64,000 nt of DNA. It comes from Candidatus Bathyarchaeota archaeon (GTDB taxonomy: Archaea > Thermoproteota > Bathyarchaeia > TCS64). Numbering within the stretch: the stretch's first letter is position 1; each line of letters begins with the position of its first letter. Made by a program: the position numbers and the translations under genes. Below the pieces are notes generated by a model. The model saw only the letters and a list, made by a program, of their open reading frames with translations. It did not search any database and was not told the origin of the DNA. Below are positions 1 through 64,000 of this stretch, piece by piece. The stretch lies in contig JAGTRB010000001.1 of the NCBI GenBank assembly GCA_018396865.1, forward strand, positions 1 through 64,000, given 5' to 3'.

Positions 1-825
1 CACGAGGTCCGGCTCAAGCCTCAGCCTGGCAGATTTTATGGGGGCCTCAGGGGGCCACCCTATGAATATGTGGCATCTGCTCACGAAGGTCTCGGGTAAT
101 CCGAAGTACTCGCGTATCCTTTTCTGGGTCTCCTCCCCGTGGGTCAGCCAGACGCCTCCAAGTCCTAATGCGTGGGCCATGAGGAGCATATGGTCTGCTG
201 CCGCGGCGGCGTCAAAGTATATGTTCTGGGGAACCCTCTTGTCAAAGCCCAAGGCTTGGTAAAGCCTCATATCCTGACAGATGAGGATCATGACCCCATT
301 CTCCAGTGGTATGTCGCTCTGAACGAGCTTCCACTCCTCAGGCTCTCTTAGAACTATGAACCTTATAGCACCTATATTGCAGCCCTGGGGCGCCATAAGG
401 CCCGCGTATAACACCCTCCTCACCAGCTCATCTGGAACCGGCTTGGGTAGCCACTGCCTGATAGACCTCCTACCATACAGAAGCCTCTCCACAACCCTCA
501 TCTCGTCCTCTTTGAAGGGCTCTGGAGGCTTAACCTCAAGCTCCAGTGCGCCACCGCTCCTCACCATCCTAGCCATCCCGAGATAGTTGAGGGCCCACTT
601 GATGTCTGGGGCATCCGTTGGGAGTCCCCTCCGCCTCCATATATCCAGGAGCCTCTCAACAGTATCCCCGAAGCCGGGAGGGGCGGCCATCTTTCCAGCT
701 ATGATCCTGTATATCAGAACCTCGATTGTGTGGTGAGTTCTCTCCCTAATTATGGCCCTCAAAACCATCGGATCCATATTCATTAACTCATTCTCGGTGT
801 ACCCGAGGATCCTATCTTCACCCAA
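1..825 (-). CDS. Nitroreductase family protein, C-terminus cut by window edge
   Basis: This reads as an FMN-dependent nitroreductase-fold oxidoreductase; the substrate is unknown. About 275 codons are visible and the frame is still open at base 1. The nitroreductase domain begins near residue 118 with GRRSIRQW, the usual phosphate-contacting arginine motif. It continues through LMAPQGCN, where the family usually has LAPSWGN, to GLGGVWLTHG. The roughly 115 residues in front of that domain are not part of a standard nitroreductase (about 170-220 aa); I do not recognise them. TTG at 825 is the first possible start after an in-frame stop; ATG at 783 is an alternative. No strong ribosome-binding site separates the two. 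A normal-length relative lies at 59478-59978. The fold is fairly certain, the role is not. Confidence 0.8.
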   Translation of the reverse strand, partial: MGEDRILGYTENELMNMDPMVLRAIIRERTHHTIEVLIYRIIAGKMAAPPGFGDTVERLLDIWRRRGLPTDAPDIKWALNYLGMARMVRSGGALELEVKPPEPFKEDEMRVVERLLYGRRSIRQWLPKPVPDELVRRVLYAGLMAPQGCNIGAIRFIVLREPEEWKLVQSDIPLENGVMILICQDMRLYQALGFDKRVPQNIYFDAAAAADHMLLMAHALGLGGVWLTHGEETQKRIREYFGLPETFVSRCHIFIGWPPEAPIKSARLRLEPDLV

Positions 826-1191
826 AGAAGATCACTAAGCTTAACTGCTAATAGAAGTATTAAAGTTAATCACCATTAAGAAGATGTGATCCGACAAATA
901 TAAGCGACCCAAGGAGACCTAAATGATGCTACTAAGATGATTTGAAGCTTTCTGCTAGTTATCATTTTTATAAAAGCTTAGGCATCACATCGCTGGGGAA
1001 AAGGCCCCTTAGGCGTCTTGGAAGGGACTTTCCCCAAATATCTTAATATCTTTCTTGCATGTATTTTGGTTTATAAATTCTGGCATCGAATTATTTTATG
1101 TATAATGGTGAAAATGATGGTGAAATTTCTATCTTTTTTGGTTTCTTAGGGAATAAATATATATCGTTGTGGTAGAGGTTTTATGATCTAA
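826..1191. other. AT-rich intergenic region with a possible hairpin
   Basis: No coding frame is credible here. A TATA-like TTTTTATAAAAG lies at about 966-977. About 20 bp beyond it is a GGGGAAA...TTTCCCC inverted repeat (995-1001 with 1029-1035), followed by T-rich sequence. This could be a small RNA or simply a terminator-like hairpin; nothing in the sequence decides. Confidence 0.3.
1153..1164 (+). promoter_or_regulatory. TATA box for the class III aminotransferase gene
   Basis: The A/T block ATAAATATATAT is centred about 33 bp before the ATG at 1192. This is the spacing of an archaeal TATA box for a transcript with a very short leader. A weak GAGGT lies at about 1175-1179. Confidence 0.5.
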
Positions 1192-2535
1192 ATGTCTGAT
1201 TTGAAGTCACTTGATGCCCCTAGGATTCTGGTCAAGCCTCCTGGGCCGAGGGTTCAGGAGCTTTTGAAGTTGGCTGGGGTCCCCCCCTCCCAGTATTTAA
1301 CCCCCATCGCCGAGGAGGCTGAGGGGGTATTCATAAGGGATCCTGACGGGAACATCTTCATAGACTTCATCTCCGGCAGGTGCGTCGTCAACGTCGGCCA
1401 CCGCCACCCGAGGATAGTGGAGGCCATCAAGAAGCAGTTAAACAAGGCGACTCATGGGTTCACGGAGGACCGTTTCAGGCTTGAGAGGGAATTGGCGAGG
1501 GTGACCCCTGGGCGGTTTCCTAAGAGGGTCTCATACTCCCTCTCGGGCTCGGATGCAAATGATGGGGCGATAAAGCTGGCCAGGTGGTCCACCAAGAGGC
1601 CCTACATAATCGCCTTCGCGGGGGCATACCACGGCGTCACCTATGGCGCCCTCTCGGTGAGCTCATACCTCCCCAGGATGGTCAGAGGTTTCGGCCCGAA
1701 TGTTCCGGGGATCTACCACTTCCCATACCCCTACTGCTACAGGTGCCCCTTCGGCCTCCACCACCCAGAATGCGATCTACGATGCGCCAGGTATATAGAG
1801 GATTATGCCTTCAGGTCCTACCTCCCACCGGATGAGGTGGCCGCGGCCATTATAGAGCCCATAGCTGGAGACGCTGGGTGGATAGTCCCCCCTGAGGGTT
1901 ATATTAAGTATCTGAAGGAGATCTGCCAACGCCATGGGATCCTCTTGATAGATGAGGAGGTCCAGACGGGCTTCGGGAGGACCGGACGATGGTTCGCCAT
2001 AGAGCACTGGGGGGTTGAGCCCGACATAGTCGTGTTGGGTAAGGCGATGGCCGGTGGCATCCCCCTAAGCGCGGTGGTTGGCAGGGAGGAGCTCTTCCAG
2101 AGGGATGGCCAGCCCTTCGCCCACGGCTACACCTTCGGAGGATACCCCCTAGCATGCGCGGCGGCCCTTGAGAACATAAGGGTGATTGAGGAGGAGAGGC
2201 TTGTGGAGAACGCTGGGAGGGTTGGAGCCAAGATAGAGAAGAGGCTGATGGAGATCAAGGAGAACCACAGCCTCATCGGGGATGTAAGGGGGAAGGGCCT
2301 ACTACTCGGAGCCGAGGTGGTAAAGGGAAAGGGGTCGAAGGAGCCTGGGGTGGAGGAGGCTTCAGCCATATGCGCGGAGGCGTTCCAGAGGGGCCTATAC
2401 ATAATCCATATGGGCTCCTACGGAACCGCAACCCTCAGGGTAGCACCACCCCTAATAATAACTGAGAGGCAGGCAGAAGCAGCTCTCAACATCCTCGAAG
2501 AAGCCATAAAAGAGGTCGAGAAGAGCAGGGTCTAA
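1192..2535 (+). CDS. Class III PLP enzyme (aminotransferase or amino-acid racemase)
   Basis: This is a 447-residue fold-type I PLP enzyme of aminotransferase class III. The PLP lysine is Lys284 in VVLGKAMAGG, preceded by IDEEVQTGFGRTG, the cofactor-ring aspartate region. SGSDANDGAIK and AYHGVTYGALS are the usual PLP-phosphate motifs. Between residues 180 and 200 it carries four spaced cysteines, CYRCPFG then HPEC and LRC, a mark of an archaeal subfamily that includes Thermococcales proteins annotated as 4-aminobutyrate aminotransferases. Some members of that subfamily have been shown to be broad-specificity amino-acid racemases. The S58 peptidase gene follows after 46 bases, so the two are probably co-transcribed. 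A diverged paralogue lies at 18608-19966. Class and cofactor are certain; choosing between transaminase and racemase is inference. Confidence 0.9.
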   Translation: MSDLKSLDAPRILVKPPGPRVQELLKLAGVPPSQYLTPIAEEAEGVFIRDPDGNIFIDFISGRCVVNVGHRHPRIVEAIKKQLNKATHGFTEDRFRLERELARVTPGRFPKRVSYSLSGSDANDGAIKLARWSTKRPYIIAFAGAYHGVTYGALSVSSYLPRMVRGFGPNVPGIYHFPYPYCYRCPFGLHHPECDLRCARYIEDYAFRSYLPPDEVAAAIIEPIAGDAGWIVPPEGYIKYLKEICQRHGILLIDEEVQTGFGRTGRWFAIEHWGVEPDIVVLGKAMAGGIPLSAVVGREELFQRDGQPFAHGYTFGGYPLACAAALENIRVIEEERLVENAGRVGAKIEKRLMEIKENHSLIGDVRGKGLLLGAEVVKGKGSKEPGVEEASAICAEAFQRGLYIIHMGSYGTATLRVAPPLIITERQAEAALNILEEAIKEVEKSRV

Positions 2536-2581
2536 ACCTATCAAACACCAAAGGCGGAGGGAGAGGCCAACGGGTAGGAGG

Positions 2582-3667
2582 ATGAGGGCGAGGGAGTTCG
2601 GCATAGAGATCGGAGTGATGAAGCCCGGTAGGCTGAACTCCATAACCGATGTCGAGGGCGTAGGGGTAGGCCACTCCACCATCATAAGGGGAGAAGGCCC
2701 CCTTAGAGTAGGAGAAGGGCCCATAAGGGCTGGGGTCACGGCGATAGTCCCCCATCCGAGGAACCCCTACGATGAAAGGGTAACCGCAGCCGTGGACCTC
2801 TTCAACGCTTTCGGAAAGTCGACAGGCCTCCCCCAAGTCATGCATATGGGGGTCCTAGAGACCCCAATCCTCCTGACAGACACCCTAAACACCTGGCTAG
2901 TCGCCGACGCAGTTTTAGACTACTTCAGGGAGCGCTACGGGTTAACGCCTAGAACCCTGAACCCGGTGGTAGGGGAGACGAATGGGGGCTTCCTAAACGA
3001 CTCCTATGGACGCCACGTCAGGAAGGAGCACGTCTTCGAGGCGATAGACAGGGCCAGAAGCCCCGAGGGAAGAGGACCGGTGAGGGAGGGGAATGTGGGT
3101 GGAGGGACGCCCATGATAGGATATGGCCTTAAAGGGGGTATAGGGACCTCCTCCAGGGTATGTGGACCAGCAACGGTGGGGGCCCTAGTCCAGCTGAACT
3201 GCGGGAGGAGGGAGGACCTCATCATCGATGGGGTTCCCGTAGGTAGAGAGCTGAGGGTTCCAAGGCCTAGGCTGGGAGGTGAGGGGGGTTCAATAATGAT
3301 GGTTATCGCCACCGACCTGGCATTAGACTCCAGGCAACTATGGAAGGTGGCCAAAAGGGCTGCGCTAGGGTTGGCGAGGACAGGCTCCTTCGGCGGGGCG
3401 ACGAGCGGAGACTTCACAATCGCATTCACGACGGGGAAGGTGAGCAGAGAGGCGTTCATAGAGGCTATCCCGGAGGCGGCTGGTGGGGGCCTAGGAGAGG
3501 AGTTCCTCAACCCAATATACAAGGCTACAGTGGAGGCCGCAGAAGAGGCTATAATAAACGCACTTTTTAAGGCTGAGACCATGGTAGGAATAAACGGTAA
3601 CACCTGCTATGAACTTCCCTTAGACGAGGTAGAAGAGATATTCAAGAGATATGGAAGGGAGCTATGA
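2582..3667 (+). CDS. P1/S58 family peptidase (DmpA/BapA-like aminopeptidase)
   Basis: This is a 361-residue member of peptidase family S58, self-cleaving Ntn-type hydrolases that include DmpA (L-aminopeptidase/D-amidase-esterase) and beta-peptidyl aminopeptidases. The N-terminus shows the family pattern IGVMKPGRLNSITDVEGV. The predicted autocleavage site is Gly236-Ser237 in GEGGSIMM, making Ser237 the nucleophile and N-terminus of the small chain. RTGSFGGATSGDFTIAF is the conserved small-chain segment. The length is normal. The start at 2582 matches the family; GGAGG sits immediately before it, with another purine-rich stretch about 20 bases upstream. It follows the class III PLP enzyme after 46 bases. 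The family is secure; whether it prefers D-, beta- or ordinary peptides cannot be read from sequence. Confidence 0.9.
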   Translation: MRAREFGIEIGVMKPGRLNSITDVEGVGVGHSTIIRGEGPLRVGEGPIRAGVTAIVPHPRNPYDERVTAAVDLFNAFGKSTGLPQVMHMGVLETPILLTDTLNTWLVADAVLDYFRERYGLTPRTLNPVVGETNGGFLNDSYGRHVRKEHVFEAIDRARSPEGRGPVREGNVGGGTPMIGYGLKGGIGTSSRVCGPATVGALVQLNCGRREDLIIDGVPVGRELRVPRPRLGGEGGSIMMVIATDLALDSRQLWKVAKRAALGLARTGSFGGATSGDFTIAFTTGKVSREAFIEAIPEAAGGGLGEEFLNPIYKATVEAAEEAIINALFKAETMVGINGNTCYELPLDEVEEIFKRYGREL

Positions 3668-3738
3668 GCTATTCTACAACTAAGGTCGGGAGCTTTCTAG
3701 AGAACTTCTGTACTAAAACCTGTGAGATTTAAACTAGT

Positions 3739-4116
3739 TTAGCCTTTTTTGAGCTCTTCAATCATCTTCTTCACTTGTGTGATGGCGTACTCGGCTTCTT
3801 CTGGGTTGTAGACTCCTTCGTAGAAGGCTTCATCATGTAGCTTCCTCATAACGTCGCTGTAGATGGCTCTGAGATCCTCTCTGTCTATCTTCCTCAGCAG
3901 CGATCTGCGCTCGCCGTGCGATGTAGGTGTCACGCCTAATTTCCGATTAATGTATGAGTTTACGGCGGCGATCATTGATAGTAAGGCTTTGTCCACGGCG
4001 TTCCTGTAGAGGAGCATATCTTTAGTTTTGAGAGCCTTCTCAAACTCCTCCTCAGCATAGTTTAGAATCTCCTCAGCCGTCGCGAGAGAGCTGTCAGCAG
4101 TGCCTCCTGCTAACAC
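3739..4116 (-). CDS. HEPN-like helical protein (PaREP1-type)
   Basis: This is a 125-residue, all-helical, charged protein. The N-terminal half has the alternating pattern of a HEPN-type four-helix bundle (EEILNYAEEEFEKAL, then DKALLSMIAAVNSY). The C-terminal part, LHDEAFYEGVYNPEEAEY followed by a lysine-rich helix, resembles the ending of archaeal PaREP1/HEPN-like proteins. No Rx4-6H ribonuclease motif is clearly present, so I do not claim toxin activity. It is convergent with the S58 peptidase gene and has no partner gene on the same strand. The start is the first ATG. Family placement is moderate; function is unknown. Confidence 0.65.
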   Translation of the reverse strand: MLAGGTADSSLATAEEILNYAEEEFEKALKTKDMLLYRNAVDKALLSMIAAVNSYINRKLGVTPTSHGERRSLLRKIDREDLRAIYSDVMRKLHDEAFYEGVYNPEEAEYAITQVKKMIEELKKG

Positions 4117-4522
4117 ATATCACCAAGTTGTTTAATGTCAAATGTTAATATATTTAAGGTTATAAGCCCAGGATAGGACCTTCACGAATCCGTGGAGGCC
4201 TCAAGGTGATATCTCAATGTCGGTCTAAAACACTTTAAGAAGGATACTAATAAAGCTTAAGACAGTGAAATTGATTAGAATAATAATTGTTTCTCAAATT
4301 ATATTCTTTGAGATAGGAATGCCTTGGCGAGAAATAGCGAAGTTTTAATTAGTTCGTGTTTAAACGGGGCATGTAGACATTAATTGAGAATTAATATACC
4401 TTTAAAAATTGGGACATCATAATGATTGGATTAATTGAATAATAAGTTTAATCTTATTTTAGTGTTAATAAGTTTTGAGAATAATATTGTTGGAGCGGGA
4501 CAGGAAGTCACTTGCTCTGTCT
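4117..4522. other. AT-rich intergenic region, nothing recognised
   Basis: About 400 bases rich in A and T between the HEPN-like gene and the end of the MFS gene. No ORF, RNA fold or repeat stood out on either strand. Confidence 0.5.
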
Positions 4523-5767
4523 TTATCTCTCTTCTTCTCTTCTCGGCTCCTTAACTCCAAGCCAGAAGATTATGGCTCCGATGAGTCCGATTATGCCTGA
4601 TAGGTGGAAGGGGGCTTGTCTTGATATTGTGTCCCATAGCCAGCCTCCTATTATGGATGAGGGGGCTCCGAATATGGCGGTTATGGTGCTCATGGCTCCG
4701 AATACCGTCCCCCTTTTCTCCTGCGGGACGATATCCGCGATTAATGCGTTCCAGCTCGGCCCTCCAGTGTACATCCCTCCACCTCCCAGGGCGAGGCCAA
4801 CCCCGTTGAGGGAGCGTATTGCGAGGTAGCTCTCGAAGTTGAAGGCTATGGTCATTAGCCATTGGGTGATGGGGGTGGTCAATCGGCTGAGCATTATGTT
4901 CCTTTTCCTTCCATACCTGTCTGAGAGCATGCCCCCTGGGAGCGCAAGCACCGATGAGATCAGGCCGACTAGACTCTGAACCAATCCTAGCTGAGTATTG
5001 GTAAGGTTCACCACCTCTAGGGCGTAGAGGTTTGTGAAGTCCATAACTAGACGGATGGATATGCTACCGAGGACGCTGACGATCATCATGACCTTGATGC
5101 TGGAGGGGAATCCCCTCATCACCTGGCCATCTAAAAGCAGTGATCTCCTGCTTGTAACCTTTGTTTTTAGGGTTTCCTCGGTATATCTCCACCTGATGTA
5201 TACCATTATGAGGCATACAGCGATCTGGATTGATAGAAATGTCTTAACACCCTCCACATATCCATATCTGTCCATTACCATACCACCTATTATGGGGCTG
5301 AAGGCCTGGGGCAGGCTTGTTATCATAGAGTACGCTCCATACCCGGTGCCCCGCCTACTCTCGGGCATGGAGTCGGCGACTATGGATGTAAAGGCCGGCA
5401 TGTAGAGGCTCGCCATACCGTTGAAGACCGCACCTAGAATTACCCACTCCCAGCTCGGCGCCAAAAAGTAGATGAGGGGAGAGAAGACCCTTAAGAGTGT
5501 TCCCCACACGATGATCTTCTTCCTTCCATACCTGTCGGCAAGGAGGCCTCCTGGAAGTTGAAATATCATGTTCTCAGCCGTTGTTATAGAGGAGACCAAA
5601 CCTATGGCGATGGCCGTGGCTCCGAGGTTATCCTTCATATACTTGGGCCAGAAGGGGTTCCAACCCATCTGAATAAGGCTCCAGAGGCTGGTAGTAAGTG
5701 ATATCGATAAGATATTCCTATTACTGAGGACGTCTTTTATCAAATTCAGGGATTCCTTTACATCCAT
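4523..5767 (-). CDS. MFS transporter, 12 membrane segments
   Basis: This is a 414-residue major facilitator superfamily permease. Both halves carry the loop 2-3/8-9 signature: GGLLADRYGRKK near residue 75 and GGMLSDRYGRKR near residue 280, consistent with the internal repeat of a 6+6 helix transporter. The hydrophobic segments fill the expected length. It stands alone on the minus strand, downstream of and on the same strand as the por operon (118 bases apart), so it is probably separately transcribed. The substrate cannot be read from the sequence. It belongs to the same general family as the transporters at 11506 and 62375 but shows no special similarity to them by eye. Confidence 0.9.
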   Translation of the reverse strand: MDVKESLNLIKDVLSNRNILSISLTTSLWSLIQMGWNPFWPKYMKDNLGATAIAIGLVSSITTAENMIFQLPGGLLADRYGRKKIIVWGTLLRVFSPLIYFLAPSWEWVILGAVFNGMASLYMPAFTSIVADSMPESRRGTGYGAYSMITSLPQAFSPIIGGMVMDRYGYVEGVKTFLSIQIAVCLIMVYIRWRYTEETLKTKVTSRRSLLLDGQVMRGFPSSIKVMMIVSVLGSISIRLVMDFTNLYALEVVNLTNTQLGLVQSLVGLISSVLALPGGMLSDRYGRKRNIMLSRLTTPITQWLMTIAFNFESYLAIRSLNGVGLALGGGGMYTGGPSWNALIADIVPQEKRGTVFGAMSTITAIFGAPSSIIGGWLWDTISRQAPFHLSGIIGLIGAIIFWLGVKEPRREEER

Positions 5768-5884
5768 TCTATTTCACTTAATTTCATATTTCCTAAATTT
5801 TTAATTTGATTCATATGGCTTCCATATAGGAAGCTAACATTGAGATATAGCTATTACAGAGATCTCGATAAAAATGTGGAGATT

Positions 5885-6778
5885 CTATAAGAGAATTTCA
5901 CCTATCTCATCTAACTTGAGTAATCTCTCCCAGTAATCCGTGATATCCCTCTGGATCTCCTTGATCTCTTCCTCTGTGAGATGTCTGAATCTTCCCTGGA
6001 GCTTCAGGTACTCGGCTACTGGTTTTAACTCCCTTGGTTTGTAGGTTAACCTGAACTTCCGCCCGTCGATTATCTCGTAAAGGGGCCAGAAGCCCGTCTG
6101 GACTGCTAGGCGAGCCACCTCTATAGTCTTATTGGGTTCAAACCTCCAGCCCGTTGGGCATGGGCTTAGGATGTCTAGGAATTTAAATCCTTTGATACCC
6201 TTCCCGTATTGGATCTTTGCTATCAGGTCTGTGGGGAAGGCTACGGATGCTGTTGCTACGTATGGGACCCCGTGCATGGCGAAGATCATCGGTGTGTTCT
6301 TCCTTGAGTTAGGTTTACCCCTGCTCATGGGTCCAACTGGCGTGGTGGTGGTCATCGCTAATTGGGGTGTCGCCCCACTAACCTGACCTCCAGTGTTCAT
6401 GTAGGCCTCATTATTCTTGCATATGATGAAGACGTTCTCGTTTCTTATAGCTGCTCCGGAGATGGATTGGAATCCTATGTCATATACTCCACCGTCCCCG
6501 TAGAACCCTACGACCTGTACATCTTCCCTCCCCAGGGCCTTCAGAGCCCTCCAAGTTCCGGTAACGTGGTCTCCACCGGCCTCGAACTCCCCGCCGGATG
6601 TGGGGGTTCTCGTGACGTTATCCGGGCACGCGGGGATGCTATGCCTGATGGTGTTCGGCCCCAGCGCCTTGAAGGCCAGCCTCGCGGCTAGAGCCGCCCC
6701 GCAGCCTTGGCAGGCGCTTCCAGGGGTTATGACTAGTTCCTCTAGAGGAATCTGCTTAATGGTTATCCTCTCGCTCAT
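5885..6778 (-). CDS. porB: 2-oxoacid:ferredoxin oxidoreductase beta subunit (TPP-binding)
   Basis: This is a 297-residue beta subunit of the pyruvate/2-oxoacid:ferredoxin oxidoreductase family. It binds thiamine diphosphate and a [4Fe-4S] cluster and decarboxylates the oxoacid. Cluster cysteines are seen in SACQGCGAAL, SIPACPDN and LSPCPTGW. The TPP/Mg motif runs GDGGVYDIGF to ICKNNEAYMNTGG. Its start overlaps the last base of the alpha-subunit gene, so translation is coupled within the operon gamma-delta, alpha, beta. Length is normal. It completes the complex with the two upstream genes, which cover all four classical subunits. Pyruvate is the default substrate; see the alpha subunit for reasons to keep this open. 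Confidence 0.93.
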   Translation of the reverse strand: MSERITIKQIPLEELVITPGSACQGCGAALAARLAFKALGPNTIRHSIPACPDNVTRTPTSGGEFEAGGDHVTGTWRALKALGREDVQVVGFYGDGGVYDIGFQSISGAAIRNENVFIICKNNEAYMNTGGQVSGATPQLAMTTTTPVGPMSRGKPNSRKNTPMIFAMHGVPYVATASVAFPTDLIAKIQYGKGIKGFKFLDILSPCPTGWRFEPNKTIEVARLAVQTGFWPLYEIIDGRKFRLTYKPRELKPVAEYLKLQGRFRHLTEEEIKEIQRDITDYWERLLKLDEIGEILL

Positions 6779-7992
6779 TACTCTCCACCTCCCAGCTTAG
6801 CCCACTCTATTATGGGCTCCACCTTCTCTCCTCTGGCTGCCTTGAGGGTCTTCTCAGCCATCTTCTCTATATCCCTCACCCTCACCTCCGCTCCAGCTAG
6901 ACCTGCGTAGAAGCCGAGGATCCTAGGCCTCTCTTCTAGGTCGTAGAGGGCCCTCCTCAGCTCTCCAAACCCGGCGCCGCCCAACCCTAAGCAGACGTTC
7001 CGGTCTATCATCCCGATGGCTCTGGTCCTCTTACCTAGCTCCTGGAAGTCCTCGGTGGGGAAGGGGACGAAGGTCTTGAGCTTCACCAATCCCACGGGCT
7101 TACCCTCGCTTCTCATCCTGTCTATTGCCACCCTAGCGGTGCTCGCGATGGTTCCCATAGCCACTATGACAGCCTCCGCATCATCTGTCCTATACTCCTC
7201 AACTAGGCCGTTCCCGTACTTCCTCCCAAACCTCTTTCCAAACTCCTCATTCACCTCTTTTATGACCCCCTTGGAGTTCAGGATGGCCTCGTGATGGATC
7301 CTCCAGGCAGCCTGGGGGTCAGCTCCTCCTGACATGAAGTCCCCCATCATGCCAGCTCCTCTCCTCGTCTGGGCTTCAGCCCACTTGTCCGGGAGGATAT
7401 TGGGGATGGGCTCGTAGGGTGGGAGGAACTCGTCGACCATTGCCTGGTCGGGTATCTCTACGGGCTCCGACGTATATGAGAGGATATAGCCGTCGTAGCC
7501 TATGGCTATGGGGAGCCTCACACGCTTGTCCTCAGCCGTTCTATAGGCCATTATCACGCTGTCTAGGACCTCCTGGTTGTTTTCGCAGTACCACTGGATC
7601 CAGCCCGTCCAGAGCTGGGACATCAGGTCTGTGTGGTCGGGCTGCATCCCCTTATTTCCCCTATGAACCGTGGCCATCACAACCGGCAGCCTACCGCTGG
7701 AGGTTCCATGCATGGGGTGGTGCATGTATAGCTGGCCGGGCCCTGATGTACAGACGAAGGTTCGAGCCCCCACCCTTGAGGCTGCCTTCACTATGGCCTG
7801 GGTTGAGAGCTCTCCCTCTGCATTGACTAATTCACAATTCAGCTCCCCCTTGGCTATGAACTCGGCTATGTATTCTCCAATGGTTGTCTGGGGGGTGACG
7901 GGGTATATCGAGGCCACCTGGACCCTTGAGAGCTTTACACCCCAGGCGCAGGCCTTATTCCCAGTCATAACCTCGAAGTTCTTGTGCTCCAT
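6778..7992 (-). CDS. porA: 2-oxoacid:ferredoxin oxidoreductase alpha subunit
   Basis: This is a 404-residue alpha subunit with the pyrimidine-binding and transketolase C-terminal domains of the POR/VOR family. It starts with the characteristic MTGNKACAWGVKLS and ASIYPVTPQTTIGEYIA. The substrate-side segment reads CTSGPGQLYMHHPMHG and later MQPDHTDLMSQLWTGWIQ. Typical pyruvate enzymes have a TSSQGLALM-type segment and an HSDxMxxRDTGWIQ-type segment here, so the active-site lining differs. It lies between the fused gamma-delta gene (1-base gap) and beta gene (1-base overlap). The subunit assignment is firm. The substrate could be pyruvate or another 2-oxoacid; the divergent CoA-transferase gene nearby fits an acyl-CoA route but proves nothing. 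Confidence 0.92.
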   Translation of the reverse strand: MEHKNFEVMTGNKACAWGVKLSRVQVASIYPVTPQTTIGEYIAEFIAKGELNCELVNAEGELSTQAIVKAASRVGARTFVCTSGPGQLYMHHPMHGTSSGRLPVVMATVHRGNKGMQPDHTDLMSQLWTGWIQWYCENNQEVLDSVIMAYRTAEDKRVRLPIAIGYDGYILSYTSEPVEIPDQAMVDEFLPPYEPIPNILPDKWAEAQTRRGAGMMGDFMSGGADPQAAWRIHHEAILNSKGVIKEVNEEFGKRFGRKYGNGLVEEYRTDDAEAVIVAMGTIASTARVAIDRMRSEGKPVGLVKLKTFVPFPTEDFQELGKRTRAIGMIDRNVCLGLGGAGFGELRRALYDLEERPRILGFYAGLAGAEVRVRDIEKMAEKTLKAARGEKVEPIIEWAKLGGGE

Positions 7993-7993
7993 C

Positions 7994-8815
7994 CTATATC
8001 TCCTCCCTCTTGAACTCTACCGCCTTCGTTGGACACTCGTTCACGCAGATTCCACACCCCTTGCACTTCCTATAATCCACGGTCGGCCTCTCCTCACCCC
8101 ACCCTATGGCGTTATCCGGGCAGAATATCCAGCATATCCTGCATCCAGTACACTTTTCATAGTTCCAGACGGGCCTGAAAGTCCTCCAGCCAGCTGCGCT
8201 TCTGATGAGCCCATAACCACTTCCGCTGAGGGGACCCTCCTCATCCTTCTCCTTCACCCCCCCAACTGCTTGGATGGGCGCTGGGGTTCTCTCAAAGGCC
8301 ATTCTGACCGCTTTGACATTCATCTCGCCTAGCGTTCCTGGGAATCTGTGGAGGATGGCCTTCTCTATAGACTCAACCTTCACGAGACCTGTGACCTTGC
8401 TGAAGGCGCCCAGGATGGCAGTGTTCGTGATGGGGCGCTTGAGGGTCTCCAAGGCTATTGCCGTCGCGTCGACTGTTGTGACCCTGAAATTTCCCCCGAG
8501 TGGAAACCTCTCAGGAGGGTGTGGATAGTTAGCTATCACCAGGCCCCCTGCCTTCAACCCCTCCAATATAGATGGGCGCTGGGCGATGGCTGGATCCAGA
8601 ACAACCACGATGTCGGGATTGTGAACCAGATCCCTCTCCCTAACCCTAACCTCGTCGAGGCGGAGGAAGGCCGTTACCGGTGCTCCCCTTCTCTCCGTTC
8701 CATACATGGGTATAGCCTGAGCATACTTCCCTTCGTAATAGGCAGCCTCTGCCAAGATCTCGTTGGCTGTGACCGCTCCCTGACCACCTCGGCCGTGGAG
8801 CCTTATCTCAATCAT
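7994..8815 (-). CDS. 2-oxoacid:ferredoxin oxidoreductase gamma-delta fusion
   Basis: This is a 273-residue fusion of the gamma subunit (residues 1 to about 185, starting [20 protein letters not shown]) with a delta-type ferredoxin domain (about 210-273). The C-terminal domain has two complete [4Fe-4S] motifs, [12 protein letters not shown] and [12 protein letters not shown], which carry electrons from the catalytic subunits to soluble ferredoxin. The two are separate genes in many archaea. It is the first gene of the operon. GTATTTAAATC at about 8851-8861 on the minus strand is a plausible TATA box, and a GAGGGA lies before the ATG. Length agrees with gamma plus delta. Confidence 0.92.
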
Positions 8816-8988
8816 TATATTTTCCCTCAGTACCGCTCCTATTACCGATTTAAATACATTATCCTCCTTGATTGCTTAGACAGAAAAATTATGATGTCAT
8901 CCTTTTAATATCATATCTACATAATTTTTTCATTTGAAGCTCCTACATAAAATATATAAGGAGAGCTGTTAAAGGACTTGAAGCGACG

Positions 8989-10164
8989 ATGAGGGGGATT
9001 CTGGGGGATATTAGGGTTCTCGATCTGACCCATGTCTGGTTTGGGCCCTGGTGTACCTTGATGCTCTCTGAGCTTGGAGCGGAGGTGATAAAGATCGAGC
9101 CTCCTTGGGGGGCTTTGGATAGGATCCCTGAGATAGGGCCTATGTATTGGGGTGCGAGTCCCACCTTCCATCACTTTAACCTTAACAAGAAGGATTTAGC
9201 AGTCAACCTCAAACACCCTAAGGGGCAGGAAATATTCAGGAGGCTGGTTAAAATCTCCGATGTTGTTGTTGAGAACTTCACCCCTGGGACTATGGAGAAG
9301 CTCGGCCTCGGCTACGAGGAGCTGAAGGAGATAAGGCCTGACATAATCTACGCCTCCCTCTCGGGCTTCGGCCAGACCGGCCCCTATTCAGCTAGGCCAT
9401 CCTTTGCGGTTATAGCCGAGTCTATAGCAGGATTTACGAGAGAGCTGGGAGACCGGGTCGATCCAAACGGTCCTCCTATAAACCTAGTCGGATACTTCGG
9501 TGATCTCGCTCCTGGAACCATGGCGGCGATGTGCATCATAGCGGCCATCCGTTACCGGGATCGAACTGGGAAGGGACAATTCATAGATGTAGCTCAGTCG
9601 GATTGTATGATAGCATACAACACGAGTGTCACAACCTACTTCCTGAGTGGAAAGAATGAGGTTGAGAGGAGGAAGGAGATGGAGGAAATCAGAAAGAAGG
9701 CCGATCAGATGCGTATAGGAGGCATCATGAAGGTTAAGGATGGATGGATACAGGTTGCAGGGATGAGGGCAAGGGGGATCGACGTCCTCAAGGAGAAGCT
9801 GGGCCTTGAGGAGATATCGAGAGAGATTGTAGAGAGATATGTTGAGAACATGAGCAGGGAGGAGGCGGTCAGATTCTTCGTCGAGGTTGGCCTCCCCGTC
9901 GCACCGGTATACTATGCCAGTGAGGCGACGAGGGATCCCCACATCCTATCCCGAGACCTCTTCGTCGAGGTGGAGCATCCAAAGGCTGGAAAGCTTAAGG
10001 TTCTGAACTTCCCAGTCAAGTTCTCAGAGACCCCTGGGAGAGTCCTATCCGCAGCACCACTACTAGGACAGCATAACCGGGAGATACTCATAAACCTTCT
10101 AGGATACAATGAGGAGGATGTACTCCAGCTGGAGATGGAGGGGGTCATCGCGTCAGAAAAATAG
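8989..10164 (+). CDS. Family III CoA-transferase (CaiB/BaiF type)
   Basis: This is a 391-residue type III acyl-CoA transferase, which swaps CoA between carboxylic acids through an aspartyl-CoA anhydride. The N-terminal nucleotide-like CoA site is RVLDLTHVWFGPWCTLMLSE, and AEVIKIEPPWG follows. NLNKKDLAVNLKHPKGQEIF and DVVVENFTPG are family hallmarks. The catalytic aspartate is Asp205 in DVAQSDCMIAYN. It diverges from the por operon, with about 170 bases between. A TATA box (AAATATATAAGG, about 8949-8960) precedes the ATG by about 35 bases. The acid partners are unknown; formyl-, carnitinyl-, succinyl- and mesaconyl-type members look alike by eye. Confidence 0.9.
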   Translation: MRGILGDIRVLDLTHVWFGPWCTLMLSELGAEVIKIEPPWGALDRIPEIGPMYWGASPTFHHFNLNKKDLAVNLKHPKGQEIFRRLVKISDVVVENFTPGTMEKLGLGYEELKEIRPDIIYASLSGFGQTGPYSARPSFAVIAESIAGFTRELGDRVDPNGPPINLVGYFGDLAPGTMAAMCIIAAIRYRDRTGKGQFIDVAQSDCMIAYNTSVTTYFLSGKNEVERRKEMEEIRKKADQMRIGGIMKVKDGWIQVAGMRARGIDVLKEKLGLEEISREIVERYVENMSREEAVRFFVEVGLPVAPVYYASEATRDPHILSRDLFVEVEHPKAGKLKVLNFPVKFSETPGRVLSAAPLLGQHNREILINLLGYNEEDVLQLEMEGVIASEK

Positions 10165-10276
10165 TTGTGAATCCATCGACAAAAACCCTTATATTAGATA
10201 AATTTTTCCATCGATGTATAACATACCTTATTTATCCCATTTTAATCTTATATTTTCCGAAATTCTAGAAGATTTC

Positions 10277-11107
10277 TTAATCTCTTTTATCTTTTATTAT
10301 TAATTCCCCTCCAAAATTTGTTATTATCTTGAGTTTTTTAAATCTTTTGAATATCTCTTCTCGACGTGTACAATGTCTCATCAAGATAACTACTACCGTT
10401 GCATCCTTTGGAATTTCAACATCAAAAAGGTTTGCACATATAACAATCAGGTTTCTCGGAAGATCATATCCTATTATCTGGAGGGCTCTTCCGAGTAGTA
10501 TCGGGTTTACCTCGACCGCATAAACCTTTTTCACCCTCTCAGCCATGAGGATGTCCAGTCTAAGATCCCCTGCCCCTAGGTCTAGGACAACATCATCTGG
10601 ATCTAGATTTTCCAGGACGAATGGGTAGAATTCCACGTCCGGGGTGGATTTATACTCGAATCCGAAGAGGCTCTGCCTATTCAGCCAGCTCTCGAACTGC
10701 TCGGGGTCTTCAGCGTACCCCCTTTCGACGGGGAAGGGGTCTCCGTATCTCCCCTCTTCAGGCCATCGAAGCAGTGTTTCGTGGCTTGTGCCAATATACT
10801 GCTGATATGCATCGATCAATCGTGCAACTATCTTGTTCCTCGCGTAAGGCTCCCAGGCCCTTCTATACTCCTCATAGGCTCTATCCTCCAATCCCATCTG
10901 TAATAGGGCGTAAGATAACCGGAGCCGTGTGCCGGGGTCGCCTGGATTCATCCCTAAGGCCTTCTCAAACTCCTCGACTGCCTTGTCCCATATGCCCTCC
11001 CCGAGATATATTCGACCAAGTTGAGCATGTTCCTTAGCCTCTTCAAGCTCTTTGAATTGATCTTTAGGCCTCTGAAGCTTTCTCCTAAAGAGGTCAAAGC
11101 CCTTCAT
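10277..11107 (-). CDS. TPR-repeat protein fused to a SAM-dependent methyltransferase-like domain
   Basis: This is a 276-residue two-part protein. Residues about 20-95 form two to three tetratricopeptide helices (AQLGRIYLGEGIWDKAVEEFEKAL is split across one repeat, ending NPGDPGTRLRLSYALLQMG). Residues about 155-276 form a Rossmann methyltransferase core, with motif I VVLDLGAGDLRLD, acidic loop VYAVEVNP and a later VVVILMRHCTRREE strand. The methyltransferase part is short, so the target may be recognised by the TPRs or the C-terminal core may be degenerate. It is convergent with the CoA-transferase gene and has no operon partner. The start is the first ATG, followed directly by a basic stretch. 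Fold calls are good, target unknown. Confidence 0.75.
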   Translation of the reverse strand: MKGFDLFRRKLQRPKDQFKELEEAKEHAQLGRIYLGEGIWDKAVEEFEKALGMNPGDPGTRLRLSYALLQMGLEDRAYEEYRRAWEPYARNKIVARLIDAYQQYIGTSHETLLRWPEEGRYGDPFPVERGYAEDPEQFESWLNRQSLFGFEYKSTPDVEFYPFVLENLDPDDVVLDLGAGDLRLDILMAERVKKVYAVEVNPILLGRALQIIGYDLPRNLIVICANLFDVEIPKDATVVVILMRHCTRREEIFKRFKKLKIITNFGGELIIKDKRD

Positions 11108-11505
11108 TCAATTAAATAACTGTATCTAAGGCTTATATTTATTACCTATTCAGATATCGATAAAATAATTTTAATATTCATTTATGTTTGTAGTAATTTT
11201 TATTCATAATTCAATTTCTATCTTTATTTATATTATCGTTGTTACCTTTCTCGAATTATTGACTATTATCAGATTTTCTTCCTCTCCTGATAAGCAGCGG
11301 CCCCCAATGGATTAATGAATCAGTTATTGGACATAGCTAACCGCCAGCCGGATGCAACAGTTCGAAGGTTGAGGTCGAGGAGGAGTTACTGGTAACGCTA
11401 TCAGTGCTATTCTTATGGGAAGATGGAAAGTATTAACGGCGACATTTGAGAGGATGATTGTTAGAGAATATATTTATTTGATAATGAACCCTAAAGGGTT
11501 TTCGG
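11108..11505. other. Intergenic region, no gene seen
   Basis: The first part is very AT-rich (two divergent promoter regions). The part from about 11290 to 11420 is more GC-balanced but gives no tRNA, box C/D or credible ORF. TATA-like GAATATATTTATT at about 11467-11479 probably serves the MFS gene at 11506. Confidence 0.45.
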
Positions 11506-12804
11506 ATGAAGAGTCTTCAAGAATTCTTCAACTTCTTCCATGGGAATGTGCGGGTTCTGGTGATATGCCGCGCCCTCTGGACCTTATCCTTCCAAATCCC
11601 ATCCCCCTTCTTAACCCTGTACATCCTAGCCTTAGGAGGTTCCCCTATAGAGGTTGGCCTAGTGAACTCTCTAGCATTTTTGGGGGTGGCATTATACCCA
11701 ATAGGTGGCCTCATAGCCGATCGGGTGGGGAGGGTTAAACTCGTGGGTTATGCCACCTACTTCATGGCTCTCACCTACATATTCTATATCGTCGCTCAGG
11801 ACTGGAGGGCCATAGCTCTAGGGCACCTCCTCCACCAGATGGCCCTATTCTACCTACCAGCCTTGAACGCCATATTCGCTGATTCGCTCCCACCAGCCTC
11901 TAGAGGTAGGGGGTTCGCCCTGGAGAGGGCTGTCCCAGGTGCTCTTGGGACAGTTGCTCCCTACCTTGGCGGTCTTCTCATCACACACTTTGGAGGGGGA
12001 AGCCAGGGATTGATAATGGCTATGCGTATATGCTACTTATCTGCTCTGCTCGTAGGTCTGCTCGTGGCAACCCTCAGACTATTCTTCCTAAAGGAGACGC
12101 TAAAGGTTGACGCGTCCGCCTTCTCCTTAGGGGAACTCCTCGGCCTAGTGAAGGAGGCTTATATAGGCCTCCCAGAGACCATCAAGCGGATGCCGAGAGC
12201 CTTCCACCCCATAATCTATCTGGAGGTCATCCTTTCTTTCTCTGTGTCGATGGCTGCCCCCTTCTGGATCCTCTATGCAACCGAGGTCGTAGGGCTTACC
12301 ACCCTGGAATGGAGTACCCTCCTGATGTACTCTGGGGTCTTCAGCTTGATATTCACCATCCCCGCCGGATATCTTGTTGATAGGCTCGGTCCCAAACTTC
12401 TCATCCTCCTATCCACAACACTCGCCGTCTTCTCCACCCTTATCTTCCTCTTCTCTCCCTCCTTCTGGGGCGTCTTCGTTGCTTTAAACCTGCTAGCTAT
12501 CTCTAACGCGGCCGTGATGCCCTCTTATTCCACCCTTATCGCAAACCTGATCGAGAGGGGGAGGAGGGGGCGAACATACGCACTCATCGGAGAAAGAGGG
12601 GTAATGGTGGTAACCAGCAGCGGTGGAGGTATGGTCGCGAGTGGTCTCCTTCTCATCATCCCCGCATCGATTGGCGGCCTCCTCGGAGGATACCTATACC
12701 TCATTAATAGAGGACTTCCATTCATCCTACTGGCCATCTCCCTCTCCCTAGTCCTTATTATCACATACAGGCTCGTGAGAGAGCCTGAGAGACCGGAGGT
12801 GTGA
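11506..12804 (+). CDS. MFS transporter, 12 membrane segments
   Basis: This is a 432-residue major facilitator permease. The first-half signature is GGLIADRVGRVKLVGY near residue 70; the second-half equivalent, AGYLVDRLGPKLLIL near residue 287, is weaker, as usual. About twelve hydrophobic helices are visible with a longer polar loop in the middle (residues 195-240, rich in Lys/Glu). A TATA-like block about 30-38 bases upstream of the ATG and the absence of a Shine-Dalgarno site suggest a leaderless or nearly leaderless message. The small paralogue-family gene at 12966 follows after 160 bases with its own TATA box. The substrate is unknown. Confidence 0.88.
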   Translation: MKSLQEFFNFFHGNVRVLVICRALWTLSFQIPSPFLTLYILALGGSPIEVGLVNSLAFLGVALYPIGGLIADRVGRVKLVGYATYFMALTYIFYIVAQDWRAIALGHLLHQMALFYLPALNAIFADSLPPASRGRGFALERAVPGALGTVAPYLGGLLITHFGGGSQGLIMAMRICYLSALLVGLLVATLRLFFLKETLKVDASAFSLGELLGLVKEAYIGLPETIKRMPRAFHPIIYLEVILSFSVSMAAPFWILYATEVVGLTTLEWSTLLMYSGVFSLIFTIPAGYLVDRLGPKLLILLSTTLAVFSTLIFLFSPSFWGVFVALNLLAISNAAVMPSYSTLIANLIERGRRGRTYALIGERGVMVVTSSGGGMVASGLLLIIPASIGGLLGGYLYLINRGLPFILLAISLSLVLIITYRLVREPERPEV

Positions 12805-12965
12805 GATTCCCCTCACAGCTTTGATACTCTCCACCCACACATTGAGCTTGGAACAGATATAAAATGGAGAAGATACGAGGCGATTTGAAGGGGTTTAACT
12901 TTGATCAAGCCCAAGGAATGAGCTTGGAAAACCTTTATAGAGGACTGAAGATAAAATAAACTGGA

Positions 12966-13340
12966 TTGTTCAAGGGGCTAGAACTCACGCCTGAGGAAGA
13001 AGAGGAGATCATTAAAAGGGTTGCTGATAAGATATCAGAATACGGGATGAACGCCGCCGCCATCTTGATGCTCCAAACCTTCAAGCCCATGGCCTATATA
13101 GGCGGGCAGATGGGACGCTTCTTCATCAGCCCACTCCTCTACGGCTTAGGAGATAAGATCTCCTTAGGGTCTGAGAAGTTGTTCATGGTATTCGAGAATC
13201 GGGATAATTTAGAGAAACTGATCAGGATGTTGGAGCAAAAGGCTGAAGAGGAGATGAGGAAGAGAGAGGAGGCGAGGAGGGATAAAGAGGAACCTGCTGA
13301 GAAGCCACTAAGGAGGTTTAGGCGCTTCCTAGGCATCTAA
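12966..13340 (+). CDS. Small helical protein, member of a three-gene family linked to the membrane cassettes
   Basis: This is a 124-residue protein of unknown function. It begins with an acidic stretch (LTPEEEEEIIKRVADKI), then AAAILMLQTFKPMAYIGGQMGRFFISPLL, a weakly hydrophobic segment that may lie on the membrane. A Lys/Arg/Glu-rich predicted coiled coil follows from about residue 80, ending in RRFRRFLGI. It is clearly related to the proteins at 54669 (shared YIGGQMGRFF, E+KLF/FxVFE, RxNxEKL) and, more distantly, at 53729. The start is TTG: a TTTATAG box at 12934-12940 lies 26-32 bases upstream and there is no Shine-Dalgarno, so the message is probably leaderless. It lies about 1.2 kb from the end of cassette A. 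I do not recognise it from any described family. Confidence 0.75.
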   Translation: MFKGLELTPEEEEEIIKRVADKISEYGMNAAAILMLQTFKPMAYIGGQMGRFFISPLLYGLGDKISLGSEKLFMVFENRDNLEKLIRMLEQKAEEEMRKREEARRDKEEPAEKPLRRFRRFLGI

Positions 13341-13456
13341 TAACCTCAGTACCCTTGATTTTTCCATTATCTAATTTCCATTGATCTTCTGTGTAGAAAA
13401 ATATCGATTGAAGACTACTGCAAGAATTTATTTACGCGGCTCTATAATCTTTCATC

Positions 13457-14494
13457 GTGGTGTCAGGGGCGTCTCAAGTTCCAGGTCCTACATGCGTTAA
13501 CCTTATTTTAACAGATCTATGCAATAGGGCTTGCCCCTTCTGCTTCCTCAACGATTGGATAAGGGGGGATGAAGCGGGGGCACGCCACATGTCTTACAAG
13601 GACCTCCGTACAGTTATCCGCTGGCTCAGGGATTCCAAGATATGGAGGGTTAAGTTGGCTGGTGGTGAGCCGATGCTCCACCCAAACCTCCTCGACTTTG
13701 TCAGGGAATTGATGAAAAACCGCATCGTGATCGATGCTGTGCTGACGAATGGGTTGGGGGAGACTGAGCTGTATGAGGAGGTAGCTAGGCTCACCGGAAC
13801 AAATTGGCTCGTCAACGTAATGCCTCCTGAGGCTTATACCAGAGATGAGTGGGAGCTGCTGAATAGAAACCTCGAGGTTTTGAGGTGGAGGAATGAGGAT
13901 GCCTCCGTGATCCGTTCAGGATTTGATACGAGCAGCCTCAGACATCTATGCCTCTCAATAACCTTCTACAGGCCTGATCAGAATTATGCGTATATCATCG
14001 ATTTGGCTAAGAGTTACGGGTCTCCAGTGATTAGGTATGATGTCAGCAGACCCTCTGCGGATAAGAGCAACCTCCACATCGATTTCAATTCCCTTAAGAG
14101 AGTTAAGCCAACCTTAATGAGCTTTGTGGAAAGCTGTGTTAGAATGAGGGTGAAACCACTTTTAGATGATGCCCTCCCCTTTTGTATGTTCAACCAGAAG
14201 GAGTTGATGTTCCTATATCTCTTCAGCAACTTCTCCTCGATCTGTCTACCTAGCCTTGATGTAATGCCGGACCTAAGGGTTGAGTACTGCACCTCGATGA
14301 GGGGCTTACTGCCTACACATAGGGTTCCAGAGGCCTCTGTTGATAAAATGTTTCAAGATTTATTGAGCAGTTCAAACAGATATCGAAACTATCAGCTTTC
14401 TACATGCAAAAACTGTTATAACTGGAGGATGGGCCTCTGTCAAGGATACTGCCTACGCTTCAAAGTCGATGCCATAAAATATGGAGAAAGGTGA
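13457..14494 (+). CDS. Radical SAM protein with a C-terminal cysteine cluster
   Basis: This is a 345-residue radical S-adenosylmethionine enzyme. The cluster motif CNRACPFC (CxxxCxxC) is at about residues 22-29, followed by KLAGGEPMLHPNL, the SAM-binding GGE motif. The barrel continues with strands such as DAVLTNGLG and LCLSITFY. The C-terminal region has scattered cysteines ending CKNCYNWRMGLCQGYC, resembling a SPASM or twitch-type auxiliary cluster but not a textbook one. The start is GTG at 13457. It is convergent with membrane cassette A and stands alone. What it modifies is unknown; peptide or small-molecule maturation is typical of SPASM-like members, which is only an inference here. 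Confidence 0.85.
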   Translation: MVSGASQVPGPTCVNLILTDLCNRACPFCFLNDWIRGDEAGARHMSYKDLRTVIRWLRDSKIWRVKLAGGEPMLHPNLLDFVRELMKNRIVIDAVLTNGLGETELYEEVARLTGTNWLVNVMPPEAYTRDEWELLNRNLEVLRWRNEDASVIRSGFDTSSLRHLCLSITFYRPDQNYAYIIDLAKSYGSPVIRYDVSRPSADKSNLHIDFNSLKRVKPTLMSFVESCVRMRVKPLLDDALPFCMFNQKELMFLYLFSNFSSICLPSLDVMPDLRVEYCTSMRGLLPTHRVPEASVDKMFQDLLSSSNRYRNYQLSTCKNCYNWRMGLCQGYCLRFKVDAIKYGER

Positions 14495-14542
14495 TGGTTT
14501 TTTGTATAGAATATAACCTCATTTTAATGTGCAAAATTTATG

Positions 14543-14549
14543 AAAAAAA
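14543..14549 (-). terminator. T-run after cassette A
   Basis: Seven T residues on the minus strand lie 21 bases after the stop codon of cassette A gene 4, a typical archaeal poly-T transcription stop. Confidence 0.5.
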
Positions 14550-14570
14550 TGGGGTGTTTCTTTTCTAGAG

Positions 14571-15206
14571 CTAATAAGGTATGCCCAATAATGCCCTTAT
14601 GAAGTTCACTACGTTCTCTGTCCAGGTTCCGAGTGCGGTTATGAACCAGCCGAACTCCATTCCCCAGGAGACGCCCAAGCCACACATCATTATTATGCGC
14701 CCGAACCTGGCGAGGCCTCCGTAAACTCCTGTATGCTCCCTCGTGTATATGAAGTACATTATGGCGCAGAGGGTTGCTATACCGGCGAATAGAGCGGAGG
14801 CTATTGTGAATGGGGCCTTGGCTGCGATCATCTCCTCCCCTATGCTCCTGACCTGCCCAACAATCTGGGCTTCCAGCGCCCCTCCTACGAGTATTCCTAT
14901 GCCTATCGCTGTTAGGAGTGCCGTGGGATACCTCGATACCCATCCCCATGGCGTCAACCTCCCAAACGTGAGGATGGCCAGGAACAGGGGTATGACAAGA
15001 AGGGCCCTCCCTGCCATGATGGAATCTAACGCCGTAGTCTTAACAGCTAGGAGACCGTACATCAGCCCATGGGCGCAGCCGGCCCCTATGATTATGTGCT
15101 CAACCAGCCTGTAGTAAGGGTTCTCCCTCCAGACAAGGGTCATTATCCCGACGGCCATTAGGCTAGACCAGCCCAACCAGAAGAGAGTCCAGGACAAGCC
15201 TCTCAC
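14571..15206 (-). CDS. Cassette A gene 4: multi-pass membrane protein
   Basis: This is a 211-residue protein with about six hydrophobic helices. Near the N-terminus it has WRENPYYRLVEHI, matched by RENIFYRIGEAL in cassette B and KDNYLYRLAQHI in cassette C. In the middle AQIVGQV matches AQIVRQL and ANIIRQV. Near the end TREHTGVYGGLARFGRIIMMCGLG aligns with the corresponding ends of the other copies. It overlaps gene 3 by four bases, so stop and start share bases and translation is coupled; the same overlap occurs in all three copies. I do not recognise the family. It is probably an integral subunit of the complex made by the four genes. Membrane nature is certain, function unknown. Confidence 0.8.
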   Translation of the reverse strand: MRGLSWTLFWLGWSSLMAVGIMTLVWRENPYYRLVEHIIIGAGCAHGLMYGLLAVKTTALDSIMAGRALLVIPLFLAILTFGRLTPWGWVSRYPTALLTAIGIGILVGGALEAQIVGQVRSIGEEMIAAKAPFTIASALFAGIATLCAIMYFIYTREHTGVYGGLARFGRIIMMCGLGVSWGMEFGWFITALGTWTENVVNFIRALLGIPY

Positions 15207-16051
15207 TTCCCCCCTGACAGCCTCTTCCCCCAGTAGGCGATGTTCCCTATTAGCACCATCACTAGGGTGGGGATTGCTGCGAGGTTCTTCATGTCTGTGA
15301 TCTTCGCCGCGAGGGCGGGCTCGCCTATGAAGCTCTCCATAGCCGCGCCTCCAGTCGGACCTGAGAGATATCCCTTACACATCCCCGCCACCCAGTAGGA
15401 TACCGTGCTCATCTCGTTCCCTGAGGCGGTCATCCAGAGCTGAGGAATCTCCGGGTGTGTTGCATACCACTGCCTCACATACTTGTCCATGGCTGTACCC
15501 GTAGAGTAATTAATGATAATCGCGGAGACATCCTTCCAACTGTCAACCTTCTGCATGAGGGGAAGCTGATCTAGCGGGGTTCCCTGGTAATCTGTTGACA
15601 CTCTAGCACGGATGCTGTCTCGGAATCCGGCCACCATAACCTCCTCCCCTGGGACATAGCCTATGAAGACATAGTTCTCGCCGTACTTCACGCCGAATCT
15701 CTTCGGGTTCGCGTAGTCTATACCCCAGAGAGAGGTGGGGGCAGCGTCGGCGTAGACCGCGACTATGACCACGTTTATCTTCTTAGACCAGAGGTACTTG
15801 AGGGTGGCTGTGAAGCTCCCCTTTGTCTCATCCCAGCCGCTTCCAGACATCTCCTGGAAGAAGAGTACGTTCGACCCTGGGGGTATCTCCTTTATAGCTT
15901 TGATATAGTCAGCAGCTGGTGCGCCAACGGGCACCGGGAGTCCAAGGGGGTGGAGTATTGGGATTATGAGGGAGGCGAAGACCGCTATCGCCACACCCCA
16001 CTGAGGGACGTCCAGGAGCCTATCCCAGACAGTCTTCTCCTTTCCAGCCAT
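15203..16051 (-). CDS. Cassette A gene 3: membrane-anchored protein with a large soluble domain
   Basis: This is a 282-residue protein with one helix near the N-terminus (about 15-35), a soluble domain of roughly 200 residues and one helix at the C-terminus, ending in GNIAYWGKRLSGGK. Positions shared with copies B and C include LPVPVGAPAADYIKAI near residue 40, YVFIGYVPGEE near 130, YQGTPLDQLPLM near 155, STGTAMDKYVRQW near 185, and the GNI[AWM][YF]W-type end. The repeated GS-V-hydrophobic strands and small-residue loops suggest an alpha/beta domain. No known catalytic motif is seen. It sits 12 bases after gene 2 and overlaps gene 4 by four bases. Unknown family; topology is my reading of hydrophobicity. 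Confidence 0.8.
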   Translation of the reverse strand: MAGKEKTVWDRLLDVPQWGVAIAVFASLIIPILHPLGLPVPVGAPAADYIKAIKEIPPGSNVLFFQEMSGSGWDETKGSFTATLKYLWSKKINVVIVAVYADAAPTSLWGIDYANPKRFGVKYGENYVFIGYVPGEEVMVAGFRDSIRARVSTDYQGTPLDQLPLMQKVDSWKDVSAIIINYSTGTAMDKYVRQWYATHPEIPQLWMTASGNEMSTVSYWVAGMCKGYLSGPTGGAAMESFIGEPALAAKITDMKNLAAIPTLVMVLIGNIAYWGKRLSGGK

Positions 16052-16063
16052 TCCATAATCACC

Positions 16064-16699
16064 TCATATTACCGCTGTCCTCTCTTTCTGTATGATGGTT
16101 CGCAGGCAGACGACGACACTTATCAGGGCCGCTGTAAGGACTGCAACTCTGGCTGCTGGAGTCATGGCGTACCTCAAGAACCAGTCACCGATGCCGGTCA
16201 TGGGTGGGAATATGGCGCAGACGATGGGCATCTCCTTAAGGAAGTAGGACATAGCTCCTATGAGCAGGGCTAGGGCCTCTAGGTTGGAGACCCTCATCGC
16301 GCGGTAGACGCCCATCGTCGAGAAGATGAGGTTTAGACCCCAGAGAGTTGTGGTGGCCGGTATCACCGTGTTCATGTACATGGTGACATACTGTGTACTA
16401 CTCAGCCCTATTCCATATCCTATCGCGAGGAATACGAAGAAGGCTGCTATGGCGACTATGCTATAGTACCTCGCCCAGGGCTCCCGAGATGGGGGTTTTA
16501 GGATTCTGAATGAGTGATACCTCAGCATCAGAGCCGAGCCCAGGAGTGTGACAAAGTTATATATTATTACCCCCCATGTCAGCATCTCCTTCCTGAAATC
16601 TGCTAAGGGTCCCAAAGCGACAAAGTATTCCAATATCAAGATAAATGCGACGATGGAGATTATATACATGGGGATCTGAGTCCTGAGGACTACAGCCAT
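16064..16699 (-). CDS. Cassette A gene 2: multi-pass membrane protein
   Basis: This is a 211-residue protein with about six membrane helices. A LRYHSFRI loop after the second helix matches FRYHLNNI (cassette B) and ARYHVSLI (cassette C). The last loop and helix, DWFLRYAMTPAARVAVL, correspond to DWIKNVPNTGAYRGILIG and DWIMTVPNAAGYRPIVIG, followed in all three by a basic end with Arg-x-Ile-(x)2-(x)-Glu spacing. GGAGGTG lies a few bases before the ATG and gives a strong ribosome-binding site. It lies 12 bases after gene 1. No enzymatic motif is visible. Family not recognised; the conserved RYH and the DW...R pattern suggest function at the membrane face. Confidence 0.8.
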   Translation of the reverse strand: MAVVLRTQIPMYIISIVAFILILEYFVALGPLADFRKEMLTWGVIIYNFVTLLGSALMLRYHSFRILKPPSREPWARYYSIVAIAAFFVFLAIGYGIGLSSTQYVTMYMNTVIPATTTLWGLNLIFSTMGVYRAMRVSNLEALALLIGAMSYFLKEMPIVCAIFPPMTGIGDWFLRYAMTPAARVAVLTAALISVVVCLRTIIQKERTAVI

Positions 16700-16711
16700 C
16701 TCCTACACCTC

Positions 16712-17488
16712 CTACATCCTTAAAAGGCTATTTAGCGCCGGGTTTCCCAAAAGGCCCAAGACTATGCCGATGGCTCCGAGAGCTATTAGGAACATCTTCA
16801 CGACATCCTCCCCGGCCAGGCTGGCGGTCATCCCGGGGTCTCCAGATACCAACGTTCCGGCTGCGAGAACCTCCTCACAGATCAGGACATAGTCGCAGGT
16901 TATGGCCTGCCCATACATCGCCGTCCACCTCGTGGTCCCACCGATGTTTATCGCACCTATCTGCCTAGCAACAGCGTGGCTCTGGATCTCCGTATAGAAC
17001 ACGCCGACTTGTACGTTGAGTGCGACATTGTTCCTGAGAACCGTCCCACACCTGGCGATCTTGTAGGCGGATGGGCCGTAATAAAGGATGTTCTCCTCCT
17101 TATACAGCTCAGGCTTCCCCTCCTCCCTGTAAGCCTCCCGGGCTATCCCCTGGACTAGGGGGATTATCTCAGCAACCCCTGGGAGGCTCGTGTAGACCGG
17201 AACCTCATGCTTAGCTGCGAGCTTGAGCGTGTACTTGTAGATGTTCAAGGCTGAGACAACTGCTGGGCCCCACTCTCCGGAGATCTGGCCAAAATCCCCT
17301 GGGGCGTAATGCATGGGCCTGCCCATCTCTGCACACCTCCCTATCCCCTCCTCGATGGCCTCCACCGCGGGTATCCTGCGAATCTTCGGCAGCGGCCTAC
17401 CCTTCGAGACAAGCCATAGGTAGTACCCCATCATCGCAGAGAGAAGTGCTACAACTATCAGTTCGGAGATAACTCCGGCTTTAAGCAT
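16712..17488 (-). CDS. Cassette A gene 1: membrane-anchored protein (DUF6754-like)
   Basis: This is a 258-residue first gene of the cassette. It has one N-terminal helix (about 8-28), a soluble domain, and a C-terminal helix. The segment EAIEEGIGRCAEMGRPMHY just after the first helix is shared with copies B and C (EAIEEAV...EM.RPVHY). The C-terminal CDYVLICEEVLAAGT, then GEDVVKMFLIAL, also match. I recall this combination from proteins carrying a domain of unknown function called DUF6754, but could not check it. TTATAAATATA on the minus strand at 17510-17520 is a TATA box about 27 bases from the ATG. Here the second motif is CDYVLICEE, whereas B and C have IGEE. Function unknown. Confidence 0.8.
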   Translation of the reverse strand: MLKAGVISELIVVALLSAMMGYYLWLVSKGRPLPKIRRIPAVEAIEEGIGRCAEMGRPMHYAPGDFGQISGEWGPAVVSALNIYKYTLKLAAKHEVPVYTSLPGVAEIIPLVQGIAREAYREEGKPELYKEENILYYGPSAYKIARCGTVLRNNVALNVQVGVFYTEIQSHAVARQIGAINIGGTTRWTAMYGQAITCDYVLICEEVLAAGTLVSGDPGMTASLAGEDVVKMFLIALGAIGIVLGLLGNPALNSLLRM

Positions 17489-17509
17489 TTTCCTTCTCCG
17501 AGAAAGTAC

Positions 17510-17520
17510 TATATTTATAA
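17510..17520 (-). promoter_or_regulatory. TATA box of cassette A
   Basis: TTATAAATATA on the minus strand, centred 27 bases before the first ATG of cassette A; it predicts a leaderless or very short-leader transcript for the four genes. Confidence 0.55.
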
Positions 17521-18253
17521 TGCATTATTTAAATCTTTTCAGAGGATTTTAAAAAACTAAACGTTAAAGCCAGTGGCACTATATCAGTTGAGGCCATATC
17601 CAACTAACATCCGGATAGATCGCTTAGATTTAGGCGATATAAAAAAATAGGAAAAAGAGACTAAGCTTAAGGAGCTAAGCGCCAAAGATGATCAGTAAGA
17701 TATTGCCCTCAGGGAAAATTTTATGCTCAGAGAATATATACTTAAAATAAGATGCTTCTTTGATGTAAATAAAAGATCAATCTCATCCGAGAATAACTCA
17801 AGCTTAGCAATATATATCAATTGAACTAAAAGCTTAAGCTCGACATCACGAAGCCACTTTAAAACTTTTAAAAAGTATCCTGTGAGCCATTATAGAAGAT
17901 GAGGTACTTAGAAAAAAGATTTACGTTGAGTGTAATGCATGTAGATTAAGTTTGAGAACTCGTCTTGTGGGGGATAAAAGCATATTGAAATTCTCTTTCC
18001 TTTAAATGTTGGGATTAAAAATGCTGAAAAGAGAATGGATTATCTTGCACAATATTTTTTAAGTAATTAAAACTTATCGCCTGTTGCGAGAAGAGGAGAT
18101 CTCCTCATGGCTATGATATAGGGATTATGGTGTTGGGTATGGATAAAGGTTGCAGGCATGAGAAATGGTAGATCCGTGAAAAATGAGAGTCCCACAGGCA
18201 TAAGCCCTGGGAGTTTCACTAATTTCCTCTTCATCTATAGCTTTTAGGTAGAG
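17521..18253. other. Long AT-rich gap, no gene recognised
   Basis: More than 700 bases between cassette A and a nucleotidyltransferase remnant. The composition is AT-rich with frequent AAGCTTA-like words. No ORF of convincing length, tRNA or array was found. Confidence 0.45.
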
Positions 18254-18439
18254 CTACTCCTTGAGGAAAGGTACGCTGATAAACAGTACCTCACCGTTTT
18301 CAAGAACTCTCCCCGTGAACCATGATGGTGCATTGTTTAGGATCCTCAGATCAACTGGATATCTTAGGTATTCGGATAGCATGGTGTCGAGCTTGAGTGA
18401 AAACTCATATAGGCCCCTCGAATCTTCGTCAACAATCAC
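18254..18439 (-). pseudogene. Truncated minimal nucleotidyltransferase (MNT-type) fragment
   Basis: The 61 codons read as the C-terminal half of a minimal nucleotidyltransferase, the antitoxin partner of HEPN toxins: LYEFSLKLDTMLSEYL, YPVDLRILNNAPSWFTG and VLENGEVLFIS. The N-terminal half with the GSxARG and DxD catalytic motifs is missing; upstream on this strand the frame is lost. A short open stretch (about 18457-18570), AKMHAAYMLPEASDELREG, is in the wrong place to supply it and I could not identify it. No HEPN partner is seen. This appears to be a decayed toxin-antitoxin locus. Confidence 0.55.
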
Positions 18440-18607
18440 TGAATCAATGTTAGGAGTCTCTCAAATAGGCCCCTCACGAAGTTCATCAGAGGCTTCAGGT
18501 AACATATATGCTGCATGCATCTTGGCATGACCTATGGTCAGCTTGCTAAGTGCAGAAAAATCATATGAATGTCCGAGGTTGTTTGCCTGGATGCTTAGGA
18601 ATTTTGG

Positions 18608-19966
18608 TTACCAAGCACTCATCTCCCTGAGGATGGAGTCTGGAACCCTCCCCTTCGTAACGTCCTCTATTGATCCCTCCAAGATGTTCAGGGCCTTCTC
18701 TAGCTCCTCATCCCCTATGGTTAAGGGTGGGGCTATCCTAAGCACATTACCGAACCTTCCAAAGGATATCATGACCAACCCTTTCTCCCAAGCCCTCCAA
18801 CAGACCTTCAAGGCCTCAGCCCTGGCAGGTTCTCTGGTCCCGCGATCCTTGACCAAGTCTACACCTATCAGGAGGCCCTTCCCCCTAACCTCTCCTATCA
18901 TCTCGAAGCTTTCCTTCATCTCTTCCAGCCTCTTTATCACGAGCCCTCCAAACCTGGCCGCCCTCTCATGGAGCCTCTCCCTCTCCATCACATCCAAAGT
19001 GGCGATGGCAGCTGCACATGCGACAGGGTTTGCCTCAGTGGTGAAAAGGTGTGCAGGTGCGGACCATTGTTCCATTAGCTCACTCTTCGATATTATAGCG
19101 CTCATGGGAAGGCCTGAGGCTATGGGCTTCGCAACCAGGACAGCGTCGGGTTCTACCCACCAATGCTCTATTGCGAACCACCTACCAGTCCTGCAAAACC
19201 CGGTTTGAACCTCCTCATCTATGAACAGGATGCCATACTCTTCACAAAGCTTCTTCACCTCTCTCCAAAAATCCTGGGGTGGAATAACGATCCCGGCATC
19301 TCCCTGAATGGGCTCCAGGATGAGGGCCGCAACCTCTTCAGGCGGGATCAACAGTCGCAGGAGCTCCTTCATATACTCTATGCAGTGAAGGCCGCAGCCA
19401 GGATGCCGGAGACCAAAGGGGCACCTGTAGCAGTCAGGGTAGGGTATGTGGTATACCTCAGGGAGAAGGGGACCTAACCTCCTCTTCATATTTGGAGAGG
19501 CAGCTGATAGGGTTAGAGCTCCATAAGTGGTTCCATGATATGAGCCTAAATATGAGAGTATCTTCTGCCTCCCCGTCGCGGACCTAGCCAGCTTTATTGC
19601 CCCATCGTTGGCGTCGGAGCCGGAGAGGCCGAAGGCCACCCTCTTCCTGAACCCTCCTGGGGTGAGGCTTGCCAGCCTCTCCGCCAAGATGACGGGAAGC
19701 TCGTAGTAGGAGTATCCCAAAGTGTTGTGGATAAACCTCCTAGCTTGGCTCTCTATCGCCTTTACCACCTCAGGATGGCAGTGTCCTATGTTGGTGACCG
19801 CCGCCCCTGAGAGGAAGTCTATATACTCATTTCCATCGGCGTCCCAGATCTTCGCCCCCTCCGCCCTTGAGACCACGAGGGGATAGTAGGCCAGCCTGCT
19901 CGCCTGGGATATGATCCTACGGTCCCTCTCCACAACCTCAAGACACTTCTTCAAGGTCCTTACCAT
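18608..19966 (-). CDS. Class III PLP enzyme, paralogue of the gene at 1192
   Basis: This fold-type I PLP enzyme is closely related to the gene at 1192. The PLP lysine is in LVAKPIASGLPMSA, with IDEEVQTGFCRTGRW before it and SGSDANDGAIKLARS for the phosphate. It also carries the spaced cysteine segment CYRCPFG...HPGCGLHC. I prefer ATG at 19966: a TTTTTAAG box lies about 35 bases upstream, whereas the TTG at 20008 would overlap that box. The start of the deacylase gene is divergent about 260 bases away. It shares the archaeal subfamily in which both transaminases and amino-acid racemases are known. Pairing with a D-aminoacylase-like enzyme supports a D-amino-acid role by inference. Confidence 0.9.
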   Translation of the reverse strand: MVRTLKKCLEVVERDRRIISQASRLAYYPLVVSRAEGAKIWDADGNEYIDFLSGAAVTNIGHCHPEVVKAIESQARRFIHNTLGYSYYELPVILAERLASLTPGGFRKRVAFGLSGSDANDGAIKLARSATGRQKILSYLGSYHGTTYGALTLSAASPNMKRRLGPLLPEVYHIPYPDCYRCPFGLRHPGCGLHCIEYMKELLRLLIPPEEVAALILEPIQGDAGIVIPPQDFWREVKKLCEEYGILFIDEEVQTGFCRTGRWFAIEHWWVEPDAVLVAKPIASGLPMSAIISKSELMEQWSAPAHLFTTEANPVACAAAIATLDVMERERLHERAARFGGLVIKRLEEMKESFEMIGEVRGKGLLIGVDLVKDRGTREPARAEALKVCWRAWEKGLVMISFGRFGNVLRIAPPLTIGDEELEKALNILEGSIEDVTKGRVPDSILREMSAW

Positions 19967-20228
19967 CGAATACACCAAACCTAACAGCTCCACTCTCCTT
20001 AAAAACAATACATTCGACCAGCCTCGATGCCTAGAATAAGTTTCAAACGAGCGGATTTAGGAATCCCTGTAGAGGGCAAAAACTATAATGTTATAATATT
20101 CTGGGAGCTTCTATAATGAGTTTCCAAATCCCCTCTATTATCGAATCTCTCTATCCATCGCATCTCCATAAAAATGACGCCAATATATGACAAGAAGTTT
20201 TAAATGAATAATAGAGAACCTTCTAAAG

Positions 20229-21866
20229 ATGCGTATGAGCTATGATATCCTCATAAGAGGAGGAAGGGTCTTCGATGGGACTGGAGGGGACTGGTTCTAC
20301 TCCGATATAGGCATCTCGGATGGAAGGATAGTGTCGATGGGTAGGCTTGGGGACGCTAAGGCTGGGAGGGTTATAGAGGCGGATGGCCTCGCCGTCTCCC
20401 CGGGTTTCATAGACACCCACTCCCACACCGATGTCACGATAATGCTGTTCCCAACCTCGGACTCAAAGGTGATGCAGGGGGTGACCACGGAGGTTGTTGG
20501 GAACTGTGGCCTATCCCTGGCACCCATAAAGGGAGACTTGGAACTCCAGAGGAGGTATGTGGCGGCCTTCCACCCGGAGATGGCATCCCTCCTCCCATGG
20601 AACTGGAGGAGTTTGGGAGACTACTACCGGGCTGTAGAGAGGCTAGGCATCTCCGTCAACCTAGCCCCCCTCATCGCCGCGGGGAATGTGAGGATATCCG
20701 TCATGGGCTTCGAGAACAGATCCCCAACCAAGCGGGAACTTCAGGAGATGGGGGAGATTGTGGAGGAGGGGATGAGGGAGGGGGCCTTCGGCCTCAGCAC
20801 AGGCCTAGTCTATCCACCCGGAATATTCACCAGAACAGATGAAATAATAGAGCTTGCGAAGGTGGCTGCAAGATATGGTGGCATATACTCCAGCCATATA
20901 AGAGGGGAGGGAGACACCCTACTCCAGTCGGTCCTTGAGGCGATAGAGGTTGGGAGGAGGGCTGGGATCCCAGTCCTGATTTCCCATATAAAGGTGATGG
21001 GGAGGGCCAACTGGGGGATGAGCGGCAAGATCCTCTACGAGATCGAAAGAGCGAGAGGCGAGGGGATAGAGGTTAACGCGGATCAGTATCCCTACACGGC
21101 GGGCTCAACGGTGTTCTCGTCAATCCTTCCCCCATGGGCCCAGGAAGGAGGAATCCAGAAGCTCCTAGAGAGGCTTAGAGACCCAGAATCTAGGGAAAGG
21201 TTGAGGAGGGATCTGGAGTCGGAGATCCCGGGATGGCAGAACTGGGTCAAAACTCTTGGATGGGAGAGCTTCAAGATGATATCCTTCAACAGGGAGGAGA
21301 ACAAGAGGTACCTGGGAATGACCATCCCAGAGATAGCATCCATGATGGGCAAGGACCCCTTCGAGGCGGCCATGGACCTCATCCTGATGGAGGATGGGGG
21401 CCCCATGACAGTCATCTTCTACGGCTCAGAATACGATGTTGAGACCTACATGAAGAGCCCCCACGTGATGGTCTCAACAGACGCCTTCGGCTCCTCACCC
21501 ACGGGACCAATAGACTTGGGTCTCCAGCACCCAAGAACCTACGGCACATACCCAAGGATCCTAGGTAGATACGTGAGGGAGAGAGGCCTCCTCTCACTAG
21601 GAGAGGCGATAAGGAAGATGACCTCCCTACCAGCTAGAAAGATAGGCCTCATGGATAGGGGCCTCCTCAGGCCCGGCATGTGGGCAGACATAGTAATCTT
21701 CGACCCAGCAACGATTATAGACACAGCGACCTACGAAGATCCCCTCAGATACCCAAAGGGAATAAAACACGTATTAGTAAACGGAGAAGTAGTCGTTGAG
21801 GAAGGCAAACACACGGGAAGAAGGCCGGGGAAGGTTCTCAAGAAGGCTCCTCTATCTAAAGCTTAG
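20229..21866 (+). CDS. N-acyl-D-amino-acid deacylase-like amidohydrolase
   Basis: This is a 545-residue amidohydrolase of the D-aminoacylase branch, enzymes that remove acyl groups from N-acyl-D-amino acids. The N-terminal beta domain reads DILIRGGRVFDGTGG. The metal motif is His64-x-His66 in FIDTHSHTD, and Cys93 in VVGNCGLSLAP is the extra metal ligand of this branch. SSHIRGEGD and ISHIKVMG give the later histidines, and MVSTDAFGSS contains the expected catalytic aspartate. The length fits. A TTTTAAAT box about 29 bases before the ATG suggests a leaderless message. It diverges from the second class III PLP gene. Specificity for D substrates is inferred from the subfamily; dihydroorotase-like or other amidohydrolase activities are possible. 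Confidence 0.87.
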   Translation: MRMSYDILIRGGRVFDGTGGDWFYSDIGISDGRIVSMGRLGDAKAGRVIEADGLAVSPGFIDTHSHTDVTIMLFPTSDSKVMQGVTTEVVGNCGLSLAPIKGDLELQRRYVAAFHPEMASLLPWNWRSLGDYYRAVERLGISVNLAPLIAAGNVRISVMGFENRSPTKRELQEMGEIVEEGMREGAFGLSTGLVYPPGIFTRTDEIIELAKVAARYGGIYSSHIRGEGDTLLQSVLEAIEVGRRAGIPVLISHIKVMGRANWGMSGKILYEIERARGEGIEVNADQYPYTAGSTVFSSILPPWAQEGGIQKLLERLRDPESRERLRRDLESEIPGWQNWVKTLGWESFKMISFNREENKRYLGMTIPEIASMMGKDPFEAAMDLILMEDGGPMTVIFYGSEYDVETYMKSPHVMVSTDAFGSSPTGPIDLGLQHPRTYGTYPRILGRYVRERGLLSLGEAIRKMTSLPARKIGLMDRGLLRPGMWADIVIFDPATIIDTATYEDPLRYPKGIKHVLVNGEVVVEEGKHTGRRPGKVLKKAPLSKA

Positions 21867-22643
21867 CCACTCAATCACTAGTTCATGTCTCCGTTGTATT
21901 CCATTTCACAATTTGGGCATTTAGAGATTTTTTTCTTCGATAACAACTTCTCCAAGATATTTTTGGAGATGTTTCTTGTTCCCTTCTTTGATCAGTTTTT
22001 TCACAGTATTATTAAGATCTAATCAAAGAAATCAACAAGTCCAATATCCCGCCTCTTCAGACATAGGATGATCTACAAACCTTAACAGTAGTCATCATAT
22101 CCACCTTCCTTAGAGCAGCCCAAGCAAGTTCATCGAAGGTCAAAGAACATGTATTAGCCATTGATCCCATTAATGGATCAAGAATACGGAAGCCTCTTCA
22201 GGCTCATCAGCCGCTGGACAGCAAACACAAATAACATTTGCATCAAAGATAAACTACTCAAGAACCACCAAAGGGCTCTTCTCTTCGTAGAGTCTGTCTC
22301 CCCATACTAGTTTAGAGGACTTTATAAACTGGTAACCTCCTCAAGAAACTTATATCCCCCCGCAAAACCTCTAAGGTTACTTCAACTTCATCCACCTCAA
22401 ATAGAACCATGTCTTCAGTACTATCCCCAAAGCATCCCTGAGCGATTTAAGGTTACTGCCCCCTTAGGTCTAATCGACTTTTCAACTTCATGAGCATAAT
22501 GTACTCAGATTTATCGACCTGACGAATCTAACAGTTCATCAAACATAGTCAACTATAACAATCTTTTTTGGCAATTGTCTGATATCTCTAGATCTTTTCA
22601 TCATCAACAAAAATAACTCAGAAAAGTTTGTTGTAACCATATC
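21867..22643 (-). other. Decayed coding region, family not recognised
   Basis: No intact gene, but the minus strand reads as broken protein sequence in several frames. At about 22352-22440 there is DMVLFEVDEVEVTLEVLRG. At about 22440-22520 there is HYAHEVEKSIRPKGAV in another frame. At about 22190-22310, LYEEKSPLVVLE and FIFDANVICVCCPA are separated by a stop. A cysteine pair, CPNCEMEYNGD, lies near 21878-21915. These look like remains of one or more small genes just upstream of VapBC. I could not name them. Confidence 0.3.
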
Positions 22644-23063
22644 CTATGTAGAGGCAGGTGGCCCAATTATAGTATATCCCTCAAGTTTTTTGAAGTCTTC
22701 ATCGAAGGTTGCTATGTTTGATATTCCATTTATCCTGCACACGGCTATACTTGCACAGTCTGTGAAGCTGAAGATTGGCTTTCTCTGTTCTTTAAATATA
22801 CTCCAAGCTAGGCTGAATAGGTTTTCATCTATTCTGAAAAATAGGGTTGAGTTGAGCAGCGTTTCACCTAACTCAAATACCTTTTCCAAGTTCTTCGTCT
22901 TGATCAGCATAACTGTGACAACCTCGTCGAATATATAGTCTGTGATGACCGGAGTTCCATATCTACCTACATCCAAATCCCTTACTATTTGAAGGGCCCT
23001 AGAATGGTTTTCATCGATCTCGTTTGAATAGGCCACTATGAGGCTTGAATCAAGGAGGATCAT
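22644..23063 (-). CDS. vapC: VapC-type PIN-domain ribonuclease toxin
   Basis: This is a 139-residue PIN-domain protein, the toxin of a VapBC pair that cleaves RNA. The acidic active-site residues are in place: Asp5 in MILLDSSLIV, Glu in YIFDEVVTVM near residue 47, Asp in SFTDCASIA near 102, and ATFDEDF near the end. The ATG overlaps the stop of the antitoxin gene by four bases, so the two are translationally coupled in the usual antitoxin-first order. Length is normal for VapC. Intact catalytic residues suggest it is active, unlike the several broken toxin genes elsewhere in this window. Confidence 0.9.
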   Translation of the reverse strand: MILLDSSLIVAYSNEIDENHSRALQIVRDLDVGRYGTPVITDYIFDEVVTVMLIKTKNLEKVFELGETLLNSTLFFRIDENLFSLAWSIFKEQRKPIFSFTDCASIAVCRINGISNIATFDEDFKKLEGYTIIGPPAST

Positions 23064-23296
23064 GGCCCTTCTCCATAGATAATCTGGTCGATCTCAATAC
23101 TGACTTTTTCTGTTCCTTCTCCCCAATTGAAGGGCCTTATATCCATGAGGCTCGCTTTAGGTTTCAGACTCCTCTGCCTGACCCACATCTCCATGGCCTG
23201 GGTTAAAGCCTCTCCGAGCTTCATACCCTCCTCTACCGCCTTTGCCTTAAAACGCCTGAAGACCCCCTCATCCAAACCCCTGATGGTTATGTTCAT
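23060..23296 (-). CDS. vapB: VapB-type antitoxin
   Basis: This is a 78-residue partner of the PIN toxin. The N-terminal MNITIRGLDEGVFRRFKAKA, followed by GMKLGEALTQAMEMW, is the beta-strand plus two helices of a ribbon-helix-helix DNA-binding domain. The C-terminal part, with FNWGEGTEKVSIEIDQIIYG, would wrap the toxin. I choose ATG at 23296 because GGTGAT sits a few bases upstream; a GTG at 23314 would add six residues but lies on top of the promoter, with TTTATAAA on the minus strand at about 23317-23324. It probably represses its own promoter, as VapB proteins do. Confidence 0.82.
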   Translation of the reverse strand: MNITIRGLDEGVFRRFKAKAVEEGMKLGEALTQAMEMWVRQRSLKPKASLMDIRPFNWGEGTEKVSIEIDQIIYGEGP

Positions 23297-23324
23297 ACTT
23301 ATCACCAATTGCACTCTTTATAAA

Positions 23325-23699
23325 CATATATTAAAAGTTTTCCTATACTTCTGTCGACTCTTCGTATGAGATTTTTGATTGTATTGAAATCGATATTCTA
23401 AATCAATATACAAATAGAAAATCTAGATAGAGTAAAATTTGGATTATTATCATCCAATCAACTCTAAGTTCATAGCGTTCATATTAAAGTATGAAGATTT
23501 TAACCATGAAAACCCAAGAATTACGACTTTGGGCAGCTCCCATCTGGGATGTCATTATCAGAATACAGTGTTTCAGGTGCTGGAGAACATTGGCTCACCG
23601 GAATATACAGACTTTATTCAAGCATTAAATTGTCCCTCTATAGCCTTTCAGTTTTAACTATTTATCCTTGACCTTTAGGGTATCTTGTGGGGGATAGCT
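23325..23699. other. Intergenic region before the Dph6-like gene
   Basis: AT-rich. An open frame of 72 codons at 23439-23657 (+) has no recognisable features and poor codon use, so it is not called. Nothing else is seen. Confidence 0.4.
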
Positions 23700-24389
23700 T
23701 TGAGGCTTGCGTCTTTGTTCACAGGAGGCAAGGATAGTACCTACGCTACCCGCCTAGCATTAGAGCGTGGGGATGATGTCGTGGTTCTCGTGACAATGAT
23801 GCCCTGTAGGGGGGACAGCTGGATGTTTCACTCAGCCAACATACATCTCGCCGAAATGGTGGCAAGAGCCATGGGAATTGAGCATCTACCTGTCCAGACC
23901 AGCGGTGAGAAGGATAGGGAGTTGGAGGATCTGAGGAGGGCTCTTCTAGAGCTGGATGTCGACGGAGTTGTCTCGGGGGCAATAGCCTCCAGATACCAAA
24001 GGGACCGTATAGACCTTATATGCAGGGAGCTGAACCTCCACCACATAACCCCCCTCTGGGGGAGGAATCGAGGGGAGGTGATCAACGAGATGCTCTCCAG
24101 AGGCATGTCCATAATGGTCTCAGCTGTTGCTGCCCTAGGCCTGGATGAGGGTTGGCTGGGTAGGCTCCTGGACATCCAAGCCTTGGAAGAGCTCAAAGGG
24201 CTTCAGGCCAAGTTTGGAGTGGATCCATGTGGTGAGGGTGGGGAGATGGAGACCCTTGTCCTCGACGCCCCTTGGTTTCTAAGCAGAATAGAGATAGTTA
24301 GAGCGAGGAAAGAGTGGAACGGGCTCTCCGGATCCATAATCGTTGAAGAGGCTAGACTTCTGGAGAAGATGGGCCTGCGCAAAGGATAA
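23700..24389 (+). CDS. Diphthine-ammonia ligase-like PP-loop ATPase (Dph6 family)
   Basis: This protein of about 229 residues belongs to the adenine-nucleotide alpha-hydrolase family that includes Dph6, which amidates diphthine on elongation factor 2. The PP-loop is LFTGGKDSTYA at the N-terminus. The family-specific segments are DGVVSGAIASRYQRDRI near residue 90 and GVDPCGEGGEMETLVLDAP near residue 175; the latter is the strictly conserved C-terminal signature. I choose TTG at 23700, with GGGGGAT directly before it, because homologues start just before the PP-loop; an upstream TTG at 23685 would add five residues. It is a stand-alone gene. EF2 diphthamide modification is universal in archaea and eukaryotes, so the role is likely. 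Confidence 0.85.
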   Translation: MRLASLFTGGKDSTYATRLALERGDDVVVLVTMMPCRGDSWMFHSANIHLAEMVARAMGIEHLPVQTSGEKDRELEDLRRALLELDVDGVVSGAIASRYQRDRIDLICRELNLHHITPLWGRNRGEVINEMLSRGMSIMVSAVAALGLDEGWLGRLLDIQALEELKGLQAKFGVDPCGEGGEMETLVLDAPWFLSRIEIVRARKEWNGLSGSIIVEEARLLEKMGLRKG

Positions 24390-24547
24390 AAGGAGGGTCC
24401 TCAACCTTATGGGTTGAGATGGACGCCTTCCAAACAGGATAGGAGAACAGCGCCATATTCTCGGAGAATATAGGCATATTTCTTCCATAGAAACACTCCT
24501 AATGGAGTTGAGGAGGGTGTCCATTAACTATATTGTGTTAGAGCTGG

Positions 24548-26008
24548 GTGATGTGTATGAGTGGAGAGAAGGAGGTTATCTCGGAGGCCCTTAAGGCTGA
24601 GGAGAGGCTTGTCTCCGATTGGTACGTGCTCACCCCCGAGGGCGTTCTACATCCCCTTAACAGGTTTGACTTCGAGGGATATGAGAAGCTTAGGAAGTTC
24701 GCGGACTACGAGGTAAGGAAGAGCAGGGCTGTTGAGCAAGAGCCGCCCCATGTGGCACTTATGAGGAGCCTTGAACTCGTGGATTACGAGCCCGCCTCGG
24801 ATCCCGGGAACCTGAGATACTATCCCAAGGGGAGGATGGTGAAGGCCCTCCTTGAGGATTATGTCACATCAAAGGTGCACGAGTATGGGGGGATGGAGGT
24901 TGAGACACCTATAATGTACGACATGAAACACCCCTCGCTGGCCAAGTATCTCCACAGGTTTCCAGCCCGCCAGTATATAGTCGAATCCGATGAGGACAGG
25001 TACTTCCTCAGGTTCGCAGCCTGCTTCGGCCAGTTCCTTATGAGCCACGATGCGACCATAAGCTACAGGGACCTTCCCCTCAGGATGTATGAGCTGACCA
25101 GGTACAGCTTCAGGAGGGAGCAGGCTGGGGAGCTGGCCGGCCTTAGAAGGCTCAGAGCCTTCACCATGCCGGATGTCCACGCATTATGCAGGGACTTGGC
25201 CCAGGCGATGAGGGAGTTCAGGCGCCGATTCAAGCTCTGCGTTGAGGTTTTAAAGGGGATAGGGCTCGAAAGGGACGACTATGAACTCGGGATCAGGGTA
25301 ACCGAGGACTTTTACAGGAAGAACAGGAGGTTTGTGAACTCCCTAGTAAGGATGCATGGGAAGCCAGCCCTCGTTGAGATGTGGAAGGAGAGGTTCTTCT
25401 ACTTCGTCCTCAAGTACGAGTTCAACTTCATAGACGCCCTTGACAAGGCCTCAGCCCTCTCCACGGATCAGATCGATGTTGAGAACGGGGAGAGATACGG
25501 CATAGTCTACATGGATGAGGATGGGAGGCAGAAGCACCCCCTTATCCTCCACTGCTCCCCAAGTGGTGCCATAGAGAGGGACATATACGCCCTCCTTGAG
25601 AAGGCCTATATGGACATGAAGGATGGGAAGCCCCCAATGCTTCCCCTATGGCTCTCCCCCACACAGGTAAGGTTGATACCGGTCTCAGAGGCCCATGTCA
25701 AGATCGCTGAGGCTACCGCCCGTCTCCTGAATAGGAGGAGGATAAGGGCCGACGTAGATGATAGGGAGGAGACCGTCCCGAAGAAGGTGAGGGACGCGGA
25801 GAGGGAGTGGATACCATACATAATCGTTATGGGGGAGAGGGAGATGGCCACGAGCCTCCTCCCAGTCAGAGTCAGAAGGGAGGGTGGAATAAGGGACATG
25901 ACTCTAGAGAGCCTAGTCAATGAGATTAGAAGAGAGGTTAGGGGGATGCCGTGGAGGCCTCTGCCCCTACCGTTAAGGGTTAAGGAGAGGCCTAGGTTCG
26001 TGGGTTAG
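24548..26008 (+). CDS. thrS: Threonyl-tRNA synthetase lacking the editing domain
   Basis: This is a class II synthetase of 486 residues. It contains the archaeal ThrRS catalytic core: [30 protein letters not shown], motif 2 around [31 protein letters not shown], and motif 3-like [15 protein letters not shown]. The anticodon-binding domain starts near [15 protein letters not shown]. Full-length archaeal ThrRS is about 610-630 residues with an N-terminal editing domain related to D-aminoacyl-tRNA deacylase. Here only about 35 residues precede the core, so that domain is absent. Some archaea split the enzyme into a catalytic ThrRS and a separate editing ThrRS; no editing gene is in this window. 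An ATG three codons later (24557) would also serve as the start. Confidence 0.93.
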
Positions 26009-26208
26009 ATGGCGTGGCGCCACTTCTCCACCAGCTTCTCTTTCCTGCTTCCCCTCTTATATTCCTTGTAGTGCTCCTCACAGAGATAGGCCCTCCTTCC
26101 CTCAACGTTCAGCCCAGCGGCCTTAGCCTTGGAGGTTGAGATGGAGCGAACTGCATCCTTGCCACACCCTGCAACAGTGCATTTCGCCCCCTTCTCTATC
26201 CTTCCCAT
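26005..26208 (-). CDS. Small zinc-ribbon-like basic protein
   Basis: This is a 67-residue basic protein with the pattern [15 protein letters not shown] followed by [20 protein letters not shown]. The spacing of three cysteines and one histidine (CxxxxC, later CxxH) suggests a single zinc site. The lysine- and arginine-rich tail suggests nucleic-acid or ribosome binding. Small proteins of this look are conserved in Thermoproteota, but I cannot name the family. Its stop overlaps the stop region of thrS by four bases, so the two are convergent. No TATA box stands out beyond the AT-rich 26220-26300 interval. Confidence 0.75.
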
Positions 26209-26365
26209 TTTTCAAGCCCTATACTGAAACATGCCTCGATCCCTATAAAAACTAGAGGCTCAATAAACAACGGCAAATTAATAGTAACCTTAAACCCTTA
26301 TCCCCATCGAGATCAAAGGGTCTGTTGGACAAATCTTATAGCCCTCCTCAACCCTGTTTGTATAT

Positions 26366-26400
26366 GGCGGGTGGGTGGGGGCACCTCCAACCGTTCCGCC
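26366..26400 (+). other. GC-rich hairpin in the queT leader
   Basis: GGCGG (26366-26370) pairs with CCGCC (26396-26400), and the interior GGTGG-type and CCTCC/AACC segments can extend the stem. It is followed by an A-rich stretch and then queT. A leader hairpin plus A-rich tail before a queuine/archaeosine transport gene invites comparison with preQ1-sensing RNAs, but no consensus is met. Confidence 0.3.
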
Positions 26401-26428
26401 TAATAAACCCCGGGAGAGGGAGGTGTGG

Positions 26429-26905
26429 ATGAAAATAAGCAGGAGGGATCTATCCCTTTTAACAATCTACTCGGGTTTATATGCTGCAATGGTCTATGCC
26501 TTCGCTCCGATATCCTTCGCAGCCCTCCAGTTCAGGGTTGCTGGGGTGCTCAGGCCGGCTATTGCCAAGAAGCCTATATTGGCACTGGGATACGCTATAG
26601 GTGTGGCTGTTGGGAACCTCGTGAGCCCTTTTATTGGTTTTTATGAACTTTTCTTTATGCCGGTTATGAGCCTACTGGCGGGCATCTTGGGATACGCCGC
26701 CTCCAAGCTTCTGGGTGGAGGCTACTATACGGCTGGGGCTGTGATAGCTGTCGTGATCCCCCTGAGCGTAAGCTGGATGCTTAATCAGCTCTTCAACCTC
26801 CCGATCCTCGCAACGCTTCCCCCGCTTCTCCTGAGCGAGCAGATAATCAACCTCATCGGGTCATCCATCTTTAAGGCGATCGAGAGGTTTTACAGATGGT
26901 GGTGA
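26429..26905 (+). CDS. queT: QueT-type transporter component
   Basis: This is a membrane protein of about 158 residues with five to six helices, resembling QueT, the substrate-binding S component proposed to import queuosine or archaeosine precursors. Features are YAAMVYAFAPISFAALQFRVA at the N-terminus, split by helix boundaries, FIGFYELFFMPVMSLLAG in the middle and a C-terminal amphipathic end. The ATG at 26429 has an ideal GAGGTG ribosome-binding site; an upstream frame from 26375 would add 18 unlikely residues. It is followed after 3 bases by queC, so the pair forms an operon for 7-deazaguanine supply. No ECF ATPase or T component is present here. Confidence 0.82.
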   Translation: MKISRRDLSLLTIYSGLYAAMVYAFAPISFAALQFRVAGVLRPAIAKKPILALGYAIGVAVGNLVSPFIGFYELFFMPVMSLLAGILGYAASKLLGGGYYTAGAVIAVVIPLSVSWMLNQLFNLPILATLPPLLLSEQIINLIGSSIFKAIERFYRWW

Positions 26906-26908
26906 GGA

Positions 26909-27559
26909 ATGAGGGAGAGGTGCATAGTGATACTGAGCGGGGGGCCAGACTCGACGACTCTGGCATACTGGGCTAGGGCAGAGGGCTATGAAGTCCACGC
27001 GCTCATATTCAACTACGGACAGAGAGCTCAAAGGGAGATAGAGTGCGCGGTCAAGACAGCTGAGAGGTTGAAAATCCATTTCCAGGTGGTTGATCTATCC
27101 TCCCTGAAGAGGCTATATAAGGGCGTGACATCCCTTGTAGACTCAGGGATCCCCGTTGCCTCATCCTTCGAGAGGTCTTTGATAGTGCCCTTCAGAAACG
27201 GAATCTTCCTCTCCATAGCCGTAGCATATGCCTCATCTGTTAAGGCTAGGAGGATATTCTACGGAGCTCACCTCGAGGATCAGGCGTTTTACCCTGACAC
27301 AAGGAGGGAGTTCTACAAGGCCTTTGAGGCCTCTGCGAGGCTAGGGACCGGGGAGGAGATCACAGTGGAAGCCCCATTCGGAGATATCTCTAAATCGGAG
27401 ATCCTGAAGAAGGGATATGAACTTGGTGTTCCATTCCAGTTAACCTGGTCCTGCTACCTAAATGGCCCGAAACACTGCGGAGTATGCGAGTCCTGCATAA
27501 ACCGTAAGAGGGCGTTCAGGGAGGCTGGTTTAACCGACCCCACAGAGTACGAGGAGTGA
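26909..27559 (+). CDS. queC: 7-cyano-7-deazaguanine synthase (QueC)
   Basis: This is a 216-residue PP-loop enzyme that converts 7-carboxy-7-deazaguanine to preQ0 with ATP and ammonia, a step toward archaeosine in archaeal tRNA. The PP-loop is VILSGGPDSTTLAYW, where SGGLDS is usual, so the fourth residue is Pro. FNYGQRAQREIECA and VPFRNGIFLSIAVAYA are family signatures. The zinc-binding cysteines are in WSCYLNGPKHCGVCESC. The length is normal. It starts 3 bases after queT and ends 4 bases before the DUF998-like gene, which probably makes a three-gene operon. TGT, ArcS and QueD/E-type genes are not in this window. Confidence 0.93.
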   Translation: MRERCIVILSGGPDSTTLAYWARAEGYEVHALIFNYGQRAQREIECAVKTAERLKIHFQVVDLSSLKRLYKGVTSLVDSGIPVASSFERSLIVPFRNGIFLSIAVAYASSVKARRIFYGAHLEDQAFYPDTRREFYKAFEASARLGTGEEITVEAPFGDISKSEILKKGYELGVPFQLTWSCYLNGPKHCGVCESCINRKRAFREAGLTDPTEYEE

Positions 27560-27563
27560 AGGG

Positions 27564-28184
27564 GTGATGAGGCATCGGATGGGGGTTTTAAGGTTTTCTG
27601 GCCTTTCCGGGATAGCGGCCGTGGCCTTGGGATTCTCAGCTGTCCTCCTCTCCATAGCCTCCTCTCCATGGTTCAACTGGACGGAGAACGCCCTCAGCGA
27701 CCTTGGAGTAGGAGGCTCAGGATTAATTTTCAACACCGGCCTTATAGCCTCTGGGGTACTCTTGATATTCTTCTTCCTGGGGCTCCTGAAGCTTTCTGGG
27801 GGATGCTGGGCCTGGAAGCTCGGCTCCTACATGTTCTTAGCAGATGCCATATCCTTGGTTGGGGTTGGAGTATTCAATGAGAGCTTTGGAAGAGTCCACT
27901 TATACTTCTCATTAGTCTTCTTCATTCTAATGCCCTTATCACTCATCATGCTGGGGCTCTCTTTGTGGAGTAGAGGAATAAGAGGATTGAGCCTATTCAC
28001 CCTATTTTCAGCCCTCGTTACACCCACAGTCTGGTTGATGCCGTGGAGAGGGGCAGCCATCCCAGAGGCCTTGTCGACCCTGGCGACGGCCGTATGGATG
28101 ATCAATATAAGCCTAAAAATGTTGAGGTCTGAGACTATGGATAGACCCGCCTCATGTCCCTCGGGAAGGGTATCGCATCCCTGA
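27564..28184 (+). CDS. DUF998-like membrane protein
   Basis: This is a 206-residue protein with about six membrane helices, showing the DUF998 pattern. The first helix is followed by SSPWFNWTENALSDLG, the family's aspartate- and asparagine-containing loop. A fourth-helix loop contains NESFGRVHLYFSLVFF with a histidine. The C-terminal 20 residues (MDRPASCPSGRVSHP) are hydrophilic. The end overlaps the 3' end of the convergent asnS gene by 50 bases, so those residues are encoded opposite the AsnRS C-terminus. It starts 4 bases after queC. Function unknown. Confidence 0.78.
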   Translation: MMRHRMGVLRFSGLSGIAAVALGFSAVLLSIASSPWFNWTENALSDLGVGGSGLIFNTGLIASGVLLIFFFLGLLKLSGGCWAWKLGSYMFLADAISLVGVGVFNESFGRVHLYFSLVFFILMPLSLIMLGLSLWSRGIRGLSLFTLFSALVTPTVWLMPWRGAAIPEALSTLATAVWMINISLKMLRSETMDRPASCPSGRVSHP

Positions 28185-29463
28185 TGTGTTCAAGCTTTGC
28201 TATCCACATCAATAATCTCTCGATGCCCAGGCCGAAGCCACTGTGGGGAACCGATCCCCACCTCCTGAGGTCTAGGTACCACCTGTAGTCCTCTGGGTCC
28301 AGCCCCTCCTCCCTAATCCTCTGGAGAAGCTCCTCATAGTTGTCTATCCTCTGGCCTCCCCCAATGATCTCCCCATATCCCTCAGGGGCTAGGAGATCTG
28401 CTGAGAGGGTGACCTCCGGCCTCTTCGGGTCGGGCTTATGGTAGAAGGCCTTCACCCCCTTCGGGAAGTGGGTGACCCAGAAGGGGGTGTCAAAATGCTT
28501 GGTTAGGGGCTCCTCCTGCTGCCAACCCATATCCTCCCCCCATAGGAGCTCTATCCCATCCTTCCTCAGTATCTCGAGGGCCTCGTCATAGGTTATCCTG
28601 GGAAATGGAGGCTCAAGCCTCAGAAGCTCCTCTGGCTCCCTTCCAAGTTTCCTCAGCTCCCTAGGCCTTTCCTGGGCCAATGTGTGGCAGATGTGGGTTA
28701 CCAGCTCGTCGCCGACCTTCATTATCCCATATAGGTCTGTGAAGGGCTCCTCCACCTCGAGGTGCCAGTACTCTGCTAGGTGGCGTCGGGTTCTGCTCTT
28801 CTCCGCCCTGAAGCTTGGGGCTATGGTGTATATCTTACCGAGGCTGCTGATGAGGGCCTCCGCGTATAGCTGCCAGCTCTGGGCTAGGTAGACCCCCTCC
28901 TCATCGAAGTACTCCACCTGGAAGAGGGTTGAACCCCCCTCGCACGCTGCAGCTGTGAAGATGGGGGAGTGGGTCTCAGTGTAACCATTCTTGACGAGCC
29001 AGCTTCTGGCAGCCTCCATAGTCTTAGCCCTTAACCTAAGGATTGCCTGCATCTTAGGCTCCCTGATATAGAGGTGGCGATTGTCTAGGAGGAAGTCCAA
29101 CCCATGCCTCTTATGGGTTATCGGATAATCGGGCTGGGATTCTAAGATAAGTCCAACCCGATTTACTGAGAGTTCTCTGCCCCCAGGGGCCCTCTTATCT
29201 GCTCTCACTATCCCTTCGACCTCGATAACAGATTCGAGGGGTAGCCTCTCGATCCTCTCGAACTCCTCCTCTCCTATGCTCTTCCTGTCTAGGGTGCATT
29301 GAATTACCCCTGAGCCATCCCTCACGAGGAGGAACTGAATGCCTCCACTACTCCTCTTATTGTAGATCCATCCTCTCACCGAGATCCTCTGCTCATCATA
29401 CACACCGTCAAGTATATCTGCCACGTCTACCGGTTTAGACTGTTCGGACATAGCTTCGGCCAA
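28135..29463 (-). CDS. asnS: Asparaginyl-tRNA synthetase
   Basis: This is a 442-residue class IIb synthetase. Residues about 15-110 form the OB-fold anticodon domain (ISVRGWIYNKRSSGGIQFLL). The catalytic domain has motif 2, APSFRAEKSRTRRHLAEYWHLE (two halves), and motif 3, GFGLGIERLLMWI. The segment THFPKGVKAFYHKPDP is typical of AsnRS rather than AspRS, as is the GGSTLFQVEYFDEEG stretch. The tail overlaps the convergent DUF998-like gene. Presence of AsnRS means asparagine can be charged directly, without requiring the GatCAB transamidation route for Asn. Start: ATG at 29463; a second ATG at 29451 is possible. Confidence 0.93.
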   Translation of the reverse strand: MAEAMSEQSKPVDVADILDGVYDEQRISVRGWIYNKRSSGGIQFLLVRDGSGVIQCTLDRKSIGEEEFERIERLPLESVIEVEGIVRADKRAPGGRELSVNRVGLILESQPDYPITHKRHGLDFLLDNRHLYIREPKMQAILRLRAKTMEAARSWLVKNGYTETHSPIFTAAACEGGSTLFQVEYFDEEGVYLAQSWQLYAEALISSLGKIYTIAPSFRAEKSRTRRHLAEYWHLEVEEPFTDLYGIMKVGDELVTHICHTLAQERPRELRKLGREPEELLRLEPPFPRITYDEALEILRKDGIELLWGEDMGWQQEEPLTKHFDTPFWVTHFPKGVKAFYHKPDPKRPEVTLSADLLAPEGYGEIIGGGQRIDNYEELLQRIREEGLDPEDYRWYLDLRRWGSVPHSGFGLGIERLLMWIAKLEHIRDAIPFPRDMRRVYP

Positions 29464-29556
29464 TCCTCTATATAGCTTCTAATATATAATTTCGCCCAGC
29501 CACGGTTATAAAGATGATGAGGTAAGTCTCCTTTATAAAGCCTCTATTGAAGACTT

Positions 29557-29705
29557 TCGGACTGCTGAACGAAAAGTATAGTGCATTGTTCTCTGAGGCT
29601 CTCGATCTCAATATGGTCTCCAAGTATGATGCTGCGTGGATAACCTATATCCCTCACCAATTAGCCAATGAAAATGGAGAATTCAAGGCCTACCCAAGAA
29701 ATTAA
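29557..29705 (+). pseudogene. Duplicated C-terminal fragment of a substrate-binding protein
   Basis: Reading GLLNEKYSALFSEALDLNM and on through VSKYDAAWITY gives a clear relative of the segment at about 31330-31430 in the intact gene downstream (LLLNERYSLLFSEPLDLDM then ASRYDIAWIIV). The fragment then departs and ends at a TAA (29703-29705). There is no start or N-terminal part. It marks a past tandem copy of the substrate-binding gene. Confidence 0.75.
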
Positions 29706-29716
29706 GTCATGGGTGA

Positions 29717-29860
29717 TGTAACCTTAAGCCCTTCACATCACCTCCTCTAAGAGGCTTAGCATTGTAAGGAGCTCCGAATGGGCAGGGAGCCCTATTCCCT
29801 CTCGAAGGGTTTTATTGTGCTCCATCGAGGGAAGTAGGCCCCTTAAGGCTTAAGGTTACA
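29717..29860. repeat. 144-bp element with perfect 14-bp terminal inverted repeats
   Basis: TGTAACCTTAAGCC at 29717-29730 is the exact reverse complement of GGCTTAAGGTTACA at 29847-29860. Inside, further short complementary blocks (TTCCCTC with GAGGGAA, and GAGGC with GCCTC-like words) would allow extended folding. There is no ORF inside and no clear target-site duplication. It may be a miniature inverted-repeat element or a structured RNA. Confidence 0.5.
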
Positions 29861-29976
29861 GGGCCAAGCCATGTAGCAAAATGTTTAAATTAAAGTGTTC
29901 GTTTTCTATCAATGAAATAAGATGAACTTTTCAAGATTTATTCTATTAATATTATTAAATTACTACATCAATAAGT

Positions 29977-30285
29977 TTGACTACCGCTGAGGTCAAGCCA
30001 CTTATCTGGCATGACTATGAATATTTTGATGAAATATTAGATCCAGGTCATTGCTTTGAGCGTTCACGTACGCCATATGCAGTTTCTGTGCACATCAATT
30101 CAATATCAGGCCCAGGTGATGAGGTTGAGGTAACAATAATGGTGGGTGGAATAGAGATATGGGGTGGTCTTTTAAGTGCTGGTGAAAGTTCTTCAGTTAT
30201 TACCTGTAATGACCAATATACAGTAGTACATATAGCTAATCCTTATGGAAGTAATTCTGGTATATGGATCCATGTTATAGGATAG
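29977..30285 (+). CDS. Small secreted-like protein, possibly frameshifted at its start
   Basis: The 102 codons starting at a TTG encode a beta-rich, cysteine-containing sequence (PYAVSVHINSISGPGDEVEV, then GGIEIWGGLLSAGESSSVI). I do not recognise it. The composition is AT-rich compared with core genes. Upstream, in another frame, ATG at 29922 opens MNFSRFILLILLNYYINKF, which looks like a signal peptide and sits 34 bases after a TTTAAATTA box. That frame stops just as the present one begins to look coded. A single-base frameshift near 29970 would join them, so this may be a secreted protein gene that is either broken or misread. A secreted binding domain is plausible because the next gene is a substrate-binding protein. 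Confidence 0.45.
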   Translation: MTTAEVKPLIWHDYEYFDEILDPGHCFERSRTPYAVSVHINSISGPGDEVEVTIMVGGIEIWGGLLSAGESSSVITCNDQYTVVHIANPYGSNSGIWIHVIG

Positions 30286-30373
30286 TCATTGGGTGATGCA
30301 TTAATTCCTAACTTATTTTTTATAGTTTTAAGGGGTATGTAAGAAATGTCGGGGAGATGGACGAATCCTCTTT

Positions 30374-31666
30374 TTGGCTCTTTTAGCAGTCATGGGTTGG
30401 GGTTTTTGTGGATCCCTTGTCATTCAGATCAATTCGCTAAATGCGCATCTTCATGAATCGGAGATAGAAAAAGAACAACTTCAAAAGGAGATTTTCGAAT
30501 TAAAGAATAAAATTCTAGAAAATGTTACTATTCGGATAGGTGTAACAGCGGCGGATGATGATTATAATAGAACAGAAAGGTTTTTTGAGGAAATAGTGGA
30601 AAGAGAGGTTAACGAATATTGCTCAAAAATGAACTATGGTGTTAAATTTGATTTCGTTGTAAAAAACAATAAAGGATTGTCATATATTGCCCTTCAAAAT
30701 CTTCAAGAGTTTAAAGAGATGAGTATAAACATAATTATAGGTCATCCATGGTCGGCCCACTGCTACGTGTCTATGATGTATGTTAATAAAAATAATATGC
30801 TGCTCTTCAGCTCATCTTCTCAGTCCTCTCAGCTAGCAAGGTCTGGAGATAACCTTCTGAGAATGTATCCAGTTGACTCACAACAAGGCCTTGTAATCGC
30901 AGAGATGCTGAGAAGCTTAGGGATAAGGGCGGTCATCGTGATGCAGCGAGGAGATATGTGGGCAGACGGCATATACAAGGTTTTAGAGGAGTTCCCTAAG
31001 AGAGGTGGAGTGATCCTCAGTAGGATCAGGTACGACCCTGAATGCACGGATTTCAGAGGCCACCTCTCCGAGATGGAGGGTATCGCCAAGGAAGCTATCC
31101 AAAGGTATGGAAAGGAGCATGTAGCCGTTGAGCTCATCTCATTCTCTGAAGGTGTGAAGATACTCAAGCAGGCCAGAGAATGCCCCTCCCTCTACAGCCT
31201 ATACTGGTTTGGCTCCGATTATACGGCTGGCACTTGGGGTTTCCAAGCCCTCATCGGGGGAGCCCCAGATGAGGCTGCCCACCTCAGGGTCTTCAGTCCT
31301 CTCCTGGAGCCGACGAGATCTCAGCTATATCTATTGCTGAATGAGAGATATAGTTTATTGTTCTCTGAGCCTCTAGATCTCGACATGGCCTCTAGGTATG
31401 ATATTGCATGGATAATCGTTAAGGCCGTCCTAGTGGCCAGAACAATAGACGTGAAAAGGCTGCTAGAAATCATCCCAAGCATAGCATCAACATTTTTCGG
31501 GGCCAGCGGCTGGTGTAAACTAGACGAAAACGGGGATAGAGAAACAGCTGACTATGGGATATATGGCTACGGATACTGGAATAATACTGTGACTAGAATC
31601 AAGTATGGCTCATATGATGGGAGGACCGGTGAGGTATCATGGTTTCTCCCTGTTGAGCCCCGATAG
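30374..31666 (+). CDS. Periplasmic-binding-protein type 1 (branched-chain amino-acid type) lipid- or membrane-anchored receptor
   Basis: This is a 430-residue protein with an N-terminal membrane anchor (LLAVMGWGFCGSLVIQI), a short coiled coil (EIEKEQLQKEIFELKNKI) and a type 1 solute-binding domain. IRIGVTAADDD and IIIGHPWSAHCYVS (usually IGP), then MYPVDSQQGLVIAEMLRSLG and VIVMQRGDMWADG, match Leu/Ile/Val-binding and urea/amide-binding proteins. No permease or ATPase gene is adjacent. The first half (to about 30820) is strikingly AT-rich, and the second half has the normal base use of the window; its tail is duplicated at 29557. This suggests a recombined gene. The TTG at 30374 is the start with least evidence against it. 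The ligand is unknown. Confidence 0.8.
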   Translation: MALLAVMGWGFCGSLVIQINSLNAHLHESEIEKEQLQKEIFELKNKILENVTIRIGVTAADDDYNRTERFFEEIVEREVNEYCSKMNYGVKFDFVVKNNKGLSYIALQNLQEFKEMSINIIIGHPWSAHCYVSMMYVNKNNMLLFSSSSQSSQLARSGDNLLRMYPVDSQQGLVIAEMLRSLGIRAVIVMQRGDMWADGIYKVLEEFPKRGGVILSRIRYDPECTDFRGHLSEMEGIAKEAIQRYGKEHVAVELISFSEGVKILKQARECPSLYSLYWFGSDYTAGTWGFQALIGGAPDEAAHLRVFSPLLEPTRSQLYLLLNERYSLLFSEPLDLDMASRYDIAWIIVKAVLVARTIDVKRLLEIIPSIASTFFGASGWCKLDENGDRETADYGIYGYGYWNNTVTRIKYGSYDGRTGEVSWFLPVEPR

Positions 31667-31723
31667 CTATTAAATATTTTAAATATTGATAATGGAGCCT
31701 TCCCTTTGAGATTACTTGAGGAG

Positions 31724-34294
31724 TTAGCTTCTTCTTGGGCTATCTTGGAAGAAGCTTTGGAGTGTTGTTATCCTCGGACGACCTATTATCCGGTCTAGAT
31801 CTATCTCGAAGGCCTCAAGAACCTGCTCAAACATGGACTCTAGGTATTCCACGTATTTATCTACATCAATATCCCTCTTGGATGCAAGCCTTACAGGTTT
31901 TACTCCCCCCTGAGTGACGACGTAGCTTATTATGTCGCCCACCCCTAGGGTTATTCCCTGCTCCTGGAGCATCTTCGCCGCCTTAACGTGCTGTGGGTTG
32001 GTCTCGTAGCTTGATAAGCTCCTCCCGAGCATCACCCTGAAGGCGAGCTCCTCAAGCTCGAACTCCCTACTCCTCAGCCTGTTATATACCCTCTCCACGA
32101 GCTCCCTTATGGCATCCTTGGCCCCCTCCACATCCTCGGGTCTCTGGATATCGGCTAGGATCTTTGTGAGCTGATGGAATGCCTCCTTTATAATGGGCGG
32201 TATATGCCTCTTCTTCCCGGTCAACCCCTTTATGTCCACACTCCCGTCGGGGGATACCCCCACATAGTTCTTCTTCCGCCTTGAGAAGACCACATATCTA
32301 TAGACCTTATCAATGTCGAGTTCAACCCCTAGGTTTTTTCTAGACCACTCCATGAGTTCGATTATCTGCTCCTCCTTCGGCTGCTCTAGGAAGATGCTGT
32401 CGGTGTCTCCGTAGATCACCTCTATCCCAAGCTTCTCGGAGGCCTCAAGGGTCTTGGTCATCGCGTATCTGCCTATGGCTGCTGTGCTCTCGGCGAGGGG
32501 TGGGCAGTAGAGCCTGAAGGTCTCCGCGCCAAAGACGCCATAGGAGGCGTTTAATATTACCTTAAGAGCCCTCTGGACCACGTCGTAGAAGGCCCTCTCC
32601 TCCCTAGACAGCCTCTTATCCCTTGATAGGGGTTTGTACCATTTCACCCTGAGGTCTCTCAGGCTGCCTATGAGGAGGCTGGTTAGACCCCTACGTTTCC
32701 TGCAGACCCAGTGGGGGGTTCCCGGTATTATGTTGTTCCTATCCTCTGGGTGGGGGCAAAGGATAGTCTCGTAGCTTAGGTTCCAGTTCCTTATGGCTGA
32801 GGGGTATAGGGAGGCGAAGTCGAGGACCGTAACCCCGAAGTGTATCCCTGCCTTAGGTTCCCTGACTATGGCTCCTAGGTACTTTCTCCCCTTTATTATC
32901 GCCTTTGTCGCCGTCTCCCCCTTTAGGGTTAGGATGTCATCCTCATTAGGGATGAGCCACCCCCTCCTCCTATGCTCATACTCCATAAGGGTGAGGATCC
33001 ATCTGCTAACACCCTGCCTGGTCACATCCTCAAGAGTCATCCTGCTTATCCTGCATAGTATCACCATGAGCTTCATCACCAAGTCTTCGTCAAAGGAGGT
33101 CAACTCGTAGGTTATCTTAGCGTCCTGTAGGCAGTACTTGGCCACCTCCACCCTTGAGGAGGTTGAGAAGTCAAGCTGAAGCTTCCTCTCCCCGATGAGG
33201 CTGGAGGCGACATCATCTAGGGTGTTCTCCCTGTAGCGGTCGCTGAAGGCATAGACTTGGACAGCCCTGTTCAGGAAGAACCTGTATAGGTCTATGTGGA
33301 CGCCGTTCCTGAGATAGGCGAACTTCCTGCCCAGGGTTATAGGGATCTCCTCAGGCGAGAAGCCAAGCCTCTGGGCCCTCCTCCTCAGGTATCTTAGATC
33401 GAAGTCATCACCGTTGAAGGTGAGAATGACCGGATACTCATCTAGGAGCCTGAAGGTCTCTCTGATGAGCTCCTTCTCATCATGGAATACCTTGATCTCA
33501 GCCCCCTCTATCAAGGGCTGCTCCATTTTTTCCTCGGCCAGGATAAAGACACGTCTCAAACCCTCGCTAGAGACTGATGAGATCGCTATGATGGGCTGCT
33601 GGGCCTCCTCGGGGTTGGGAACCCTATCAGCTTGGGTCATTTGTACCTCTATGTCTACAGACGCGCGGCGTATGCGGGGAACAGGATGCTGGAGGAGCCT
33701 CGCCCACTCCAATATCTGCTCCTTGAAATCAGGTTCTTCATCCTTTATCAGGAGGGATAGCCTCTCCATAACCTCCTCCGGAAGCTCATAATCCTCCTCA
33801 ACCAGCCTTCCATCCTCCACCCTGTAAGGCATCCCCGGGATCAGGCCCCTATCGTAGATATAGTTCTGGTAGTAGCGTATGTAGCTCTCCCAGCTCTCCT
33901 CTAATACATTCCTTATCCCCGATTTACCTTGACCCCCTATGGCTAAGGGGTTAGAGGCTACGATCTTCGTAACTCTGATCTTCTCATCCGTGAGAGCATC
34001 ATACTTCTCAATGGGCTCCAATGTGAGGAGGCCTGGATAGCTGAGGAGCTTCTCGTTCTTCCTGAGCTCCTCTGGACTCTTCTTCGAGATGCAGTAGGGG
34101 AGGTGCCCTGTGTCGTCGTACCATATGTAGATCTGCTGGGATGTGGGCTCGTAGAGGCGGAGGAAGGCCTTCTCAGCCTTGCCGTCGTATCCCGCCGATA
34201 GGAGGATAGATGGAGGTAGGTCTCTAGAAGCGAGCCTTCCGAGGGGCTGTAGGGCCTCCTCCTCGAATGCCTCCTCCAGCTCTTCAGGTTGCAT
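31724..34294 (-). CDS. polB: Family B DNA polymerase with 3'-5' exonuclease
   Basis: This is a replicative-type archaeal DNA polymerase of about 856 residues (882 if the upstream ATG at 34372 is used). Exonuclease motifs: DIEV near residue 215, FNGDDFDLRYL near 310 and YCLQDAKITYEL near 410. Polymerase motif A is LDFASLYPSAIRNWNL, motif B is KVILNASYGVFG, and motif C is YGDTDSIFLE; KGLTGKKRHI is the KKRH-type DNA-contacting loop. All catalytic acids are present. I prefer ATG at 34294 because the longer start would overlap the upstream agmatinase gene by 56 bases and adds a Trp-rich, unconserved-looking stretch. The agmatinase gene lies directly upstream on the same strand. Assignment to a particular PolB class needs a tree. 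Confidence 0.93.
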   Translation of the reverse strand: MQPEELEEAFEEEALQPLGRLASRDLPPSILLSAGYDGKAEKAFLRLYEPTSQQIYIWYDDTGHLPYCISKKSPEELRKNEKLLSYPGLLTLEPIEKYDALTDEKIRVTKIVASNPLAIGGQGKSGIRNVLEESWESYIRYYQNYIYDRGLIPGMPYRVEDGRLVEEDYELPEEVMERLSLLIKDEEPDFKEQILEWARLLQHPVPRIRRASVDIEVQMTQADRVPNPEEAQQPIIAISSVSSEGLRRVFILAEEKMEQPLIEGAEIKVFHDEKELIRETFRLLDEYPVILTFNGDDFDLRYLRRRAQRLGFSPEEIPITLGRKFAYLRNGVHIDLYRFFLNRAVQVYAFSDRYRENTLDDVASSLIGERKLQLDFSTSSRVEVAKYCLQDAKITYELTSFDEDLVMKLMVILCRISRMTLEDVTRQGVSRWILTLMEYEHRRRGWLIPNEDDILTLKGETATKAIIKGRKYLGAIVREPKAGIHFGVTVLDFASLYPSAIRNWNLSYETILCPHPEDRNNIIPGTPHWVCRKRRGLTSLLIGSLRDLRVKWYKPLSRDKRLSREERAFYDVVQRALKVILNASYGVFGAETFRLYCPPLAESTAAIGRYAMTKTLEASEKLGIEVIYGDTDSIFLEQPKEEQIIELMEWSRKNLGVELDIDKVYRYVVFSRRKKNYVGVSPDGSVDIKGLTGKKRHIPPIIKEAFHQLTKILADIQRPEDVEGAKDAIRELVERVYNRLRSREFELEELAFRVMLGRSLSSYETNPQHVKAAKMLQEQGITLGVGDIISYVVTQGGVKPVRLASKRDIDVDKYVEYLESMFEQVLEAFEIDLDRIIGRPRITTLQSFFQDSPRRS

Positions 34295-34316
34295 CAAATA
34301 CTTTTTCCAACCGCCC

Positions 34317-35219
34317 CTATATCTGCTGTTCCATTCCAGTTCTGGCTGACTCCAAGGCGTAGATAGATTCAAGGATGATATACGCGGCTTGGGTTGAGGT
34401 CAATCCAGAGTCATAGTTGGGTGTTACCTCGGTGAGATCGAGGCCCCTAAATCTCAAGTCCACTCCCCCTGTTATTATATCAAGTAGACCTGTCACACTT
34501 AATCCCTCAGGAACCGGGTTGCAGACCGCTGGTGCAGCAGAGGGGTCCAAGACATCCATATCTATAGTGAGGTAGGCAGAGAATGCTGAGGCTAGGGCCT
34601 CTCTTAAGGCCTTAAGAGCCCTCTCAGGCCCTCCCCTTAATATGTCTAGGGAGGTCACTATTCCCAGCCTCTCCGATTTCTCCTCAGCTAATTTCAGCTC
34701 CTCCTCTGAGAAGGCCCTGCACCCTATGAAGAGGAAGTAGGCGTCGAGCTCCTCGAAGGCCCTTCGTATGAAGGTGGCGTGGGAGAGACGGAGTCCAGAT
34801 AGGCTCTCCCTGAGGTCGAGGTGGGCATCGAGGCAGACCACTAGGTCTGGCCTCAGGGCCCTCAGGGCGCCCAAGGTCACAGTGTGCTCCCCGCCCATCA
34901 TAACGGGGATCTTACCAGAGGCGGAGATAAACTTGAAAGCCTTCACTACGCATTCAAGATAGGCCTCGACATCTCTTGAACCCTTCAAATCACCAATATC
35001 CGAAACCCTCACCTTATCCCTCCTAAGACCCGTTCTAAGGCTGCATCCCTCAAGATCCATGCTCGCCCATCTTATTGAGCTGGGGGCGAATCTAGACCCC
35101 CTTCTGTAAGAGCCCGTGAGATCTAATGGGGCTCCAAAAACAACATAATCAGCCTCATCAAAGGTTGTAGATGTATCAATGAAGGGCTGCGGCACAGGAT
35201 TGAATATATCCTCCTTCAA
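34317..35219 (-). CDS. speB: Agmatinase / ureohydrolase
   Basis: This is a 300-residue member of the arginase-agmatinase family, which hydrolyses agmatine to putrescine and urea. Mn ligands are seen in MMGGEHTVTLG, CLDAHLDLRE and TIDMDVLDPS. The segment LRLSHATFIRRA follows the second motif as in agmatinases, and FAPSSIRWAS is a family N-terminal hallmark. The length is typical. It lies upstream of polB on the same strand, with the stop near the preferred polB start. Polyamine synthesis is probable, though related enzymes act on guanidinobutyrate or formiminoglutamate. Confidence 0.9.
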   Translation of the reverse strand: MKEDIFNPVPQPFIDTSTTFDEADYVVFGAPLDLTGSYRRGSRFAPSSIRWASMDLEGCSLRTGLRRDKVRVSDIGDLKGSRDVEAYLECVVKAFKFISASGKIPVMMGGEHTVTLGALRALRPDLVVCLDAHLDLRESLSGLRLSHATFIRRAFEELDAYFLFIGCRAFSEEELKLAEEKSERLGIVTSLDILRGGPERALKALREALASAFSAYLTIDMDVLDPSAAPAVCNPVPEGLSVTGLLDIITGGVDLRFRGLDLTEVTPNYDSGLTSTQAAYIILESIYALESARTGMEQQI

Positions 35220-35360
35220 GGCTTAACACGCCTCGATCCATTGTACATCATAAAAGGCTCTTAAACCTCTTAAATCCGCTACCACTCAGAGGGCATATTT
35301 TGCCTTTACCTGAATATATAAAATCAGTAAATGAGCTTCATTATTTTAAAGATAAGAGCT

Positions 35361-35750
35361 TTAAACAGCTTCTTTGCTTATCCATCTATAAGCTGTCTTT
35401 AGAGGTATACCCAACTCTTCTGATATCTGTTTCGCGCTGTAACCTCTTCTTCTAAGATCCTGCATCAATATTTTACTTCTTCTCCTTTCAGCCTTACTAA
35501 ATTTAGCCTTATTTATAAAGGATATCCTATCTTCTTTACCGAATAAGGAGAGAGCTAACATGAATGCTCTGAGATAATTGCAATCCTTATTTATATATCC
35601 AAACAACTTGATCTGATATCCATCTGCTATGTAATTCCTCAGCTGACCTAGTACTTGCTCTATCAGTGTGAAACTGGGAGATGAGGCAAACCTGACCTCC
35701 ACTAGGGTACTTTCAGGCTTGACCTCAATTTCATATCTCGTGTCAGCCAT
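35361..35750 (-). CDS. HTH DNA-binding regulator with a novel N-terminal domain
   Basis: This protein of about 129 residues ends in a clear helix-turn-helix: RRSKILMQDLRRRGYSAKQI then SEELGIPLKTAYRWISK, resembling resolvase/Hin-type or AsnC-like HTH segments. The first 80 residues (YEIEVKPESTLVEVRFASS...) form an alpha/beta region I do not recognise. I choose ATG at 35750: a TTTTAATAA box on the minus strand about 30 bases upstream suggests a leaderless message, while TTG at 35768 would lie too near it. It is divergent from the palindromic promoter at 35834-35868, where it may bind. Confidence 0.65.
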   Translation of the reverse strand: MADTRYEIEVKPESTLVEVRFASSPSFTLIEQVLGQLRNYIADGYQIKLFGYINKDCNYLRAFMLALSLFGKEDRISFINKAKFSKAERRRSKILMQDLRRRGYSAKQISEELGIPLKTAYRWISKEAV

Positions 35751-35833
35751 CCTCGACCCGGCTCCCAATTAGGCTTATTAAAAGCTGGCTTCAGAGACCT
35801 CCTTATAAACTTTTCTCATAAAAAAATTTTTTG

Positions 35834-35868
35834 AAAATGAGAAAGATTTATAAGCTTCTTCTCATTTT
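35834..35868. promoter_or_regulatory. Palindromic operator centred on a TATA box
   Basis: AAAATGAGAA (35834-35843) and TTCTCATTTT (35859-35868) form a perfect 10-bp inverted repeat whose centre falls on TTTATAAG (35847-35854). A third half-site, AAAATGAGA, lies at about 35880-35889. A protein bound here would block TBP, so repression is likely; the adjacent HTH gene is the obvious candidate. Confidence 0.55.
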
Positions 35869-35882
35869 TGAAATTTTGCAAA

Positions 35883-35999
35883 ATGAGAGAGGTGGCTGAG
35901 ATGGGCGCGGCGATAGTCATACTCAAAATGATCGAGAAGATAATAACAGACAGAGGTCCTCCAATACTAATAGCACTCCAAATTGTCAAACATTTTTGA
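35883..35999 (+). CDS. Possible 38-residue peptide under the palindromic promoter
   Basis: An ATG at 35883 lies 33 bases after the TATA box inside the palindrome and opens 38 codons: MREVAEMGAAIVILKMIEKI and a further 18 residues, ending HF. It is amphipathic and lacks known motifs. The opposite strand also has an open frame (35816-36028) that looks less protein-like. It is called only because the promoter and operator point at it. Confidence 0.3.
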   Translation: MREVAEMGAAIVILKMIEKIITDRGPPILIALQIVKHF

Positions 36000-36087
36000 A
36001 AACAATTGTCCAAATCTCTAAATGTCATGTTTTATGGATCTAGACGATCTTCAGTTTAACATTTTTATTCAAATATATTTTCTAATT

Positions 36088-37278
36088 TTAAACTATACTG
36101 TTTTTCCACATGTTTATTATATAGGATATCATGAAAGGAATTATCATAGTGGTTGCGACTGAGACGGCTATGAACGCCGTGAAGAGTGGGAGGTCTATTA
36201 ACCCGGCTGAGTAGAAAATCTGCACAGGTATGATCCCCATAGAGAACTTCGCGCTCAGCCCCAGCCCAATCACCGCTATAGCCTTATAGTTTAATCCAGC
36301 CATCCTCCCAACTATCAAGGCCGCTAGTAGCTTTCCCAAGAAGTTGGCCGATAGGAGCAGTAGGGTTAGAGCGATGTTCCCTGTTAAGCTTGAAAGGCTT
36401 GTTCCTAGGCCGATTTCAAAGAAGAAGATCGGCCCTAAAAGTCCATATGCCACGGCTGTGGGAATTTTGAGGACCCTATCCTCTTGACCTAGCGACTTGA
36501 GGGATCTCTGGAGGGTTAACCCCGCCGTAATTGAGCCTAATAGAAGGCCGAGGCCGAAGAACTGGGATATGAATGTGAAGGTCAGGGCAGTAGAAGACAT
36601 TAAAAGGAATAGGCTTGAATCTCTAAGATCGTTCTCCATGTGTGAGATGAATGGAAGAACCAACCTATTGAAAATTAGGGCTAGAAGTATCAATGCGGCG
36701 AGCCCAATAACCATTAAGGATGTGTTTGGGGAAGCCATCCCATAACCAGTCATAAGGGAGGCTAATGAGGCGATCAAGACCTCTGCGACATCATCCACCA
36801 CACCAGGTCCAAGGATGAGGTTGGCCACCTTTGTTCTGATGATCCCCAGCTCATCCAGCACGGGTGCTATGGTGGCCTCCGCTACAGTGGCTAGAGCCGT
36901 TGATACAATAACCGAGATCAATGGAGGATATCCATAAGAATGCAGGACTAGGAAGCCGAGGAATGTGGAGAAACCCAAGTTCAAGATCGATAGCAGAGCT
37001 ATATGATTCGTCAAAGCCTTTAAGGTATCAAGTTCCAATCTGAGCCCGACCACGAAGAGAAGGAATATTATACCTAGCTGAGACAGGATGTGAAAGGTCT
37101 CCCCATACGCCGATCCAGCCAGCCCTGAGGAGGATAAAAACAACTGAAATAAGATGCCTATGAGCAGCGGGGCCAAAAGGCTGGGCATCCTCATCCTCTC
37201 AAGACCCAGGTTGAGGATGAAGGATGCTAGAAGCAAAAATGAGATTAAAGCCAGAAGGGATAAATATTGTTCTGACAT
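36088..37278 (-). CDS. Cation:proton antiporter (CPA2/KefB-type)
   Basis: This is a 396-residue Na+/H+ exchanger-domain protein with about 12-13 helices. The conserved aspartate region GPGVVDDVAEVLIASLASL lies near residue 160, ahead of the mid-protein helices; the double aspartate is the cation/proton site. GEIGLGTSL-like FFEIGLGTSLSSL and VEATIAPVLDELG are further family elements. No cytosolic TrkA-type nucleotide-binding domain follows, so it is a short form. It stands alone, directly downstream of nothing and 205 bases from the end of cassette B. Na+ versus K+ selectivity cannot be read. Confidence 0.88.
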   Translation of the reverse strand: MSEQYLSLLALISFLLLASFILNLGLERMRMPSLLAPLLIGILFQLFLSSSGLAGSAYGETFHILSQLGIIFLLFVVGLRLELDTLKALTNHIALLSILNLGFSTFLGFLVLHSYGYPPLISVIVSTALATVAEATIAPVLDELGIIRTKVANLILGPGVVDDVAEVLIASLASLMTGYGMASPNTSLMVIGLAALILLALIFNRLVLPFISHMENDLRDSSLFLLMSSTALTFTFISQFFGLGLLLGSITAGLTLQRSLKSLGQEDRVLKIPTAVAYGLLGPIFFFEIGLGTSLSSLTGNIALTLLLLSANFLGKLLAALIVGRMAGLNYKAIAVIGLGLSAKFSMGIIPVQIFYSAGLIDLPLFTAFIAVSVATTMIIPFMISYIINMWKNSIV

Positions 37279-37456
37279 TCTCCCCCCTTCGTCTTCCTAG
37301 AGATTGTCTGGAGAGGATGTAGAGATGATAAATATAAATTTAACTAACTAAATAAATGTACAATTCGTTAAATTTGAGAATGGAACATCTTAAAAACATA
37401 ATAATAAGAGGGGGAAACATTATTAAATATAAAACTAACGATGATTTATTATGATG

Positions 37457-37462
37457 AAAAAA
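37457..37462 (-). terminator. T-run after cassette B
   Basis: Six T residues on the minus strand about 20 bases after the stop of cassette B gene 4, in the same place as the T-run after cassette A. Confidence 0.45.
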
Positions 37463-37482
37463 GATGTGGAGGTTATTCTATT

Positions 37483-38139
37483 TTACTTCTTTCCTAGAAA
37501 GTTGTCTACTATTATTAGTATTATTGCGACTATTGACACATATAGTCCAGGTGGGCGGACCAAGTTAGGTATCAGGGATATGGCGAAGCCTATGTTTGAC
37601 ATCAGGAATAGCCCGAGAGTGGTTCCGAAGCAGATCATCATAGAGTAGATCCCCAACTTTGCAACAGGGGCTAGGGCACCCTTATGCTCGAAGGTGTACA
37701 GGAAGTATGCCAGGGATGTTATGGCTGTAACAAGTAGGATTAGGTTATTGATGCCTGTGAAAATGTCTCTGGTGAGGAGGCTCCCTATGTCGAGCTGCCT
37801 TACTATCTGGGCCATCACGGCCCCCTTCATCGCAACTCCTAAGCCTGCTCCAGAGAGGAGGGCTATGGGCCACCTGCTTACCCACCAGAGGCTCTTCGAG
37901 AACCTCGTATACATCATTAGGCCTAGAGCTACCGCTATAAGGGTCGGGCTTAGCCACTGCTGCTTTACCACAATTGGGACGTATATCCTGTTGAAGAGCA
38001 CATCTAAGCCCACCTTGACCGATATGGCTAAGGCGAGGCCGACGAGCAGCGCCTCACCTATCCTGTAGAATATGTTCTCTCTATAGAGGAAGGACCAGGC
38101 CAAGAGGATAACTATGCTCGTGACCAGTGCGTCGATCAA
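37483..38139 (-). CDS. Cassette B gene 4: multi-pass membrane protein
   Basis: This is a 218-residue membrane protein with about six helices, the counterpart of 14571-15206 and 52793-53506. RENIFYRIGEALLVG near residue 22 is the conserved N-terminal loop, MAQIVRQLDIG near 115 the central one, and YTFEHKGALAPVAKLGIYSMMICFG the late one (read as loop plus helix). It shares four bases with the end of gene 3. A T-run follows about 20 bases after the stop. Among the three copies the hydrophobic segments line up closely, while the C-terminal 20 residues differ. Unknown function; I infer an integral subunit of the cassette complex. Confidence 0.8.
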   Translation of the reverse strand: MIDALVTSIVILLAWSFLYRENIFYRIGEALLVGLALAISVKVGLDVLFNRIYVPIVVKQQWLSPTLIAVALGLMMYTRFSKSLWWVSRWPIALLSGAGLGVAMKGAVMAQIVRQLDIGSLLTRDIFTGINNLILLVTAITSLAYFLYTFEHKGALAPVAKLGIYSMMICFGTTLGLFLMSNIGFAISLIPNLVRPPGLYVSIVAIILIIVDNFLGKK

Positions 38140-38975
38140 GCCTTTCCACCACCTCTTTTCCTCGTGAAGTACCAGATATTTCCGAGGATTATCAGGCCCA
38201 CACCATAAATGTGGGATAACGTCTGTGCGTCGAGTGTTCTCAGGCCCTCCCCTGGCATACCAGTGAGCTTCTCATAGCCCGCAGCGTCGCTCTCAGCTCC
38301 AATATAGCCGGTTATGAGTTTCTTCTCGTAATATGGGAGCGCCCAGGGGACTGTAGCTATTAGGGTGTTTATTATTAGAGGCTTACCGTACCCACCAAGC
38401 TGCCTGGGATACGGGTCTGGGCTGGTTGAGGTGGAGAATCCGATCAGGGCTATGTCGGAGATGGAGCGGACATTTCTAAGCATGGGCAATTTGTCGATGG
38501 GGGTTCCATAAGCATCAGTCTTGACGATGCTCTGGAAGTCCTTAGCCATGCCCATTAGGGTCGTCTCATATCCTGGTATCCATCCTAGGTTCACGTAGTC
38601 CTCGCCATACTTCAATCCCTTAGTGTCTACATACTCCCTCAGTATCCTCTCGGCGTTGAGGGACCCGTCGACGCTGTAGGTGGTCACCACTATAACCTTG
38701 ATCCCCTTTCTCCTGATAAGGTCGAAGAGGTGGCGGTATATGGCCACCTCTGCTGGGCCTACCTGTCCCCAGGTGCCAACCGAGAAATCGGTTATCCACA
38801 TCGCGATGTCTCCGCTCTTCAGGTCCTCTATCTGCCTGTAAACCTCAACGGTGTTTGAGCTGATGCTTATCGGGAGTCCTAACGGGGAGATTGCTGGGAT
38901 AGCGATCAATATTATGAAGATTATGAAGACAGCCCTATCTACCAATGGAAGGCCGGTTCTTTGCAGCTCATCCAC
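38136..38975 (-). CDS. Cassette B gene 3: membrane-anchored protein with a large soluble domain
   Basis: This is a 279-residue protein with one helix at about 12-32, a soluble domain, and a C-terminal helix ending GNIWYFTRKRGGGK. Positions conserved with copies A and C: LGLPISISSNTVEVYRQIE near residue 35, YVNLGWIPGYE near 125, DAYGTPIDKLPML near 153, and a Y-x-RQ element (DPYPRQLGGYG). GAESDAAGYEKLTGMPGEG near residue 235 also matches. In copy C the equivalent strand is ISARTRKVYSYIEGLKPGS. No enzyme motif is seen. It overlaps gene 2 by 8 bases and gene 4 by 4. Unknown family. Confidence 0.8.
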   Translation of the reverse strand: MDELQRTGLPLVDRAVFIIFIILIAIPAISPLGLPISISSNTVEVYRQIEDLKSGDIAMWITDFSVGTWGQVGPAEVAIYRHLFDLIRRKGIKVIVVTTYSVDGSLNAERILREYVDTKGLKYGEDYVNLGWIPGYETTLMGMAKDFQSIVKTDAYGTPIDKLPMLRNVRSISDIALIGFSTSTSPDPYPRQLGGYGKPLIINTLIATVPWALPYYEKKLITGYIGAESDAAGYEKLTGMPGEGLRTLDAQTLSHIYGVGLIILGNIWYFTRKRGGGKA

Positions 38976-39579
38976 CTCCCAGATATGAGCGTTCTCTCCC
39001 GATTATTGCCCTCATGAAGAGGACGATCATGCTGATCCCCATCCCTATCAGAATTCCCCTATAAGCCCCTGTGTTGGGAACGTTCTTTATCCAATCACCT
39101 GCTGTTATCAACTGGGGGGAGAGAGCTCGGATGCTCGGGGTGTTGTAAAGCAGTATCACTATGGTGACAACCAGCAACATTATGGCTGTAGGAGACTTCA
39201 GCCTTGCCCCCCGGAGGAAGACGGTGTATGTATAAAAGCCTACGAAGGATGAGATAGCTACGCTTAATGGCGTGTAGAGTGTTGAGAAGATCCAGTCGTA
39301 TACGCTCTTATTCAGGTAAGCTATTGCAAGATAAAACAGAAAACTCCCAATAATAAGTAGGCTGTAATAGGTGTCTTTTCTCTTCCTTATGTTGTTTAAG
39401 TGATACCTGAAAAGGTTTACCACCCCGATTAGGTAGGAGAACGTGACAAGTATCACGACCCAGCTCAGGAGCTCAGAGGCCTGTACCGATAGGTTTCCAG
39501 TGTAATAGTCGATCAACGGGAGAAGGGAACCTATTGCAAACAGGATTATAGGGATCTCTATCCTTCTTAGAAAGCTCAT
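38968..39579 (-). CDS. Cassette B gene 2: multi-pass membrane protein
   Basis: This is a 203-residue protein with about six helices. It carries NLFRYHLNNIRKRKD after the second helix and GDWIKNVPNTGAYRGILIG before the last, the two best conserved positions in this subfamily. A GAGGTGAG ribosome-binding site precedes the ATG. It lies 6 bases after gene 1 and overlaps gene 3 by 8. It is closer by eye to copy C (VPN, G-x-G) than to copy A in the last loop. Function unknown. Confidence 0.8.
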   Translation of the reverse strand: MSFLRRIEIPIILFAIGSLLPLIDYYTGNLSVQASELLSWVVILVTFSYLIGVVNLFRYHLNNIRKRKDTYYSLLIIGSFLFYLAIAYLNKSVYDWIFSTLYTPLSVAISSFVGFYTYTVFLRGARLKSPTAIMLLVVTIVILLYNTPSIRALSPQLITAGDWIKNVPNTGAYRGILIGMGISMIVLFMRAIIGRERSYLGGG

Positions 39580-39585
39580 CTCACC

Positions 39586-40365
39586 TCACCACGCTGAAAG
39601 GTAACCTATCAGGTTGAAACCCGCTGTGGATGCAGCGGCCGCCAGAATGAAGAGGGCGATAAGTAGTATCTTGTATAGGTCCTGACCCCTGAAGTATCCT
39701 ATGGAGCCTGGGGTGCCCTCGAGGGCGGCTCCCGCTACGTAAAGCTCCTCCCCTATCAATAGATAGTCGCAGACGCATATCATGATCGGTATGTAGTATA
39801 GCCTCGGGGTTCCCCCCAGCTGTATGCATCCCGCTATGGCTCCAGCACCTAGCTGGTTTATAGTCTCCCACAAGGTCGCGCCGAATATCATGTTCACTGC
39901 GGGCCTCTCCCTCAGTATGTATCCCATGACGGAGGTCATGAAGGCCGTCTGATATTCGCCTACATAGTACACCATGTCTGGGGAGTACATGTCTGGATTT
40001 CCACTCTTCATATAGCCAGCTTTAATGATGTCCTGAGCCACAGGCACGAGGTATGCCCTAGGTGTAGTGTATCTTAAATAGACCCCTGCCTTGCCGCATG
40101 CCTCAGCTACCCTACTGAGAATGGCTAACCCAGAAAGAGTCATAGGGGCATACTGATCATCGGTTCCTCCGATCCCAGTGCTATAATGGACCGGCCTGTT
40201 CATCTCAGCAGCCCTCCCGACAGCCTCTTCAATCGCCTCCAGGGCTGGGAACTTCCTGATGCGATATCTAGGTGCCTTCCTCTCAGCGCTCTTCATGTAG
40301 AAGTAAGCTAGTCCAATGCATATCACTGTAAGCAACAATTCAAATTTTTTACCTGAAAGAATCAT
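39586..40365 (-). CDS. Cassette B gene 1: membrane-anchored protein (DUF6754-like)
   Basis: This is a 259-residue protein with a single N-terminal helix (about 9-27), a soluble domain and a C-terminal helix. EAIEEAVGRAAEMNRPVHY after the first helix, GCIQLGGTPRLYYIP near 180, CDYLLIGEELYVAG near 205 and FRGQDLYKILLIAL near 230 match copies A and C. It is the first gene of the operon, with a CTTAAATATA box at 40397-40407 about 37 bases upstream. I recall the domain name DUF6754 for this pattern but could not verify it. Function unknown. Confidence 0.8.
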   Translation of the reverse strand: MILSGKKFELLLTVICIGLAYFYMKSAERKAPRYRIRKFPALEAIEEAVGRAAEMNRPVHYSTGIGGTDDQYAPMTLSGLAILSRVAEACGKAGVYLRYTTPRAYLVPVAQDIIKAGYMKSGNPDMYSPDMVYYVGEYQTAFMTSVMGYILRERPAVNMIFGATLWETINQLGAGAIAGCIQLGGTPRLYYIPIMICVCDYLLIGEELYVAGAALEGTPGSIGYFRGQDLYKILLIALFILAAAASTAGFNLIGYLSAW

Positions 40366-40842
40366 GTTTATCTGAACTCGAAAAATGATCTTATTCTATA
40401 TTTAAGTATTTTGGGTTGTTGAGGGTTGATTGAGTACCATCAAACGGCTGAACCTATCCAAACTCAACATGGTATTTAGATTTTTGTGAGGAAAGGGGAA
40501 AGTTTGAGAAGACCGAGAAAGTACTCAAACATTCTTATTAAGGGGATGAGATGAAGGGACTTACCAATCTAAATCGTCCTTTTACTCTTGGCCCTAATTG
40601 AGGAGTTTAAGGTGAAGAATTTTATTAAACTGGCCTTCGAACAAGTCCCAAAATGGCAACGTACTTTAACACTTCAACAATGTACTTAAGGGTCTAAAAT
40701 TAGAATTATACGGCATACTAATAGAGCCGTGTAAGCAACGAAAAACTTATCATAATTATTTTTTCCTTAAATTACCTCAGTTTCAGTTAATTTCATTCAG
40801 CTATAGGAAAATATATATCCTTGATAGAGCTAATGCTAGACG
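40366..40842. other. Divergent intergenic region, promoters only
   Basis: Between cassette B (minus) and the M81 peptidase (plus). A cassette TATA box is at 40397-40407 (minus) and AAAATATATATCC at about 40808-40820 is the likely TATA box for the peptidase gene. The rest is AT-rich without ORF or RNA features that I can support. Confidence 0.5.
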
Positions 40843-42345
40843 ATGAAGATATTAACTGGTATGATCTCTCATGAGACCAACATCTTCTCGAACATAGTCA
40901 CAGACCTTAAGAAGTTCGAGGAGAGAACGCTTCTGAGAGGGAGAGAGGGGCTGGATTTCTACACAGGCACTAGGAGCCCCATCGGGGGCTTTATAGATGC
41001 CTCGAAGACCTATGGCTTCGAGCTGGTGCCGACTGTCTTCGCCAGCGCCTCCCCCTCAGGGAAGGTTACAGATGAGGCTTTCGAGACACTCCTAGAGGAG
41101 GTTTTGAGGGGTATCAAGGAGAACAGGGATCTGGATGGGGTCCTTCTCCACCTCCACGGGGCGGGCGTGACGGAGTCCTCAGACGACCTGGAGGGGGAGG
41201 TTCTCAGGGCGGTGAGGGAGGAATGCGGAGGTGGGATCCCCATCATATCTACCTTCGACTTCCACGCTAACTACACGGAGCTTATGCTGAAAATGGCCGA
41301 TATCTTGGTTGGATGGGATACCTACCCCCATGTGGACAGTTATGAGCGCTCCTTGGACGCCGGGGGGCTCATGATGGCCATGATAAAGGGCGAACTCAAG
41401 CCCGCAAGCGTTATGAAGAAGCCCCCTATGATGCCTGCCCCCCAGGCCCAGTATACCGGTCGCCATCCGATGAAGGTCGTCATGGAGAGGGCTCTGGCCA
41501 TCGAGAGGGAGGAGGGGGTGGCGAATGTGACGGTTGCGGGGGGCTTCCCATGGTCAGATCACAGGGACGTGGGTGTCGCCGTCATAGTCACCACGAACAA
41601 CGACCCAGGCCTGGCTGAGGAGAAGGCCCAAGAAATATCCGATCTCATCTGGAGCCTTAGAAGGGACTTCCTGGTCAGGCCTATACCGGTCCGCGAGGCC
41701 TTGAGGGAGGCGATGAAGGGGAAGGGTCCTTACGTCCTTGCGGACATAGGGGATAATCCAGGGGGAGGAGCCCCAAGCGATGGAACCTTCGTGCTCAGGG
41801 CGATGCTGGAGATGGGGGTTAAAGACGCCGTCATAGCCGTGGTCTGGGACCCAGAAGCAGTCTCAGAAGCCATAAAGGCAGGCGTAGGGAATATGGTAAC
41901 CCTTAGGGTTGGAGGCAAAACCGATGAGTTTCACGGGCGGCCTGTGGAGGTAAAGGGCAGGGTCAGGATCATAAGCGATGGGAGGTTCCAGAATAAGGGG
42001 CCGATGATGACCGGGGTCTGGACGGAGATGGGGAGGACCGTGGTTCTGGAGTGCAACGGGGTGGACCTGATAATGGCGGAGAGGCGCCTCCAGCCCACAG
42101 ATCTCCAGCTGTACAGGAGCCTTGGAATAGAGCCAACAGAAAAGAGGATAATCGTGGTCAAGTCCTCGGTGCATTACAGGGCTTCCCACGAGCCCATAGC
42201 GGAGAAGGTTATAGAGCTGGATACCCCTGGTTTGACGAGCCCCCGACTAGCAGGCCTCCCCTTCAAGAGGATAAGGAGGCCCATATTCCCATTAGACCCC
42301 GAGATGCTCGGGATAGTAGAACTAAAGGGATTTGAGGAAGAGTAA
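40843..42345 (+). CDS. M81 family (MlrC-type) metallopeptidase
   Basis: This is a 500-residue member of peptidase family M81, named for MlrC, which degrades linearised microcystin in some bacteria. Zinc-ligand candidates are in TFDFHANYTELM and WDTYPHVDSYERS, with MISHETNIFS at the N-terminus and DIGDNPGGGAPSDGT in the C-terminal half as family marks. The length is normal. A TATA box about 27-35 bases upstream suggests a short leader. It stands alone. Family members in archaea are mostly uncharacterised, so microcystin itself is unlikely; hydrolysis of peptides or amides containing non-standard residues is an inference. Confidence 0.88.
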   Translation: MKILTGMISHETNIFSNIVTDLKKFEERTLLRGREGLDFYTGTRSPIGGFIDASKTYGFELVPTVFASASPSGKVTDEAFETLLEEVLRGIKENRDLDGVLLHLHGAGVTESSDDLEGEVLRAVREECGGGIPIISTFDFHANYTELMLKMADILVGWDTYPHVDSYERSLDAGGLMMAMIKGELKPASVMKKPPMMPAPQAQYTGRHPMKVVMERALAIEREEGVANVTVAGGFPWSDHRDVGVAVIVTTNNDPGLAEEKAQEISDLIWSLRRDFLVRPIPVREALREAMKGKGPYVLADIGDNPGGGAPSDGTFVLRAMLEMGVKDAVIAVVWDPEAVSEAIKAGVGNMVTLRVGGKTDEFHGRPVEVKGRVRIISDGRFQNKGPMMTGVWTEMGRTVVLECNGVDLIMAERRLQPTDLQLYRSLGIEPTEKRIIVVKSSVHYRASHEPIAEKVIELDTPGLTSPRLAGLPFKRIRRPIFPLDPEMLGIVELKGFEEE

Positions 42346-42467
42346 CCCACTCTTATATTCATCACAAATATCTTTTCAAATTCAGCTCCAAGGTCTGAGG
42401 CTAAAGAGTTAGCAGCCTGCTGGACTGACCAATTGAGAGGGTGTGATGTCTAGGGGGTTATAGCTGG

Positions 42468-42774
42468 TTGGTCTGCCTCGGTACCGGCATCGTAGTGGAA
42501 TTGCTCAAGGGGTGGAGGTGCTGTCGTCTTATCGGGCTAGCTCCAAAACGATGGTGAGATATAAAAATGACAATTATCAATGTCTATGAGTTGTGGAAGG
42601 GAGCTGAGCCTTTTTCAAGTCCTCGGGGAAAACTCGCTTTGGTCAGAGGGGCTCGTCTCAAATCCTACAATTTTGATATTAAACTATGGAGCCAGTAAGG
42701 TTACTTCAAAGCTTTATGCCGAGCTCAGAAGTATAGGCCAGGTTATAAGCGAATTTGATATATTAATAGCTTAA
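42468..42774 (+). pseudogene. Degenerate vapC (PIN toxin) gene in three frames
   Basis: Pieces of a PIN-domain toxin follow in order but in different frames. From TTG 42468: LVCLGTGIVVELLKG, where the catalytic Asp has become Gly. Then VEVLSSYRASSKTMVR one frame on. Then TIINVYELWKGAEPF. Finally, at about 42690-42771, KLYAELRSIGQVISEFDILIA before a stop. The parts match the start, middle and DxxIA end of VapC. Several frameshifts and loss of an active-site aspartate make it non-functional. No antitoxin remnant is clear. Confidence 0.7.
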
Positions 42775-42854
42775 ATATGTGTGTAGATGAAACCTAATAT
42801 CTGGAGATAAGCAATTTAAAAATCTCAAATTAAGAACTTTGATTTATCTTAAAC

Positions 42855-44741
42855 CTAAGAGAAGTAGGATGGGGGCACAACGGGTTTTCCAGTCTCCTCT
42901 CTTAGGATCTCCAGGCCCTTCTTTATCCTGTTATGGACCTCCCAGAACTCTCTAGGCATCCCCTCCTCGTTTTTGTATATGGCCTCCATCCTCGCGCATT
43001 TCTCTAGGAGCTTATCCACTCTGATCGAGAATTGGATGGTGTAGTCGGCCTCCGCATAATCCCTCTGGAATACCTGCCTGAAGAGGGCTCTTAGGTCTTC
43101 GTATACTGGTATGTATCCAACGGGCGTCTTTATGGCCTCGTATTCCTCGTGGATCCTCCCCTCAGCCCAGATAAGCCAGACCTTCTTGTCGACCTTCTCG
43201 TTGGTGTATCTACCCTCATGCTTAAGGAAGTAGTTGGTAGCATAGACCTTTGGGCGGAGCTTAAGCCTCTTCCCGAACTCGATGTGGTTGGTTATGTAGG
43301 TTCCTAAGGGTACAACCATGAAATCAAGGTTGGACATGGGATTGAAGGACTTAACCCCCACTTTATCTAAGGTTGCAGCCGTGGTCTCCGACTCGATAGT
43401 GGCTCCTATGTATACCCCGTGCTCCCAGTCGAAGGCCTCGAGGATAGGGACGTTCGTGTCTGAGTCCCGGCCACCGTATAAGATGCCCCTCACCACAACC
43501 CCATCTGGCTCGTCCAGCATCGGGTCCACATTGTCTAGCTCCTTCAGGCGCATGGTATACCTGGCGTTCGGATGAGCAAAGGGGATCAGTTGCCCCTCCG
43601 CATCCCTCTTCCCCTCCCACCACTCCCCGGAGTGGTTTATGCCCCTCTTCGGGATGTCATCCCTACCCATCCCTAGCCAGTATGGAACCCCATCAGCTAC
43701 AAGGACATTCGAGAATATCAGCTCCCTAGGTGTTGTGAGGGCCCTGTATATGAGGGGGTCATCTATGGGGTTGACGTCTGCGATGACCCCGAATATCCCA
43801 GACTCGACATTCACAGCCCTGGCGCGCCCCTCCTCATCCATCCTGAGGTAGGCCAGGTCGTCTCCCACGATCGTCTGGCCTGGTATCATCGCCGTTGAGG
43901 TCTTCCCGCAGTAGCTTGGGTAGGCTCCGGTGAAGTATGTAACCCTGTTCTTTCCCTCAGGCCTGACCCCCATGATCAGCATGTGCTCGGCAAGCCAGTC
44001 CTCCTTGTTAGCCTTATATATGGCTAGGCGCAGGGCGAGCTTCTTCAGCCCTACAGTATTACCAGCATACTGGGTGTTAACAGAGTATACCTTACCCTCC
44101 TGGAGGTCTATGTAGATTCTCCTCTTATCCGGGTTCTTTGAGCACCCCCTCTCATCTAGCTCTCCAGCAGAGTGGATGAAGGTGAAGAAGTCTTTAGACC
44201 CCTTGAGCCTCTTGAACTGCTCGTATCCGCTCCTGTATAGGAGGTCCTCGCTGTGGGCAACATAATAGGAGTCTGTCAGCTGGAGGGCTCCAATGGAGAA
44301 CCTAGAGTTTGTGGGGCCCAGGCAGAAGAACCTGACTATAAGGTCCTTACCCCTCATCGAGCCTTTAAGCAGGTCTAAAACCTCCCTCAGCCCCTTATCC
44401 CTGTCGACTGTGTTTATCCCATAGCTCAGCTTCCTCCCGCCTGGCATTAGTACGGCGGTGCTCGCCCTATCCCTCCCCTGGTCGTAGTATCCATCGAAAT
44501 GCACCGTGTGCCCCTCCAGCTTTAGCCTCATCTCCTCCCCCTTCTCTATGGCCATCCTTCGGATGTGGGCTATCTCCTCGGGGTCGTCGGTGACCACAAG
44601 AACCCTTGAGGGCTCACAGAGCTTCACAAACCTCTCAACTATCTCCATAACATGGGGATTCTCCAGAGCCTTAAGCTTCTCCAAATTCTCCCCATATATG
44701 AGATTGGACTTCAATCCTCCTCTTTGAAGGTATTCATCCAT
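42855..44741 (-). CDS. pckG: Phosphoenolpyruvate carboxykinase (GTP)
   Basis: This is a 628-residue GTP-dependent PEPCK, which interconverts oxaloacetate and phosphoenolpyruvate. The kinase loop reads GAYPSYCGKTSTAM, with the cysteine-containing P-loop of the GTP family, followed by QTIVGDDLAYLR with the metal-binding aspartates. RFFCLGPTNS and the C-terminal SIRVDKLLEKCARM also fit. The length matches GTP-type enzymes and exceeds ATP-type ones. With the por operon it supports gluconeogenesis from acetyl-CoA/pyruvate or anaplerosis. Stand-alone gene. Confidence 0.93.
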   Translation of the reverse strand: MDEYLQRGGLKSNLIYGENLEKLKALENPHVMEIVERFVKLCEPSRVLVVTDDPEEIAHIRRMAIEKGEEMRLKLEGHTVHFDGYYDQGRDRASTAVLMPGGRKLSYGINTVDRDKGLREVLDLLKGSMRGKDLIVRFFCLGPTNSRFSIGALQLTDSYYVAHSEDLLYRSGYEQFKRLKGSKDFFTFIHSAGELDERGCSKNPDKRRIYIDLQEGKVYSVNTQYAGNTVGLKKLALRLAIYKANKEDWLAEHMLIMGVRPEGKNRVTYFTGAYPSYCGKTSTAMIPGQTIVGDDLAYLRMDEEGRARAVNVESGIFGVIADVNPIDDPLIYRALTTPRELIFSNVLVADGVPYWLGMGRDDIPKRGINHSGEWWEGKRDAEGQLIPFAHPNARYTMRLKELDNVDPMLDEPDGVVVRGILYGGRDSDTNVPILEAFDWEHGVYIGATIESETTAATLDKVGVKSFNPMSNLDFMVVPLGTYITNHIEFGKRLKLRPKVYATNYFLKHEGRYTNEKVDKKVWLIWAEGRIHEEYEAIKTPVGYIPVYEDLRALFRQVFQRDYAEADYTIQFSIRVDKLLEKCARMEAIYKNEEGMPREFWEVHNRIKKGLEILREETGKPVVPPSYFS

Positions 44742-44785
44742 CCCTTATAGTGTTTTCTAAAGAGATTATGAGTTTGTCAAACCTT

Positions 44786-45775
44786 CTATATCGACACATC
44801 TGAGGGAAAACCTGTCAGCCTCCAGACTCTTTCAGCCTCTGCCAAAACCTCTTCTACACCCTCATATACTCGATCTTCGAGATGCTTCAAAACCTCTCCG
44901 AGGAGGATTCTCCTATCTGGAGCCACCCAGCACCTCCATCTACCACACCTCTCAATCAGCTCGGTCTTCGACGCTGGCCACTTCTCGTATGGTTTCAGCG
45001 CCCAGAAGACCGATCTAGGCCCGAATGGTGAGGGGGGAGGCTTACCATCCTCGAGGAGCTTTTGGAACCTGTAGGCGTCACGGTACATGGCGTAGTTGTT
45101 GAAGAAGATGTAGACCCTTCTCTCCTTGAGAGGCTTAATCTTCTCCAGGAGGGTTTCCAAATTCCCGTTTGTGTAACTATACTCCAGGTTGTAGCCGGGT
45201 AGTCCATGGAGCCTGAAGTAGAGGGTATCGGCCTCCCAGGCCGGAGGCATCTTTAAGGGGTCGACGACATGGATCAGGTTAAACCTCTTCAGGATCTCTT
45301 GGAGCATCCTCAAACCCTCTCCCGCCTCCCAACTGCTCCCTCTAGTCTCCCAAGCTAGCCTAACCCTCACATTTACAACCCTCTCGAAGAAGGTGTTGAG
45401 GCTTTCATAAGACTCCTCACAGGCTCTCAGGCTTGCGGGTGTCTGGAGTAGGAGGACCTGAGCGCCGCAAGCCCTAGCCGCCTCCGCCATCCTCTCCATC
45501 CCCCTGAGGGCCTCATCAGTCGGCCTCATCATGGCCTCATGGGTTATGGACCTATAGCATTTCAACGTGAACTCGAAATCCTCAGAGACGCTCCTCCTCC
45601 AGCCCCTATATGTCTCTGCCTTATGAAACCTGTAGAAGCTGCTGTCCACCTCCACAACCTTGAAGATTTCAGAATAGGCTCTCAACTCCCCAACACTAAG
45701 CTTCGATGGGGGGAGAAACTCGTAGATCCTCGACCATCCGCAGGTCCCTACGAGGATCATCTTCAACCCTATCAT
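44786..45775 (-). CDS. DUF72 family protein
   Basis: This is a 329-residue TIM-barrel-like protein of the DUF72 (YecE) family. The opening GTCGWSRIYEFLPPSKL and then VEVDSSFYRFHKAETYRGW are the usual N-terminal signature; KCYRSITHE, LAWETRGSSW and IFFNNYAMYRDAYRF follow in family order. The cellular role of DUF72 is not established. The C-terminal 60 residues are longer than in the shortest members. It stands alone, between pckG and a block of pseudogenes. Confidence 0.85.
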   Translation of the reverse strand: MIGLKMILVGTCGWSRIYEFLPPSKLSVGELRAYSEIFKVVEVDSSFYRFHKAETYRGWRRSVSEDFEFTLKCYRSITHEAMMRPTDEALRGMERMAEAARACGAQVLLLQTPASLRACEESYESLNTFFERVVNVRVRLAWETRGSSWEAGEGLRMLQEILKRFNLIHVVDPLKMPPAWEADTLYFRLHGLPGYNLEYSYTNGNLETLLEKIKPLKERRVYIFFNNYAMYRDAYRFQKLLEDGKPPPSPFGPRSVFWALKPYEKWPASKTELIERCGRWRCWVAPDRRILLGEVLKHLEDRVYEGVEEVLAEAERVWRLTGFPSDVSI

Positions 45776-45901
45776 CTAAGGGAGGACTGGATAGAAAAAG
45801 CCTCCGGAGAAGAGCTCCTAAGAATCATACCTCTCATAATTTTTATTATCCTTCCTCGAATAATTCACTGAACGCCATTCTTCGAGGAAGCCCATGTTGC
45901 C

Positions 45902-46326
45902 TCACGTTCTACTTCTTCTAATCTTATCCTCTCCTCTGAACCTCCACAGGCCCGTCTTGGGAGACAATATCTCGATCTCGAGTTCCTCTATGACGGCGTC
46001 TAAGAGCTGTATCTCTCTCGATCAAAGATAATATCACGATATTATACATGATGGCCTTCGACTCCCTATCCTCCTCCTGTATAGCTAATTTAACGGCATC
46101 TGGTAGAGTAGCTTAGAGTCTCACCGCCCGCCCTATCTAGGGTTTCTAGGGCTGCGTTGGGAGGGAGTGGCCAGAGGCCCAGGGGCTCCAGCCGAAAGAG
46201 GGAGATATGTATGTTAAGGGTCTCGGAGGTAAAGCCGGTATTCAAAAGCGCTGGGGCCTCTATACCCTCACTGTTCCTCAGACTTTCCAGCCTCACCCTT
46301 ACCTTTACCGGCAAGCATCCCACCAT
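45902..46326 (-). pseudogene. Broken retropepsin-like (clan AA) archaeal protein
   Basis: The gene opens VKVRVRLESLRNSEGIEAPA and LLNTGFTSETLNI, where the usual aspartic-protease D-T-G appears as N-T-G, then LGLWPLPPNAALETLDRAGGE. After a stop the same strand continues in a shifted frame: DAVKLAIQEEDRESKAI, then LLDAVIEELEIEILSPKTG and LWRFRGED before a stop at 45902. The order is that of an archaeal aspartic-protease-like family. At least two frame changes make it a pseudogene. Confidence 0.6.
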
Positions 46327-46379
46327 TTATTGCGTTTATGAGGAAGAAGTTGAGAATTTTATACCTTCTTTAACCTCAC

Positions 46380-46592
46380 CCCTCCTGCATATGGCTATGT
46401 TGACATCCCCGCCGTCGATGGACCTTGAAGGCGGTTTATATGGGCTGAATCCTAGATCCGCCTGGCTATGATAAGATTCTCTATGTCGCTTAATCCCCTA
46501 TCCATCTCCCCTCGGCGAGGGAGCCGGCGAGTATTATTGAGTCGGGGTTATACCTCTCCATCATGAGCCCTTCAGGCTCCTATTTTAACGTG
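46380..46592 (-). pseudogene. Broken minimal nucleotidyltransferase
   Basis: It reads PDSIILAGSLAEGRWI, a nucleotidyltransferase GSxAxG motif, then after a frameshift GLSDIENLIIARRI followed by a stop. It lies directly downstream of the broken HEPN gene, the usual order of a HEPN-MNT pair. Confidence 0.55.
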
Positions 46593-47030
46593 GAAGGAAT
46601 ATATTGACCGAAGATATCCAATCCAGTTTTCTCTTCAACGAATTCGAATATGGCTGATGCATAGACTATGGCCTCCTCTGCATCCCCCATCATGGTGTTC
46701 ATGTGGGCTCCGCTAGGCCATGAGCTCGGATACCTCGTGGATATAAAAACTATTCAAACCTGTTCCCTTCGATATAATACTTTCATCGACATGGATGAAG
46801 CCCCTAACTATCTTTAGAAGGTCGGCCACACTTTGAATCTCTTTATAGCTTCCATAGCGCTTTATCATCAATGCCTTAACGGCCTTTTCAGATGCTTGTT
46901 GGGCGTAGAAGCAGGTCTTGCTATAGCTCCTTTCATCCATTGAGACACATTGCCGTTTCTAGATCGTCCCTAGCCTCGCTCATCCAGTCCCTATACCTCG
47001 ATGTGGCTCCCAGATCAAGCCTCCTATAAT
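46592..47030 (-). pseudogene. Broken HEPN-domain gene
   Basis: Three pieces in order but in different frames: SEARDDLETAMCL (about 46940-46985), MDERSYSKTCFYAQQASEKA to the end of that frame (46713-46940), and TRYPSSWPSGAHMNTMMGDA to FGQYIPST (about 46592-46710). Together they make one HEPN domain of about 130 residues, with the SYSKTCFYAQQASEKAVKAL helix as hallmark. Two frameshifts break it. With the nucleotidyltransferase remnant it was a HEPN-MNT toxin-antitoxin pair. Confidence 0.65.
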
Positions 47031-47204
47031 CATCTAACTCAGTTTATCAATAATTTAAACAAATCATTCTTATAGATGGTATTCACCGTGTTCCGAGAAA
47101 CGAATACTTAATTTATTATCTTAATCTTATATTATGTATCAAGTGAATTCTTGAATTTTTTTTATTTTTAATCTCAGATATGAGTCCAGATATAAATGAT
47201 CAAT

Positions 47205-48362
47205 TTACTCAGCAACTATTTCTACGTCAGCTCTAGGAACTATAACTCTTTTTCCATCTTCCAATTCTACCTCTACTACCCTGACGAGAGATTCTGTTTC
47301 TATCTCCATTAATTCTACTGGAAGTCTAATCACTTTTCCTAGTTTTCCGAAATATGGAAACCTTATTATCCTGATCATGCTTCCAGACTTCATTTTTCCC
47401 TCTTCAGCACCTTCATCCATGATTTCCATTTTTCCACTTACATCTTTTGGTATTATTATTTCAGGTCTGAGTACTCCTGCTCTGACCTGTGTCGCTCCAT
47501 TTATAGCTGCATTTTTTCCATCATTATCCTTTAATATTTTGAATACCTTATCTGAGATTGGAAGTTTTCCAAACCCCTCTGTCAGTATCAATGTAAATTC
47601 CAATTCTTCCCTTCCAGTTATAGCTACTCCCATTCTCGCTCCTAAAAGCTTTTCCAAATCTTCTACGTTGGCTCCTCCACATATTATTCCCTTAACACCT
47701 ATCTTCTTGGCCTTCTCTAAGGCTTCTAGGTTTACGAATGCTCCTCCAACTATTATTTTTCCATGATCACTTTCGAAGATGTTATCTGGAGTAAGTACTT
47801 CCTCGGGGTTTGAGACGGCTATCCTGAGTTCTCCGAATCTCTCTCCTGAAAACCCTATTATTCCCTGTACATATGCGGCCCACGTTCCGACCACGGCTGC
47901 CTCTCGGGGTATCACTTCATCTATTTTCCCTCTTATATAAGCAGTCACCTCAACTGGTCTTTGGGGTTCTCTTATTGTGATGTTTCCTGTTATTTCATTT
48001 ATATCCTCTAAATATCCATCTATTGGTGACAATACCGTCTTATTTATTAATCCAAATGCTGCTCTTAACCTTGCTATTACTTCTCCCTTCTTCACAGGAT
48101 CACCCTTCTTCTTTAGGAGATATCGAGGGACCTCTTCAGTATCTACATCTAGTAGTTCTGCCACTTTAAGTATTTGGGGTATACCCTCCAGATAGCATCT
48201 CCCGACGATGGTATCAAACTCAACTCGGTCTCCTACTTCAACAAGTATCTGACCTTTAACCGGTAGGCTTCTAATCTTCCTTATGTAGGTGAGAGGTGTG
48301 ACCCTTAATCCTGGTGTATATGCAAAGCTCTCTTCTGATATGCTCATAGGCTTTTTCTCCAT
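47205..48362 (-). CDS. Barrel-sandwich/KOW-type protein coupled to a MutL-like ATPase
   Basis: This is a 385-residue protein of unknown function. The N-terminal part (about 25-150), with LPVKGQILVEVGDRVE and GDPVKKGEVIARL then LSPIDGYLEDI, resembles a biotinyl/lipoyl-type barrel-sandwich hybrid but lacks the MKM carrier lysine. The middle, KIIVGGAFVNLEALEKA and KGIICGGANVEDLEKLLG, is alpha/beta. The end (about 325-385), SGSMIRIIRFPYFGKLGKVI, is KOW-like. It overlaps the end of the MutL-like gene by 19 bases and follows it in transcription, so the two are coupled. Its codons are clearly more AT-rich than the genes around it. I could not name the family. Confidence 0.78.
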   Translation of the reverse strand: MEKKPMSISEESFAYTPGLRVTPLTYIRKIRSLPVKGQILVEVGDRVEFDTIVGRCYLEGIPQILKVAELLDVDTEEVPRYLLKKKGDPVKKGEVIARLRAAFGLINKTVLSPIDGYLEDINEITGNITIREPQRPVEVTAYIRGKIDEVIPREAAVVGTWAAYVQGIIGFSGERFGELRIAVSNPEEVLTPDNIFESDHGKIIVGGAFVNLEALEKAKKIGVKGIICGGANVEDLEKLLGARMGVAITGREELEFTLILTEGFGKLPISDKVFKILKDNDGKNAAINGATQVRAGVLRPEIIIPKDVSGKMEIMDEGAEEGKMKSGSMIRIIRFPYFGKLGKVIRLPVELMEIETESLVRVVEVELEDGKRVIVPRADVEIVAE

Positions 48363-50173
48363 TCTTCGATTTTACTTTTTGGATATAGATCCATGGAGTC
48401 GTACCAATCAATTATAAGTTTCTTCCTTTCTCTTTCATCCTCTGGAAGATATATTGGTCTTCCCCTTCCATCGAATACGATTCCAACCACTCCTCCGCTG
48501 ACAGTCCTCTCAACGAATTTCCCGAATCCCTTTCCAAAGTCAAAGTTGTTTGTTGGGCTAACCCTAACCTTAACATTTTTATCTCTGGGGATTGGTTCTC
48601 GTATAATCTGGCCGAACGATAGGTCGAATGTCTTTTTCCCACCCTCCCATTCTAGTTCTATGGTTGCTACTTTTGCACCTGTCTTGTCTATTCCAACACC
48701 CGCCACGACAGTTCCCATGTGGACTAGGCACTCCTTCTCGAATATGTCCAGGGCTATCTCTTTCTGGATTGTTGAGAGGACCCCGAGGTGGGGCATCATG
48801 AATACACTGTCCTGGAGGAGGGAGGTGAATCCTCTCGGCTGGAAGGCATCTGTGAGTATGATCATGGATTGATTTCTTCTCGGAGCCCTGGATAGGAGGC
48901 CCCCTGTTCCTATTATATGGCTAACATTAAACATCTCTATGTATGTGTCCTCAGGTTTAACCTCCTCAAATATATCCGATATAGTCCTCTCCTTCTTAAC
49001 CCCCTTCAGCTCTCTTGCTAGATATTTGTGATGATTGAACCCCAGCCTTATGGCCTCCCTTGCTAGTGAATGTTCAATAACCAGATCTTCCACCGTTATG
49101 GGAATGGTCGTAGGCCTTATCATCTTATTATAGACAACCTCCATGAGGTTCTTAACATCCATCTCGAATGGGATCCATCTAAGTACATTCTCTGCACCTG
49201 CCTCTTTGAAGACGTTCCCTACGCTATAGCTCATACCTAGATTAGCGCTGACGGTGCGTAGAAATCTACCCTCGAAGTTCGAGTATATGTTGGTTGTGGC
49301 CCCTCCCAATCCAACGCCTATAACATTCACATTTCTCATCTCAGAGAAGGTTCTTATCATCATTCCCTCACCGGCTGGGGTGGGCATTATCGAGGTGGAT
49401 ACGAGCTTCTTCAGCTTGTCATATCCAGGCGCATGGGCCATCACATGCTCCATGAAGAGATATAGTATAGCGTTTCTAGCCTGCTCCACCTGCTCGACCT
49501 CTATCCTTGGACGGAGGTTATCTGTTATTATGACGTCGAAGTCGTCCCTGAGCATCTTCTTAACATCCTCTCTCACTGCGACATTGCCAGCGTAGATGAC
49601 GGGTAGTAGATATTCGGCTCCAAGCCTCGGCCTAGGCCTCGCCTTAGACAGCAGCTCGGCCATCTCCAGTACATGAGTCTTATCACCCCCATCTGTGCCC
49701 CCGGCTAAAAGGACGATATCCGGCCTCAGAAACCTCAGGGTCTCTATCTTATAGTAGTCGTCCCTCCCATCATCGACCGACAATACGTCCATCACGATAG
49801 CCCCGGCGCCTAGCGCAGCCCTCTGGGCGCTCTCCGCGGTGATGGATTTCACAACTCCCTGAACAAGCATCTGGAGACCACCCCCGGCGCTGCTCGTGGA
49901 GACATAGATATCTACCCCGAGTTTATCCCCCTTGTAGGGCATTATGATGGATAGTTCATCGCTGGCACCCTCCATTATGGTGTGGCCGGTTAGCTCCTCA
50001 ACCTCCCTTATGGCGTTTCTCACGCCCATCGTGACATCCTCTACCGGCTTCTCCACCGTTGTAGGGGCCTCACCACTGGCTATGAACCTCCAACGGCCAT
50101 CCACTCTTCCGAAGAACCTGGCCTTCGTCGTCGTGCTCCCTACATCCGTCGCAAGTATATAGCTCGGTTCCAT
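48344..50173 (-). CDS. MutL/GlmL-type ASKHA ATPase
   Basis: This is a 609-residue member of the MutL family of actin/hexokinase-fold ATPases, named for the accessory protein GlmL/MutL next to B12-dependent glutamate mutase. The phosphate-1 loop is LATDVGSTTTKARFFG; phosphate-2 is GVGLGGATTNIYSN. VLLAGGTDGGDKTHVLEMA and IIGTGGLLSR are further hallmarks. No glutamate mutase (GlmE/GlmS) gene is present. GGAGG lies a few bases before the ATG and TTTTTATATT on the minus strand at about 50195-50205 is a TATA box. It diverges from membrane cassette C, which starts 292 bases away. A role in activating or energising that system is an inference. Confidence 0.88.
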   Translation of the reverse strand: MEPSYILATDVGSTTTKARFFGRVDGRWRFIASGEAPTTVEKPVEDVTMGVRNAIREVEELTGHTIMEGASDELSIIMPYKGDKLGVDIYVSTSSAGGGLQMLVQGVVKSITAESAQRAALGAGAIVMDVLSVDDGRDDYYKIETLRFLRPDIVLLAGGTDGGDKTHVLEMAELLSKARPRPRLGAEYLLPVIYAGNVAVREDVKKMLRDDFDVIITDNLRPRIEVEQVEQARNAILYLFMEHVMAHAPGYDKLKKLVSTSIMPTPAGEGMMIRTFSEMRNVNVIGVGLGGATTNIYSNFEGRFLRTVSANLGMSYSVGNVFKEAGAENVLRWIPFEMDVKNLMEVVYNKMIRPTTIPITVEDLVIEHSLAREAIRLGFNHHKYLARELKGVKKERTISDIFEEVKPEDTYIEMFNVSHIIGTGGLLSRAPRRNQSMIILTDAFQPRGFTSLLQDSVFMMPHLGVLSTIQKEIALDIFEKECLVHMGTVVAGVGIDKTGAKVATIELEWEGGKKTFDLSFGQIIREPIPRDKNVKVRVSPTNNFDFGKGFGKFVERTVSGGVVGIVFDGRGRPIYLPEDERERKKLIIDWYDSMDLYPKSKIEEWRKSL

Positions 50174-50429
50174 CTCATTCAGCCTCCTTTAACCCAAGGA
50201 ATAATATAAAAACAATTAGGTCTCATGTTCGGTGCTCGTCAGGTCAAACCAGGCAGATTAATTAAATTTTCATCCTTGAAAGGAGCCTTCCAATCTGACC
50301 CTAGTCCTCAGGTGAAAACTTATGACCCGAAGACATCCAAGCCTTGAAGCGACATTCTATGCTCTTTTAGGGGGAGAAACCCTTTCTAATCGGCTCACAG
50401 AGATCGAGATTAATTATCGAACAGGGATA

Positions 50430-50443
50430 AAAATATTTATAGT
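50430..50443 (+). promoter_or_regulatory. TATA box of cassette C
   Basis: AAAAATATTTATAG, centred about 30 bases before the first ATG. With the opposing box at about 50195-50205 it makes the 292-bp gap a divergent promoter region for the MutL-like pair and cassette C. Confidence 0.55.
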
Positions 50444-50465
50444 ACAATCCATACTTTAAACGGAA

Positions 50466-51275
50466 ATGTTAGTTAACTATCTTCCGGTTGAACAAGTGAT
50501 AAACCCCGCGGCTGGCACTGTCTCCCTCGCCGTTCTAATCTTCCTGTCGCTCTCAGGATACTACTATATGAAGCTTGCAGAGAAGGGGAGAACCTTCCCG
50601 GTTAGGAAGATCAGGGCCTTTGAGGCTATAGAAGAGGCTGTTGCAAGGTCGGTTGAGATGGGAAGACCAGTGCACTACACTATCGGCTATGGAAGCATCA
50701 GAACGGCTCATGCCCCCCAGTACACCGCTGGCCTTGGGGTGTTAACCCATGTGGCTAGGCTCGCAGGGAGGTATGGAGCAAGGTTGATAGTGACACATGG
50801 GGTGCCCGAGGCCATAGCATCTATCGATGAGATAGTCAGAGATGGGTACTTCTCCGAGGGTAGACCCGAACTCTACAACCCCATAGACAACGCGAGATAT
50901 CTCACAGACATCCAGTTCGCTTACGCCTCATCTGCCCAGGCTGTCATTTTAAGGGAGAACGCTGGTGCGAACATAGTTATCGGCCCCTTCTGGGCAGAGT
51001 CTCTGATACTGGCTGAGGCTGGGACTATGGTCGGGGCCTTCCAGATAGGTGGAACTGCCAGGGATGTGCAGATCCCATTCTTTGTACTGGTCTGTGACTA
51101 TGCCTTCATAGGGGAGGAGATCTTCGCCGCGGGAGCAATGGCCTCAGGTGACATCCCCACTCTAGCAAGCATTAGAGGACAGGACGTTGGAAAGCTGCTC
51201 TCCATCGTACTCATAGTGCTCGGTTTGATACTGCTTCCCTTTGGGGTGAAGCTTGCCACATACCTCACATGGTGA
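50466..51275 (+). CDS. Cassette C gene 1: membrane-anchored protein (DUF6754-like)
   Basis: This is a 269-residue protein with a helix at about 18-37, a soluble domain and a C-terminal helix. RKIRAFEAIEEAVARSVEM and GRPVHYTIGYG, then GAFQIGGTARDVQIPF, CDYAFIGEEIFAAGAMASGD and IRGQDVGKLLSIVLIVL are shared with copies A and B. It has the longest N-terminus of the three. The message probably starts just before the ATG. It runs into gene 2, whose longest frame overlaps by 7 bases. The closest family I recall is DUF6754, unverified. Function unknown. Confidence 0.8.
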   Translation: MLVNYLPVEQVINPAAGTVSLAVLIFLSLSGYYYMKLAEKGRTFPVRKIRAFEAIEEAVARSVEMGRPVHYTIGYGSIRTAHAPQYTAGLGVLTHVARLAGRYGARLIVTHGVPEAIASIDEIVRDGYFSEGRPELYNPIDNARYLTDIQFAYASSAQAVILRENAGANIVIGPFWAESLILAEAGTMVGAFQIGGTARDVQIPFFVLVCDYAFIGEEIFAAGAMASGDIPTLASIRGQDVGKLLSIVLIVLGLILLPFGVKLATYLTW

Positions 51276-51280
51276 TGGAA

Positions 51281-51949
51281 ATGAGCGTGGTGTGGAGGCG
51301 TACAATTCCACAGATCCTCGTGGCCATCATACTTGTTGTGATGACAGCCCTCTACTTCCTATACGTAGACAAGACGACTAAATCGGCTCTTAATTATTGG
51401 GATGGGCTTCTGATCAACTACTCTATTGTGATAGCGGCCCTGGCTGCCATCGTAGGAGGCGTTGACCTCGCAAGGTATCACGTGAGCCTGATAATGAAGA
51501 GGGAGAGGGAGCAGATCCCATTCAGCTTGATAACCCTAATACTAGAGGTTGTCTGTGTGATCTTTGCTTTCTACGCGATAGCCACGGGGGTTCCCATTCT
51601 CACCCAACCCCAGTTCTCCTGGATATACCTGAACTTACAGGTGCCCACGAGTTCAGCAATGTACTCTATCTTGGTATTTTATGTTGCTTCAGCGGCCTAC
51701 AGAACTTTCAGGGCTAGGAACCCGCCAGCCCTACTTTTACTTGTAGTCGGGGTGATAGTGATGCTTGGGAACACAAGCCTCGGATTTGTCATCTGGCCCG
51801 GTTTCACGCCTCTTAAGGACTGGATAATGACGGTCCCAAATGCAGCTGGCTACAGGCCAATAGTCATAGGGGTAGGCCTAGGGACCATCATCCTAGGTCT
51901 CAGGCTGATCCTAAGGAAGGAGGTAACATGGATGGGTAGGAGGGATTAG
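51281..51949 (+). CDS. Cassette C gene 2: multi-pass membrane protein
   Basis: This is a protein of about 222 residues with six helices. VDLARYHVSLIMKRE after the second helix and KDWIMTVPNAAGYRPIVIG before the last are the positions conserved with copies A and B; a basic end follows (LRKEVTWMGRRD). I choose ATG at 51281 because GGTGAT lies a few bases before it; ATG at 51269 would add four residues and overlap the end of gene 1. Gene 3 follows after 4 bases. Function unknown. Confidence 0.8.
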   Translation: MSVVWRRTIPQILVAIILVVMTALYFLYVDKTTKSALNYWDGLLINYSIVIAALAAIVGGVDLARYHVSLIMKREREQIPFSLITLILEVVCVIFAFYAIATGVPILTQPQFSWIYLNLQVPTSSAMYSILVFYVASAAYRTFRARNPPALLLLVVGVIVMLGNTSLGFVIWPGFTPLKDWIMTVPNAAGYRPIVIGVGLGTIILGLRLILRKEVTWMGRRD

Positions 51950-51953
51950 AGGG

Positions 51954-52796
51954 ATGAGCACCTCACTGAAGAGGCTTGACACCATTATAGGTACTAGGCA
52001 ACTGCTATATACACTGCTCATAATATTTGCGTTAATACCAATGTTCTATCCTCTTAGGCTTCCAATTAGTATATCAGCGAGGACTAGGAAGGTATACAGC
52101 TACATAGAGGGTTTGAAGCCGGGATCCTACATATTCATAGACTTTGACTATGACCCTGCTGGTAGAGGAGAGATCGAGCCGCAGGCTGTAGCCATGATGA
52201 AGCATCTCTTCGATAAGAAATGTAAGTTCGTGATAGCTTCCCTGGGTACAACGGGACCAGTCATGTTCGAGATAATGAGAAGGACAAATCCGGACATATT
52301 CGCCGGGAAGGAGTATGGAAAGGACTGGGTTAATATCGGATATGTGGCGGGTGGGGAGTCGGCGGCAGCGGGTCTAGCTAGGAGCATCTCGGGCACAGTG
52401 GCTATGGATGCCTACGGCAACCCTATAGGGGATCTGCCACTACTCAAGGAGGTTGACAAGGCTGAGCAGTTCGCCTTAGCATTGGTCTACACGACCGGGA
52501 CCGATACCCTATACTACTTTGTAAGACAGTGGTTCACCCCCTACAAGACCCCTCTAATATTGGGGATCCTGGGCGTCATGGGCCCCGCTGCGGAGCCCTT
52601 CGTGGCGGCTGGCCAGGCCGTGGAGCTTATGGTTGGCCAAGTTCAAGGGGCTGAATACGAGGTTCTAGTAGGGAGGCCAGGGATAGGCCTCGGAGCTATG
52701 GACGCACAGAGCACAAGCCACGCCATAATATTGGTCTTCATAATACTTGGAAACATAATGTTTTGGAGCGTCAGGTTGAGGGGTGAGAAGAGATGA
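51954..52796 (+). CDS. Cassette C gene 3: membrane-anchored protein with a large soluble domain
   Basis: This is a 280-residue protein: helix at about 17-37, soluble domain, and C-terminal helix ending GNIMFWSVRLRGEKR. RLPISISARTRKVYSYIEGL near residue 38, WVNIGYVAGGE near 125, DAYGNPIGDLPLLKEVD near 150, TTGTDTLYYFVRQWF near 180 and GAEYEVLVGRPGIGLGAMDA near 228 match copies A and B. The GRGEIEPQAVAMMKHLFDKK stretch matches copy B and is weaker in A. It overlaps gene 4 by four bases. No enzymatic motif is visible; it could be a receptor, protease-like or scaffold domain. Confidence 0.8.
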   Translation: MSTSLKRLDTIIGTRQLLYTLLIIFALIPMFYPLRLPISISARTRKVYSYIEGLKPGSYIFIDFDYDPAGRGEIEPQAVAMMKHLFDKKCKFVIASLGTTGPVMFEIMRRTNPDIFAGKEYGKDWVNIGYVAGGESAAAGLARSISGTVAMDAYGNPIGDLPLLKEVDKAEQFALALVYTTGTDTLYYFVRQWFTPYKTPLILGILGVMGPAAEPFVAAGQAVELMVGQVQGAEYEVLVGRPGIGLGAMDAQSTSHAIILVFIILGNIMFWSVRLRGEKR

Positions 52797-53506
52797 TTGA
52801 GGCAATTCAAATATGGCTATCAGCAGCCCTGGTTATATGGATATGGAGCTTCGTATACAAGGACAACTACTTATACAGGCTTGCTCAGCACATCTTCTTA
52901 GGAGCTGCTGCTGGATACTCCATAGGGATCTCTCTAGATAGCCTGAACAAGACCGCCCTGATCCCTTTAGCGAAGTCTCCTATAACAAACATGCACCTGA
53001 TAATCCCCATCATCATCGGGCTGCTCTTCTTCTTCAAGTACTCTAGGAGATATTACTGGGTGGCCCGCTACGGCGTAGGAATAGCACTAGCCGTAGGAAC
53101 AGCCCTCGCCTTCAGGACGGCACCCATGGCGAACATAATAAGGCAGGTGAACGCAGTCCTGCTCCCCCTCTGGACTCCTGACCCGGTCAAAACCCTAAAC
53201 AATTGGATTCACGTAGTCATAACTCTATGCGCTCTAGTATACTTCATATTCACTGTGACGCCGCGGGTGGTTGAGGGAAGACCCACCACAATATACAGAG
53301 TCTATGACACGGTTATGAAGATAGGCATCTACGGTATGATGGTGGCCTTTGGCGCCACATTGGCCAACACGATAATGACGAGGCTGGCCTTCTTCATATC
53401 CATGAACCTCCAATACCTCCAACCTTATCCACTCGAGTCATTATCTGCTATAATCCTAGTTGCTATAGCTATACTCTTTGCCATGCGCCGCGTAAGAGCA
53501 GAGTGA
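52793..53506 (+). CDS. Cassette C gene 4: multi-pass membrane protein
   Basis: This is a 237-residue protein with about six helices, counterpart of 14571-15206 and 37483-38139. KDNYLYRLAQHIFLGAAAG near residue 22, RTAPMANIIRQVNA near 112 and DTVMKIGIYGMMVAFGATLA near 190 are the shared elements. It is 20-25 residues longer than the other copies, mostly between the fourth and fifth helices and at the basic C-terminus. The start codon shares bases with the stop of gene 3, and a T-run follows the stop. Function unknown; integral membrane subunit inferred. Confidence 0.8.
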   Translation: MIEAIQIWLSAALVIWIWSFVYKDNYLYRLAQHIFLGAAAGYSIGISLDSLNKTALIPLAKSPITNMHLIIPIIIGLLFFFKYSRRYYWVARYGVGIALAVGTALAFRTAPMANIIRQVNAVLLPLWTPDPVKTLNNWIHVVITLCALVYFIFTVTPRVVEGRPTTIYRVYDTVMKIGIYGMMVAFGATLANTIMTRLAFFISMNLQYLQPYPLESLSAIILVAIAILFAMRRVRAE

Positions 53507-53520
53507 GAATTTAGTTTCCC

Positions 53521-53528
53521 CTTTTTTA
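53521..53528 (+). terminator. T-run after cassette C
   Basis: Six T residues about 15 bases after the stop of gene 4 (within CTTTTTTATA), like the T-runs after copies A and B. Confidence 0.5.
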
Positions 53529-53728
53529 TAATATCCAAAAAGGATCTTTTCTTATGAGAATAAATAAAAAGGAAGACTTAAAATTTCATTAGGAGCATCA
53601 TAAATTAACCGATTTTCAATACTTCTCAAGAATTTTTCCCTGGACCTGTTTCCAATTCCTCGAGTTTTAATCAAATTACGAGTCCTAAAATTCCTCAAGC
53701 CTAAAAATTTATTTGTAAGGGGCAAGAC

Positions 53729-54061
53729 ATGTTTTTTGAAGGTTTTTGGATGGAAGAGAATGATGCAATCGATATATGGCTTTCTTCAATATCAGAAAAA
53801 TTGGTCAACCTTAATCTGGACTCAGTGGCCGTCTTCTTCCTCGAGACCTTTGGGCCTATGAGCAATGTCTGGAGCCAGCTGGGTAGACTCCATCTACAGC
53901 CTTTATTGATCCTCCTAGGCCCTTCCGGGGAGAGGCTGATGAGCTTCCTAGAGAAGCCAGAGAACCTAGAGAGGTTTTTGAAGAAGATAGAGGAGGCGAG
54001 GGAGAGAAAAACGAGAAGGCCGTGGATGGGCGGTCTATTTAGAAGGTTATTTAGATCTTAA
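53729..54061 (+). CDS. Small helical protein, diverged member of the three-gene family
   Basis: This is a 110-residue protein related to those at 12966 and 54669. Shared features are an acidic, helical start, VAVFFLETFGPMSNVWSQLG then RLHLQPLL (compare ESIKPLTYIGGQMG then RFFLSPFL), and EKPENLERFLKKIEEAR followed by a basic tail (RRPWMGGLFRRLFRS). The GGQMGRFF core is altered to WSQLGRLH, so it is the most diverged copy. A TTTATTT block lies about 20 bases before the ATG, with AAGGGG just before it. It follows cassette C by 220 bases in the same direction. Unknown function; the basic C-terminus may bind membrane lipid heads or nucleic acid. Confidence 0.7.
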   Translation: MFFEGFWMEENDAIDIWLSSISEKLVNLNLDSVAVFFLETFGPMSNVWSQLGRLHLQPLLILLGPSGERLMSFLEKPENLERFLKKIEEARERKTRRPWMGGLFRRLFRS

Positions 54062-54220
54062 CTCCTCATCTAAGAGATTGATGATCATCGATAACTTCAC
54101 TATTCCAAGCAGCAAACCCTTAGCTTCGCACTCAAACATCATATAAATATCAAGTTTTTTTTCAAGATCCCATTCTCCAAATTTTTAGATCATGGTTAAA
54201 ATATTAATATAAATATTAAT

Positions 54221-54631
54221 ATGATCCGAAGCATGGGGAGAGGTAGGGGTCCAACCATCACTGATTACATGGCAGGGGCGCTTCTAGCCAATGGGCCTAT
54301 ATGGATGTGGAGGATGGCCATAGGTTATTTCTCGGACTGGTTTTCAGCCCTCCCATCGGCTCTGCTTGGGGGGGTATCCCTCATCATAGATGTGGCTGGG
54401 GGAAGCCTGGCATCCTACCTTGTCTGTAATAGGGCCGAGAAAGGGCCCCTCCTAGCAGCTTTGAAGCTGATAGCGGCAGAATGGGCCTTCTACATCATGA
54501 TGATGATATCAACTATTCCAGAGCCCTCCCTAGGCCAAGCCTCACTATCCCTCATCTGCTTCATTGTAGGAGGCTTTTTAGGGGCCTACCTCTCCACGAA
54601 GAGGAGGCTCAGGAGGCCGAGCGGAGATTAA
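54221..54631 (+). CDS. Small membrane protein beside cassette C
   Basis: This is a 136-residue protein with three to four predicted helices and a basic C-terminus (STKRRLRRPSGD). The first loop, TITDYMAGALLANGPIWMWR, is aromatic-rich. No family is recognised. It lies between two members of the small helical protein family, 160 bases after one and 37 bases before the other, and may belong to the same local system. ATG at 54221 overlaps an AT-rich promoter stretch; ATG at 54233 is an alternative. Function unknown. Confidence 0.65.
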   Translation: MIRSMGRGRGPTITDYMAGALLANGPIWMWRMAIGYFSDWFSALPSALLGGVSLIIDVAGGSLASYLVCNRAEKGPLLAALKLIAAEWAFYIMMMISTIPEPSLGQASLSLICFIVGGFLGAYLSTKRRLRRPSGD

Positions 54632-54668
54632 GCCTCAATATTTAAATCAGAAAGATACACAGCTCATA

Positions 54669-55043
54669 TTGAGTCCATTGTACTGGGATGTTGAGGTCTC
54701 TCCTGAGGAGGAGGAGGAGATCATCAGGAAGGCCGCGGACCTGATTCACAGGTATGGGATGGATGTTGCCGCCATCCTCTTCATCGAGAGCATAAAACCC
54801 CTCACCTACATAGGAGGCCAGATGGGACGCTTCTTCCTCTCGCCATTCCTCCCAGCCTTCGGAGAGAGAATTGGAAGGGGAGGAGAGAAGTTCTTCACGG
54901 TGTTCGAGAAGAGGGAGAACGTCGAGAAGCTCTTAAGGCTGCTAGAGGAGAAGGCAAAAGAGGAGGAGAAGCCGAAGGAGGAGAGGAGACCTGAGGCCCA
55001 GGGAGAGAAAAAGAGAGGTTGGAGGCGGTTCCTTCCCTTCTAG
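54669..55043 (+). CDS. Small helical protein, close relative of the protein at 12966
   Basis: This is a 124-residue protein, the same length as its relative at 12966. SPEEEEEIIRKAADLI, IKPLTYIGGQMGRFFLSPFL, GEKFFTVFEKRENVEKLLRL and a Lys/Glu-rich tail ending RRFLPF line up position by position. The start is TTG; the TATTTAAA core at 54639-54646 lies 26 bases upstream and no Shine-Dalgarno is present, so the message is leaderless, as at 12966. The Phe- and Gly-rich middle may be a re-entrant or peripheral membrane segment. Unknown function; position near cassette C, with the relative near cassette A, suggests a shared system. Confidence 0.75.
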   Translation: MSPLYWDVEVSPEEEEEIIRKAADLIHRYGMDVAAILFIESIKPLTYIGGQMGRFFLSPFLPAFGERIGRGGEKFFTVFEKRENVEKLLRLLEEKAKEEEKPKEERRPEAQGEKKRGWRRFLPF

Positions 55044-55205
55044 CAATATAAAATCAAGGTATTTCAACTAATGAAATTACAACTATGGAGGTATAAATTA
55101 AGAGTGCATTTGCGAAAGCTCTTGCTGGGATATCAGAGGAAGTTATTCCTAGATAAATTTATGTTAGATGGCTTCATTTAAAATTGAAATTTGCGCGGTG
55201 TCTTG

Positions 55206-55874
55206 ATGGTAGAAGAGATCGACGACCTCATAGAGCTGATATCAGATGAAAGGCTCAGGACCATAGTTAGACTCCTCCTTCAGGAGCCAAGAATAGAATT
55301 CGAGGGAAAGAGACTCAGCCTAGGAGAAGCCCCAGCGGGCTCAAGAGTTCACCACTCATACAGTGGTGGGCTGCTGGAGCATACCATCGCCGTCGTAAAG
55401 TTGGCCAAGACCCTGAGCGACATCGTTGAGCAGGTCTACGATTGCAGGGTCAATAGGGATCTAGTTCTAGCAGGAGCCCTTATACATGACACCATGAAGA
55501 GATATGTATATGTTCCAGACGAGAAGGGAGGATTCTCTCCATCCCCCCTAGGTGAGCGAATAGACCATCTAACCCTCCTCATCGCAGAGATGTATAGGTT
55601 AGGATGTCCCCTAGACCTAATTCACGTGGTTGCATCCCACCACGGCGACGCCAGCCCCATCAGCCCGAGGACCATAGAGGCCCTCATAGTCAGTATTGCA
55701 GACTACGCAGACTCGGAGATGAACAGGAAGGTTCAGAGAGCAGCGGAGTACATCCTAGAAAATGCTGGAGAGATCCTCAAGCCCAGATCCTCAAAAGAGG
55801 CTTTCAGGATCCTGAAGACTAAGGCTGAGGAGGGCATCGAAGGGGTCCGCAGGCTTCTACACGGAGAAGCCTAA
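55206..55874 (+). CDS. HD-domain hydrolase
   Basis: This is an HD-superfamily metal-dependent phosphohydrolase of about 222 residues. Ligands in order: His in GGLLEHTIAVVKLA, the HD pair in GALIHDTMKRYVY, His-His in VVASHHGDASP, and Asp in VSIADYADSEM. The N-terminal 35 residues are helical. ATG at 55206 is preferred to TTG at 55191, which would add five residues. Substrate could be a nucleotide, cyclic nucleotide or RNA end. It is upstream of tRNA-Ser, 31 bases away, on the same strand, and follows the small helical protein after about 160 bases. Confidence 0.85.
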   Translation: MVEEIDDLIELISDERLRTIVRLLLQEPRIEFEGKRLSLGEAPAGSRVHHSYSGGLLEHTIAVVKLAKTLSDIVEQVYDCRVNRDLVLAGALIHDTMKRYVYVPDEKGGFSPSPLGERIDHLTLLIAEMYRLGCPLDLIHVVASHHGDASPISPRTIEALIVSIADYADSEMNRKVQRAAEYILENAGEILKPRSSKEAFRILKTKAEEGIEGVRRLLHGEA

Positions 55875-55905
55875 AAAGGGAGATTTCATCTCTCTATTTC
55901 GGGGG

Positions 55906-55990
55906 GCCGCGGTGCCAGAGTGGTCATTGGGCTGGTCTCGAAAACCAGTGGCCTCGAGCCTCAAGGGTTCAAATCCCTTCCGCGGCGCCA
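55906..55990 (+). tRNA. tRNA-Ser (anticodon CGA)
   Basis: An 85-nt tRNA with a long variable arm. The acceptor GCCGCGG pairs with CCGCGGC before the G73 discriminator, and CCA is encoded. The anticodon stem CTGGT/ACCAG holds loop CTCGAAA, giving anticodon CGA. The T arm is AGGGTTCAAATCCCTT. There is no intron. The variable arm (about 13 nt, TGGCCTCGAGCCT) is typical of class II serine tRNAs. Confidence 0.97.
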
Positions 55991-56173
55991 CAAATAACCC
56001 TGCGGCATCTCCGACCCCTTTAGCATTGTGAGGAGATAGGTTGAAAAGATTGAGGATGAAATGGTAGTCCACCCCACGCCTTAGAGCTGGTTTATCGAGG
56101 GTCAATACTGACCGTTAAGGATGATCCATTGTAGGAAATACTGCTGAATAAGAAGTTCATTGCGATGAAGAAC

Positions 56174-56890
56174 TTAATCCTGTTTTCCCAGAAACTTTCT
56201 CACGAGATCCGATAGGGTGTCCACGGCCCTAGTGAGTTCTCGCCTAGTCTCCAAGGACTCCTTCTGCAGCGTCTCGAGGACCTGGGTCAGCTTAGCTGAT
56301 ATCTCCCCATACCTCCCCTCCAAGGTCTTGAAGTTCTTGTTAGTCTCTCCAGCGAAGCCTCTAAACTCCTGCCTGTAATCTTCGAACTCTTGCCTATAGT
56401 CCTTAAACTCCTGCCTGTAATCTTCGAACTCTTGCCTATAGTCCTTAAACTCCTGCCTGTAATCTTCGAACTCTTGCCTATAGTCCTTAAACTCTCCTCT
56501 GAGGTCCTTCACCTCCCTTATCGTCTCGTCTTGTTTCTCGATCATCCTTCCCCCGTACTCCGCGATCTTAGCTAGCTGTGTCGCGGTTAGATAGCGGTAG
56601 TAGGATTCGGTTCTCATAACTGTGCCCTCATAATCCTCAACGTATATCCTCTCGACGACGGCCCTCTCAGGTCTTCTCCTCACCGCCACCTCTAGGAAGG
56701 CCTTGACCTTATCCTCATAGTCCTCAACTAGAACCTCGACAGCCTCCGCCCCATCTACGTATAAGTTCTCCGCGGAGAATCTCTCCACCTCCAAGGACTC
56801 CGCAATCCCGAGCAGGAGAGGACGATAACCGACATCATGCACCTTACCTCCCATTATGATCATCTTCCTCCTCATCCTTTCTCCTTTCAT
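56174..56890 (-). CDS. Acylphosphatase-like domain fused to a repeat coiled coil
   Basis: This is a 238-residue protein. Residues about 10-95 form an acylphosphatase-like domain: GGKVHDVGYRPLLLGIAESL supplies the phosphate-binding loop and catalytic Arg, and FSAENLYVDGAEAVEV supplies the Asn. From about 115 to 235 it is a long coiled coil. Its core is DYRQEFE/DYRQEFK repeats of 14 residues, encoded by an exact 42-bp tandem repeat, present three times. The function of this architecture is unknown; similar proteins occur in hyperthermophilic archaea. The start is ATG at 56890; later ATGs are possible. Confidence 0.75.
   Translation of the reverse strand: MKGERMRRKMIIMGGKVHDVGYRPLLLGIAESLEVERFSAENLYVDGAEAVEVLVEDYEDKVKAFLEVAVRRRPERAVVERIYVEDYEGTVMRTESYYRYLTATQLAKIAEYGGRMIEKQDETIREVKDLRGEFKDYRQEFEDYRQEFKDYRQEFEDYRQEFKDYRQEFEDYRQEFRGFAGETNKNFKTLEGRYGEISAKLTQVLETLQKESLETRRELTRAVDTLSDLVRKFLGKQD
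56366..56491 (-). repeat. Three identical 42-bp tandem repeats inside a gene
   Basis: Units start at 56366, 56408 and 56450 and are identical base for base. Each encodes 14 residues (EFEDYRQ plus EFKDYRQ), two coiled-coil heptads. Identity at silent sites means the array arose or was homogenised recently. Confidence 0.85.
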
Positions 56891-57255
56891 CCCATATCCT
56901 CCTATAGATGTATGGTCTCAGCTATAACATCTGATCATAATCTTCGCAATTTATAAGCCGCGCGCTAAGATGAAGCGTCAAACATCCGGTATATCCATGA
57001 CCTCGATTGAAACTTCCATGGACGAGGCCTTCGGGATTCCCAGTTTTCAACCCCTGGGGTTTCATCATATGGAGTTTTGGTTATGTCAGGCCAGCCTTAG
57101 TGTAAAGGCCAGCTTTATGCTCCGCCTCAATATGTTCATGGCTCAGTTATGGTTTGGTTATGGTCTGCCTCAGCATCTTTAATAGACTTCATTATGAGGT
57201 TTTTAGGTTTAGAAATTGTTTTAAGCTGGTTCTTGTAGTTTTTTGCGGTGATTAT

Positions 57256-58098
57256 TTGACTGTCAAGATCGAGCTTATTGGTTTGAGTAGTATTCCAGAG
57301 GTGAGGGCTGGTGATGATGTTGGAAGGCTCATTTATGAGGCTCTTCAGAGAGAGGGTGTTGGAATTAGAGATGGCGATATTATTGTGATCACTCATAAGA
57401 TTGTTAGTAAGGCTAATGGTCTCATCATAGATCTAAGTTCGGTTACGCCTAGCGAGCGGGCGGTAGAGATAGGGAAGATGACCGGTAAGGATCCAAGATT
57501 TGTTGAGGTCATTTTGCGTGAGGCTAAGAGGATATTGTATGTCAGGCCACCATTCATCATCACAGAGACTCATTTCGGCCATGTCTGCCTGAATGCAGGT
57601 GTGGATAGGTCTAACGTTGCTGGAAGCGAGGAGATTTGTGCTCTTCTTCCGAGAGATCCAGATGAGGAGGCTAAGAAAATCAGGAATAGACTCATTGAGC
57701 TATGTGGTTTCAGGAAGATTGCTGTCGTTATTAGTGACACATATAGTAGACCCCATAGGTATGCTCAGATAGATATGGCCATAGGAATATCGGGGTTGAA
57801 TCCTGTTGTGAACTATAGGGGTAGGACTGATGCTTATGGTTATAGATTGAGATTCAAGATGCAGGCGGTGGGTGACGAATTTGCAGCTGCAGCTGAATTG
57901 GTCATCGGACAGACCATCGAGCGTACACCGGTGGTTATAATTAGGGGCTATAATTGGGAGCTTGATGAGGGGTCCTCGGCAAAACAGATGAGCCTGATAA
58001 AGCTGGGATATAAATGCATATTTGAAGGAGTGTCGATCGTTCCCGAGAAGCCAGGAATCTCCAAAAGATCAGATCTAGATGATTGGGGAATAACGTGA
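57256..58098 (+). CDS. cofE: Coenzyme F420-0:L-glutamate ligase
   Basis: This 280-residue enzyme adds glutamates to F420-0. Matching segments are IELIGLSSIPEVRAGDDVG at the N-terminus, GDIIVITHKIVSKANG near 50, ETHFGHVCLNAGVDRSNV near 112, and ISDTYSRPHRYAQIDMAIG near 160. GRTDAYGYRLRFKMQAVGD carries the metal and substrate residues. The TTG at 57256 has GGTGAT just upstream and gives the family's start; an ATG at 57154 would add 34 unrelated residues. Presence indicates F420 in this organism. Other cof genes are not in the window. Its codons are more AT-rich than those of its neighbours. Confidence 0.92.
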   Translation: MTVKIELIGLSSIPEVRAGDDVGRLIYEALQREGVGIRDGDIIVITHKIVSKANGLIIDLSSVTPSERAVEIGKMTGKDPRFVEVILREAKRILYVRPPFIITETHFGHVCLNAGVDRSNVAGSEEICALLPRDPDEEAKKIRNRLIELCGFRKIAVVISDTYSRPHRYAQIDMAIGISGLNPVVNYRGRTDAYGYRLRFKMQAVGDEFAAAAELVIGQTIERTPVVIIRGYNWELDEGSSAKQMSLIKLGYKCIFEGVSIVPEKPGISKRSDLDDWGIT

Positions 58099-58123
58099 AA
58101 GCACCTGGGCTTGGTTCAGTGCC

Positions 58124-58549
58124 TCAGATGTCGAAGACCACTCTTACTATCCAGCCTTGTTCTTCCCTCTTTATCCTCATTTCGTGGTAGGTCACAGCCT
58201 TAACGACGACGCCGGATCTATGCCTCTCTGGGTCGAACCTCTCCCCTCGACAGACAGCCATGAGCCTAAAGGCCTCCAAGTCCATTTGAACCTCGATTTC
58301 GGAGAAGACGAGGAGCTCCACATCGTGGATGTAGAGGAGTTCGTTCAAAAAGTCGAAGAGGAGGCCCTCTAAATCCTCGCTGGAAACCTCGAAGCTCCGC
58401 ACCTCCTTGGGTTTTATAGCCTCGAGGGGTGTCATAGCGTTGAAGGCTGCCAGGGCGGCGTTAGCGAAAGCCTCATCCATTGTGGAGCCATAGGCCTCTA
58501 CAGTTAGATCAGCCGGAGGTCCATCCTCGGGATATCTGAACTTACTCAT
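58124..58549 (-). CDS. Archease
   Basis: This protein of about 141 residues belongs to the archease family, which helps the tRNA ligase RtcB through GTP/guanylation-dependent turnover. PPADLTVEAYGSTMDEAFAN replaces the usual H-T-A-D-I start, so the metal-binding His-Thr segment is altered while the Asp remains. ALAAFNAMTPLEAI, LLFDFLNELLYIHDVE and VVKAVTYHEMRI follow in family order. ATG at 58549 is chosen because GGAGGG lies about 8 bases upstream; GTG at 58564 would add five residues. RtcB is not in this window. Convergent with cofE. Confidence 0.85.
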   Translation of the reverse strand: MSKFRYPEDGPPADLTVEAYGSTMDEAFANAALAAFNAMTPLEAIKPKEVRSFEVSSEDLEGLLFDFLNELLYIHDVELLVFSEIEVQMDLEAFRLMAVCRGERFDPERHRSGVVVKAVTYHEMRIKREEQGWIVRVVFDI

Positions 58550-59052
58550 CGAATTCCCTCCCACTCCATATCGAATGAAGGCCTAGTTATATCGTATATT
58601 ACCGTGATGACCTTCGGAGCCTCATTAATCTTCTGGGAGGGAGGGCAAGTTTCTAAGGGGTCTTGGAGTTCGTGGCCGTCCCGTCTACGCTCTCTACGAA
58701 ACGGATTGCTACGACCCATCCCATACGCCTTTTCATCCTTTTCTTCTTCATCATCATAGTGTCAGTGAGGCTGTGAAGTACTGCCACAGCTTTCTTCTGA
58801 TGCCGGAGGCTTCCATCTTCTCCCAGAGTTATGGGGTCAGCCACCCCAAAATATCCAGTTTCTCCTCGGTGACCTCTTCCCAATTTGTTGAGGATTTCTC
58901 AGGAGAGGTAATAGAAAGCATCGAGTGAAATGGGGTTTTGATTTTTCGAGCTTCAAACAAACCTTATTCGGATCGGGGGGCTTCCCCGCTTCAGAAATGT
59001 TAAAATGCTCATTCATCTATCTCTTTCCCGGATAAATTGCGAGGTCTATTCC
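58550..59052. other. Gap between archease and CBS gene, no gene supported
   Basis: An open frame at 58653-58883 (minus) was examined and not accepted. A short AT-rich part near 58900-59000 probably holds the promoter for the CBS gene. Nothing else recognised. Confidence 0.4.
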
Positions 59053-59472
59053 ATGAGCGGAATTCTCCTTGTTAGGGATGTAATGACCAGAGGGGTTAAG
59101 ACCATCCGCCCCGAGGATACGGTCCTCGAGGCTGTCTCGAAGATGAATAAGTTCCATATAGGCTCCGTCGTGGTCACGAATAATGGGAGGCCCATAGGGA
59201 TCATAACGGAGAGGGACATCTTGGTGAAGGTGGTTGAGCCCCGCGTGGACCCAGCATCTGTAAGGGTTAAGGATGTTATGTCGAAACCTGTCATAACAAT
59301 AGAGCCCAACGCAGCGGTAGAGGAGGCGGCGAGGATCATGGCCAAAGCTAAGATAAAGAAGCTTCCAGTCATCGAGGGAGGCAAGCTTTTGGGCATAGTC
59401 ACAACTACCGACATAGTAAGGGCCAATCCAACCCAGGTGGGGATCCTTGAAGAGCTCCTTAGAGTGAGGTGA
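59053..59472 (+). CDS. Two-CBS-domain protein
   Basis: This protein of about 139 residues is made of two CBS motifs: VRDVMTRGVKTIRPEDTV and GRPIGIITERDILVKV, then VKDVMSKPVITIEPNAAV and GKLLGIVTTTDIV. CBS pairs bind adenine nucleotides or similar ligands and act as energy or ligand sensors. ATG at 59053 has GAGGT 7-8 bases upstream; the longer frame from 59005 lacks one. It overlaps or abuts the nitroreductase gene, so the pair is an operon. The partner it regulates is not evident; redox regulation of the nitroreductase is only a guess. Confidence 0.88.
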   Translation: MSGILLVRDVMTRGVKTIRPEDTVLEAVSKMNKFHIGSVVVTNNGRPIGIITERDILVKVVEPRVDPASVRVKDVMSKPVITIEPNAAVEEAARIMAKAKIKKLPVIEGGKLLGIVTTTDIVRANPTQVGILEELLRVR

Positions 59473-59477
59473 AAATC

Positions 59478-59978
59478 ATGGAGTTCCTAGAGCTGGTCAG
59501 GAAGAGGAGGAGCATAAGGAAGTACAAGCCAGATCCGGTACCCCAAGAGGATCTAGAATATGTTCTAGAGGCCGCGAGGCTGGCGCCCAGCTGGGGGAAC
59601 AGGCAGTGCTGGAGATTCATCGTCGTGAAGGATACGTTGAAGAAGAGGGCGATATCCCAGAGGGACTGGGTGGCGGAGGCTCCCGCCATAATTGTGGGAT
59701 GTGCAGACCCCAACCTCTCAGGGGCGAGATTCGGACAGCAGTACTACATGCTGGATATGGGCATAGCCATGGAGCACATCATGCTCGCCGCCGCCGAGAA
59801 AGGATTAGGAACCTGTTGGATCGGGGGGCAGTTCGACGAGGAAACCGTGAAGAGGGTTCTAGGAGTGCCACAGGAGATAAGGGTGGTCGCCATGACCCCA
59901 ATAGGATACCCGGCTGAGGAGCCCACGCCGAGAGGAAGGAAAGAACTTAGGGAGATAGTCAACTACGATAAATGGTGA
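59478..59978 (+). CDS. Nitroreductase family protein
   Basis: This is an FMN-dependent nitroreductase of about 166 residues. FLELVRKRRSIRKYKPDPVP is the N-terminal signature, AARLAPSWGNRQCWRFIVV the FMN- and substrate-site segment, and AAEKGLGTCWIGG the C-terminal one. GAGGTGA a few bases before the ATG at 59478 supports this start over GTG at 59469. It follows the CBS gene directly. The length is typical for the small archaeal form, shorter than the relative at the window start. Physiological substrate unknown. Confidence 0.9.
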   Translation: MEFLELVRKRRSIRKYKPDPVPQEDLEYVLEAARLAPSWGNRQCWRFIVVKDTLKKRAISQRDWVAEAPAIIVGCADPNLSGARFGQQYYMLDMGIAMEHIMLAAAEKGLGTCWIGGQFDEETVKRVLGVPQEIRVVAMTPIGYPAEEPTPRGRKELREIVNYDKW

Positions 59979-60123
59979 ACATATAGAGCTCAAGTGACCG
60001 GAGAGGAGCTAAAGGCCCCAATTCGAGAATTTCCACTAACCAATCATATGTCGGTCAATCCAACAGCACCTAAGCCTAAGAGAATTTGGGGGCTATCTTA
60101 AGCCTTGGATTGGTTTTCTGAAC

Positions 60124-60810
60124 CTAGAGGGCCCTTAATCTCCTTCTTAGAGCTGGCCTCCTCCTAGAAAGTTCATCGAATACCTCTCCGAAGCTCTCAT
60201 CAGGTTTGAGGGTCCTCTTTACGAAGACGCCGGTTCTCCCCACTCTTTCCCGCCTCTTCAAGGTTCTCACCCTGTCCTTCACAGCCTCGAGGCTTATTCC
60301 CAGCAACTTGGCCACGGCCCCCTCTCTACCTATGATGGAGGACTCCACGTGGCCTCTGGCCGTAGGTGTAATTAGCATAAGGCGCTTGTCCACCCCTAAG
60401 ACCCTAACCCCTTTACTCAGCTGGTATATACCTACCGAGCCTGCGAATCCGTAGAACTCGAGCTCGACCGGTTTCATCTCCACGAGGGGGAAGGAGTAGC
60501 TCCTCCTCTCACCGACGGTTATGTACCCCTTTGCTGCATAGGATGGGGTTGCCTGGATGATCTCCCTCTTCAACACCTTGAACCCAAACCTCTCAAGGGC
60601 GAACTCTAGGATGGAGGGGTTGGGGGGGTTGGGGATGAATATGTCTATGTCGCTGCTTGCTGAGACATCACCCCTGGCGATGCTCCCATAGGCTAATGCC
60701 TCTACGCCCATCGAGGAGAGAGCCTCCATCATGGCTCTAGCCTCCTCTCTCAGGAGTTTGAAGAGGCTCCACCTCCCCTCATCATATACTATCTCAAACC
60801 CCTCCTCCAT
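60124..60810 (-). CDS. Nucleotidyltransferase-domain protein with a C-terminal basic region
   Basis: This is a 228-residue protein with a polymerase-beta-type nucleotidyltransferase domain: AYGSIARGDVSASSDIDIFI holds the GSxxRG loop and the D-x-D metal aspartates near residues 42-58. The middle carries two further strands (MKPVELEFYGFAG). The C-terminal 80 residues are helical and basic, with ISLEAVKDRVRTLKRRERVG resembling a winged-helix or RNA-binding element. It is longer than the minimal MNT antitoxins and no HEPN partner is near, so a stand-alone enzyme is more likely. Start ATG at 60810. Substrate unknown. Confidence 0.78.
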   Translation of the reverse strand: MEEGFEIVYDEGRWSLFKLLREEARAMMEALSSMGVEALAYGSIARGDVSASSDIDIFIPNPPNPSILEFALERFGFKVLKREIIQATPSYAAKGYITVGERRSYSFPLVEMKPVELEFYGFAGSVGIYQLSKGVRVLGVDKRLMLITPTARGHVESSIIGREGAVAKLLGISLEAVKDRVRTLKRRERVGRTGVFVKRTLKPDESFGEVFDELSRRRPALRRRLRAL

Positions 60811-60941
60811 TGAGGCTCCTAAGAAACTATATTCTTAAGGGTGTAATTTTAGCTATGATTTTAAAATCTTGAAATCGATATGAATGGAGTTAATGGAGGC
60901 CAAGAGAAACGGACTATGAAGCCCTCCTCATAATCCTCCTC

Positions 60942-61754
60942 ATGACCCTAGGGTGGATAGTATTCTACATCTCGGCATATCTCCTGAAGCTGGATAGATT
61001 CGGCTTCGAGGTCCATCCGCTCTACGCCTTTTACAAGTCAACAAGGCTGAACTCCTTCATAGAGAATCTGGGTCGGCTATGCCCTGGGCTTTGGAGGGTT
61101 CTGGGGAATATAGGTGTGGCTGCCTCTGTGGGCCAGATAATCTTCATGTCTTATCTCCTCTTCATCAACCTCTACAGGTTCTTCTACCTCCCCGAGAGGG
61201 CCTCTCCGGTTATGCCCCTTATCCCCGGCGTCACCATAAGGACGGAGAGCCTTCCATGGTTCCTCGCCGCCGCAGGGGTCGTAATTCTCCTTCACGAATT
61301 ATCCCACGGTGTCCAGTGCGTGGTAGAGGAGGTACCTATAAGATCATCGGCCATACTTGTAGCTGTTGTAACTTTCGGAGGCGCAGTTGAACCCGATGAG
61401 GAGAAGCTTGAGAAGGCCGCGACATCCTCTAAGATGAGGATCTTCGCAGCGGGCTCCATGGTCAACCTAGCCACAGGCATATTCCTGATAATGTTCTTCA
61501 TCCTGTTAGGAGGCGTACTCCCTGAGCCGGTCTACATCTTCCTCCAATGGGTCTACTTCCTTTCCATAAACATAGCCCTCGTGAATATGCTGCCAATTCA
61601 TCCACTGGATGGGGGGAGGATCTTCAAGGCCTTCATATCCAAATGGCAGAGAGGAGGGAAAATAATTGAAAGGGTCACCATGTATAGCTTCATCATCCTA
61701 ATGGCATCTAACCTAATCCTCAGCCTCATCAGGTTTGGATTCATCCCCATATAG
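60942..61754 (+). CDS. Site-2 protease family (M50) membrane metalloprotease
   Basis: This is a 270-residue M50-type intramembrane zinc protease with about six helices. HELSH (HExxH) lies at about residue 117 in VVILLHELSHGVQC, and the third zinc ligand is Asp in NMLPIHPLDGGRIF near 220. The ATG at 60942 is within the first helix as judged by homologues; an in-frame extension upstream (EALLIILL before the Met) has no start codon and is bounded by a stop about 15 codons earlier. The true start may be a rare codon or may involve a frameshift. S2P-type enzymes release membrane-bound regulators or clear signal peptides. It is followed by the SRP RNA after about 60 bases. Confidence 0.85.
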   Translation: MTLGWIVFYISAYLLKLDRFGFEVHPLYAFYKSTRLNSFIENLGRLCPGLWRVLGNIGVAASVGQIIFMSYLLFINLYRFFYLPERASPVMPLIPGVTIRTESLPWFLAAAGVVILLHELSHGVQCVVEEVPIRSSAILVAVVTFGGAVEPDEEKLEKAATSSKMRIFAAGSMVNLATGIFLIMFFILLGGVLPEPVYIFLQWVYFLSINIALVNMLPIHPLDGGRIFKAFISKWQRGGKIIERVTMYSFIILMASNLILSLIRFGFIPI

Positions 61755-61815
61755 TTAAAGGGGCTCCCAGCAAGTTGGAACAAAAAGATTTATCCCACCA
61801 ATCCCTAACTCCTAG

Positions 61816-62237
61816 TGCGGCGGCAGGTAGGACCGGGGAGCTAGCCCTACCCTGAACCTCAAATGGGCTCCATGGAGGGGTCAGAAACCGAAGGTGAGCG
61901 GGTTGGATGGGCTGAAAGGCGCTACGCCCTCCGATGAGGGTTTGCCCCTTGGGGCTGGCGGTTGACCTCTAACGCCCTCGTAGGGGGGTGTTAGAGCATT
62001 AGCCGGGCGAACCTGGCCAGGACCGGGAGATGGAGTGTGTGTAGGGTGTGCTTAAGGTTGGAGAGGCTGTTGCCTGAGCGCTATACTTGAGTATGTAAAT
62101 CGGAGAGATATGTTCCCCTCTCCACCCGAAGGAGCAACCTAAGTCCGGACGACCAGCGCTCAAGGGTAACAGGCTGGAGGAGAGCCATGCGGCCCTGCGG
62201 CCTAATCGGCCCGCGAGCCCGAGGGGCTGCCGCCGCG
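61816..62237 (+). ncRNA. Signal recognition particle 7S RNA, unusually long
   Basis: The 5' GCGGCGGCAG (61817) pairs exactly with CTGCCGCCGC (62227-62236), forming helix 1. Next comes an Alu-like domain: hairpin GGTAGG...CCTACC, linker CTGAAC and hairpin CCTC...GAGG, whose loops hold GGAGC and GCTCC, able to kiss as in SRP Alu loops. Then long strands near 61900-61960 pair with 62140-62220 in nested order (helix 5). Halfway lies CAGGACCGGGAG (62018-62029), close to the helix-8 consensus. The molecule is about 420 nt against about 310 in most archaea. A GATTTATCC box near 61786 sits at promoter distance. RNase P RNA was considered: its conserved regions are absent. Confidence 0.7.
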
Positions 62238-62374
62238 TTACTCTAAAGAAAGTTATGGAGATGGGCTCTATTCGATGATGGAGGCTTGTGAAGATTTGCT
62301 GTTCAGTTTTTCTCTTTACAGGTGTATGATGCTAATCTATTTGCGTAGTTAGATAATGTTAACCGGTGGACCTA

Positions 62375-63754
62375 ATGGATGATGAAGGTGAAGGCAATGG
62401 TGGGAGGGCGGCTCTACTCGCCGTCGCCCTATCCTCTTTTCTAACTCCATTCGCGGCCTCTTCTTTTAACTTGGCTCTCCCCTCCATGGGGAGGGACTTG
62501 ATGCTTGATGCAACCTTCCTAGGATGGCTAGCCCTCTCATATCTCTTGGCCTCCGCGGTATTTCTTGTCCCCTTTGGTAAGATGGCCGACATTGTTGGTA
62601 GGAAGCGGGTCTTCATATATGGAACCTTTACCTTCACTGCCTCCTCTCTGCTGCTGGCCGTCTCGATGTCACCTCCTACTCTCCTCCTCCTGAGGATCCT
62701 ACAGGGGATTGGAAGCGCGATGCTCTTCGGAACAGGACCAGCCATACTCGTCTCCACATCGCCCATGGGGAGGAGGGGGAAGCTGCTAGGGCTGAATGTG
62801 GCCTCGGTCTACCTAGGCCTCTCCCTAGGCCCCTTCCTCGGAGGGGTCCTAACCCAGAGGCTGGGCTGGAGGAGCACCTTCCTCGCTAATGTCGCGATAG
62901 GTCTCTCCGTAATAGTCTTCACCCTGAAAAAGATGGGCGGGGAGTGGAGGGGGACTGCGGGGGAGAGGTTCGACGCCTTGGGATCCCTGCTATACGGACT
63001 AGCCCTTATCCTGCTCATATATGGGCTCTCATCCACCCCATCATCCCAGAGCCTACTCTTCATGGCCGGAGGAGGCCTATCGACCCTGCTCTTCCTGAAC
63101 TGGGAGCTGAGGGTTAATGATCCGATCTTAGAGGTTAGGCTGTTCATCAAAAACCGGGTGTTCGCCCTTTCAAGCCTCGCGGCCCTTCTCAACTATGGAG
63201 CCACCTCTGCCGTGGCCTTCCTAATGAGCCTATATCTCCAGTATCCAAGGGGCTTTGACCCCCAGACCTCTGGTTTGATCCTCCTCTCCCAGCCCTTGAT
63301 GCAGGCCCTCCTCTCCCCACTGGCTGGCACCCTCTCAGATAGAGTTGAGGCTAGGATAGTCGCCTCGACCGGGATGGCCCTCACGGCCCTGATCCTCTTC
63401 CTCCTCACCTTCCTCGATGAGGCGACACCTGTGCAGCTGGTGATCCTTGACCTACTAATTCTAGGGATGGGCTTCGCCCTCTTCTCCTCCCCGAACATGA
63501 ATGCGGTGATGAGCAGCGTCGATAGGGGCCTCTACGGAGTCGCCTCGGCCATCCTAGGAACGATGAGGCTTCTAGGTCAGATGCTCAGCATGAGCATAGC
63601 CACCATGGCCATCAACTACTCCATGGGCGGAGCCGCGATCGATCCCTCTACATTCCCCCTCCTAATCCGAGGGATTAAGACCTCCTTCTCCGCCTTCTCC
63701 ATCCTCTGCCTCATTGGAGCCCTCGCCTCCATGGTGAGGGGGAGAACAAGATGA
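62375..63754 (+). CDS. MFS transporter, DHA2-type with 14 helices
   Basis: This is a major facilitator of about 459 residues with roughly fourteen helices. VPFGKMADIVGRKRVFIYG is the loop 2-3 signature, and ISMLFGTGPAIL-like RILQGIGSAMLFGTGPAI is the drug-proton antiporter motif C region, suggesting export. LAGTLSDRVEARIVA is the second-half counterpart. ATG at 62375 follows GGTGGA; GTG at 62366 would add three residues. It stands alone after the SRP RNA. Substrate unknown; multidrug or small-molecule efflux is the family default. Confidence 0.88.
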   Translation: MDDEGEGNGGRAALLAVALSSFLTPFAASSFNLALPSMGRDLMLDATFLGWLALSYLLASAVFLVPFGKMADIVGRKRVFIYGTFTFTASSLLLAVSMSPPTLLLLRILQGIGSAMLFGTGPAILVSTSPMGRRGKLLGLNVASVYLGLSLGPFLGGVLTQRLGWRSTFLANVAIGLSVIVFTLKKMGGEWRGTAGERFDALGSLLYGLALILLIYGLSSTPSSQSLLFMAGGGLSTLLFLNWELRVNDPILEVRLFIKNRVFALSSLAALLNYGATSAVAFLMSLYLQYPRGFDPQTSGLILLSQPLMQALLSPLAGTLSDRVEARIVASTGMALTALILFLLTFLDEATPVQLVILDLLILGMGFALFSSPNMNAVMSSVDRGLYGVASAILGTMRLLGQMLSMSIATMAINYSMGGAAIDPSTFPLLIRGIKTSFSAFSILCLIGALASMVRGRTR

Positions 63755-64000
63755 CCCCCTTATTCCCTGAAGGCTGATTCAACCTGTTTTTAGGCTCCAT
63801 GTAACAGATCCTTGAAACACCAGAGGGGCCTCTAACCCCGAGTAGAAGATGCCTCAACATCCACATTGAAGGTTACCCGTTATAATATAATCGGTCTATA
63901 TGGCTTGCCAGCTTTCCAGGGCTCGCATCCCTTGGTTGAAAATGCCTGTTTTAGGTGGGTTTTCATGCGAAGATTTAAATTGATGATGCGTGGGAATATG

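Follow-up and report, generated by a model that had tools for sequence, protein, structure and literature searches.

A recurrent four-protein membrane system and its MutL-family and barrel-sandwich partners in Archaea and many Bacteria: a candidate for uptake of organic compounds

What is the function of a cassette of four membrane-protein genes that an archaeon with a genome of 1.83 Mb carries over and over again? The window considered here, a stretch of 64,000 nucleotides from a Candidatus Bathyarchaeota genome, had been proposed from a sequence-only reading to contain three such cassettes, A (14571-17488, minus strand), B (37483-40365, minus strand) and C (50466-53506, plus strand). All twelve open reading frames are found at these places, in the same four-gene order (g1 to g4), with neighbouring frames overlapping or separated by no more than about 15 bp. 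TATA-like, AT-rich boxes can be read approximately 20-35 bp 5' of the g1 start in each of the three, and the T-run described 3' of cassette C is present. As to the number of copies, three is too low: the genome encodes 15 complete cassettes, and 60 of the membrane-protein genes of this archaeon belong to the four-protein system. The cassettes in the window are made up as follows.

50431..50443, plus strand: TATA-like box of cassette C (AAAATATTTATAG region), read from the sequence, a consensus match only
50466..51275, plus strand: g1 of cassette C, 269 aa, DUF6754 (PF20539, E=1.8e-69, 234.2 bits; AlphaFold2 pLDDT 93)
51269..51949, plus strand: g2 of cassette C, 226 aa, polytopic membrane protein with about 5-6 TM helices and conserved R145 and R196
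51954..52796, plus strand: g3 of cassette C, 280 aa, a Rossmann-like domain (predicted outside) between two TM helices, without a family (AlphaFold2 pLDDT 94.8)
52793..53506, plus strand: g4 of cassette C, 237 aa, polytopic membrane protein
16712..17488, minus strand: g1 of cassette A, DUF6754 (PF20539, E=3.4e-38, 131.7 bits)
16064..16699, minus strand: g2 of cassette A (match to the g2-set profile, E=1.4e-66)
15203..16051, minus strand: g3 of cassette A (profile match, E=5e-101)
14571..15206, minus strand: g4 of cassette A (profile match, E=5.7e-65)
39586..40365, minus strand: g1 of cassette B, DUF6754 (PF20539, E=1.2e-58, 197.8 bits)
38968..39579, minus strand: g2 of cassette B (profile match, E=3.9e-69)
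38136..38975, minus strand: g3 of cassette B (profile match, E=6e-100)
37483..38139, minus strand: g4 of cassette B (profile match, E=4e-74)

The family name DUF6754, suggested for the first gene, turns out to be correct, the g1 of every cassette scoring far above the curated cut-off of PF20539 (27 bits), and the EAIEE...EM.RP and CDYxxI.EE motifs are seen in all three g1 products of the window. The Pfam entry describes this one domain; g2 to g4 and the soluble partners described below lie outside it, and searches of Pfam and NCBIfam gave no family for g2, g3 or g4. The description of g1 as singly anchored does not hold, as the protein is anchored in the membrane at both ends, while the six helices ascribed to g2 and g4 are an approximation, hydropathy mostly giving 4-6 for g2 and 2-5 for g4. 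In the confident AlphaFold2 models for cassette C, both g1 and g3 consist of a TM helix, a Rossmann-like domain and another TM helix, and the two domains are alike in the order of their secondary-structure elements. From the positive-inside rule, along with a signal peptide and an Fn3-like N-terminal extension on bacterial g1 proteins, the domain of g1 is predicted to be cytoplasmic and that of g3 to be outside. Conservation across all the cassettes is highest for g1 (44% identity) and lowest for g3 (33%), and among the many near-invariant charged residues of g1 are R61, E64, D211, E217, E218 and D240. No profile similarity connects g2 with g4 or g1 with g3, thus an internal duplication finds no sequence evidence.

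Searches by sequence (Pfam, NCBIfam, PDB sequences) and by structure (Foldseek) found none of the known transporters, secretion systems or enzyme complexes, and returned nothing beyond DUF6754. Foldseek comparisons of g1 and g3 to the PDB, and of g1 to viral structures, gave generic Rossmann-like matches only, the best at E 0.005 with a query TM-score below 0.4. Two sets of PDB profile matches were set aside as unusable, those of g1 to a stray aspartate-semialdehyde dehydrogenase and to a stretch of Na/K-ATPase (E about 0.2), and that of g3 to P22 (8h2i; 3e-4), in which no stretch passes alone.

The four membrane proteins are inherited as a unit. Across Archaea and many bacterial phyla, including Planctomycetes, Zixibacteria, Cloacimonadota, Eisenbacteria, Acidobacteria and Symbiobacteria, we count 92 complete cassettes, always in the order g1-g2-g3-g4, versus approximately four lone g1 genes among the g1-containing loci. 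The apparently real exceptions are L072 and L101 (both from WOR-3), L107, and the third g1 of L073; L071 and L091 were rejected as lone g1 loci, both being interrupted by N gaps. The distance matrices of the four subunits are correlated (r = 0.79-0.88; Mantel p 0.0005-0.015 within the 15 paralogs of this genome). The existence of a complex is well supported, as is the earlier suggestion that it is an undescribed one. Literature searches for DUF6754, PF20539, PF13941 and GlmL/MutL brought up nothing about it. The MutL of Dictyoglomus that appears in the papers is a mismatch-repair protein, different from the GlmL-family MutL discussed here. An origin from a phage or a plasmid was rejected. A role in defence was rejected too, as the PADLOC anti-phage models gave one weak match only, to a 2TM effector (E=0.007).

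The system extends beyond the membrane. Three soluble partners, absent from the first reading, are a MutL/GlmL-family ATPase-like protein, a barrel-sandwich/KOW protein (BSH) and a small protein of about 110 residues, and in several bacterial phyla these form a single operon with g1 to g4. In the window they are found as follows.

48344..50173, minus strand: MutL/GlmL-family ASKHA ATPase-like protein, 609 aa (PF13941, E=1.6e-116, 390 bits; cut-off 27 bits), divergent from cassette C
47205..48362, minus strand: BSH protein, 385 aa (weak RnfC_N, biotin_lipoyl and SPT5 KOW matches; conserved alignment)
53729..54061, plus strand: small protein downstream of cassette C (profile match)
54669..55043, plus strand: second copy of the small protein downstream of cassette C (seed of the small-protein profile)
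12966..13340, plus strand: small protein near cassette A, on the opposite strand (profile match)

The MutL protein is likely an ATPase. It shares the Pfam domain of the GlmL/MutL family (methylaspartate mutase accessory protein GlmL, ornithine Or-4) and its DxGSTTTK phosphate motif (phosphate-1, DVGSTTTK in the window), but it exceeds the NCBIfam GlmL models in length by about 150 residues and falls below each of their cut-offs (217 bits versus 475 for NF040745, 153 bits versus 204 for TIGR01319), as do four of its relatives. Characterised relatives (GlmL) are associated with B12-dependent mutases and not with membranes, whereas the MutL described here goes with a membrane complex; it adjoins cassettes in many phyla, and the recurrent neighbour clusters hold MutL, BSH and g1 to g4, with no mutase cluster recognized among them. 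BSH, for which no Pfam or NCBIfam family was found, has a barrel-sandwich-like N-terminus, an alpha/beta middle part (by inspection) and a KOW/SPT5-like C-terminus.

MutL and BSH are near-obligate partners of g1, also when encoded elsewhere in the genome. Among 151 genomes of the phylum, full-length MutL is present in exactly the 3 that encode DUF6754 (p = 1.8e-6), and BSH is found in 20 of 20 DUF6754 genomes, partial only in one (G164). In the sampled phylum of one planctomycete locus (L089; n=149 genomes), 41 genomes encode DUF6754, 38 encode BSH and 36 encode both (p = 1e-26). One example of encoding in trans is a genome (G062) in which an isolated MutL-BSH pair (L128) is distant from all seven cassettes. 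Ratios of cassettes to MutL/BSH are 7:1, 6:1, 5:1 or 15:3, often one copy per 4-7 cassettes; such sharing is not universal, as BSH-like genes are about as numerous as cassettes in several Bacillota genomes.

In this genome the neighbours of the cassettes point to catabolism. A peptidase or an amidohydrolase directly adjoins 8 of the 15 cassettes, and of 21 M20 matches, 5 fall no farther than 1.5 kb from a cassette (p = 0.002, enrichment having been computed for M20 only). Similar hydrolase neighbours, chosen by eye, occur in Bacillota and in other Archaea. Classical importers are few in this genome, with one SBP_bac_5 and seven BPD_transp_1 matches. The first reading had inferred paralogous complexes with different ligands; paralogous they are, and different ligands may be surmised from the different catabolic neighbours of each copy.

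Taken together, inheritance as a unit, the link to the partners, their encoding in trans and as a shared module, the predicted topology, the catabolic neighbours, the scarcity of classical importers and the higher conservation of g1 than of g3 suggest a multi-subunit membrane importer of small organic, mostly nitrogen-containing compounds, with MutL/BSH as its shared cytoplasmic partner, a reading to which we give about an even chance (roughly 0.5). It is weakened by the lack of homology to known transporters, by the non-catabolic neighbours in several single-cassette bacteria, by the choice by eye of the neighbours in Bacillota and other Archaea, by the ties of GlmL to mutases, and by the Bacillota genomes with about as many BSH-like genes as cassettes. 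Candidate substrates would be peptides, N-acyl or D-amino acids and amides, differing from one paralogous cassette to another to suit the adjoining hydrolase. The g3 domain would bind the substrate outside, g2 and g4 would make up the membrane pathway, the strongly conserved inner domain of g1 may dock the shared MutL/BSH pair, and this pair would spend ATP on driving, gating or maturing the complex. More tentatively, the g1-g4 modules could represent a new class of primary transporters, with a single ATPase of ASKHA/GlmL fold, common to all, energising them one after another via BSH; that each paralogous module would then contribute an outside binding domain of its own is an equally tentative part of this scheme. 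We know of no transporter that runs on an ATPase of the actin/Hsp70-like (ASKHA, GlmL) fold.

Group II ECF transporters combine many membrane modules with one cytoplasmic module, and the likeness would lie in many membrane modules apparently sharing one such module, but the cassette system has no ABC ATPase, EcfT or S-component match, its shared part being an ASKHA-type protein plus BSH. None of the seven proteins matches an ABC family, and an ABC ATPase-like gene is found near 6 loci only. TRAP, TTT and binding-protein ABC importers likewise present an outside globular domain and polytopic subunits near catabolic genes; however, no subunit of the cassette system matches their families (for TRAP/TTT, g1 to g4 were compared with Pfam, NCBIfam and PDB profiles), and the domain of g3 predicted to be outside is a single Rossmann-like one, held by a helix at both ends.

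Import could also be ion-coupled, with g1 to g4 as a secondary transporter and MutL/BSH as assembly or reactivation factors only, a somewhat doubtful variant that shares its probability with the main importer reading. GlmL, to which MutL is related, is thought to be such a factor for B12 mutases, and one MutL/BSH set per many cassettes fits a maturation role; in distant phyla, however, MutL-BSH and the cassette make up one operon, an arrangement as suggestive of stable subunits as of chaperones. It is unlikely, in our view, that the system is a machine for envelope building or export, which would carry a lipid, a polysaccharide or a protein outward and have MutL/BSH for its cytoplasmic motor or chaperone. 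Single-copy operons do adjoin plsX-fabH-fabD in Planctomycetes and, in WOR-3, a gene for a Wza-type SLBB polysaccharide export protein (chosen by eye), and g1 bears the signal peptide and the Fn3-like domain in two-membrane bacteria, but export leaves unexplained why an archaeon, whose envelope is different, has 15 diverged copies near peptidases, and why such hydrolase neighbours are also seen in Bacillota.

A membrane-bound enzyme or ion pump, in which chemistry at g1 and g3 would be coupled to ion flow and BSH would be carrier-like, as in Na+-pumping decarboxylases or Rnf, seems quite unlikely. Rnf/Nqr complexes do combine several membrane subunits with a cytoplasmic protein containing a barrel-sandwich domain, BSH shows weak similarity to RnfC_N and biotin_lipoyl, and the charged residues of g1, as well as a PYC_OADA protein adjoining one cassette (L030; chosen by eye), would suit an enzyme. 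However, the RnfC_N match is sub-threshold, BSH shows no Fe-S or flavin motif, none of the seven proteins matches an Fe-S or flavin domain, no enzyme is matched by sequence or fold, and the neighbours vary between copies. The biotin_lipoyl score is 10.3 for the window BSH and 22.2 for that of L084 (cut-off 22.1), but the biotinyl-lysine motif of the biotin-dependent decarboxylases (AMKM-like) was not seen when 18 aligned BSH proteins were inspected. A sensor or signalling complex reporting outside nutrients to the cytoplasm appears very improbable: the similarly ordered inside and outside domains and the catabolic neighbours would fit, but the cassette neighbours include no recurrent kinase, receiver, cyclase or DNA-binding partner, and two polytopic subunits exceed the needs of sensing.

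If the importer reading is correct, then the way the feeding of these microbes, uncultured Archaea among them, is read from genomes would change, as the system is invisible in genomes today, its parts having no names. The system also gives a membrane role to proteins that currently carry the annotation glutamate mutase MutL. With members in Symbiobacterium and Planctomycetes, both of which include cultured species, the system is open to experiment.

The sequence-only reading had described three four-gene membrane-protein cassettes, and the open reading frames read in the window bear this out, with the genes for a GlmL/MutL-family ATPase-like protein (MutL) and for a protein of barrel-sandwich/KOW likeness (BSH) beside the third:

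14571-17488, minus strand, cassette A (genes g1-g4)
37483-40365, minus strand, cassette B (g1-g4)
47205-50173, minus strand, BSH (47205..48362) and MutL (48344..50173), adjoining cassette C and divergent from it
50466-53506, plus strand, cassette C (g1-g4)

In each cassette g1 matches DUF6754 (Pfam), the name that reading had given it, and g2-g4 match no family in Pfam or NCBIfam. A genome search with g1 recovers 15 copies, and profiles for all four genes recover 15 complete cassettes of the same gene order, diverged to roughly 17-47% identity, most with TATA-like AT-rich boxes upstream. DUF6754 occurs in only three of the 151 sampled genomes of this phylum, in 15, 7 and 6 copies.

The complex is real and widespread and, as far as the databases and literature searched show, undescribed. 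When about 85,000 species genomes were scanned with g1 as seed, a search that covers g2-g4 where g1 accompanies them, at least 571 relatives were found, in Archaea (Bathyarchaeota, Methanomethylicota, Culexarchaeum) and in Bacillota (Symbiobacterium, Fermentithermobacillaceae), Zixibacteria, Cloacimonadota, WOR-3/Stahlbacteria, Eisenbacteria, Latescibacterota, Planctomycetes, Acidobacteria, and others; none was found among the viral contigs or plasmids searched. The 80 loci retained and this genome hold 92 complete cassettes, all ordered g1-g2-g3-g4. At least four g1 genes have no g2 downstream (L072, L101, L107, and the third g1 of locus L073), and the remaining inspected incomplete cassettes end at contig edges or N gaps. 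The lone genes of L072 and L101 (both WOR-3) and of L107 have no g2-g4 downstream, that of L107 still lying 3' of a BSH gene. Tandem cassettes are frequent: six loci (L033, L054, L073, L086, L091, L103) carry two or three sets of g1-g4 in direct succession, and mixed complexes could form from such paralogs. The gene order of L010 is shared with the Bathyarchaeota locus L061, which makes a bathyarchaeon-like archaeon the probable host.

The distance matrices of g1, g2, g3 and g4 correlate with one another, at r = 0.79-0.88 for the 92 cassettes and at r = 0.38-0.66 (Mantel p 0.0005-0.015) for the 15 paralogs of this genome only, a within-genome correlation that species history cannot explain. 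These correlated sequence distances support g1-g4 being a physical or functional unit.

All-against-all comparison of the cassette neighbours in the 92 stretches revealed two dominant clusters, MutL (PF13941; 24 stretches) and BSH (26 stretches), along with a small protein of about 110 residues (18 stretches). In Planctomycetes, Acidobacteria, Latescibacterota, and others these form one operon, small-MutL-BSH-g1-g2-g3-g4, the order in Symbiobacterium is g1-g4-MutL-BSH-small, and in the window small proteins follow cassette C. The phosphate motif DxGSTTTK is present in 21 of 22 long MutL copies, and MutL scores under every NCBIfam GlmL cut-off; BSH shows only weak likeness, to barrel-sandwich (RnfC_N, biotin_lipoyl) and KOW/SPT5 domains. 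Full-length MutL is found in exactly three genomes of the phylum, the same three that encode DUF6754 (hypergeometric p = 1.8e-6, shared ancestry ignored), and BSH in all 20 DUF6754 genomes tested, the match in genome G164 being partial. In the phylum to which the planctomycete locus L089 belongs, with 149 genomes sampled, DUF6754 is encoded by 41, BSH by 38, and both by 36 (p = 1e-26, shared ancestry again ignored). In genome G062, MutL-BSH stand in an operon of their own, with the gene of an M55 D-aminopeptidase behind them, about 80 kb or more from each of the seven cassettes. Cassettes relate to BSH genes as 15:3 in this genome and 7:1, 6:1, 5:1, or 4:1 elsewhere, but nearer 1:1 in several Bacillota, which possess a second, longer BSH type. 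MutL/BSH can act from elsewhere in the genome, one set often being common to many cassettes. In some Bacillota (L038, L079, Symbiobacteria-like) a second MutL and the longer BSH, seen as matches of 480-550 aa, adjoin the first set.

AlphaFold2 predicts both g1 and g3 with confidence (mean pLDDT 93.0 and 94.8, respectively), which gives their fold class, with one order of elements: a TM helix, alternating helices and strands (six strands), and a long C-terminal TM helix. Sequence profiles reveal no relation between the two, and Foldseek against the PDB found nothing for either at E <= 0.001. The g1 domain is predicted to lie inside, from 5.9 K+R next to the membrane on the domain side versus 1.2-1.6 at the ends; backing this, in bacteria with two membranes the first TM helix of g1 is preceded by a signal peptide and by an Fn3-like domain (fn3 matches sub-threshold). 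For g3 the charge signal is weaker, the short ends carrying as much as both longer domain flanks combined, and predicts a domain outside. Over all cassettes mean identity is highest for g1 (44%; near-invariant R61, E64, D211, E217, E218, D240) and lowest for g3 (33%; near-invariant D152, E236, N267).

As to function, import is the best-supported reading, at a probability of about one half; the neighbours form the pattern of uptake genes adjoining enzymes that degrade the imported compound. Neighbours of the 15 cassettes include peptidases (membrane dipeptidase M19, twice; M20, three times; M42; M81/MlrC), hydrolases (creatininase, amidohydrolase, beta-lactamase-type), an aminotransferase, a xanthine-dehydrogenase-type operon, and a 2-oxoacid:ferredoxin oxidoreductase, and a peptidase or amidohydrolase immediately adjoins eight of the 15. 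As an unbiased check, of the 21 M20 matches in the genome five are no more than 1.5 kb from a cassette, versus about 0.9 expected (p = 0.002). Neighbours picked by eye in Bacillota and other Archaea resemble these, with amidohydrolases, M20, M24, creatininase, and aldolases. With a single SBP_bac_5 gene and seven matches to BPD_transp_1, the genome has fewer classical binding-protein importers of those types than cassettes. The single-copy operons of Planctomycetes and WOR-3 adjoin lipid or polysaccharide genes instead, and the complex may have a role in the envelope. In an importer, g3 would bind the substrate, g2 and g4 would form the pathway, and g1 would couple the complex to MutL/BSH, which may either supply energy or only assemble it.

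Further genes were noted. The gene lying 60-120 bp 5' of g1 in WOR-3/Stahlbacteria encodes a Wza-type SLBB polysaccharide export protein. A gene pair found at least twice in this genome, with one copy about 1.7 kb away from a DUF6754 cassette, encodes a small protein of about 80-100 residues and, after it, one of about 430-450 residues bearing an N-terminal TM helix; the longer proteins, with a common '(I/L)GVTA(A/V)DDxxYNRT' stretch, look like anchored ligand-binding proteins. Short repeats of coiled-coil type, EFxDYRQ and KEIQGLREEQ, recur almost perfectly inside or at the end of two different proteins.

L047:510-1757, L057:439-1713, L062:302-1582, Wza-type SLBB export protein upstream of g1
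window 29977-31666, L012:4146-5737, small protein and 430-450-residue protein pair
window 56174-56890, L019:14430-15182, coiled-coil repeat proteins
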